A stretch of 30,443 bases of DNA from a virus: the IMG/VR virus record IMGVR_UViG_3300044631_001387, positions 1 to 30,443 of that record; one strand, written 5' to 3'. Below are positions 1 to 30,443 of the stretch, piece after piece (position 1 is the stretch's first letter; every line of letters starts with the position of its first letter). The notes beneath the pieces are model-generated. The model ran no database searches and was not told where the DNA came from. It was given only the letters and a program-made list of their open reading frames with translations. Both the position numbers and the translations under genes were made by a program.

Positions 1-2
1 AC

Positions 3-1160
3 TATCACAGTGCAAACTTTAAAGGAAACACAGCATCTTTTCCATTTGCTGAAGATATGACAATTATAAGAAAGAATACATTTGGTCAACCAAATAAAAT
101 AGTATATAAAAAATATTATTATGGGTATTTAAAACACATTTATATAAGTAAAACTAAATTAATTGAAATAGTTCAATCTAATGAAACAAAAAATTACAAA
201 CAGTTTATTAATGCGATTTTAAACACTGTAAATGAGTCGGTTGATGATTTTTGGAAATTTGACATCGTTGAGGGTAAAGATGAAAATGGCAAATCTATAT
301 TATCGATAATTGACAAAAATACTTCTAATTTTGATGAATTGCGTAAAGTGTATATGTTTGAGTTGGGTAGAACAAACAATGTCGTAAAAAGTATAAATTT
401 TGATGTTAGTTTAACAAACGAACAAGCTATTCAAGTGCAGTTTGGTGGACAAAACTCAGAAAACTTAAAAACTAAATTAACCGAGCAAATAACCAATATA
501 CAGAATAAAGATCAATTAAATGCCACATTGAACGATTTAAAGAATTTGCCATTTTTACGATTTGTCGATAGAATGGATAAATTTCAACTGGGATTAATGA
601 TATCACAACAGAGTGGATCTATCGCCGCAGCTAATACATTGGTACCTGGTGCAACGTCAGGAATAGAAGATGACAATACTGCAATTGCAGATTTGCAATC
701 TTATGGTAGTAAAGAAAAAAGTGGAGTGTTATGTATAACTACAAAACAGGTATCTGAAAATTACGTCGGCGGATATAAATCGGGCCCTGAGTCGGTAAAA
801 TTCAAGGAATTAGTAGATGATACGAGAAATCTAAAAAATCATAAGTTTTTATGTTTGCCTTCCGACATGAAAGGTAAATTGACACAAATGCTTAATGACA
901 ATGATTTTAAAAATAATGGTGCAAAGTATAGTGGAGTGGCTGATAACTTTGCGGTAACTATAAAATTTGATGGTATTTTTTCATTTAGAAACATGCAAGT
1001 GTTTGCAATTAGTAATCTTCCTAAACCATATGTACCAGGAAATATTATATTTCAAATATTAGAAGTGGACCATGAAATAAGTAATGGCAAATGGGAAACC
1101 AGCGTCAACGCACTGGTCAGATGTATAGGCGGATCTAAATTGGAATATTTCATTGTATGA
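3..1160 (+). CDS. baseplate/tail hub-like structural protein, 5' end outside window
   Basis: The reading frame is open from the left edge: 18 codons precede the first ATG at 57 and read as ordinary protein, so the gene starts outside the window and the ATG is internal. The last ~90 residues, with PKPYVPGNIIFQ, LEVDHEIS and GKWETSVNALVR, resemble the closing beta-domain of phage baseplate hub proteins, where a line of the type 'H-is-x-g-W-x-T' is common. An earlier stretch (DDFWKFDIVEG, ILSIIDKN) also fits that kind of protein. It would act in the virion tail. The stop overlaps the next start by ATGA, so the two are translationally coupled. The structural assignment rests on remembered family patterns. 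A different tail or virion protein is possible. Confidence 0.5.
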   Translation, partial: YHSANFKGNTASFPFAEDMTIIRKNTFGQPNKIVYKKYYYGYLKHIYISKTKLIEIVQSNETKNYKQFINAILNTVNESVDDFWKFDIVEGKDENGKSILSIIDKNTSNFDELRKVYMFELGRTNNVVKSINFDVSLTNEQAIQVQFGGQNSENLKTKLTEQITNIQNKDQLNATLNDLKNLPFLRFVDRMDKFQLGLMISQQSGSIAAANTLVPGATSGIEDDNTAIADLQSYGSKEKSGVLCITTKQVSENYVGGYKSGPESVKFKELVDDTRNLKNHKFLCLPSDMKGKLTQMLNDNDFKNNGAKYSGVADNFAVTIKFDGIFSFRNMQVFAISNLPKPYVPGNIIFQILEVDHEISNGKWETSVNALVRCIGGSKLEYFIV

Positions 1161-1543
1161 TATACGATACTCCAAATAACGTTAAAACAATAGTAGGATT
1201 AGGAAGTTATAGTTTTGTAACTCCATCTACTTATACACCTACTATAACTGTGGATGATTATGATAATGGATATATAGATCGATTTTTTATTTCTAGAATT
1301 AATTATTTTGATATTATTGAAACAAATTATAAGGATTATAATACAACTAATATTAATTATTTTAAAAAAATAAAGATAGATTGGAAAATAACTGGGCCTG
1401 AATTTAATATATACATTGACAAAACACTACAAACAACCGGTGTAGTAAACTATAATAATCTTACAATTCGCAACATTCAATCATACATGCCGAACATTAA
1501 TATTATATTGAATAACCCAAAGCAATTTTGGCGAGGATTTTAA
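1157..1543 (+). CDS. small protein of unknown function, possibly tail-associated
   Basis: This 128-residue protein is rich in Tyr, Asn and Ile. It has no cysteine, signal peptide or membrane segment. The sequence alternates short hydrophobic and polar runs, as in a beta-rich protein. The ATG sits in an ATGA overlap with the stop of the baseplate-like gene, which suggests the two are made together and that this may also be a virion component. About 37 bases follow before the polymerase start, and these hold that gene's promoter. I do not recognise the family. The gene call is supported by the overlap and the intact frame, not by homology. Confidence 0.6.
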   Translation: MIYDTPNNVKTIVGLGSYSFVTPSTYTPTITVDDYDNGYIDRFFISRINYFDIIETNYKDYNTTNINYFKKIKIDWKITGPEFNIYIDKTLQTTGVVNYNNLTIRNIQSYMPNINIILNNPKQFWRGF

Positions 1544-1545
1544 TC

Positions 1546-1573
1546 TTGACTTTATACAGTTATAGTGTACAGT
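1546..1573 (+). promoter_or_regulatory. sigma70-like promoter of the family A polymerase gene
   Basis: TTGACT at 1546-1551, a 16-base spacer, then TACAGT at 1568-1573. The predicted transcript start is around 1580, directly at the GTG start codon at 1581, so the message would be leaderless. The spacer carries TAGTGTACA, which also occurs at the gp32 promoter. TAAGAT at 1573-1578 is an alternative -10, but at 21 bases its spacer is too long. Confidence 0.4.
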
Positions 1574-1580
1574 AAGATTT

Positions 1581-2879
1581 GTGAAGTATAATTCGAAAAT
1601 ATATTTAAAATTAATTGTTAAAGATAATAATTGTCATAATAAATACAATTCAATTATCGCGGCATTTATTTATGATTTTGAATCCCATTCTAAATATTAT
1701 TACAATTTTTCACACGGAGATATAATTGCTGATACTACATTCGAAACTTTTAAAAAAGAAATAGAGTCCGGAAACTATATCGTTTACGTAAATAATAAGA
1801 AGACCTATAAATATTGGTTAAATTGCAAACTGATTGATGTGGGTTTATTTGGCTTTATAGAAAATAATGAGACTTTAGAAGAATGTTCATCTACAACTAA
1901 AGATTTTTTGGTTAGGAACCATCGTAACATAAACTCGTTTAATTTAATAGTTCCATATGTAAATCACCAAGAATGTTTTGATGATGAAGTGGAACTAATA
2001 TGTGATGTACATGAACGTCAAATAGACACATACTGTTTCAAATTTTTCAATGATATTATTACTGATACTTTGTATGAGGTAGAAAAAAATGGATTAAAAG
2101 TCGATGTTGGTGAGTTTAAAAAACACTTTAAAACTCGTACATATGATGGTTTTGTATATACCAACTACAACATATACAATCCAACTGGAAGACCCAGCAA
2201 TTCGTATGACAGTATAAACTATGTAGCTCTGAAGAAAGACGATGGTTGTAGAGCTAGTTTTGTATCAAGATATGGCAGTGACGGTCATATGATGATGATT
2301 GACTTTACTGGATTTCATCCATATATTGTAGCTAATTTAGTGGATTATAAAGTACCAGCCGAAGAAACTATATACGAACATCTGGCAAAACAGTATTACA
2401 ATGTCGATTGCGTTGCGCCTGAGTTGCTTGGTAAAGCGAAGAAACTTACTATGGTCAATTTATACGGTCAGATAGGCGATGCATATATAGACATAGAATA
2501 TTTTAAAAAGACAGAACAACTTAAAGAAAAATATTGGGAACGATTTATTAGTAAAGGATATGTAACTACTCCTGTTTATAAACGTAAGATTACAAATAAA
2601 CATATATCGGACGCAAATAAGAATAAGTTATTTGCTTATATCATTCAGGCAGCAGAAACTGAATACGGAATTGATAGTCTAAGTAAATGTCTAAAGTTTG
2701 TTAGCAACAAAAAAATCGTACCTATTTTGTATGTATATGATTCGATTGTGTTTGATATTCATAATGACTCGGACAGACAGGATATTTTAGATTTAATTGA
2801 AATATTTAAGAACAAAAGATTTAAAGTTAAGACTTATCTGGGAAATAATTACAATGATTTGAAATTAGTCCAAATATAA
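1581..2879 (+). CDS. divergent family A DNA polymerase (polymerase domain, no intact exonuclease)
   Basis: The C-terminal two thirds align by eye along the whole Pol I palm and fingers. NPTGRPS matches the TGRLS line. Motif A is DFTGFHPYIVANL with D241. Motif B is KKLTMVNLYG with a Lys eight residues before Y295. A GYVTTPVYKR line follows, then motif C, YVYDSIVFDIH, with D387. Both metal-binding aspartates are present. The usual HDE of motif C reads YDS, and the aromatic of motif B (F762 in E. coli Pol I) is Met. The first ~170 residues show no 3'-5' exonuclease motifs, so proofreading would have to come from another protein. At 432 residues it is far shorter than Pol I. Splitting of exonuclease and polymerase is known in the distant T4 relative RM378. 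The GTG start is the first in frame after the promoter. Confidence 0.8.
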   Translation: MKYNSKIYLKLIVKDNNCHNKYNSIIAAFIYDFESHSKYYYNFSHGDIIADTTFETFKKEIESGNYIVYVNNKKTYKYWLNCKLIDVGLFGFIENNETLEECSSTTKDFLVRNHRNINSFNLIVPYVNHQECFDDEVELICDVHERQIDTYCFKFFNDIITDTLYEVEKNGLKVDVGEFKKHFKTRTYDGFVYTNYNIYNPTGRPSNSYDSINYVALKKDDGCRASFVSRYGSDGHMMMIDFTGFHPYIVANLVDYKVPAEETIYEHLAKQYYNVDCVAPELLGKAKKLTMVNLYGQIGDAYIDIEYFKKTEQLKEKYWERFISKGYVTTPVYKRKITNKHISDANKNKLFAYIIQAAETEYGIDSLSKCLKFVSNKKIVPILYVYDSIVFDIHNDSDRQDILDLIEIFKNKRFKVKTYLGNNYNDLKLVQI

Positions 2880-2891
2880 ATATATTTATAT
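2874..2891. promoter_or_regulatory. 18-bp AT palindrome containing a T4-late-like TATAAATA
   Basis: ATATAAATATATTTATAT is a perfect palindrome straddling the polymerase stop codon. It contains TATAAATA at 2875-2882, the -10 consensus of T4 late promoters, correctly oriented for the gene starting at 2907. No -35 is visible, as expected for a T4-type late promoter. In such AT-rich DNA the match may be chance. Confidence 0.3.
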
Positions 2892-2906
2892 GTATATTTA
2901 TAATAG

Positions 2907-5072
2907 ATGAACTTTAAATCATTAGTAAACGAAATTGGTTGTGATAGTCGTATCAAAAACGGAACATTGGATCTTAAAAATGAAGATCACGTAATTATAT
3001 TGCAGGAGTACTTGGAGAACGCTGGTTATGATATTAATAAAATTGTAGAAAAGACAGCTAAATTATTTGAAGCTGGTAGATTTCCAGAAAGACAAGCATA
3101 CAATAAAGACGGTATACTTGTAACGTTTCCAAATAAACAATATAGAGACAGAGCTGTAACTAAAGGTACACATTTTGCGGAAAATCCCAAAAAAGCTCAG
3201 ACAAATATTTTTACAGAACCAAATGCCGGAATTAAATCAGGTGAAGATGCCAACGTTGCTCCGTCGCAGGAAAAAGATATAGATGTTTCTATAGATGCAT
3301 CATTGGATAAAAAAATAATTGACACCGACAAAGATATAAGAACTCCTAGAGAAAAACAATTGGATGCAATTGCAGTGCAATCAGTTTTGTTGGGTCAAAG
3401 TCCACTTGTAAATTACAGTGTAGATGAAGCTGTGAAATTTGGATTCTATAAAAAAGGTTTTAATTGGTATGATACCGAAGGTGGTTTTATTGGTGAACAA
3501 ATATATGATGAATCAATAAAAACTACTATAATCAGAGGATCTATAAAAGAAGCAGCAGCGCCAAAATATAGTAGTGATTTTTTTAAAATTGCGAAAGATA
3601 ATTTGTTTTACGAACCTATAGCTGGAACAGATGATGCTGGTAAAACAATACCACCTGAACTTTATTTCCAAAAAGTTTTTGAAACTACTAACTTTGACGC
3701 ATTCAAATTTCCAAGAGGTAGAGATATACAGTTTACATTCAATGATTTTGAAAAATATCTAACTACCAATAACGTTAATTTAGTACCAGCTTCTACATAT
3801 GTAAAAGTTAGAAGTTTGTCAGATGAACGTTTGATTCAATATAATAAGACAGATATACAAACTATTGTTGTATTATCCACACTGTACAAAAAATATAAAA
3901 ACAAGTTTGTATCTAAAGCAAACAGTGACATGGATAAATCGTGTCCTGCGCGCGAAATGGAAAATTATATAGGAGAAGAATTTAATACTCCACAAGGATC
4001 AAAAAACGCAGTTGCTAAAAAAATAGCGGATAAGTTAAAAACAGGTAAATATAAAGAAATTAGTAATCCAGTTACTTCTGTTGAAATATTGGGATCATCT
4101 GGATGTAAATTATCCGAAGAGTTTGCGGGTATATCAAAGATATCTAAAACGGATTTAATCATCAATGGTAACATAAAATGTAGTGCGAAGAAAGCTGGTG
4201 GATCACAAATTGCATCTTCACAACATAAAGAACTAACCACCGTAATTTCTGCGGTATTAAAAGATTTCCCCGATATCAAAAACAAGATAGTTGCAAATAT
4301 TACACAAACACTTGCTCAGTTGATGGAGAAATCATTTTACTATAATCATGCAGCTGTTATTAATAAAAATTTGACTACGTTATCAACCACTAGTGATCAA
4401 AAGAAAACCAAAGAAGCTGTAAATAACTTAATATCGTTAATTAAAAGTCCAGATGCAGTTACTGAAATTAAAATAGAAGAAAAAGAAATGCATCAGATGT
4501 TGGCTGAATTAAATAAGATTTTTACCGAAGATAAATACAAAAAAGCATTGTTGAGAGAATTCTCTACCGGCGAAAAAAGATTTTCTGCTGGGGAAAAATG
4601 TGTAGCGGATCACATTATGACATGGGATTGCCAAGGAGATTGTTTGATTTACACAGTGGATGAATTCATCGACGATAACTATAATAAAATTAAATTCGGT
4701 GTACGTGATAGAGGAAATGCACGTGGCGGATCACTTAGAATTGGCATTCTAAAAGAAGAATGTGACGAAACTGACTATCTTTTATTGGAGAATCAAATAA
4801 TTGAAGAAAGTTTGATGTCATTTATTAATAATTTAGGAGTTGAATTTAAAAATGTAGTACAAAATAGTTTAGAGTTTGTAAAAAATTTATCAGCGTCTGC
4901 CAAGAACGCATTGAATGTATTTTATGTTAAAATGAAAGAATTTTTCAAACGAATGGTTATAAAAATATCAATTACAGTCAAACAAATCGTCGATAAAGGA
5001 TTTGAATATTTTGCTGATTACTTTGATATGGATGCGGAAATTAACGGTAAATTCGAATTTGAAATACCATGA
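2907..5072 (+). CDS. large protein of unknown function with a nuclease-like lysine motif
   Basis: The protein has 721 residues. The first ~100 contain FPERQAYNKDGILVTFP followed by KGTHFAENP, a compact folded-looking module. A central part has SKTDLIINGN and then CSAKKAGGSQ, an acidic residue followed by a strand ending in K-x-x-K-K and a Gly-Ser-Gln turn. That order recalls PD-(D/E)XK nuclease folds, but I cannot confirm it. The last ~100 residues form a long amphipathic helical stretch ending in a short acidic tail. There is no signal peptide or convincing membrane helix. Its stop overlaps the next gene by ATGA. A late-promoter-like element upstream suggests a virion or late role. The function is unknown. 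Confidence 0.7.
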   Translation: MNFKSLVNEIGCDSRIKNGTLDLKNEDHVIILQEYLENAGYDINKIVEKTAKLFEAGRFPERQAYNKDGILVTFPNKQYRDRAVTKGTHFAENPKKAQTNIFTEPNAGIKSGEDANVAPSQEKDIDVSIDASLDKKIIDTDKDIRTPREKQLDAIAVQSVLLGQSPLVNYSVDEAVKFGFYKKGFNWYDTEGGFIGEQIYDESIKTTIIRGSIKEAAAPKYSSDFFKIAKDNLFYEPIAGTDDAGKTIPPELYFQKVFETTNFDAFKFPRGRDIQFTFNDFEKYLTTNNVNLVPASTYVKVRSLSDERLIQYNKTDIQTIVVLSTLYKKYKNKFVSKANSDMDKSCPAREMENYIGEEFNTPQGSKNAVAKKIADKLKTGKYKEISNPVTSVEILGSSGCKLSEEFAGISKISKTDLIINGNIKCSAKKAGGSQIASSQHKELTTVISAVLKDFPDIKNKIVANITQTLAQLMEKSFYYNHAAVINKNLTTLSTTSDQKKTKEAVNNLISLIKSPDAVTEIKIEEKEMHQMLAELNKIFTEDKYKKALLREFSTGEKRFSAGEKCVADHIMTWDCQGDCLIYTVDEFIDDNYNKIKFGVRDRGNARGGSLRIGILKEECDETDYLLLENQIIEESLMSFINNLGVEFKNVVQNSLEFVKNLSASAKNALNVFYVKMKEFFKRMVIKISITVKQIVDKGFEYFADYFDMDAEINGKFEFEIP

Positions 5073-5461
5073 CACAAAAACAATTACTCTGTACATTCTC
5101 AAATAGCATTCAATACACAGATGCACTGAAAGAAATACCACGACAATATAAATTAATCGACAATAAGATCTTTATATTTGCGAATGAGAATAATTTACGA
5201 GAACTATATCTTACATTTAATGTAGAAAAGAATGATCTTAATAATCGATTTAAAGGTACAATTAGCATTCATCGTAAAAAGCAAACAAATACACTATATA
5301 CACTCAACGCAATGAATAAGTTGATCGCTGACGAAAATAATGGAGTGTATGACAAGAACTTTCAGTTAAGTTGGGAACTATATAAAAACAGCATAATTTT
5401 AACTAACGATATCGGTGTAAAAATAGTTCCATTAAAATTGTTCTCTATCCACGAAATTTAA
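5069..5461 (+). CDS. small protein of unknown function coupled to the 721-residue protein
   Basis: This 130-residue protein lacks a signal peptide and membrane segments and contains a single cysteine. The C-terminal half has a recognisable rhythm: NTLYTLNAMNKLI, then YDKNFQLSWELYKNSIIL, then KIVPLKLFSIHEI. It looks like a small alpha/beta domain of the kind encoded beside replication genes in large phages. The ATG overlaps the preceding stop (ATGA), so it is probably translated from the same message. It does not match T4 RegA, gp33 or gp59 by eye. Its position directly upstream of gp32 would suit an accessory replication factor, but that is only context. Confidence 0.6.
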   Translation: MTQKQLLCTFSNSIQYTDALKEIPRQYKLIDNKIFIFANENNLRELYLTFNVEKNDLNNRFKGTISIHRKKQTNTLYTLNAMNKLIADENNGVYDKNFQLSWELYKNSIILTNDIGVKIVPLKLFSIHEI

Positions 5462-5470
5462 TATTTATTT

Positions 5471-5503
5471 TTGACTTGATTTCGGTGTGTACCTAGTGTA
5501 CAC
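5471..5503 (+). promoter_or_regulatory. gp32 promoter with inverted repeat over the -10
   Basis: TTGACT at 5471-5476, a 17-base spacer and TAGTGT at 5494-5499. An inverted repeat, GTGTAC (5487-5492), five bases, GTACAC (5498-5503), overlaps the -10 and is placed like an operator. The transcript would have a leader of about 80 bases before the ATG at 5585. Confidence 0.5.
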
Positions 5504-5522
5504 TGAATTTAGGTTGGTTATA

Positions 5523-5584
5523 AACTGAGTCGAGTGATTCGGTTAAATAATTAACAATTAAACAATTAAATAATTAAATAAATT
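5523..5584 (+). promoter_or_regulatory. putative autogenous translational operator in the gp32 leader
   Basis: The predicted mRNA leader holds a hairpin with arms AACTGAGT (5523-5530) and ATTCGGTT (5537-5544), including two G-U pairs, and a six-base loop. It is followed directly by about five tandem units of TTAAATAA, TTAACAA and TTAAACAA type up to the ATG at 5585. There is no Shine-Dalgarno sequence. T4 gene 32 is repressed by gp32 binding cooperatively from a 5' structure along an unstructured A/U-rich repeat over the start. The layout here is strikingly similar. The function is inferred. Confidence 0.5.
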
Positions 5585-6433
5585 ATGGCATTAGATATTA
5601 GTAAGCTGAAGAGTCGTTTGAACTCCCTTTCAAACACAAATCAAAAATCCAACTTGATTTGGAAACCAAAGCCAGGTAAACAAGTAGTTCGTATTGTTCC
5701 ATACAAGTATGAACCTGATAATCCGTTTATCGAACTAAAGTTTCATTACAACATCAACAACAAGACGTATCTATCTCCTGATAGTTTTGGTCGTCCAGAT
5801 CCGATTGTTGAGTTTAGTAACCGCTTGAAGAAGACTGGTTCTAAAGAAGATTGGCAGATGGGTCGTAAGATGGAACCCAAGATGCGTACATTTGCTCCCG
5901 TAATTGTCCGTGGCGAAGAAGGTGAAGGAGTTAAGTTCTGGGGATTTGGTAAGCAAGTTTATCAAGAACTTCTATCAATCATTAGTGATCCTGACTTTGG
6001 TGATATTACTGATCTAACCGGTGGACGTGATATTGTCGTGGAATTTAAGACTGCTGAAGGAGGAGCTAGTTTCCCAGAAACAAGTATTCGTGTTAAGCCA
6101 AATGTTAGTGTAGCGATTGATCCAAAAAACGCACAGTTGCTTGACGCTCTAAAGTCACAAGTTAACATCTTGGATCTTTTCCCGGAATTTTCTTATGAAG
6201 AGCTCAAAGAAGTTATGGATAAGTGGTTGAATCCTGATGCAGAATCAGCTGAAACTGTTGTACCAACTACATCAGCTACATCACCCACAGATGATGACGA
6301 CGTTCCATTCACAGCACCAACCACTCCATCAATGGTTACACCCTCAGTTAAAGCAGTACAGTCGCCAAGTACGGTTAAAGCTAAAGGTAAAGACAGTGTA
6401 GAACAAGCATTTGATGACTTGTTTAACTCCTAA
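5585..6433 (+). CDS. gp32-like single-stranded DNA-binding protein
   Basis: This is the replication and recombination SSB. It coats single-stranded DNA and coordinates polymerase, helicase and recombinase. The N-terminal segment (LKSRLNSLSN) is the basic region expected for cooperative binding. The core follows with NLIWKPKPGKQVVRIVPYKY, FHYNIN, FAPVIVRG, VKFWGFGKQVYQELLSI and LTGGRDIVVEF. These match the order of the T4 gp32 OB-fold core. The T4 zinc-binding His/Cys ligands are not visible, so this version is probably zinc-free. A Thr/Pro/Asp-rich linker with TDDDDVPF leads to the acidic tail DSVEQAFDDLFNS, the usual partner-binding tip. The length of 282 residues is close to T4's 301. It has its own promoter and a likely self-repression leader, and a terminator follows. 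Confidence 0.88.
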   Translation: MALDISKLKSRLNSLSNTNQKSNLIWKPKPGKQVVRIVPYKYEPDNPFIELKFHYNINNKTYLSPDSFGRPDPIVEFSNRLKKTGSKEDWQMGRKMEPKMRTFAPVIVRGEEGEGVKFWGFGKQVYQELLSIISDPDFGDITDLTGGRDIVVEFKTAEGGASFPETSIRVKPNVSVAIDPKNAQLLDALKSQVNILDLFPEFSYEELKEVMDKWLNPDAESAETVVPTTSATSPTDDDDVPFTAPTTPSMVTPSVKAVQSPSTVKAKGKDSVEQAFDDLFNS

Positions 6434-6444
6434 AAAATAAAAAT

Positions 6445-6477
6445 AAGCCGGTGGAGTTTTTATACCCCATCGGCTTT
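6445..6477 (+). terminator. hairpin terminator after gp32
   Basis: AAGCCGGTGG (6445-6454) pairs with CCATCGGCTT (6467-6476) with one G-U pair, preceded by an A-rich run and followed by TTCTAGTT. The T-tract is short, so termination may be partial. It lies just before the recA/uvsX start at 6493. Confidence 0.65.
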
Positions 6478-6492
6478 CTAGTTATATACGTT

Positions 6493-7635
6493 ATGGCAAA
6501 AAAAAGTGTTATTAAAGAGTCGGGTCAACGAGACGAATTAATCGAATTGTTGGCAAATGAGTTAAACAAAGCAAACAAAGACGGTGGTAAAATTGCTTAT
6601 TTTTTAGATGAACAGGAAAATCCTGCTGAAATTAGTGATTGGATTAGTACGGGTTCTTCTATTCTGGATCTAGCCATTAGTAATCGTCCACACGGTGGTC
6701 TACCTGTGGGTAAGATGATTGAATTTAATGGATTGGAAGGAACTGGAAAAAGTCTAGTTTCAGCACATGTTGTTGCTGACACTCAAAAGAAAGGTGGTGT
6801 TGCTGTAGTAATTGATACAGAAAATTCAGCAGCCCCAGAATTCTGGAAAAGTCTCGGTGTAGATTTATCAAAACTTCTATATGTTCAATGTGAAACTGTT
6901 GAAGATATCTTTGAACAGATGGAGAAGATGATTGCAATTGTAAGAAAGTCTAACAAAGATCGTATTCTTACAATTATTGTTGACTCTGTTGCAGCCGCAT
7001 CAACAAAGGCGGAATTGGAAAGTGATCATGGTAAGGATGGTTATGCAACTGGTAAGAGTATTATTATCAGTAAAGCAATGCGCAAGATTACTACAATGAT
7101 TGGTCGTCAGAAGGTACTTACTGTATTTACTAATCAGTTGCGTCAGAATTTAAATGCTATGGCATTTGGTGATAAGTATGTAGTATCAGGTGGTAAGTCA
7201 CTTGCTTATCATTGCAGTGTCCGAGTTCGTTTGAACAACACAGGTAAACTCAAGAAGGGCGACGAGGTTGTTGGTAACGTATGTAAAGCGATTGTTGTGA
7301 AGAATCGTATGGGTCCGCCACAACGTCAAGCAAATTTTGATATCTATTTTGATAGTGGAATTGCTGACTATGGTAGTTGGATTAAAGTTCTAAAAGATCA
7401 AAATCTGATTAAACAGGGTGGTGCTTATTACACATACAAGAAGGATGATGGATCCGAATGGAAGTTTCAATCCAAAGATTTTGTGACTGTAATGAAAACA
7501 GACAAAGTGTTGGGAGAAGAAATTTACATGAAGATTTGTGATGCTGTAATTATGAAGTACAAAGACTTTAATAGTCAGATCATTGACGATGCTGTTGTAG
7601 AGTCAGACGAAGAAACTACTACGTCAGAAGAATAA
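6493..7635 (+). CDS. uvsX: RecA/UvsX-type recombinase
   Basis: This is an ATP-dependent strand-exchange protein for recombination-dependent replication and repair. Walker A is GLEGTGKS (residues 80-87). Walker B is ILTIIVDSVAA. The L1 region follows ELESDHGKDG. The L2 region, FTNQLRQNLNAMAFG then SGGKSLAYHCSVRVRL, matches RecA's NQIR and GG-AL-FYASVR line. VVKNRMGPPQRQANFDIYF matches RecA's VKNKxxPP. An acidic C-terminus follows. The frame is open to a GTG at 6451, but that lies inside the upstream terminator hairpin, so I use the ATG at 6493 (380 residues). No clear Shine-Dalgarno sequence is present. By eye it is at least as close to bacterial RecA as to T4 UvsX. The flap exonuclease follows after four bases. 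Confidence 0.9.
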   Translation: MAKKSVIKESGQRDELIELLANELNKANKDGGKIAYFLDEQENPAEISDWISTGSSILDLAISNRPHGGLPVGKMIEFNGLEGTGKSLVSAHVVADTQKKGGVAVVIDTENSAAPEFWKSLGVDLSKLLYVQCETVEDIFEQMEKMIAIVRKSNKDRILTIIVDSVAAASTKAELESDHGKDGYATGKSIIISKAMRKITTMIGRQKVLTVFTNQLRQNLNAMAFGDKYVVSGGKSLAYHCSVRVRLNNTGKLKKGDEVVGNVCKAIVVKNRMGPPQRQANFDIYFDSGIADYGSWIKVLKDQNLIKQGGAYYTYKKDDGSEWKFQSKDFVTVMKTDKVLGEEIYMKICDAVIMKYKDFNSQIIDDAVVESDEETTTSEE

Positions 7636-7639
7636 TAAT

Positions 7640-8707
7640 ATGAGTGGATTCAGTTCATCTGAAAAGAAAAAACTGTTCTCCTTGTTTGAAAATATCAATG
7701 AGGGTGTTGGAACTGAAGGTCTTAAAAAGTCTATCAACTCCGACATCCTCCTTGTTGACGGCCTTAATACTTACATTAGAAGTTTTATGGCCATTCCTTC
7801 ACTCAACGAAGACGGATTACATACCGGTGGTATTGCTGGTTTTTTGAAGAGTATTGGGTATGCAATTAAATTACTTTCTCCTACCCGAGTTATTATCGTA
7901 TTTGACGGTAAAGGTGGTAGTCAGAAACGTAGAAAGATTTATCCGGATTACAAAAATGGCAGAAAGACAGACATTCGTCTTAACCGTAATTATGAAGAAT
8001 TATCTTCCTCACAAATCGAATCTGTAAATTTTAGAAAAGAGTTGGTTCGTACTGTAAATTATTTAGATACCTTGCCTGTAACAATTATGGCAATTGATCA
8101 AATAGAAGCGGATGATACAATTGCTTATTTAGCTAAAGATACATTCAAAGACAGTAATGTAACCATTATGTCTACAGACAAAGATTTCTTACAACTAGCA
8201 AGTGATAAGATTAAAATCTGGAGTCCAACAAAAAAGAAAATTTTTGGTTGTAAAGAAATATTGGATGAATATGGTATTACCTGTAATAACTTTATTCTTT
8301 ATAGAACGATGGAAGGTGATGTAAGTGATAATATTCCAGGATTGGATGGAGTTGGTTTGAAAAGAGTTGTTAAAGCATTTCCATTTCTTGCTAACGAAGA
8401 TCAGTCTTGTTTACAACAAATTTATAATTACTCTGAAAATAATCGTGGTAAATATAAAATTTATGATACTGTATTAGACAATAAGTTATTGCTTGGTCGT
8501 AACTATGAATTGATGCAGTTACATAATACGCAGATTCAATCATTTACACAATTACGTGTAGAAGAAATTATCAATACCCCCGTCAAGAAAATTGATAAAA
8601 TTAGCTTTTCTAAGTTAATTACAGAAGACAAAATGTGGAATAATATCCCCAATTATCACATTTGGTTACAAGAATGTTTTGGCAAATTAAATAGTTTCGT
8701 GGAATAA
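7640..8707 (+). CDS. 5'-3' flap exonuclease (T4 RNase H-like)
   Basis: This FEN-family nuclease removes RNA primers and 5' flaps during lagging-strand synthesis. The conserved metal-binding acids appear in order: LLVDGLN (D40), VIIVFDGKGG, IEADDTIAYLA, STDKDFLQL and EGDVSDNIPGLDGVG. The last is the helix-hairpin-helix entry typical of PIN/FEN nucleases. QKRRKIYPDYKNGRK is the basic segment between the first two acidic sites. The length of 355 residues is near T4 RNase H (305). It starts four bases after the recombinase stop and is probably co-transcribed with it. The last ~100 residues diverge and may contact the SSB. Confidence 0.88.
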   Translation: MSGFSSSEKKKLFSLFENINEGVGTEGLKKSINSDILLVDGLNTYIRSFMAIPSLNEDGLHTGGIAGFLKSIGYAIKLLSPTRVIIVFDGKGGSQKRRKIYPDYKNGRKTDIRLNRNYEELSSSQIESVNFRKELVRTVNYLDTLPVTIMAIDQIEADDTIAYLAKDTFKDSNVTIMSTDKDFLQLASDKIKIWSPTKKKIFGCKEILDEYGITCNNFILYRTMEGDVSDNIPGLDGVGLKRVVKAFPFLANEDQSCLQQIYNYSENNRGKYKIYDTVLDNKLLLGRNYELMQLHNTQIQSFTQLRVEEIINTPVKKIDKISFSKLITEDKMWNNIPNYHIWLQECFGKLNSFVE

Positions 8708-8727
8708 AAAATGTCGGTTAATAAAAG

Positions 8728-8756
8728 TTGAAAATCACTGAATTCAGTGATATAGT
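8728..8756 (+). promoter_or_regulatory. helicase promoter with an 18-bp palindrome between -35 and -10
   Basis: TTGAAA at 8728-8733, exactly 17 bases, then TATAGT at 8751-8756 preceded by TGA (extended -10). The spacer is almost entirely the perfect palindrome ATCACTGAATTCAGTGAT (8734-8751). Such a site could bind a dimeric repressor or activator. Transcription should begin near 8763, only about five bases before the ATG at 8768. Confidence 0.65.
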
Positions 8757-8767
8757 AGAGTTATCTT

Positions 8768-10150
8768 ATGGAAAACAAAAAAGCAATTGATTCATTAACA
8801 AAATACGGCCGTGACTTCCAAATCAAGTGTATTTCATGCTTAATATCTGATCGTTCGTTTATTGAACGTATTAATGATATTATCGAAGTAGACTTCTTTG
8901 AAAGTGATGCAAACAAGTGGGTTGTAAAAGAAAGTATTAAATATTTCAACGAATATAAAGATCTGCCAACTTTAACTGTATTCAAGATTAAAGTTGATGA
9001 CGTAGGTGATGAACTTCTCAAGCGGAGTATCGTAGACAATCTAAAGTTGGTTTATCAAAAGGTAAGTGATAGTGATCTAAAGTTTGTAAAAGAACAGTTC
9101 TTAGAGTTTTGTAAAAATCAGAAACTAAAGAATGCTATTATTGAAAGTGCAGATTTATTGTCACTCGGTCAATACGATAAGATTAAAAGTGTAGTTGATC
9201 ATGCGATGAAAGCTGGTATGGAACGTAATATTGGTCATGATTATACTGAAGATGTAGAACAACGAATGAGTGTAATGAGTCGTAATTGTATTAAGACAAA
9301 TTGGACTGAAATTGACACTATTATGGATGGTGGATTAGCCGCAGGTGAATTGGGTATTATTACAGCTTGTGCTGGTAGTGGTAAGAGTTGGGTACTATCC
9401 AAACTAGGCGTTGAAGCGATGAAACAAGGTAAAAATGTAGTTCATTTTACTCTTGAGTTGAATGAAAATTATGTTGGACTACGTTACGATGCCTGTTTTA
9501 CAGGAATCGATTTCCAGAACATTCGTAACAATGTAGATATCGTAAAGAAGAAGATCGCTGATGTACCTGGCAAGTTGAAGATCAAATACTTCCCAATTAA
9601 AACTGTAAGTGCTTATAGTCTTAAGTCACATTGTGAAAGATTGGCAGTACTTGGTACCAAAGTTGATATGATTATTGTTGACTACGCTGATATTCTACGT
9701 CCATCACAGAGTGAACGCAATAGTAACAGTTATAGTGAAGCTGGGGGTATTTATGAAGAACTACGTGGTGTAGCTGGTGAGTTACAAGTTCCTATTTGGA
9801 GCGCTTCACAGAGTAATCGTGCTGCTATGGATGAAGATATTATTCAGGCTAACAACATCGCTGATAGTTATCGTAAAATTATGACCGCTGACTTTGTTCT
9901 TAGTCTAAGTCGTAAAGTTAACGATAAACAAGCAAATACAGCAAGATTCCACGTAATTAAGAATCGTTTTGGCCCGGATGGTTTGACATTCCCAAGTAAG
10001 ATGAACGCTAGTTGTGGTCATATTGAGATCTATGGAGAGAATAGTCGTGAAGGAATGGGTATCATGAATGAAATGATGGATGGCGAAAATCAAGTTAAGA
10101 AAGCTCTAAAATCCAAATGGAACGTTCATAACGTAGAAGATAATGAATAA
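8768..10150 (+). CDS. DnaB/gp41-type replicative helicase
   Basis: This hexameric 5'-3' helicase unwinds the fork and probably hosts the primase. The N-terminal ~150 residues form a helical domain. The RecA-type core has Walker A AGSGKS (202-207) after GLAAGELGIITACAG, and Walker B MIIVDYADILRP (D305). VPIWSASQSNRAAMDED, the sensor line with the conserved Gln, follows. VKNRFGPDG near the C-terminus is the usual arginine-finger region. The length of 460 residues matches DnaB/gp41. The predicted mRNA has almost no 5' leader, and the palindromic promoter suggests control separate from the upstream recA/exonuclease pair. No primase gene is visible in the window. Confidence 0.9.
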   Translation: MENKKAIDSLTKYGRDFQIKCISCLISDRSFIERINDIIEVDFFESDANKWVVKESIKYFNEYKDLPTLTVFKIKVDDVGDELLKRSIVDNLKLVYQKVSDSDLKFVKEQFLEFCKNQKLKNAIIESADLLSLGQYDKIKSVVDHAMKAGMERNIGHDYTEDVEQRMSVMSRNCIKTNWTEIDTIMDGGLAAGELGIITACAGSGKSWVLSKLGVEAMKQGKNVVHFTLELNENYVGLRYDACFTGIDFQNIRNNVDIVKKKIADVPGKLKIKYFPIKTVSAYSLKSHCERLAVLGTKVDMIIVDYADILRPSQSERNSNSYSEAGGIYEELRGVAGELQVPIWSASQSNRAAMDEDIIQANNIADSYRKIMTADFVLSLSRKVNDKQANTARFHVIKNRFGPDGLTFPSKMNASCGHIEIYGENSREGMGIMNEMMDGENQVKKALKSKWNVHNVEDNE

Positions 10151-10251
10151 TTTATAGTATCTACAGATAGAAAAACGCATAAAAAAATAATAAAAAATTT
10201 ACACTCTAAACACAAATTTGAATCTTATTTAGATAGTTATTTTTTACCCGT

Positions 10252-12537
10252 ATGAATAAAGAAATTTTTATAAAGAAAAGAAATGGTCTCACTGAGAAGT
10301 TTAATGCAGATAAAATCAATAAGATTTTACAATGGGCTACTGAAGATATAAAAGGTGTTGGATTTGAAGAAGTAGCAATGAATGCCCATTTGTCGTTCTT
10401 TGATGGAATGACATCAAAAGATATCCACGTGATGTTGATTGAAGCCGCATCTAATTTAATTACAGAAGATAAACCTAATTATCAATTTGTAGCATCACGT
10501 TTATTAAATTATCAACTACGAAAGAATGTTTGGGGTGGTAAAAATCCCCCAAAGTTACACGATCTAGTTAAAACTAATATTGATGCGTTGGTTTATGACT
10601 CGGATATTTTAAATTGGTATTCTAAACAAGAATTTGATAAGCTAGATGAGTTTCTACGACATGATCGTGATTTTAATTTCACGTATGCCGGTATCAAACA
10701 GCTGTGTGATAAGTACTTGGTTCAAAATAGGGCTACTAAGGTAATTTATGAAAGTCCTCAGTTTGCTTATATGCTTATCGCAATGACATTCTTTAAAGAT
10801 TATAAAGAAAATCGACTTGAGTATGTAAAGAAAGCTTATAATTACTTTAGTAAACATAAGATTAATTTACCCACACCAATTATGGCAGGCGTAAGAACTC
10901 CAATGAAGAGTTATGCCAGTTGTTCACTGTTCACAGTCGATGATGATCTACGTAGTATTTTCAGCAACAATAGTGCGGTTGGGTTTGCTACAGCTAGTCG
11001 TTATGGTATTGGATTGAATTTATCAAGACTACGTGCTACAAACGCGCCAATTCGTAATGGCGAAGTAATGCATACAGGTCCAATTCCGTTTGCTAAATCA
11101 TTTGAAGCTACAGTAAAGAGTTGTCACCAGAATGGCATTCGTGGTGGGAGCGCAACTGTAAATTTCGCTTGGTTCCATTATGATATTCTAGATATTCTTG
11201 TATTAAAGAATAATCAAGGCACAGATGATAATCGGGTTCGTAAGTTAGATTATTGTGTGGGTCTTGATAAACTAATTTTTGAACGTTTCTTGAAGAATCA
11301 AGACGTTACACTATTCAGTTATCACGAATGTCCTTCACTGTGGAATACATTTGGATTAGAAGGATTCAAAGAAAAATATGAAAAGGCTGAAGCTAACAAG
11401 AATCTCAAGTTCAAGAAGAAAGTACCTGCACGTGAATTGATGGGACTATTAGCTAAAGAACGTCTTGAAACAGGTCGTATTTATACAATGTTTGTTGATC
11501 ATGCAAATGAACACGGTAGTTGGTTGGATCAAGTAGATACAAGCAATCTTTGCCTTGAAGTGCATCATCCATTAATTCCCATTTATGACGTTAATGATCA
11601 AAAAGGAGAAATTGGAGTCTGTGTATTGGCAGCATTGAATTGGTTAGAAATTAAAGATGATACTGAAATGGAAAATGTATGTGATATTATCGTCAGAATG
11701 TTGGATGCTTTGATTGATCACCAAGAATATTTTGTACCAGCCGCAAAGAATTTTGCTACTAAACGTCGTAGTCTTGGTGTAGGTGTAAGTAACTTGGCTG
11801 CTCTATTGGCTAAAGAAGGATTGAAGTATTGGGATGAGAAAGCTCCAAATTTCGTATCCAGATGGATGGAAAAGACCAGTTACTATCTAATCAAAGCAAG
11901 TGTTGAAATGGCAAAAGAAATTGGTAAGTGTGAAAAGTTTGATCGTACTAAATTTAGTCAAGGTATTCTTCCTATTGATACTTATAAACGGGACATTGAT
12001 GAATTTATCACTGAACCTTTACACATGGATTGGGAAGCTTTACGTGAAGACATCAAGAAGTATGGTATGAGACACAGTACGCTTACTGCTTGTATGCCTG
12101 TAGAATCAAGCAGTGTAATTCAAAGTAGTACCAATGGTATTGAACCCCCCCGTAGTGCTATTAGTTTCAAGGGAAGCAAGAGTAACATTTTGCCTGTGGT
12201 AGTTCCAAATATTGATAAGTACAAGGATAATTATACTTTTGCTTTTGATATGCCAAATAATGAAGGATATTTGAAGGTAGCTGCTGCTATTCAAAAGTTC
12301 ACAGATATGAGTATCAGTACCAACACGTACTATATTCCGTCCCGTTATGAGAAAAACAAAGTGCCTGTAGAGGTTGTTATTAAAGATATTTTGTTGGCAT
12401 ACAAGTATGGATTGAAGAATCTATATTATGCTAATACAGATGATGGTGATAAACAAACAGCCATGGAAACAAAAACGGTTGATGAAAAACCAATAGTACA
12501 AGAATCCGGTTGTGAAAGCGGAGCTTGTGCTCTATAA
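10252..12537 (+). CDS. nrdA: class Ia ribonucleotide reductase, large subunit
   Basis: It reduces ribonucleoside diphosphates to deoxyribonucleotides together with NrdB. An N-terminal ATP-cone (KKRNGLTEKFNADKINKIL) spans about residues 5-90. The active-site set is complete: C224 in SYASCSLF, N432, C434 and E436 in NLCLEV, and C457 in GVCVLAALNW. The radical-relay pair LYYANT lies near the C-terminus, and SSVIQSSTNGIEPPRS is the conserved loop. The protein ends in CESGACAL, the shuttle cysteines in the same context as E. coli NrdA. The length of 761 residues matches E. coli. No Shine-Dalgarno sequence precedes the ATG. The 101 bases upstream are AT-rich with no clear promoter, so it may be read from the helicase promoter. 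nrdB follows after 13 bases. Confidence 0.96.
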   Translation: MNKEIFIKKRNGLTEKFNADKINKILQWATEDIKGVGFEEVAMNAHLSFFDGMTSKDIHVMLIEAASNLITEDKPNYQFVASRLLNYQLRKNVWGGKNPPKLHDLVKTNIDALVYDSDILNWYSKQEFDKLDEFLRHDRDFNFTYAGIKQLCDKYLVQNRATKVIYESPQFAYMLIAMTFFKDYKENRLEYVKKAYNYFSKHKINLPTPIMAGVRTPMKSYASCSLFTVDDDLRSIFSNNSAVGFATASRYGIGLNLSRLRATNAPIRNGEVMHTGPIPFAKSFEATVKSCHQNGIRGGSATVNFAWFHYDILDILVLKNNQGTDDNRVRKLDYCVGLDKLIFERFLKNQDVTLFSYHECPSLWNTFGLEGFKEKYEKAEANKNLKFKKKVPARELMGLLAKERLETGRIYTMFVDHANEHGSWLDQVDTSNLCLEVHHPLIPIYDVNDQKGEIGVCVLAALNWLEIKDDTEMENVCDIIVRMLDALIDHQEYFVPAAKNFATKRRSLGVGVSNLAALLAKEGLKYWDEKAPNFVSRWMEKTSYYLIKASVEMAKEIGKCEKFDRTKFSQGILPIDTYKRDIDEFITEPLHMDWEALREDIKKYGMRHSTLTACMPVESSSVIQSSTNGIEPPRSAISFKGSKSNILPVVVPNIDKYKDNYTFAFDMPNNEGYLKVAAAIQKFTDMSISTNTYYIPSRYEKNKVPVEVVIKDILLAYKYGLKNLYYANTDDGDKQTAMETKTVDEKPIVQESGCESGACAL

Positions 12538-12550
12538 TAAAAAAATACAT

Positions 12551-13609
12551 ATGAAAACTGTACTAAATAAGAAAAACATAGATCAGTTGCGCAACCCAAT
12601 GTTCTTGGGAGAAGATCTATCACTTCAGCGATATGATAAGATCAAATATCCAAAGTTTTATGATTTGTACGATCAACAACTAAATTTCTTTTGGCGACCC
12701 CAAGAAGTTTCGTTGGTGAAGGATATTAGTGATTACAAGAATCTTTCTGCTGAAGAACGATTTGTTTTTGACAGTAATTTAAAGTTTCAAACTATGACTG
12801 ATAGTATGTTGAGTCGTAGTATTCACGAACTAATGAAGCACGTTACAAATAGTGAATTGGAAATTTGTATGAACGCGTGGAGTTTCTTTGAAACTATTCA
12901 CAGTAACAGTTATACATACATTCTTAACAATGTTTATCCAGATGCTACCAAGTTCTTTGATAGTGTCTTAGAAGATGAAGAAATTGTGAAACGTGCTAAA
13001 GCTATTAGTAAGAAGTATGATGAACTATTAACGCCGTCGGATGATATTAAACAACAATTGTTTGATGCTGTATTGGCAACTCAAATTACTGAGGGATTGA
13101 TATTCTATGTGTCATTTGCTTGTAGTTTCTATTTTGGATATCGTGGAAAGATGGAGGGTAACAGTAAGATTATTAAGTTTATCAGTAGAGATGAAAATCT
13201 TCACGTAGCTATTACCCAGAACATTATGAAGAATTGGATAAATAATCCAGAAGAAGGGTTCCAAGACATTGTTAAGAAAAATGAAGACAAGATATATGCT
13301 ACTTATGAAATGGCAGTAAATGCTGAAAAAGATTGGGCAGATTATCTATTTAGTAAAGGTAGTTTGGTTGGATTGACGGCGGAAAGTTTGAAACATTATA
13401 TTGAATGGTTGGCTAATAACAGATTAACAAGTATGGGATATAAGAAATTGTATCCAGCTGCTAAGACCAATTTACTATCAGGATGGTTAGATAGTTACTA
13501 TGATAGTAAAAAACTTCAAGTAGCCCCCCAAGAAACTGAATTGAGTAGTTATGTTAAAGGAGTTGATAACACGATCAGTGAAGGTGCATTTGACGATTTC
13601 AAATTGTAA
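12551..13609 (+). CDS. nrdB: class Ia ribonucleotide reductase, small (radical) subunit
   Basis: It carries the di-iron tyrosyl radical for NrdA. All ligands are visible: D84 (FQTMTDSM), E114 and H117 (FFETIHSNSY), E181 (TEGLIFYVSFACSF), E215 and H218 (RDENLH). The radical tyrosine is Y121. The C-terminus, ISEGAFDDFKL, is the NrdA-docking tail. Upstream codons are open to a GTG at 12512 inside nrdA, but the family start and the length of 352 residues fit the ATG at 12551. It follows nrdA by 13 bases in the same operon, and a strong terminator lies 21 bases after the stop. Confidence 0.95.
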   Translation: MKTVLNKKNIDQLRNPMFLGEDLSLQRYDKIKYPKFYDLYDQQLNFFWRPQEVSLVKDISDYKNLSAEERFVFDSNLKFQTMTDSMLSRSIHELMKHVTNSELEICMNAWSFFETIHSNSYTYILNNVYPDATKFFDSVLEDEEIVKRAKAISKKYDELLTPSDDIKQQLFDAVLATQITEGLIFYVSFACSFYFGYRGKMEGNSKIIKFISRDENLHVAITQNIMKNWINNPEEGFQDIVKKNEDKIYATYEMAVNAEKDWADYLFSKGSLVGLTAESLKHYIEWLANNRLTSMGYKKLYPAAKTNLLSGWLDSYYDSKKLQVAPQETELSSYVKGVDNTISEGAFDDFKL

Positions 13610-13630
13610 TTGTAAATAATTAAAAAATAT

Positions 13631-13660
13631 AACGAGTACTGTAACGAGTACTCGTTTTTT
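13631..13660 (+). terminator. Rho-independent terminator after nrdAB
   Basis: AACGAGTAC (13631-13639) pairs with GTACTCGTT (13648-13656) and runs into TTTTTT. The nine-base stem with T-tract closes the replication/nrd block. The next gene starts 35 bases downstream. Confidence 0.85.
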
Positions 13661-13694
13661 ATTATATTTATATCCATCTCGATCAATTTATATT

Positions 13695-14249
13695 ATGGAA
13701 TCCATTTTTGTATACCTAGAAAAAATATTAGTAATAAGTGCAGCTGGCGGTGTTCTATTCGGCGCATTCAAATGGGTATTTACATTGAATCGGAATGTAA
13801 AAGAAATATTAAAAGAAGTCAAACCCAATTCGGGCACATCGTTAAAAGACCATGTAGATAAGATAAACAAGCAGGTTAGTCACGATAGTAATTTGATTAA
13901 GACTATATGCACACGACAAAAATGGATATTAGATAATAGACCGGAACCAATATTTGAATGTGATACCGATGGTAAATGTACGTGGGTAAATGAAAAATAT
14001 TGTCAATTATTAAAACACGATGTAGATTATTTCTTAGGTAATGGGTGGAAAAATGGTATCTTTAGTGAAGATTTGGAAATGGTTGAAAAAGAATGGGAAA
14101 GATCTATTAAAGACAAAAGAAGTAGTATTAGTATATACAGAATGATTGATAGAGAAGGTACTATATATAACGTTAAAGCAGTAGCCACCCGAAATGATAG
14201 TCATGGGTACATTGGGCATATAGAAATATTAGACGATAAAAAAGATTAA
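13695..14249 (+). CDS. membrane-anchored PAS-domain protein
   Basis: The protein has 184 residues. Residues 8-29 form one hydrophobic membrane segment. A short basic and coiled region (about 30-80) follows, then a PAS-like fold (about 84-180). That fold shows EPIFECDTDGKCTWVNEKYC, FLGNGWKNGIFSED, a charged helix, and a final sheet ending GYIGHIEILDD. This is the classic order of a PAS_3-type sensor domain ('g-x-i-x-x-v-N-x-a...G-W...v-H-P-e-D'). There is no kinase, GGDEF or HTH output domain, so any signal must pass by protein contact. It follows the nrdB terminator, so it needs its own promoter; an AT-rich TTTATATT run precedes the ATG, but no clear -35 is visible. A sensory membrane protein is unusual cargo for a phage. 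Confidence 0.65.
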   Translation: MESIFVYLEKILVISAAGGVLFGAFKWVFTLNRNVKEILKEVKPNSGTSLKDHVDKINKQVSHDSNLIKTICTRQKWILDNRPEPIFECDTDGKCTWVNEKYCQLLKHDVDYFLGNGWKNGIFSEDLEMVEKEWERSIKDKRSSISIYRMIDREGTIYNVKAVATRNDSHGYIGHIEILDDKKD

Positions 14250-14286
14250 TAATTGACAGTCAAATACTATTTATATGTATATTAAT

Positions 14287-14922
14287 ATGAAGTCTTCTAA
14301 AGAATTAATCAATAAACTGGTAAAAGAAACGTTGGAACAAAAGTATACAAACGTTACATCTTCTTGGAGTGATTTAATCGACGAATTATCAAAAGAAATC
14401 AAGAAACCTATTGAACTCGACGATGCTGGCAATTACAATGTATGTGATTGTGAACCATATCATATTAGTATTAGACCAATAGTACATGGTATTTGTGACG
14501 TACAAGCATTTAAAGACTATACTGATAGAACCAAGAAGCTTTTCATGAAATTTGAAGATGTTAAGAAATTCGTAAAAGAATATTTAGCATCCAAAGATTT
14601 AAATTATGTAGATAATGCTTTATCCAAGGCAGTAGAAAATAGTAAAGATAAAGAAGGTGGTAAAAAAGCAGATAAACAATCTGAGTCTGAAGAAAACGTA
14701 GTTAACCCTCAAAAAGGATTCAAACTTGTAAAGAATGTTAAGGTTGCGAATATGAATGATCCAAAAGACGATCCTACTCAACCAATGCAAGTTGTTGGAA
14801 AGTTTCTTAAATCGTCCGAATATAAGAGTGTTAATCCAAAATATACACCTCCTACTTTACCAAAAGCTCTACAAAAATTGGTTATTAAATATACAAAAGC
14901 AGGTAAAGCTAAAAAGAAGTAG
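14287..14922 (+). CDS. protein of unknown function, charged C-terminal half
   Basis: I place the start at the ATG at 14287, giving MKSSKELINKLVKETLEQ. An earlier in-frame ATG at 14275 would add four residues, and neither has a Shine-Dalgarno sequence. TTGACA at 14253-14258 with TATATT at 14278-14283 (spacer 19) is a possible promoter, but it would initiate at or past the start codon. The first ~100 residues look globular (WSDLIDELSKEI, YNVCDCEPYHISIRPIVHGI). Residues ~120-160 are Lys/Glu/Ser-rich and probably disordered. The end is a Lys-rich tail (PKALQKLVIKYTKAGKAKKK). It is basic overall. No family is recognised. A virion-internal or nucleic-acid-binding role would suit the composition. 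Confidence 0.6.
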   Translation: MKSSKELINKLVKETLEQKYTNVTSSWSDLIDELSKEIKKPIELDDAGNYNVCDCEPYHISIRPIVHGICDVQAFKDYTDRTKKLFMKFEDVKKFVKEYLASKDLNYVDNALSKAVENSKDKEGGKKADKQSESEENVVNPQKGFKLVKNVKVANMNDPKDDPTQPMQVVGKFLKSSEYKSVNPKYTPPTLPKALQKLVIKYTKAGKAKKK

Positions 14923-14962
14923 TTGACAATTTTTTAAATTTGGTATACTATAAATGTATACC
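14923..14962 (+). promoter_or_regulatory. promoter of the secreted repeat protein, inverted repeat at the -10
   Basis: TTGACA at 14923-14928 and TATACT at 14944-14949, with TGG just before (extended -10). The spacer is short, 15 bases. A perfect inverted repeat, GGTATAC (14942-14948), seven bases, GTATACC (14956-14962), covers the -10 and start point like an operator. A good Shine-Dalgarno sequence, AAAAAAGGA (14964-14972), follows. Confidence 0.6.
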
Positions 14963-14977
14963 TAAAAAAGGATAAAT

Positions 14978-15322
14978 ATGACAAAATTAATTACTATCGC
15001 CGCATTGAGTGCAACTCTAGCTTCTCAAACATTTGCTGGAGATAGAGAATGGGCAACTGTTGGTAAAGTATTAACCGGAGTCGCTGTAATTCATGTTATA
15101 GACAGAATTGTAAATCCCCCAACACAAGTTGTATATATACAACCACAGCCAGTGGTTTACGCACAACCTGTGGTGTATGTTCAACCACAACCAGTGGTTT
15201 ATGCGCAGCCTGTAGTATACGTTCAACCACAACCAGTGGTTTACGTACAACCACAGCCAGTGGTAGTTGTATATGGTGGTTGGGGTCGTCCAGTACATCA
15301 TTATCATCACCATCACCATTGA
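14978..15322 (+). CDS. secreted repeat protein with His-rich C-terminus
   Basis: This 114-residue protein begins with a clear Sec signal peptide (MTKLITIAALSATLASQTFA), with cleavage likely after TFA. A short domain (DREWATVGKVLTGVAVIHVI) follows. Then come tandem repeats of QPQPVVYAQPVVYV and shorter QPQPVVYV units up to about residue 98. A Gly-Trp-Gly turn and HHYHHHHH close the protein. The Pro/Gln/Val/Tyr repeats should form an extended beta or polyproline rod, and the His cluster could bind metal. It would act outside the cytoplasm. It has its own promoter, a strong Shine-Dalgarno sequence and its own terminator, so it is a self-contained expression unit. The composition resembles cell-envelope proteins of bacteria such as Verrucomicrobia, suggesting capture from a host. 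The function is unknown. Confidence 0.75.
   Translation: MTKLITIAALSATLASQTFAGDREWATVGKVLTGVAVIHVIDRIVNPPTQVVYIQPQPVVYAQPVVYVQPQPVVYAQPVVYVQPQPVVYVQPQPVVVVYGGWGRPVHHYHHHHH
15140..15271 (+). repeat. in-frame tandem repeat in the secreted protein gene
   Basis: Two 42-base units (15140-15181 and 15182-15223) are followed by two 24-base units (15224-15247 and 15248-15271). Each begins CAACCACA(A/G)CCAGTGG. Unit lengths are multiples of three, so unit number can change without breaking the frame. CCAC...GTGG within each unit can form a small hairpin. Confidence 0.9.
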
Positions 15323-15345
15323 TAATATTATTTTAATAATGACCC

Positions 15346-15371
15346 AAACCACCGTAACTGGTGGTTTTTTT
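15346..15371 (+). terminator. Rho-independent terminator after the secreted repeat protein
   Basis: AAACCACC (15346-15353), a six-base loop and GGTGGTTT (15360-15367), running into TTTTT. A strong stem with T-tract that isolates the gene from the AAA+ operon downstream. Confidence 0.88.
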
Positions 15372-15381
15372 ATTTTTCCGG

Positions 15382-15416
15382 TTGACTTCTTATAAATCCG
15401 TGGTAAGATGGATTTA
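15382..15416 (+). promoter_or_regulatory. promoter of the MoxR/VWA operon with inverted repeat around the -10
   Basis: TTGACT at 15382-15387, a 16-base spacer and TAAGAT at 15404-15409, preceded by TGG (extended -10). TAAATCC (15393-15399) and GGATTTA (15410-15416) form an inverted repeat that brackets the -10. The start codon is at 15432, with GGTAAGA as a weak ribosome site. Confidence 0.6.
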
Positions 15417-15431
15417 CGGTAAGAAACACAT

Positions 15432-16406
15432 ATGAAAAATACAAACTCATTAAATTTGGTTACTAGCAAGGACTTCAACATCAAGGCGTATCTTGATACT
15501 TGTGTAAATCTGCGTCCTAGTTCATTGATTATGGACGATCTCAAGTGGAAGTATATGGTACGTAGTGCTATTCGTGGCAAGAACATTTTGCTTCTTGGAC
15601 CAACTGGTTGTGGTAAGACTCTTGCTGCTCAAACTGTAGCTAAGGCTATCGGTCGTGAAGATAACTTCTTCTATTTTAATTTGGGTGCTACACAAGATGC
15701 TCGCAGTGCTTTGATTGGTAACACTCACTTTGACAAGAAGACTGGTACTTTATTCAAGGAGTCTAGTTTTATCAAGGCTATTCGCACTCCCAACGCCATC
15801 ATTCTACTTGACGAAATTTCTCGTAGTCATCACGACGGTGTTAATATTCTAATGACTGTTCTTGATGATCTCCAGCGTTATCTTCGATTGGATGAAAAGG
15901 ATGATTGTGAAGTTGTTAAAGTTGCTGACGGTGTAACTTTTATTGCTACTGCTAACGTAGGTAATGAATATACCGCTACCCGTGTAATGGATCGTGCTCT
16001 ACTTTCACGTTTTCCTGTTAAGATTGAAGTGACTCCGCTTGATAAGGACGCTGAATTTTCTCTATTAAAGAATCGGTTTAATATTAACTCTAATGAACAG
16101 TTAGACGTTCTAAAGTCTGTTTGTGAAATTGCTGATCATACACGTAAACAGATTAAGCAAGAAGATAGTAAGCTTACCAATTTTATTCCTACACGTAGTA
16201 CTGTTGAAATTGCGGAACTAATTGTTGATGGATTTAATTTGCTTGAAATTGCTGAGACGACCATTTATCCTAACTTTACTGAGGATGGTGGTGTTGACAG
16301 TGAACGTACATATATTCGCCAGTTGGTACAGAAGTATATTAAGGTAGAATCTAAGGAAAAGTTGTTTAATGATCCATTGAACAATAATACTCAGCCTCCT
16401 TTCTAA
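15432..16406 (+). CDS. MoxR/CobS-type AAA+ ATPase
   Basis: This 324-residue AAA+ protein probably remodels a partner using ATP. Walker A is GPTGCGKT (56-63) and Walker B is AIILLDEISRS (D127, E128). A sensor-1 line, VTFIATANVGNEYTATRVMDRALLSRF, carries the Asn and the arginine finger. A helical lid follows with LTNFIPTRSTVEIAELI. It belongs with the MoxR/CobS class that pairs with VWA proteins, and a VWA protein follows 23 bases downstream. Similar genes in marine T4-like phages are often labelled cobS, but nothing here makes a corrin ring. Codon use has more C-ending codons than its neighbours, hinting at strong expression. The promoter carries an inverted repeat. Confidence 0.85.
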   Translation: MKNTNSLNLVTSKDFNIKAYLDTCVNLRPSSLIMDDLKWKYMVRSAIRGKNILLLGPTGCGKTLAAQTVAKAIGREDNFFYFNLGATQDARSALIGNTHFDKKTGTLFKESSFIKAIRTPNAIILLDEISRSHHDGVNILMTVLDDLQRYLRLDEKDDCEVVKVADGVTFIATANVGNEYTATRVMDRALLSRFPVKIEVTPLDKDAEFSLLKNRFNINSNEQLDVLKSVCEIADHTRKQIKQEDSKLTNFIPTRSTVEIAELIVDGFNLLEIAETTIYPNFTEDGGVDSERTYIRQLVQKYIKVESKEKLFNDPLNNNTQPPF

Positions 16407-16429
16407 TAACATATAGAAAATAAATTATT

Positions 16430-18514
16430 ATGAGCAACTACAGTGATTTCTGGTTAAAGGGTAACAATTACGATTGGGATTGGGAAGATGAACTTGATGC
16501 TGCTATTGCGGATGAAGCTAATAACACGTTAAACGATGACGTAGAAGACCGTGTTTCGGAAAACACATCTCGACTGATTCGTATGTCTTCCGCTCGACGT
16601 GCTATTTCTAATTATGTCAGTATTCTGACAAACCAGAACATTCCTGTAGTATTTAATGACAGTGCTGTAAATTGTACTGATGGTAAGGTGGTTTATATCA
16701 GTAGCGATATTACTAAGAAGGATAATTTTGACGTGGCGGTTGGACTAGCATTACACGAAGGCAGTCACGTCAAATATTCTGATTTTGAAATGTTTAAGAC
16801 AGTGTGGATGAATGTTCCCCGTGACATTTATAATTACACTGAAAAGTTGAATATTTCGAAAGATATTGTTGGCAAGACTAGTCAACAGATTCTAAATTAT
16901 GTAGAAGATCGTTATATTGATTATACTGTACATAATAGTGCGCCTGGTTATCGTGGTTATTACGATGCTTTGTATGATGAATACTTTAATAATAAAGTAA
17001 TTTCAGATGCATTGAAAAGCGATTTATATCGTACACCTAGTATCGATTCATATATGTTTCGTATTATCAATCTCACGAATCCTGATACAAGCTTGAAAGC
17101 ATTGCCTGGTTTGTATGACATTGCTTGTGAATTGAATTTGTCAAATATCCGACGTTTGACAACTCCAAAAGATCGTCTAGACATAGCGTATAAGATTTCT
17201 GAAATTGTATTTAAGAATATTACTGAACATAAAACTGATAATGCACAGTCACAACCAACGGATGGAAATGGTGATGGAGATGGTGATTCATCCGCCGTTG
17301 AAGATGATTCATCGAACCCAACTATATTGGGTACTGCTAGTGATGTACTCGGTGGTATGGAGTCTACTGTTACAACTGATAGTAGTGATGTAACTTCCAA
17401 TATTGGATCTGATTCAAATATTAGTAAGTCTAAACAGACTAAGATTGCTAAATCGTTTGATAAACAGAAAGACTTTCTGGCTGGTAAAATCAAAAAGAAG
17501 AAGGTTTCTAGACGTGAGAAGACATTGCTTGATGTACTAGAAAAGAGTAAAATTGATCTAGTACCTGTTGCAAGTGACGTTCTTAAAAATAACGGAATTG
17601 TTGGTAATGTTGAATGTATTCTTGTAAAGAATATGACAAAAGAATTGATCCTCTCAGATGAATTTCCAATGTCTATTGCAAAAGATGACATTGGCGCTCG
17701 TACTATGTTACAGAAGAATGTGGATGACGGCATTGTGTTAGGAGCTAAGTTGGGCCGCCGTCTTCAGATTCGCAATGAAATTAACGTTGATAAGTTTACC
17801 CGTCGTAATATTGGTAAGATTGATAAACGTTTGATGCATGAACTTGGATTTGAAACTGATAGCAATATCTTTTATAATACATTTGTCACTAAATATAAGA
17901 AGATTAACTTTCATATTAGTGTAGATGCTAGTGCTAGTATGCAAGGCAAAAAGTGGAATCGTACAATTAAACTATGTGTTGCACTAGCAAAAGCTACATC
18001 TATGATTGACAATGTGGATCTGACGATTAGTTTTCGTACATCGATGGGTAACAGTCCATACATTGTAGTTGCATATGATTCTAAGGTTGATAAATTTAGT
18101 AAGATAAAGAATATGTTCTCATATCTTTTGCCAACAAATACAACTCCAGAAGGATTATGTTTTGAAGCATTGTTACGATATTTGCCTAAAGCTAGTAACA
18201 ACACGAACAGTTATTTTGTTAATATTAGTGATGGTGAACCATGTTTTAACTACCATAGTACAGGAGGCATTGGGTTTTCATATAACGGCACAACTGCTTT
18301 GAATCATACTCGTACACAAGTAAATAAAATTCGGGAGACTGGATATAACATCATTTCGTATTTTGTAACGGAATATGAGGGATTTGGAGCCGAAACGTTA
18401 CGTGCTAATTTCAGAACAATGTATGGCGCAGACTCTAATTTTATTAACGTAGAGAATCTAAATCAGATTGTTAAGACTATTAATAAAAAGATGATGGATT
18501 CGATTGACATATAA
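16430..18514 (+). CDS. HExxH metallopeptidase-like + VWA domain protein, partner of the MoxR ATPase
   Basis: The protein has 694 residues. The N-terminal part contains ALHEGSHVKYSDF (H109, E110, H113) and, ~45 residues later, LNYVEDRYID with E159. This is the arrangement of a gluzincin-type zinc peptidase. A disordered acidic linker rich in Asp, Gly and Ser lies around residues 265-320. The C-terminal part is a von Willebrand factor A domain with a complete MIDAS: DASAS (499-503), Thr 572 in TNTTPEG and SDGEP (D601). This architecture resembles CobT-like and other VWA proteins that work with MoxR ATPases. The ATPase would act on the VWA protein, which selects or cleaves a target. Whether it is proteolytic, and against which protein, is unknown. 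It shares an operon with the ATPase. Confidence 0.75.
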   Translation: MSNYSDFWLKGNNYDWDWEDELDAAIADEANNTLNDDVEDRVSENTSRLIRMSSARRAISNYVSILTNQNIPVVFNDSAVNCTDGKVVYISSDITKKDNFDVAVGLALHEGSHVKYSDFEMFKTVWMNVPRDIYNYTEKLNISKDIVGKTSQQILNYVEDRYIDYTVHNSAPGYRGYYDALYDEYFNNKVISDALKSDLYRTPSIDSYMFRIINLTNPDTSLKALPGLYDIACELNLSNIRRLTTPKDRLDIAYKISEIVFKNITEHKTDNAQSQPTDGNGDGDGDSSAVEDDSSNPTILGTASDVLGGMESTVTTDSSDVTSNIGSDSNISKSKQTKIAKSFDKQKDFLAGKIKKKKVSRREKTLLDVLEKSKIDLVPVASDVLKNNGIVGNVECILVKNMTKELILSDEFPMSIAKDDIGARTMLQKNVDDGIVLGAKLGRRLQIRNEINVDKFTRRNIGKIDKRLMHELGFETDSNIFYNTFVTKYKKINFHISVDASASMQGKKWNRTIKLCVALAKATSMIDNVDLTISFRTSMGNSPYIVVAYDSKVDKFSKIKNMFSYLLPTNTTPEGLCFEALLRYLPKASNNTNSYFVNISDGEPCFNYHSTGGIGFSYNGTTALNHTRTQVNKIRETGYNIISYFVTEYEGFGAETLRANFRTMYGADSNFINVENLNQIVKTINKKMMDSIDI

Positions 18515-18531
18515 TTTAAAGATGATATAAT
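18504..18531 (+). promoter_or_regulatory. consensus sigma70 promoter
   Basis: TTGACA at 18504-18509, a 16-base spacer and TATAAT at 18526-18531, with TGA just before the -10. Both hexamers are exact consensus. The -35 lies inside the last codons of the VWA gene. It drives the small gene at 18579, which also has a strong Shine-Dalgarno sequence, AGAAAGGA (18565-18572). Confidence 0.8.
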
Positions 18532-18578
18532 ATATTAACGGTTAAATTTATAACAACATAAACAAGAAAGGATAAAGT

Positions 18579-18962
18579 ATGAAAAAAACAGATCGTAAGA
18601 ATAAGACAAATCAAACAATAAACTGGCCCTCAAACATCTTTACTATTAAAGAGTTGAATGCGCAGAATCCAGATTTCGTAGAGATTACACTACGAACCCG
18701 TATGAAGAAATCGATGGATAGTGGGGAAATCACTGATATTGGAGTTCTACATAATGGTAAGGGGCGACCAACGTTGGTATTTGTATATGGTACTGCTACC
18801 AATGAACATATTGAAGAAGCGAAGAGTCGTCAGGTCATCTTGAAGGACGTTTCGAATGTCAATGTAATTAAAATCACAAATACGCCAACAACAGTTGATA
18901 TTTTTGATCGAAAGAGTGTTGAAACTCGTATCAATGTACAAAACAATACTGTTAATGCCTAA
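18579..18962 (+). CDS. small basic protein, possibly a winged-helix DNA-binding protein
   Basis: This 127-residue protein has a Lys/Arg/Asn-rich start. A segment at about 20-71 then reads like a winged helix: FTIKELNAQNP (helix), FVEITLRTRMKKSMDSGEI (recognition helix region) and HNGKGRPTLVFVYG (wing, with the G-x-GRP line common in such wings). The remainder is beta-rich. It has a perfect-consensus promoter, an optimal Shine-Dalgarno sequence six bases from the ATG and a strong terminator, so it is probably abundant and made alone. A phage transcription regulator or DNA-coating protein would fit. The winged-helix reading is my pattern recognition and not certain. The upstream leader has GTTA-AATTTA-TAAC, a small inverted repeat that could be its own site. 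Confidence 0.6.
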   Translation: MKKTDRKNKTNQTINWPSNIFTIKELNAQNPDFVEITLRTRMKKSMDSGEITDIGVLHNGKGRPTLVFVYGTATNEHIEEAKSRQVILKDVSNVNVIKITNTPTTVDIFDRKSVETRINVQNNTVNA

Positions 18963-19204
18963 GGCTTAGGAACATACGACCAGAGCGGATTGTACTTAAG
19001 CAATCCGCTTTTTTCTTTTGTGTAGTAATTGATAATAGCTTTTGGCGCTTTTTCTTTTATTGTACGTATGTATGATGCTGTCATGTTCCAACTACCATAA
19101 TAAAGTGGTTCATCCATTTCGCTGTCTAAAATTAAAAATGTAGTGGATGTTATTTCAAATATATAAAATGTTTTATCTTTTAGATTGATTTTTTTAAATG
19201 CCAT
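18959..19204 (-). CDS. small protein of unknown function on the opposite strand
   Basis: This 81-residue protein (MAFKKINLKDKTFYIFEITSTT at its start) alternates strands and short helices. It has no membrane segment and no cysteine. The amino acid make-up is sensible for a real small domain. Its stop overlaps the stop of the + strand gene, and its last ~15 codons are read through the terminator hairpin of that gene. Its start is 18 bases from the divergent start at 19223. It is the only minus-strand gene amid + strand genes in this half. No convincing promoter or Shine-Dalgarno sequence is visible, so it may be a chance frame. Confidence 0.45.
   Translation of the reverse strand: MAFKKINLKDKTFYIFEITSTTFLILDSEMDEPLYYGSWNMTASYIRTIKEKAPKAIINYYTKEKSGLLKYNPLWSYVPKP
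18984..19018 (+). terminator. Rho-independent terminator after the winged-helix-like gene
   Basis: AGCGGATTG (18984-18992), an eight-base loop and CAATCCGCT (19001-19009), followed by TTTTTCTTTT. A strong nine-base stem. Confidence 0.9.
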
Positions 19205-19212
19205 GGTAGTAT
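19185..19212 (+). promoter_or_regulatory. promoter of the DUF4338 gene
   Basis: TTGATT at 19185-19190, a 16-base spacer and TAGTAT at 19207-19212 with TGG just before. The predicted start point is near 19219, four bases before the ATG at 19223, so the mRNA would have almost no leader. A TATAAATA overlapping the ATG is an alternative signal. Confidence 0.4.
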
Positions 19213-19222
19213 AGTTATAAAT

Positions 19223-20407
19223 ATGGATGCACTACAAGAATATTTTGGGATCGAATCATTTGACTTTGAAACTAATAAAAAGAAACTAGTTGACAATCTC
19301 AACTATTTAAAAGCCATGACGGTTGAGGAACAGACATTTTATAAGAAATGGCAAGAGATACAATCATATAATGGATCTGTCAATAAGTTAAATGAAGTAA
19401 AAGCCAAAATTTGGTCTCCAACCGATTTTAATGATGAAAAGTTAACCATCAGTGAAATAGAAAAATGTAATCCAACTTTGGTTCATGTTACTTCTAAACG
19501 AGACAATGATGATTGGACTTTAATTCGTGTTTTTGGTCACACAATGACATTTGATCAAACTCCTGGGAGATTCATAAAGTTTCTTGTTACAGATGGAGAT
19601 AAAGATAATCCCCGTTATATTGGAGCTATCAGTGTATCCAGTGATGTAATTGCTATTACTGATCGGGACGATTATTTGGGATGGACCACAACTGATAAAA
19701 TGGAAAACAAACGATTGGCGCATAGTGCAATTGGTAGTTGTATTATGAGTACGCAACCGATTGGTTATAATTTTCTAGGTGGTAAGTTAGTTGCAGCTAT
19801 GATTACTACATCAACTGTACGTGATCTTTGGAAACAGTTATACGGTCAAATTCTTGTGGGTATGACAACTACAAGTTTATATGGTAGTTATAGTATGTAT
19901 AACAGTTTAAAATGGTGGCATAAGTGTGGATCTAGTGCTGGTAAAATTTCAATTAAACCAGATGAAGATATCTATAAAGTATGGCAAGAATGGGTAAAAG
20001 ATAATTGTACTGAAAAGTATGATAAAGCTATGACTCAACGTGAAGGTGTGTCTGGTCCTGTAACGGGAGCTAAAAGTAGGGTACTAAGTATGATTTTTAG
20101 TAAATGTGATATTAAACAAAGTCATTACCAACACGGATATGAACGTGGGGTATATTACAGTTGTTTTTATGAAAATACTAAAGATTATCTACAAAGCAAG
20201 ATTAATGATGATAAATTAATCATGAAAGACTTGTTTAAACGTGATACTCAAGCTGTTTGTGAGTGGTGGCGACCCAAAGCCATAGAACGATATAAAAAGC
20301 TAAAGAGTGAATCAAATTTAAAGACTAACATACATTTCTATAACCAAATGATTGGTATGTCTTACGAAGAAGCTAAATCTGTTTACTTTCATGAAGTCGG
20401 TAGATAA
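19223..20407 (+). CDS. DUF4338 (DruA-like) domain protein
   Basis: This 394-residue protein has a central region that follows the DUF4338 family line as I know it. RFIKFLVTDGD and YIGAISVSSDVIAI (about 117-145) come first, then DRDDYLGWTTTDK (148-159) and an SAIGSCIM block. GYNFLGGKLVAAM (181-193), LYGQILVGMTTTSLYGSYSMYNSLKWW (207-232) and VYYSCFYENTKDYL follow. Homologues include DruA of the Druantia anti-phage system, and stand-alone copies occur in phages. The N-terminal ~90 residues are helical and unassigned. The biochemical activity of the family is not established. It is transcribed from its own promoter, apart from the neighbouring structural genes. The family call is from memory of conserved blocks. 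Confidence 0.5.
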   Translation: MDALQEYFGIESFDFETNKKKLVDNLNYLKAMTVEEQTFYKKWQEIQSYNGSVNKLNEVKAKIWSPTDFNDEKLTISEIEKCNPTLVHVTSKRDNDDWTLIRVFGHTMTFDQTPGRFIKFLVTDGDKDNPRYIGAISVSSDVIAITDRDDYLGWTTTDKMENKRLAHSAIGSCIMSTQPIGYNFLGGKLVAAMITTSTVRDLWKQLYGQILVGMTTTSLYGSYSMYNSLKWWHKCGSSAGKISIKPDEDIYKVWQEWVKDNCTEKYDKAMTQREGVSGPVTGAKSRVLSMIFSKCDIKQSHYQHGYERGVYYSCFYENTKDYLQSKINDDKLIMKDLFKRDTQAVCEWWRPKAIERYKKLKSESNLKTNIHFYNQMIGMSYEEAKSVYFHEVGR

Positions 20408-20447
20408 TTAGGATTATAAATCGTATAGTTGATATTTATAATTAACT

Positions 20448-21761
20448 ATGGGATTTACATACATTGATACATTAACAGGTTCTTTGGAAGCTGATAATAA
20501 ACCGGCTATTAAAATGGACGTTCCAATTGCGAATGATTCATCTGCCGCTGGTACACACTATTTTGAACTTCAATATGATGGTGATGCAATTTTTTATATA
20601 ACTAAAGAGGGATATGTACATGGCAATCAATTCGTTGGTCCTGTTGTGGGCACAACATCAACGTCTTCGTATTTGTTACAAACTAACCAGAATAGTACAA
20701 AAGGAGTTGGTTTTTTTGACGGTACAAGATTAAAAAGTGCAAATGGATTATTATTCGACAATAATACAAATGGAGTTAAATCATTAAGCATTTCTTCATC
20801 TTTATCATCTAATTATTTAAATATCGCAAGTCGTGGTGGTACTAATTTTAGTCAGGCCGGAATTAGTCTGTTTAATTTAAATAGTTCTGAAGCTTTCCCA
20901 AATCGTGACGGATGGAATATTTACTCTAATAAAAGTGGTAGTTTAACATTTACAATGCCGATTGGATCATACGAAATTTCTAGTTCAGGCGTTATATCTC
21001 GCGCGGCAGCTAATGAGGCCATTATTTATGGTATGGTACAAAGAAGAAACGGTTTCTATTTTTGGCCATATATGGCTAATAATACGCCAGCTAGAGATGG
21101 TGCGATTGGTATAGGTGTACACCCGCCAAATGAACCAACCGGATCGTTTAGCAAGTATTTAAGAGCCAAACTACAAATAAATATGTTTAGTGGTAGTGGT
21201 GAAGGACCATGGAGTCCCCAAGCAACTGTTGAAAATAGATCCACAGCTATATTGGTCAATTATGGATCAGGCAGTGCTAATACTGGCATGACCCCTACAT
21301 TTTATGTTTCTGCAAGTGGAAAGACTTATATTGGTGGTCCGTTGCAAATAAACGGTGGAGTAAGATTAAATAGTCCCTCATATTTACCAATAACCACACG
21401 TGGTCAATCCGTGAGTATAAATGCTTCAAATGTAAACACTCAATTTATACAATTATCGAACCATGGTACTGCGTCTATTACAATGAGTACAGGTCAGCCA
21501 TTGAATGTAGTGGTAAATCAAGCAGCGGCGACACACTATACTGCTTCGTTATTATTTAAAGGAGCTACTTTAAGTGGATCTGTTTATTCATCTCCAATTG
21601 TTTGGAGAAATGGTACTCAACCGAAGATAATTACTGGTTCTGCAAATAGAGCTGACTTTTTTACATTTGTAGGTGTAAATACATCTACGCTTGGACCTAA
21701 AGGAGCGGGTGCTGTAAATTATATGGTTATATATGGTACATCAGTTCAAAATATGTATTAA
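20448..21761 (+). CDS. phage fibre-like structural protein
   Basis: The 437 residues are rich in Ser, Thr, Gly and Asn with short beta repeats, no cysteines and no long helix, as in tail or head fibres. The start MGFTYIDTLTGSLEADNKPAIKM is a typical short attachment-type N-terminus. FELQYDGDAIFYITKEGYVHG resembles the 'f-x-i-d-x-x-G-x-v-x-g' line found at shaft starts. TFYVSASGKTYIGGPLQINGG is a second such line. The end (KGAGAVNYMVIYGT) looks like a beta-sandwich tip. It may bind host surface or decorate the virion. There is no Shine-Dalgarno sequence. TATAAT lies at 20437-20442 without a good -35. The Ig-domain gene follows after three bases. Confidence 0.65.
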   Translation: MGFTYIDTLTGSLEADNKPAIKMDVPIANDSSAAGTHYFELQYDGDAIFYITKEGYVHGNQFVGPVVGTTSTSSYLLQTNQNSTKGVGFFDGTRLKSANGLLFDNNTNGVKSLSISSSLSSNYLNIASRGGTNFSQAGISLFNLNSSEAFPNRDGWNIYSNKSGSLTFTMPIGSYEISSSGVISRAAANEAIIYGMVQRRNGFYFWPYMANNTPARDGAIGIGVHPPNEPTGSFSKYLRAKLQINMFSGSGEGPWSPQATVENRSTAILVNYGSGSANTGMTPTFYVSASGKTYIGGPLQINGGVRLNSPSYLPITTRGQSVSINASNVNTQFIQLSNHGTASITMSTGQPLNVVVNQAAATHYTASLLFKGATLSGSVYSSPIVWRNGTQPKIITGSANRADFFTFVGVNTSTLGPKGAGAVNYMVIYGTSVQNMY

Positions 21762-21764
21762 TTT

Positions 21765-22517
21765 ATGATAGCTGCAGCTTTTTGGCAAACTAATAATACC
21801 GGTGGAGGTACTTCAGCAGGTGTTGCGCCTGTAATAACTAATAATATTACGAGTTCAATCGTAAATACTTTTCCCACGACAATTACAGTTACAGTGTTAG
21901 GAATTCCAACGCCGGTTTTTTCATGGACTAAAGATGGAGTTCCAATTGGTGGGGAGACTGGAACGTCGATTACTGTAAACGGAGTAGGATCATATGTAGT
22001 TACTGTCACTAATCCAAGTGGAACAGTTACTAGCGGCACATCGGTGATTTATTACAGTCCCGATCCTATATTTCACGTGCGATTTATATACTATAATGCG
22101 AGTACATGTAATTTATCATACGTTGAAAACCCGGTTATAAACGGTTATGTAGATTTGAGTGATCCACCGTCATTTATCGCACAGCAGAATGGAAATTATA
22201 ATGTTCAAACACCTAATGCTACTGTTAATTATACACTAAATGATACTGTTATGACAACTACATTTAGAGATAATTGTGTAAATGATATTTATATCTCCGA
22301 TACAACTCAGGTATTTTCTTTAACTAGATATTATTATAATTCATTCTATAATGATGAAACCGAATTATATGAATGTAAAGATCCAGTTGAAATTGGAACG
22401 ACGAACCGAGTAGTTGGTCTAAATGATTTAGCGGGATCTATAAAAACACAATTTTTAGCCGATCCTACTAAAGGATCATCAGGAAATCCATTTACACACA
22501 CGATTTCCGATTCCTAA
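21765..22517 (+). CDS. Ig-like domain structural protein
   Basis: This 250-residue protein has an immunoglobulin-like fold at about residues 22-97. It shows APVITNNI, then a strand ending in VFSWTKDGVPIGG (the conserved Trp), then GSYVVTVTNPSGTVTS (the Tyr corner). The usual Cys pair is absent, as in many phage Ig domains. The C-terminal ~150 residues hold several Tyr/Asn-rich strands and two Cys-containing lines (NASTCNLSYV, RDNCVNDIYI). Ig domains on phages are thought to give weak binding to carbohydrate or mucus. It starts three bases after the fibre gene, so the two probably form one receptor-binding or decoration unit. The exact virion site is unknown. Confidence 0.65.
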   Translation: MIAAAFWQTNNTGGGTSAGVAPVITNNITSSIVNTFPTTITVTVLGIPTPVFSWTKDGVPIGGETGTSITVNGVGSYVVTVTNPSGTVTSGTSVIYYSPDPIFHVRFIYYNASTCNLSYVENPVINGYVDLSDPPSFIAQQNGNYNVQTPNATVNYTLNDTVMTTTFRDNCVNDIYISDTTQVFSLTRYYYNSFYNDETELYECKDPVEIGTTNRVVGLNDLAGSIKTQFLADPTKGSSGNPFTHTISDS

Positions 22518-22524
22518 TTTTTAA

Positions 22525-22553
22525 TTGACATTTTATAAAATGTATGGTACATT
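22525..22553 (+). promoter_or_regulatory. promoter of the UV endonuclease gene with palindromic spacer
   Basis: TTGACA at 22525-22530, 17 bases and TACATT at 22548-22553 with TGG before it. The spacer holds a perfect 16-bp palindrome, ACATTTTATAAAATGT (22528-22543). The predicted start point falls at about 22560, next to the ATG at 22561, so the mRNA should be leaderless. Confidence 0.6.
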
Positions 22554-22560
22554 GAAGTGA

Positions 22561-23472
22561 ATGAATAAATCTCTATGTTGCATTTCACTAAAATTACAAA
22601 AACAAAAAATTCGAGCTTCGACAATGACGAAGACTCGGTTTCTTGCGTTGGAACGTAAAAATGCAGAACAAATCGTAGCTGATCGTACTCTTAACAATGT
22701 AGTTGTCACACGTAAAACTTTGGAGTACTGTGCTTTGTACAAGTGGAATTATCGAATTAGCAGCGGTATGATGCCATTGGAAACTCTTCCAGAAGCTAAT
22801 TTGTCAATTGAAACCACTTACAATTATGCAAAGATCAAACAAGAATTTAATTTGTGTGATACTGTTATCAAGAAAAACAAAATTAGGTGTAGCACACATC
22901 CAGATCAATTTGTTGTTCCGGCAAGTGCAACTAAATCCGTAGTCGAAAAATCTATTGTTGAATTAAAATCACATGGAAAAATGATGGATGCTATGGGATT
23001 ACCTCAAACATATGAGTCTCCCATTAATATTCATATGAATATTTATAAAGGTAGTACTAAAGAAATTGCTAAACGGTTTGTTGATGTATACAATGATTTG
23101 CCTATTAATGTAAAGTCTCGATTGGTACTTGAGAATGAAGACAAGCCAAATAGTTGGAAGGTAGAAGAGTTGTATGAATTAATTTATTCAAACACTGGTA
23201 TTCCTATCACGTATGATAATCTTCATTTTCGTTGTAACCCAGGCAAATTATCTGCTAAAGAAGCGGTAAAGTTGTGTATGTCCACGTGGGGCAAGTATCG
23301 TCCATTATTTCATTTTAGCGATAACGATCTTACCAACAAAAATCCACGTGCGCATAGTGATTATGTTCGTAGTATTCCCGAAGAATATGTAGATCTTGAT
23401 GTTGATTTTGAATTTGAGTTCAAAGCAAAGGACTATGCTCTTGATCGATTCGAAAAAGAATTTAAAAAATAA
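22561..23472 (+). CDS. uvsE: UV damage endonuclease (UvdE/UvsE family)
   Basis: This TIM-barrel endonuclease nicks DNA 5' to UV photoproducts without a glycosylase step. The N-terminus, SLCCISLKLQKQKIRASTMTKTRFL, matches the family opening. YKWNYRISSGMMPL is the early conserved strand. STHPDQFVVPAS carries the metal-binding His, followed by INIHMNIYKG, LVLENEDKP (Glu), TYDNLHFRCNP (Asp/His) and FHFSDN. HSDYV, with a further His/Asp, closes the set. The length of 303 residues is typical. These blocks place the metal ligands in the expected order. The start codon abuts the promoter. Such a gene protects phage DNA from sunlight and suits an aquatic phage. Confidence 0.88.
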   Translation: MNKSLCCISLKLQKQKIRASTMTKTRFLALERKNAEQIVADRTLNNVVVTRKTLEYCALYKWNYRISSGMMPLETLPEANLSIETTYNYAKIKQEFNLCDTVIKKNKIRCSTHPDQFVVPASATKSVVEKSIVELKSHGKMMDAMGLPQTYESPINIHMNIYKGSTKEIAKRFVDVYNDLPINVKSRLVLENEDKPNSWKVEELYELIYSNTGIPITYDNLHFRCNPGKLSAKEAVKLCMSTWGKYRPLFHFSDNDLTNKNPRAHSDYVRSIPEEYVDLDVDFEFEFKAKDYALDRFEKEFKK

Positions 23473-23483
23473 TTAAAAAGTTG

Positions 23484-23512
23484 TTGACAGTTTGAACAAT
23501 GGATGGTAAGAT
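23484..23512 (+). promoter_or_regulatory. strong promoter of the small basic protein
   Basis: TTGACA at 23484-23489, exactly 17 bases and TAAGAT at 23507-23512 with TGG before it. The mRNA should start near 23520, where GTTAG (23521-23525) and CTAAC (23534-23538) form a small hairpin at the extreme 5' end that may stabilise the message. A long A-rich leader reaches the ATG at 23582. Confidence 0.7.
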
Positions 23513-23581
23513 AAATTTAAGTTAGTGAAGAATCTAACGAAACAAAAAAAACAAACAAAAAAAGAAAGTAATAAAAATAAT

Positions 23582-23884
23582 ATGTATACTCGTACAAATG
23601 CTCGTAACAAGACTAACTTCGTAGGCCATAACACCGCTGGTGTTGAGATTTACCTCTCCACTCCTCTAGCGAAGGCCAAGAAGGCTTCACGCTTGACACT
23701 ACGTAGTGGTAAGACCCGCGTTGACCTAGATGGTCGCCAGATTAAGGCACTACGTGAAGTCTTGAATGCTGGTTATAGTGCCGTCGGTTCAGTCATTGAC
23801 CACGCTGTACCGGCCCGACCAACCCAAGTCAAGTCGCTTGCCGTTAAGGCTGCTCGTACAATGGTTGCTAGTCGTAAGGCTTAA
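23582..23884 (+). CDS. small, very basic protein with unusual codon use, probably abundant
   Basis: This 100-residue protein is rich in Arg, Lys and Ala (AKAKKASRLTLRSGKTRVDLDG at 31-52, VKSLAVKAARTMVASRKA at the end). It has no membrane segment or cysteine. A central stretch, GRQIKALREVLNAGYSAVG, looks like a helix pair. Its codons are much richer in C and G (about half GC by eye) than all neighbours, consistent with selection for high expression or with recent acquisition. An in-frame GTG at 23525 would add 19 Lys/Asn-rich residues, but it lies in the leader hairpin, so I prefer the ATG. The strong promoter and 5' hairpin also point to abundance. A DNA- or RNA-binding role is plausible. The family is not recognised. 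Confidence 0.65.
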   Translation: MYTRTNARNKTNFVGHNTAGVEIYLSTPLAKAKKASRLTLRSGKTRVDLDGRQIKALREVLNAGYSAVGSVIDHAVPARPTQVKSLAVKAARTMVASRKA

Positions 23885-23898
23885 TTGAAATAAATGTT

Positions 23899-23940
23899 AA
23901 CTCATATATGTAGATAGTTATACACATATGAGTTATATTT
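23899..23940 (+). promoter_or_regulatory. 13-bp inverted repeat covering the start codon of the next gene
   Basis: AACTCATATATGT (23899-23911) and ACACATATGAGTT (23922-23934) are complementary at 12 of 13 positions with a ten-base loop. TATATTTT follows. It could terminate the upstream transcript. In read-through RNA it would hide the ATG at 23928. Confidence 0.55.
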
Positions 23941-24179
23941 TCAATAATCAATCAATGATGTGGCTGCTAGGTTTGCTAGCGGTCACTTTTTCATTTATAA
24001 GTTTGTTTGTGTCATATAAAATAATTAAAAAATTTGATGAATTTCAAATTGCTACTTATGAAGCATTTGAATTATTGAATAATGACCGAATTAAACTTTT
24101 AAAAGAAATTGAATCGTTACACAGACGTAGTAGAATGATAAACAATGAAACAAAACAAAACAATAGACGAAAAGAATAA
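23928..24179 (+). CDS. small single-pass membrane protein
   Basis: In this 83-residue protein, residues ~10-32 (MMWLLGLLAVTFSFISLFVSY) form one strong membrane helix. It is followed by a charged helix likely to coil (KKFDEFQIATYEAFELLNNDRIKLLKEIESLHRR). The C-terminus is basic and cytoplasmic by the positive-inside rule. The last 35 bases overlap the start of the gp62-like gene in another frame. Its start codon sits inside the 23899-23934 inverted repeat, so its translation may be restrained. A holin, spanin subunit or membrane anchor for replication are all possible. Nothing in the sequence selects one. Confidence 0.6.
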   Translation: MSYIFNNQSMMWLLGLLAVTFSFISLFVSYKIIKKFDEFQIATYEAFELLNNDRIKLLKEIESLHRRSRMINNETKQNNRRKE

Positions 24180-24618
24180 ATCACGGGGGTTATTCGATCA
24201 TATAAATCATATCCGTGAAGTAAAAAGTCCTGATTATTATCAATCTCTAACTGAGTCTGAAAAAAGTACATTTAATAAGTATATGTTATTGCGTGTGTTG
24301 AGTATGGATTCAGATATCATCGAAGAAATGGCATTTATATCCAAGTATTTTCAAAATATACCAAATGATCATTTTTATAAACTATTGATTGATATTGTTC
24401 CTAAAGGAAGAAGATTTTCTAAATATATTAAAAAGTCAACAGGCAATGTTAATGAGACAATTTTAACTTGCATTTGTGATAAATTTAAAATTGGTCAAAA
24501 AGATGCAATTGATTATTATAAAGTGTTTGTAACTGATGAAAAAGGAACTAAAGAATTGGTAAATTTAGTCGAATGCTTTGGATATACAGAAAAAGAAATA
24601 GAGAAAATGTTTTCATAA
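24145..24618 (+). CDS. clamp-loader small subunit (T4 gp62-like)
   Basis: This 157-residue protein follows the T4 gp62 line. An N-terminal GLFDHINHIREVKSPDYYQSL is followed by SEKSTFNKYMLLRVLSMDSD (T4: a similar 'Y-S-K-F-M-v-x-x-A-L-S'). Next comes HFYKLLIDIVPKGRRFSKYIKK (T4: 'VPRGKRYGKW'), and then a helix with KFKIGQKDAIDYYKVF (T4: 'YQVNTNDAINYKSIL'). With gp44-type subunits it loads the sliding clamp for the polymerase. The length is close to T4's 187. gp44, gp45 and primase are not in the window. The gene overlaps the upstream membrane-protein gene by 35 bases and is followed after one base by the dNMP kinase. Confidence 0.72.
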   Translation: MKQNKTIDEKNKSRGLFDHINHIREVKSPDYYQSLTESEKSTFNKYMLLRVLSMDSDIIEEMAFISKYFQNIPNDHFYKLLIDIVPKGRRFSKYIKKSTGNVNETILTCICDKFKIGQKDAIDYYKVFVTDEKGTKELVNLVECFGYTEKEIEKMFS

Positions 24619-24619
24619 T

Positions 24620-25261
24620 ATGATTATAATTGGAATATCAGGATACGCTCGTAGTGGTAAAGATCTGTTTACATCAGTGGCTCAGAAAGTATTAAAAGAT
24701 CACGGAATTAAATCTGAAAAGTTTGCTCTTGCCTATGAACTTAAAAATGATCTTAAATCATTGATTAAGACAAAAATTGGTATAGATGTCTTTACAGATG
24801 ATACTCAATCAAAATCTATAATCAGACCATTGTTAGTAGCATACGGCGACGTAATGCGTAAAACTAGTGAGGGAAAATATTGGACTGCTAAAGTTAGTCA
24901 ACGTATCGATAAAAGTAAAGCTGATGTTGTTTTCATAACTGATATTAGATACGATGTTTATCCAGAAGATGAATGTACTTGGTTAAATCGTAAAATGTCT
25001 GGTAAGTTAATTCATATAACCAAGTTCAAACAATCAGCAGTGCCACAAGGAAAAAGATTTAGCAAAAATAAAATTGTTAAGATATATGACGCTGCGCCAA
25101 ATGACCATGAGTTATTAAATAATCCCAAAGTAAAATCAAAAGCTAATTATGCATTTGAATGGGAAGATTATAGTGATAAACTAAATGACACTTCATTAGA
25201 AGATCATCCGTATATCAGAGAAAAAGTAATAGTCGCATTAAAAGCGATTAACGTAATTTGA
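24620..25261 (+). CDS. deoxynucleoside monophosphate kinase (T4 gp1-like)
   Basis: It phosphorylates dNMPs to dNDPs, working with the RNR for DNA precursor supply. The N-terminus, MIIIGISGYARSGKDLFTS, is a P-loop (GYARSGKD, residues 7-14) of the kind seen in T4 gp1-type kinases. Further on are LLVAYGDVMRKTSEGKYWTAKV (substrate-binding Arg line) and VVFITDIRYDVYPEDE (conserved D-x-R-Y). The length of 213 residues is near the family's ~240. It starts one base after the gp62-like stop. Its stop overlaps by 14 bases the 3' end of the converging minus-strand gene, leaving no room for a separate terminator between the two gene blocks. Confidence 0.75.
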   Translation: MIIIGISGYARSGKDLFTSVAQKVLKDHGIKSEKFALAYELKNDLKSLIKTKIGIDVFTDDTQSKSIIRPLLVAYGDVMRKTSEGKYWTAKVSQRIDKSKADVVFITDIRYDVYPEDECTWLNRKMSGKLIHITKFKQSAVPQGKRFSKNKIVKIYDAAPNDHELLNNPKVKSKANYAFEWEDYSDKLNDTSLEDHPYIREKVIVALKAINVI

Positions 25262-25529
25262 TTGTTTTTATTACATGATTACTACCGTGTGAAAAGATAA
25301 TTTCATTATCGGTAGTTTTTGTTCTAAAATAGTCTATTAAATCAGAAGCATGAGATATTACAAAATTAATATATAACACATTACATTCTTCGTGTTTCTG
25401 ATTTTTTCTTTGCTTTTGACAACTGCAGATTTTGTTTACTTGTTGTATACAATCTTTTAATCTATCCATTGAAACAATGTGTTCAGATGATAGCAAATTT
25501 ACAAGTGCTTGATGACTTCCTATATTCAT
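25248..25529 (-). CDS. small protein of unknown function at the end of the minus-strand operon
   Basis: This 93-residue protein has a helical N-terminal half (SHQALVNLLSSEHIVSMDRLKDCIQQV). A Cys-containing Lys/Gln-rich stretch (ICSCQKQRKNQKHEEC) could hold a metal, and a beta-rich end follows (NVLYINFVISHASDLIDYF, EIIFSHGSNHVIKTI). Its ATG overlaps the stop of the upstream minus-strand membrane gene (ATGA), which supports it as a real, coupled gene. It converges on the dNMP kinase. I do not recognise the family. Confidence 0.55.
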   Translation of the reverse strand: MNIGSHQALVNLLSSEHIVSMDRLKDCIQQVNKICSCQKQRKNQKHEECNVLYINFVISHASDLIDYFRTKTTDNEIIFSHGSNHVIKTIKLR

Positions 25530-25903
25530 AACAATTTTCTAATTATTAAATAAATAGTTAATGAACAAATGTAATTAATTGGCAACATTAATAAAGAAAA
25601 CCACTGTTGATATCCGAATAACAATGTTAATATGTTTACCCCAATTAAAGTTGTCCAAAAACACAAACAAATCGGACATGATAATAATTTGGTTAAATAA
25701 CCTGGATATTTTTCATATAAAAAGTTAGGATAGTTAGACATGATATCCACTTCCAACTTGTACTTCTCAAAGTCTGATATTTTTAATAAACTACGTGTGC
25801 TGGTTAGTTTTGAAATGGTTTGAACTATGTCACTTTCAAACCAAACCACCATTATAAATGTGGTATAAAAAATAAGAGGTATATTAAAGTCGGTTATATT
25901 CAT
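25526..25903 (-). CDS. small membrane protein with CPICLCFW motif
   Basis: The protein has 125 residues. Residues ~7-25 (NIPLIFYTTFIMVVWFESD) and two later segments (WTTLIGVNILTLLF, FSLLMLPINYICSLTIYLII) are membrane helices. Between them lies a soluble stretch ending in KLLSCPICLCFWTTL. A C-x-x-C-x-x-F-W line at the start of a membrane helix is typical of small DUF1360-like membrane proteins in bacteria and phages. Its cysteines may bind metal or form a disulfide. The start and stop overlap both neighbours by ATGA, so it belongs to the glycosyltransferase operon and may anchor that machinery to the membrane. The function is not known. Confidence 0.6.
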   Translation of the reverse strand: MNITDFNIPLIFYTTFIMVVWFESDIVQTISKLTSTRSLLKISDFEKYKLEVDIMSNYPNFLYEKYPGYLTKLLSCPICLCFWTTLIGVNILTLLFGYQQWFSLLMLPINYICSLTIYLIIRKLL

Positions 25904-27105
25904 TGTAGTAATTGATTTTTGTACCAGCTATCACTTAGATTGACTAACTTTTTATTATGATCGGTTAATTTATTAATTTTGAGTTTGAATATATCAAATT
26001 CTAATTCTCCTACGATGCCACTATCTTCAAGCATTAACTGTAACATATTAAAGAATTCAAAACTTTGATTTGTTAACTTAACCGCGTCGAATTCGATTAC
26101 AATATCATTTATTTTTTGATCTTCATAACGTTTTAATTTTTTCTTAAGATCAAACTTAGTATTCTTTTGTTCTAAGTTAATATAACGATCATATGAAACA
26201 TCTGTATAAATTGTATCACACCATGGTTCTAATAGAGTTAATTTATATTCATCACAGTTACGAACAACAAATCCAACATCATATCTGTTTGGAACAATAG
26301 GTTTCATAGTATCGTTGTGTTTAACAAAATGTCCCCATTTACGGATGAAGTTTCTGGCACTACGGTTATTTTGAGATAACCATTCATCACTTTCTTTACC
26401 TACTGTAGTTAGAGTTGGATTGTATCTACTTCCTCTACAGGTCATATGATATACGCAACCTTCCCATGTTTGTATAAATTTATATCCGTTTAACAAGAAT
26501 CTATTGAAGATGTCACTGTCTTCTTTGCTTTGGGGTGCATATAGATCATCGTGCCCACCAATAGATTGGAAATCACTCTTATAAATGGCCCATGGCGCAA
26601 AGATTCCTTCTGTGGTTTTATCTTTTCTTGTCATTCGGGTATCATTGAACCATTTCAATAAACCAGCCTCATTAAACTCTTCTGGTTCATTTCCGAATGC
26701 TTGCACAATCTTTTCTGGTCCTGGAGGATGTAAAGGTGGTTCAATGCGGGTAAGACTAACAATAGTACCTGGTTGAATATACTTTTCTACATATTTATCG
26801 AAGTTAGGACACGCATACATATCTGCGTGATAGATCATTACCACATCGTTAGTAGCTACTTCGTTTATAAGACGGTCATATAGAATTGTATGACCCAATC
26901 TGGTTGGACCTTCGTTGCGGATAAATTTGAAGTGCGGATCTTTTTGTGCCGTTTCATTACACCATTCCATCGTACCGTCATTACTGAAGTCGTCTGCAAC
27001 ACAGATTTCATGTTCTTTGTGAGTTAAATTTTTACGAATAGCGTCATAACTCCATTTTAGATATTTTAAGTTATTTCGACTGGGTTGAATAAAACTAATT
27101 TTCAT
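25900..27105 (-). CDS. family 2 glycosyltransferase with C-terminal extension
   Basis: This 401-residue protein has a GT-A fold for transfer of an activated sugar. It shows MKISFIQPSRNN, the nucleotide-binding DDFSNDGT (38-45) and a metal-site line MIYHADMYACPNF with HAD at 93-95. GIFAPWAIYKSDFQSIGGHDD (acceptor region) and QSKEDSDIFNRFLLNGYKF (catalytic ED at 195-196) follow. The first ~250 residues are complete. The last ~150 are Lys/Asn/Asp-rich and unlike the usual family, perhaps a targeting module. Two prolines after LTRIEPPLHPPGP suggest a mobile loop. The gene begins after a promoter in the 93-base gap and overlaps the downstream membrane gene. It acts in the cytoplasm on a glycan or protein of virion or host. 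Confidence 0.8.
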   Translation of the reverse strand: MKISFIQPSRNNLKYLKWSYDAIRKNLTHKEHEICVADDFSNDGTMEWCNETAQKDPHFKFIRNEGPTRLGHTILYDRLINEVATNDVVMIYHADMYACPNFDKYVEKYIQPGTIVSLTRIEPPLHPPGPEKIVQAFGNEPEEFNEAGLLKWFNDTRMTRKDKTTEGIFAPWAIYKSDFQSIGGHDDLYAPQSKEDSDIFNRFLLNGYKFIQTWEGCVYHMTCRGSRYNPTLTTVGKESDEWLSQNNRSARNFIRKWGHFVKHNDTMKPIVPNRYDVGFVVRNCDEYKLTLLEPWCDTIYTDVSYDRYINLEQKNTKFDLKKKLKRYEDQKINDIVIEFDAVKLTNQSFEFFNMLQLMLEDSGIVGELEFDIFKLKINKLTDHNKKLVNLSDSWYKNQLLQ

Positions 27106-27142
27106 ACTATTTAAATATCAACTATACAGTGCCAAAAAGTTT

Positions 27143-27172
27143 ATTATAATTCCGTCATCCGTTTTTTTTCAA
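27143..27172 (-). promoter_or_regulatory. internal promoter of the minus-strand glycosyltransferase operon
   Basis: On the minus strand, TTGAAA (27167-27172), an 18-base spacer and TATAAT (27143-27148). The start point would be about 30 bases before the ATG of the family 2 glycosyltransferase. This 93-base gap is the only sizeable non-coding gap in the minus-strand block. Confidence 0.5.
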
Positions 27173-27198
27173 GTTTTGTTTGGTCAAATCGTCATAAT

Positions 27199-27957
27199 TT
27201 ATGAATATAACTGTTTGTATGATCTTTCCATCCAATAGGAAACATGTCTGTCATTTTGTGGTATTGCGTTAAAATGATATACCCATCCACAGTTTATAAA
27301 ATGTAAATCATCACTAAACCAACTATGACCTGGTATATGTAAAAGATTTTTTCGGAACAGATCTTGTAAATTATAACACTCAGACAGATAATTAATGTCT
27401 ATTTTATTTGATTGTAGTATATAATTTATTATTGTTTGATCTGTACCCGCCTTTATTTCTGATGTTAAACGATTGATTTCATCAATATTATCAGTGTAAA
27501 AGTTTTTTATTGTATCGTAAATAGATTTTGTAGACTTTCCTCCGATTATAAATCCTCCGTTTATATACTTCCAAGGATGTACATCGGATTGATTTGGAAA
27601 AATAGATTTCCATCCTTTAATGCTTCTACAAGTCCATTCATAACATCCGTTATTTAAAACCGCTGAAAATTTATTGTTTGTTTCATTAAAAAAGTTAGGA
27701 CAATTAGGATGTACAATTGTATCAGCATCTACCATCAAAACTTGATCATAATCTATACCATTATGTTCCAAAATATCGTGTACCCACCATCTCTGCAGTG
27801 TGATTTTGAATTTACTAGGATCCATAATTGGGTCTGTCCATTCAATCAACTTGACATCATTTTTATCACACCAATGCTTCCAACTTTTGACACTATAATG
27901 ATATGGATTGCTTCTTCCATTTTTTAAATCTATATTAGGAATGAATACAACATTCAT
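27199..27957 (-). CDS. GT-A glycosyltransferase (DxD type)
   Basis: In this 252-residue protein, VLMVDADTIVHPNCPNFF contains the metal-binding D-x-D (D77, D79). KYINGGFIIGG is the 'NGG' acceptor line, and GTDQTIINYIL is the 'D-Q' helix of GT8/GT34-like transferases. HIPGHSWFSDDLHF and GWVYHFNAIPQNDRH close the domain. An early W-rich stretch (SVKSWKHWCDKNDVKLIEW) is typical of such enzymes. The protein is short but complete. It lies one base downstream of the UDP-sugar dehydrogenase-like gene and probably uses a nucleotide sugar in the same pathway. The precise sugar and acceptor cannot be told. Confidence 0.78.
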   Translation of the reverse strand: MNVVFIPNIDLKNGRSNPYHYSVKSWKHWCDKNDVKLIEWTDPIMDPSKFKITLQRWWVHDILEHNGIDYDQVLMVDADTIVHPNCPNFFNETNNKFSAVLNNGCYEWTCRSIKGWKSIFPNQSDVHPWKYINGGFIIGGKSTKSIYDTIKNFYTDNIDEINRLTSEIKAGTDQTIINYILQSNKIDINYLSECYNLQDLFRKNLLHIPGHSWFSDDLHFINCGWVYHFNAIPQNDRHVSYWMERSYKQLYS

Positions 27958-27958
27958 A

Positions 27959-28816
27959 TTACTTATTATCTGTGACGGCAGACTTTGACTTTTCCCAGTC
28001 TTTATTTTTTCTAACCGATAAATTACGATTCCAAGCTGCTTTTAATATGACAGGATCAATATCAAACTTTTCAAATGTTTCTATAAAAGCGTTGATATCT
28101 TTTGGAAAACATGTGCCACCAAATCCAAAATCATTATCGTGACCTGGTACTTGATAGTGACTTATACCAATTCTGCCATCGGACATAACACCACCTAATA
28201 TTTTATCCCAAGATAGATTTAATTTATCAGATAACAAAAACATTTCATTGAAAAATGATACTTTAGTTGCAAAGAAACAATTTGCAAAGTACTTTACAAA
28301 TTCTGATTCTTTACTCTTCATTGCGTGACACGTGACTCCTGGGAATCTTTCTTCGTACAATTTTTTGATGGTTAGTGTGCCGTTTTCTTCTTCGCCACCA
28401 ACTATATTTCTACTAGGTGTAATAAAATCTATAGCTGCTGATCTTGCAGTCAAAAATTCAGGAGAATGAATAATTTTGAGTGGACTAAACTTTTCACAAA
28501 GATAATCTGTGGTACCAATAGGAACGGTTGATTTAATCACAAATATTGTTTGTGGATTATAAGCGTGAGTTATTACGGTATTAAAGAAATCAACAATATA
28601 AGAAGTATCCGATCCTAATGTATCTTTAAACATTGGAGTTGGTAAACAAACAAATACAATATCTTGTATTATAGTCTCATCAAATGAATGTGTAGATTTT
28701 GCACTGTTTACATCATAGATTTTAACGTCGTGATAGTGATTTAAACCTTTACAAATAGCGCTACCAACAAAACCATTACCAACAATTCCGATTTTAAATT
28801 TGTTCATAAATTTCAT
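27959..28816 (-). CDS. short UDP-glucose/GDP-mannose dehydrogenase-like protein
   Basis: The 285 residues have the NAD-binding Rossmann start IGIVGNGFVGSA (GxGxxG at 13-18). FVIKSTVPIGTT and HSPEFLTARSA (119-122 PEFL) follow, then the central helix FVKYFANCFFATKVSFFNE (Lys, Asn, Lys). GFGGTCFPKD with catalytic Cys236 comes next. These residues match enzymes that oxidise UDP-sugars to uronic acids. The family is normally ~390-440 residues. Here only ~50 residues follow the active cysteine, so the C-terminal sugar-binding/dimer domain is missing. No remnant of it follows. The start may be the ATG at 28816 or MNKFKIG at 28807. It overlaps the upstream gene by 23 bases. The catalytic core looks intact. 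Confidence 0.75.
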   Translation of the reverse strand: MKFMNKFKIGIVGNGFVGSAICKGLNHYHDVKIYDVNSAKSTHSFDETIIQDIVFVCLPTPMFKDTLGSDTSYIVDFFNTVITHAYNPQTIFVIKSTVPIGTTDYLCEKFSPLKIIHSPEFLTARSAAIDFITPSRNIVGGEEENGTLTIKKLYEERFPGVTCHAMKSKESEFVKYFANCFFATKVSFFNEMFLLSDKLNLSWDKILGGVMSDGRIGISHYQVPGHDNDFGFGGTCFPKDINAFIETFEKFDIDPVILKAAWNRNLSVRKNKDWEKSKSAVTDNK

Positions 28817-29744
28817 TCCAATTTTGTAACCATTTTTCTTCTGTATAATACATTAGATAATTATCTTTTGCGGTATCTGAACAGTAATTATAAAACTCTT
28901 TGTCGTCTCTTAATCTTATTGATAGTTGATTTGCTTTTTCTATATCGCCTATGTTGACACTTAGTTCTGGATGCAATGTCTCTTGTGTGTCTAATCCTGT
29001 ATATCCTATGCATGGTATACCCAAATAAGCACAGTTAAGAGCAAATGTACCCGCCGCATGTGTACGCATTAAGTGTATGCCCACATTAAAATTGGCAAGT
29101 GTTTTAATCCACTCAGTCCACATCATGTATGGTAAATGATGTAAGCTGGGAAATTGTTCTTCGTTTTCAATTTTTCTTCCCATACTAGGGATAAAAGTTG
29201 GCTTGTTGAAGTTTTGTGCTACAAAGTAACTGTCTACTCCGCCATACCAACTACAGAAGTTTCCGCCTATAATAGGCATACCATTATTTTCACGGAGTAT
29301 ATTTTTAACGGTATCTTCTATCATCAAAGACTGTAAATTAAATGTGGGTTTCTTAAATATACCTTTGAAGTATGAAATATCACTCTTGTTATGAGTTAAT
29401 AGAAAGTCCATCGAACTTAGGAAATTAATATAATTAACTTGATTTGTATAATTATAATCTTGATAATACCAGGCCGGACCTTCTTGCATTACTGTTACTT
29501 TTTTGCCAATAGATTTAACCAGCTCTAACAATCGGACAGTATCAAAGTTTTCTAACTTTTTTGGCAATATTACAATGACCAAATCATGTCGTGGTATACT
29601 AATTGACGATTTACTTAAAATGTAGTCTATTGGATAATGATTGGCATTAAGTGCAATTTGCCAAGCAAATTCGGTACGACAATTTACAAAATCTCTAGGT
29701 AGTTTACCAATATGACTATTTTGACTAACAAAACAAATATTCAT
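28794..29744 (-). CDS. GT-B-type glycosyltransferase-like protein
   Basis: This 316-residue protein has a C-terminal half with the features of a GT-B donor domain. NVGIHLMRTHAAGTFALNCAYLGIPCIGY (the 'A-x-A-x-G-x-P-v-I' line), TLHPELSVNIGD and a final helix WLQNWNEIYEQI are visible. The N-terminal half has a Rossmann start, MNICFVSQNSHIGKLP, followed by DLVIVILPKKLENF and VTVMQEGPAWYYQDYNY. No membrane segment or signal is seen. It shares an ATGA overlap with the gene on its 5' side and overlaps the dehydrogenase-like gene by 23 bases. It probably transfers a sugar in the same route. A specific family is not assigned. A few glycan-binding proteins of similar shape are alternatives. Confidence 0.6.
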   Translation of the reverse strand: MNICFVSQNSHIGKLPRDFVNCRTEFAWQIALNANHYPIDYILSKSSISIPRHDLVIVILPKKLENFDTVRLLELVKSIGKKVTVMQEGPAWYYQDYNYTNQVNYINFLSSMDFLLTHNKSDISYFKGIFKKPTFNLQSLMIEDTVKNILRENNGMPIIGGNFCSWYGGVDSYFVAQNFNKPTFIPSMGRKIENEEQFPSLHHLPYMMWTEWIKTLANFNVGIHLMRTHAAGTFALNCAYLGIPCIGYTGLDTQETLHPELSVNIGDIEKANQLSIRLRDDKEFYNYCSDTAKDNYLMYYTEEKWLQNWNEIYEQI

Positions 29745-30443
29745 AGTCTTTTTTTAAAATCTTCGTAAGTGTAAAAGTTTCCTGTATTATTAAATAAACT
29801 ATTTAAATTGTGTTGTGACATCTCTTTGAATATCTTCCACCAATCTCCTTTTTCTTTTCCACAAAATCCCCTTGGATTATTTTCATTCGCAATATACATG
29901 CGTTTATTTGGATGTCTTCTAGCGTGAACCTTTAAAATGTTTTTGAATATAATTTGTACGTATTTATCCCCTAATATTTTTTGCGCCATCATTGATAAAC
30001 TTTCATCATCATTATGAATAAAGCAAGGCGGTATATTAATGCCACTTTTAATTAAATCACTACTCAATACCAAACAAGAGCCATCTATTTTTGGATAATT
30101 TATCGTTTGTATATCAAGTTCTTTGATCTCTGAATTGATAGTATTCATTTGATCTATGGTCATAAGTGACTTGGCTTGATTAATGTTATCAACATCTTTA
30201 TCATCATATACATGATTTAGGAATTTAGGATGAACTGTTACATCCCAACTGTTATCCCACATTTTTCGATCCGCAAAACATGCTATAAATCTGTATATTC
30301 CTTGCGATCTTATAACAGGAGTCAGAGTTTCCAATCCAATTATTGCTTCTTTTGGAAGCAAACTATCTGTTTCTCCCCATATTAAATAATCAGCTTTCTC
30401 ACAATATTTTGTATTGAATTCTCTACGATAATTGGTCTGAGTA
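29741..30443 (-). CDS. glycosyltransferase-like protein, 5' end outside window
   Basis: The minus-strand frame stays open to the right edge: at least 27 codons precede the TTG at 30361 and read as ordinary protein. These include KADYLIWGETDSLLPKEAI, a family 2 type 'A-D-Y-l-x-W-G-x-x-D' metal-site line. The true start is therefore outside the window. Downstream are SCLVLSSDLIKSG (acceptor region) and CFIHNDDESLSMMAQKIL (the catalytic ED/DDE line of GT2-type enzymes). HARRHPNKR and NNPRGFCGKEKGDWWKIF follow. The stop overlaps the GT-B-like gene (ATGA). It is the most upstream member seen of the minus-strand glycosylation operon. The GT2 assignment rests on these few lines. Confidence 0.6.
   Translation of the reverse strand, partial: TQTNYRREFNTKYCEKADYLIWGETDSLLPKEAIIGLETLTPVIRSQGIYRFIACFADRKMWDNSWDVTVHPKFLNHVYDDKDVDNINQAKSLMTIDQMNTINSEIKELDIQTINYPKIDGSCLVLSSDLIKSGINIPPCFIHNDDESLSMMAQKILGDKYVQIIFKNILKVHARRHPNKRMYIANENNPRGFCGKEKGDWWKIFKEMSQHNLNSLFNNTGNFYTYEDFKKRL

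Follow-up and report, generated by a model that had tools for sequence, protein, structure and literature searches.

Pairing of a MoxR ATPase with a VWA partner is known from NorQ-NorD, CbbQ-CbbO and RavA-ViaA and from the cobaltochelatase subunits CobS/CobT. The VWA partners NorD, CbbO and ViaA are not known to have a zincin domain. The closest described architecture is the two-gene layout of group 2.2 jumbo phages, in which the partner of a MoxR AAA+ protein joins a metallopeptidase domain at its N-terminus to a vWA domain (ASV44729.1/ASV44728.2; Iyer et al. 2021, PMC7824862). A pair of this kind occurs under the label "CobS/CobT" in phages and archaeal viruses (CRP-810, SSU5, ICP2, RHph, HCTV-2, HHTV-2), usually with an intact zinc motif and in a replication neighbourhood, and viral cobS/cobT have been reported as vitamin-B12 metabolic genes in virome and phage papers (e.g., PMC8651126, PMC11288001, PMC9503304). 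An HExxH zincin core without a VWA domain is found in the minigluzincins (jannalysin, selecase) and in Wss1, which is structurally minigluzincin-like, uses His as third ligand and has a Cdc48/p97-binding motif (PMC5557861).

Here, we investigated such a pair in a 30,443-nt stretch of DNA from a virus of bacteria (the window). Its architecture, by which it is likened to the jumbo-phage pair, is already published, and the window adds another member. Beyond this, we describe its relation to CobT, its independence of CobN and of the class of the neighbouring ribonucleotide reductase, and its promoters and gene neighbours. The reading that we prefer, with a probability of about one half, is that the pair is an ATP-driven remodeller or peptidase of the early or middle replication phase.

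ATPase, zinc and MIDAS residues of the pair

The first gene (moxR, 15,432–16,406, plus strand) encodes a MoxR-type AAA+ ATPase of 324 aa (Pfam AAA_5, 1.2e-17; phrog_249, 6.6e-27), relatives of which are mostly annotated cobS. The initial annotation described a complete Walker A/B protein, and both motifs are in place on the plus strand, GPTGCGKT at residues 56–63 (15,597–15,620) and IILLDE at residues 123–128 (15,798–15,815). Among solved structures of the MoxR class, the Midasin AAA and NorQ are closest in sequence, the score against bpMoxR PF20030 is 28.2 bits (cut-off 27), and the protein has the MoxR/AAA_5 core and adjoins a gene for a VWA protein with an intact MIDAS. The third component of the MoxR-vWA ternary conflict systems (VMAP, bpX), i.e., VMAP or a beta-propeller protein, was found nowhere among the neighbours scanned.

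The second gene (vwa, 16,430–18,514, plus strand) encodes 694 aa comprising a zincin-like domain, a linker and a VWA domain, and its relatives are annotated cobT, peptidase or VWA protein. The N-terminal domain (residues 37–268; 16,538–17,233, plus strand) is predicted to be zincin/gluzincin-like (AlphaFold2 pLDDT 91.4, pTM 0.87): in the model, strands 73–75 and 88–90 are followed by helix 97–116 bearing HEGSH (residues 109–113; 16,754–16,768, plus strand), the order expected of a gluzincin HExxH helix. HEGSH would provide two zinc ligands and the catalytic Glu, and the putative third ligand E159 (16,904–16,906, plus strand), within NYVEDRYID, sits on the predicted helix 144–170. The MIDAS of the VWA domain consists of DASAS (residues 499–503, D499-x-S501-x-S503; 17,924–17,938) completed by T572 (18,143–18,145) and D601 (18,230–18,232), all on the plus strand.

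In an alignment of 38 sequences, some near-identical and others reaching down to ~23% identity, H109, E110, H113, E159, D160, D499, S501, S503 and D601 are each present in 38/38 and T572 in 37/38, which bears out the initial description of HEGSH, E159 and an intact MIDAS in one protein. HExxH and N-x-x-E-D are likewise invariant in 10 far phage proteins. Few positions are invariant overall, and the zinc and MIDAS residues are among them in two independent sets; in view of this conservation across the 38 sequences, HEGSH is not a chance HExxH. Judged from substitution rates (pairwise dN/dS low in both genes, ~0.06–0.11 in moxR), moxR and vwa are under purifying selection, with ATPase, zinc and MIDAS residues intact.

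Foldseek searches with the N-terminal domain matched CobT-like VWA proteins among viral targets (E ~1e-4). In the PDB, nothing fell below 0.001 and the top metallopeptidase was jannalysin (4jix; prob 0.80, E 1.9, not significant), so that PDB evidence for a zincin fold of the predicted model is weak. The VWA domain is of CobT type by its profile match to CobT 9uka (3.4e-8), and its top PDB fold match is the VWA domain of NorD. Pfam hmmscan of the window protein gave no match, and CobT_C was matched by 10 of 30 relatives; the CobT_C link is visible only through diverged relatives and profiles. A label of HNH endonuclease through phrog_1314 (PHROG) was rejected, as the weak match spans the zincin domain. 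Cellular homologues were limited to a single match on a 15-kb contig of a Nitrosopelagicus MAG.

Relation to CobT and to ribonucleotide reductase

Profile comparisons show that the window N-terminal domain is distantly homologous to that of CobT, a relationship that is new here and rests on phage intermediates linking both. The window domain matches proteins of the sequence-distant phage "CobS/CobT" pairs at 1.9e-15, and far phage relatives match CobT 9uka at 5.1e-63 over nearly the full length, whereas direct comparison of the window domain with cellular CobT, including a profile match to CobT alone, was not significant. HExxH is kept by 13 members of a diverse set of 16 phage "CobT" proteins but lost in all eight cellular CobT proteins compared, which have residues such as SMALR in its place. 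Among phages, the zinc motif has disappeared from nickie, BUCTxx99 and TSP4, and in ICP2 it lacks the Glu, so proteolysis is not required in every relative.

The match of far phage relatives to CobT, together with a B12-dependent ribonucleotide reductase (RNR) upstream of the pair in some close relatives, would suit the proposal of Liu et al. 2021 (PMC8651126), in which the two proteins are cobaltochelatase subunits that borrow the host CobN to raise cobalamin supply. We consider this highly improbable: the VWA protein has no match to the CobT family PF06213, cellular CobT lacks HExxH, and CobN was found in 0 of 28 records searched, in which positive controls were detected. The initial annotation, which remarked on the "cobS/cobT" label although no corrin pathway is present, is supported in that the label misleads and no cobN accompanies the pair. 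Moreover, the B12-independent class Ia nrdA/nrdB lies upstream of the pair in the window (10,252–13,609, plus strand) and in most members of the clade, which nonetheless retain the pair, and in some close relatives nrdAB is swapped for the class II enzyme while the pair stays. Because of the missing CobN and this swap, the B12 label is probably wrong.

The swap also bears on a reading in which the pair inserts metal into RNR or activates it as a NorQD/CobST-like activase, HExxH being a metal site and not a protease. Whether class Ia or class II, an RNR is encoded immediately upstream of the pair in the freshwater clade, CobT and NorD are the closest to the VWA domain, and NorQD drives metal insertion (PMC13036017). 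However, the exchange of RNR class leaves the pair unchanged, the RNR large subunit was not seen in 5 of 11 pair-bearing isolate records (CRP-810, ICP2, Mae-Yong1326-1, GMA6, BS162P1), and in Mel-JY01 the RNR lies ~74–90 kb from the two genes, which makes the activase improbable. RNR-linked and B12 readings alike are weakened by the class swap and by phages in which RNR was not detected.

Expression signals and genomic neighbourhood

moxR and vwa form a single operon on the plus strand, with open reading frames as initially stated; 23 bp separate the moxR stop from the vwa start, and a scan of 20 loci found no promoter of vwa's own. An intrinsic terminator (terminator scan; 15,346–15,367, plus strand) parts the pair from the upstream gene, and in most of 14 aligned loci its hairpin keeps its position with a changed stem sequence. 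The operon has a sigma70-type promoter, TTGACT-16-TAAGAT with TG ahead of the second hexamer (15,382–15,409, plus strand), and TTGAC-N16-TAnnnT stands upstream of moxR in 20/20 loci. The operator suggested there initially was dropped, since conservation across aligned loci is confined to TTGAC and the extended -10 and does not include the overlapping palindrome. Above-average codon bias applies to moxR, which has the lowest ENC of 25 genes (35.7), and not to vwa, which is average (41.0).

A different promoter class may serve virion genes. In the relative G004, TATTTATA is enriched, lying upstream of 21 of 188 genes against a mean of 3.8 and a maximum of 10 in shuffles. The motif stands ahead of virion/tail and tape-measure genes, which makes it a candidate late promoter; the T4 late motif TATAAATA is not enriched there (5 genes vs a shuffle mean of 4.5). 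TATTTATA is absent from the pair promoters in 20/20 loci, all of sigma70 type.

The genomic surroundings were compiled as a descriptive listing, to which several related phages contribute and in which the placement is ambiguous for GMA6 and Mel-JY01. The pair lies between helicase/RNR and clamp loader in the window clade, and adjoins ssb-uvsX-exonuclease-helicase in the marine clade, DNA polymerase III alpha in SSU5, RHph, V1VFA-S, nickie and BUCTxx99, and polymerase and primase/helicase in T5S1; it lies near DnaB in TSP4 and in a replication/accessory module in Hardycor1 (PMC7911831). The two genes adjoin across phages in either order (moxR-vwa in the window, vwa-moxR in locus L065, CobT-CobS in ICP2, SSU5, RHph and nickie), except in a few contigs and in Mel-JY01, where they are ~14 kb apart.

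The main rival is a chaperone-peptidase of virion assembly that folds and trims structural proteins, as Iyer et al. 2021 proposed for the same architecture in jumbo phages by analogy with the MoxR-vWA tail chaperone of Acidianus two-tailed virus (PMC7824862). The high codon bias of moxR suits an abundant protein. We nevertheless hold it unlikely: the sigma70-type promoters of 20 loci without TATTTATA and the placement within the replication module in several lineages point to the replication phase, and in ICP2 the pair belongs to the replication half and is encoded on the other strand from the structural half. A virion target, one of those initially envisaged, is made less likely by this promoter class and these neighbours.

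An early-type promoter would also suit a peptidase for host takeover or counter-defence that destroys a host protein, and a DruA-like gene adjoins the pair in the window. That gene is not strictly linked and was discarded as part of the module: in loci L050 and L053 druA is missing there and the pair is retained. PADLOC left the VWA protein and the small downstream gene (g127) unmatched, and its matches to the ATPase were all generic AAA ones, so that the counter-defence module of the initial annotation finds no backing. Anti-host genes are usually patchy in distribution, whereas this pair is deeply conserved beside replication genes across unrelated phages; we regard such a role as improbable.

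The gene g127 (18,579–18,962, plus strand) encodes a conserved protein of 127 aa and lies directly 3' of vwa in the freshwater clade (identity 52–97%). Its TTGACA-16-TATAAT promoter (18,504–18,531, plus strand), within the vwa 3' end, is a 12/12 sigma70 match as first reported, and promoter and ribosome site are both conserved across loci. The winged-helix likeness once ascribed to the product found no significant family or fold match (no Pfam family; best PDB match E 0.58). TDRKNKT and NGKGRP are invariant motifs, and g127 is possibly a DNA-binding protein.

Proposed mechanism and significance

For the preferred reading, a remodeller or peptidase of the replication phase, NorQ-NorD serves as mechanistic template (PMC13036017). 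A MoxR-class AAA+ hexamer would dock on the VWA/MIDAS domain of its partner in a physical complex and work the partner's linker, as in NorQ-NorD, and the N-terminal gluzincin-like zinc domain would then cut a client protein or, less likely, only grip it. Expression class and genome position suggest that the complex encounters its client during the early or middle phase, at or close to DNA replication or the supply of nucleotides, and not in the virion. A bolder and unlikely extension is that the widely counted viral "cobST auxiliary metabolic genes" encode a phage-borne zinc protease, driven by ATP, that removes or processes replication-fork proteins and is a functional counterpart of Wss1-Cdc48, and that cellular CobT descended from it by loss of the zinc site.

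The data argue for reading phage "CobT" as a zincin-VWA protein whose retention is not accounted for by B12. A long-standing annotation thereby becomes directly testable, and the hypothesis of a replication-phase role comes with specific residues that can be mutated. Tractable laboratory systems exist because relatives of the VWA domain are carried on 957 plasmid records, of which Klebsiella, Escherichia and other Enterobacteriaceae provide many.

Gene order and domain architecture

The window, a 30-kb virus record, holds a T4-like phage's replication region, with a DNA-polymerase-like gene, ssb, uvsX, an exonuclease, a DnaB-type helicase, nrdA, nrdB, an endonuclease and clamp-loader genes. 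The MoxR ATPase gene (moxR, 15432-16406) is followed by the zincin-VWA gene (vwa, 16430-18514), which begins 23 bp beyond it, and by a gene for a small conserved protein of 127 aa (g127, 18579-18962). A DruA-like gene adjoins the pair (19223-20407; Pfam DruA 7.8e-19, PADLOC DruA 3.1e-18) and is present in most freshwater-clade loci. The window also encodes a protein of 114 aa (14978-15322) that begins with a signal-like stretch, contains PVVYVQPQ repeats and ends in an HHYHHHHH tail, as well as glycosyltransferase-like and UDP-glucose-dehydrogenase-like genes on the minus strand (25900-28816).

The N-terminal zincin-like domain (residues 37-268) was modeled with a pLDDT of 91.4 and a pTM of 0.87, helices 97-116 and 144-170 carrying HEGSH and E159, respectively; the residue numbering of the initial annotation proved correct. 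Among solved structures this domain had no significant match, the top metallopeptidase being jannalysin (probability 0.80, but a weak E-value of 1.9), and among predicted viral structures its matches (about 1e-4) were CobT-like VWA proteins from tailed viruses, haloarchaeal ones included. The best fold match of the VWA domain was NorD, and its sequence profile matched CobT (3.4e-8). The family phrog_1314 (“HNH endonuclease”) weakly matches the zincin region (16520-17000, residues 31-189), for which its name looks wrong.

Conservation among relatives and relation to CobT

A first scan recovered 20 related viral loci and a second, queried with their alignment, 53, including most of the first 20, in a mixed sample of phages partly related to each other. 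The freshwater clade retains the order moxR-vwa-g127, usually with druA next. Across 38 aligned sequences, some near-identical and others with identity down to about 23%, H109, E110, H113, N156, E159, D160 and the MIDAS positions D499, S501, S503 and D601 are unchanged, and T572 changes once. In a separate phage-protein set (21–38% identity to its first member; one locus, L076, common to both sets), the invariant N-domain residues are the H, E, H, N, E and D of HExxH...NxxED. The dN/dS is well under 1 in every domain. L081, a 15-kb contig filed under a Nitrosopelagicus MAG, has both genes (moxR at 59%, vwa at 35%) and is probably an unrecognized virus contig. Matches to the CobT VWA domain also occur in 957 plasmid records, many of which resemble SSU5-type phage-plasmids of Enterobacteriaceae labeled “porphyrin biosynthesis”.

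The window N-domain profile matched that of phage “CobT” (1.9e-15 across 189 columns), which in turn matched the cellular CobT N-domain (4.8e-7); compared directly, the window N-domain and cellular CobT gave no significant match. HExxH is present in 13 of 16 phage proteins (excluding the window's own) and absent at the aligned site in all eight cellular CobT-family proteins (e.g., DSMALR), which keep the downstream Glu. The simpler reading of these sequences is that cellular CobT lost HExxH, a direction of change that we infer. Phage cobT has been described as “mistakenly annotated as a peptidase” (Liu et al. 2021, PMC8651126) and the jumbo-phage version as a metallopeptidase-vWA fusion (Iyer et al. 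2021, PMC7824862), views that would be reconciled if the phage proteins are relatives of CobT in which the zinc site is intact.

Probable independence from vitamin B12

The search for CobN covered 28 records, including 13 phage records over their full length, and gave no hit in any. Directly upstream of the pair, the freshwater clade has either class Ia nrdAB (10252-13609 in the window) or, in the same place in close relatives, an adenosylcobalamin-dependent RTPR-like class II enzyme (loci L013, L014, L015/L016, L050 and L053), which in the 173-kb relative genome G004 exceeds the TIGR02505 cut-off. The pairs of the relatives L045 (class II) and L057 (class Ia) are much the same (dN 0.069 for moxR, 0.082 for vwa) despite their different reductases, so retention of the pair does not track B12 need. 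The large subunit of ribonucleotide reductase was undetected in 5 of 11 isolate records carrying a pair. The pair is probably not a B12 device. The L050 reductase (139-3724) is broken into three pieces, perhaps by introns or inteins.

Proposed expression class and mechanism

Upstream of moxR the loci share a conserved terminator and a conserved TTGAC-N16-TAnnnT promoter, the promoter in 20/20 loci, and TATTTATA occurs within 60 nt upstream of moxR in none of the 20. In G004, TATTTATA precedes 21 of 188 genes (200 shuffles: mean 3.8, maximum 10), among them virion/tail and tape-measure genes, a homing endonuclease and a deoxyribonucleotidase-like gene; of ten such genes tested, at least three lacked any match. 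We infer that TATTTATA is a late promoter, a candidate unlike T4 TATAAATA. It is enriched near start codons, often of structural genes, in L108-L116 (relative G004), and the window has copies at 2883, 2895, 13665, 14268 and 20433. In marine relatives, vwa adjoins ssb-uvsX-exonuclease-helicase, an apparent placement among replication genes; the neighborhood is ambiguous in the phage isolates GMA6 and Mel-JY01.

In NorQ-NorD, a finger of the VWA domain enters the pore of the MoxR hexamer, which twists the linker of its partner (PMC13036017). A possible functional parallel to the phage pair, which we do not count as evidence, is Wss1, a minigluzincin-like protease with a Cdc48/p97-binding motif and activity on DNA-protein crosslinks (PMC5557861). 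By analogy with NorQ-NorD, the VWA protein would be driven by the phage ATPase, bringing its zinc domain onto a client, which that domain would cut or loosen; a replication-phase protein would fit best as the client.
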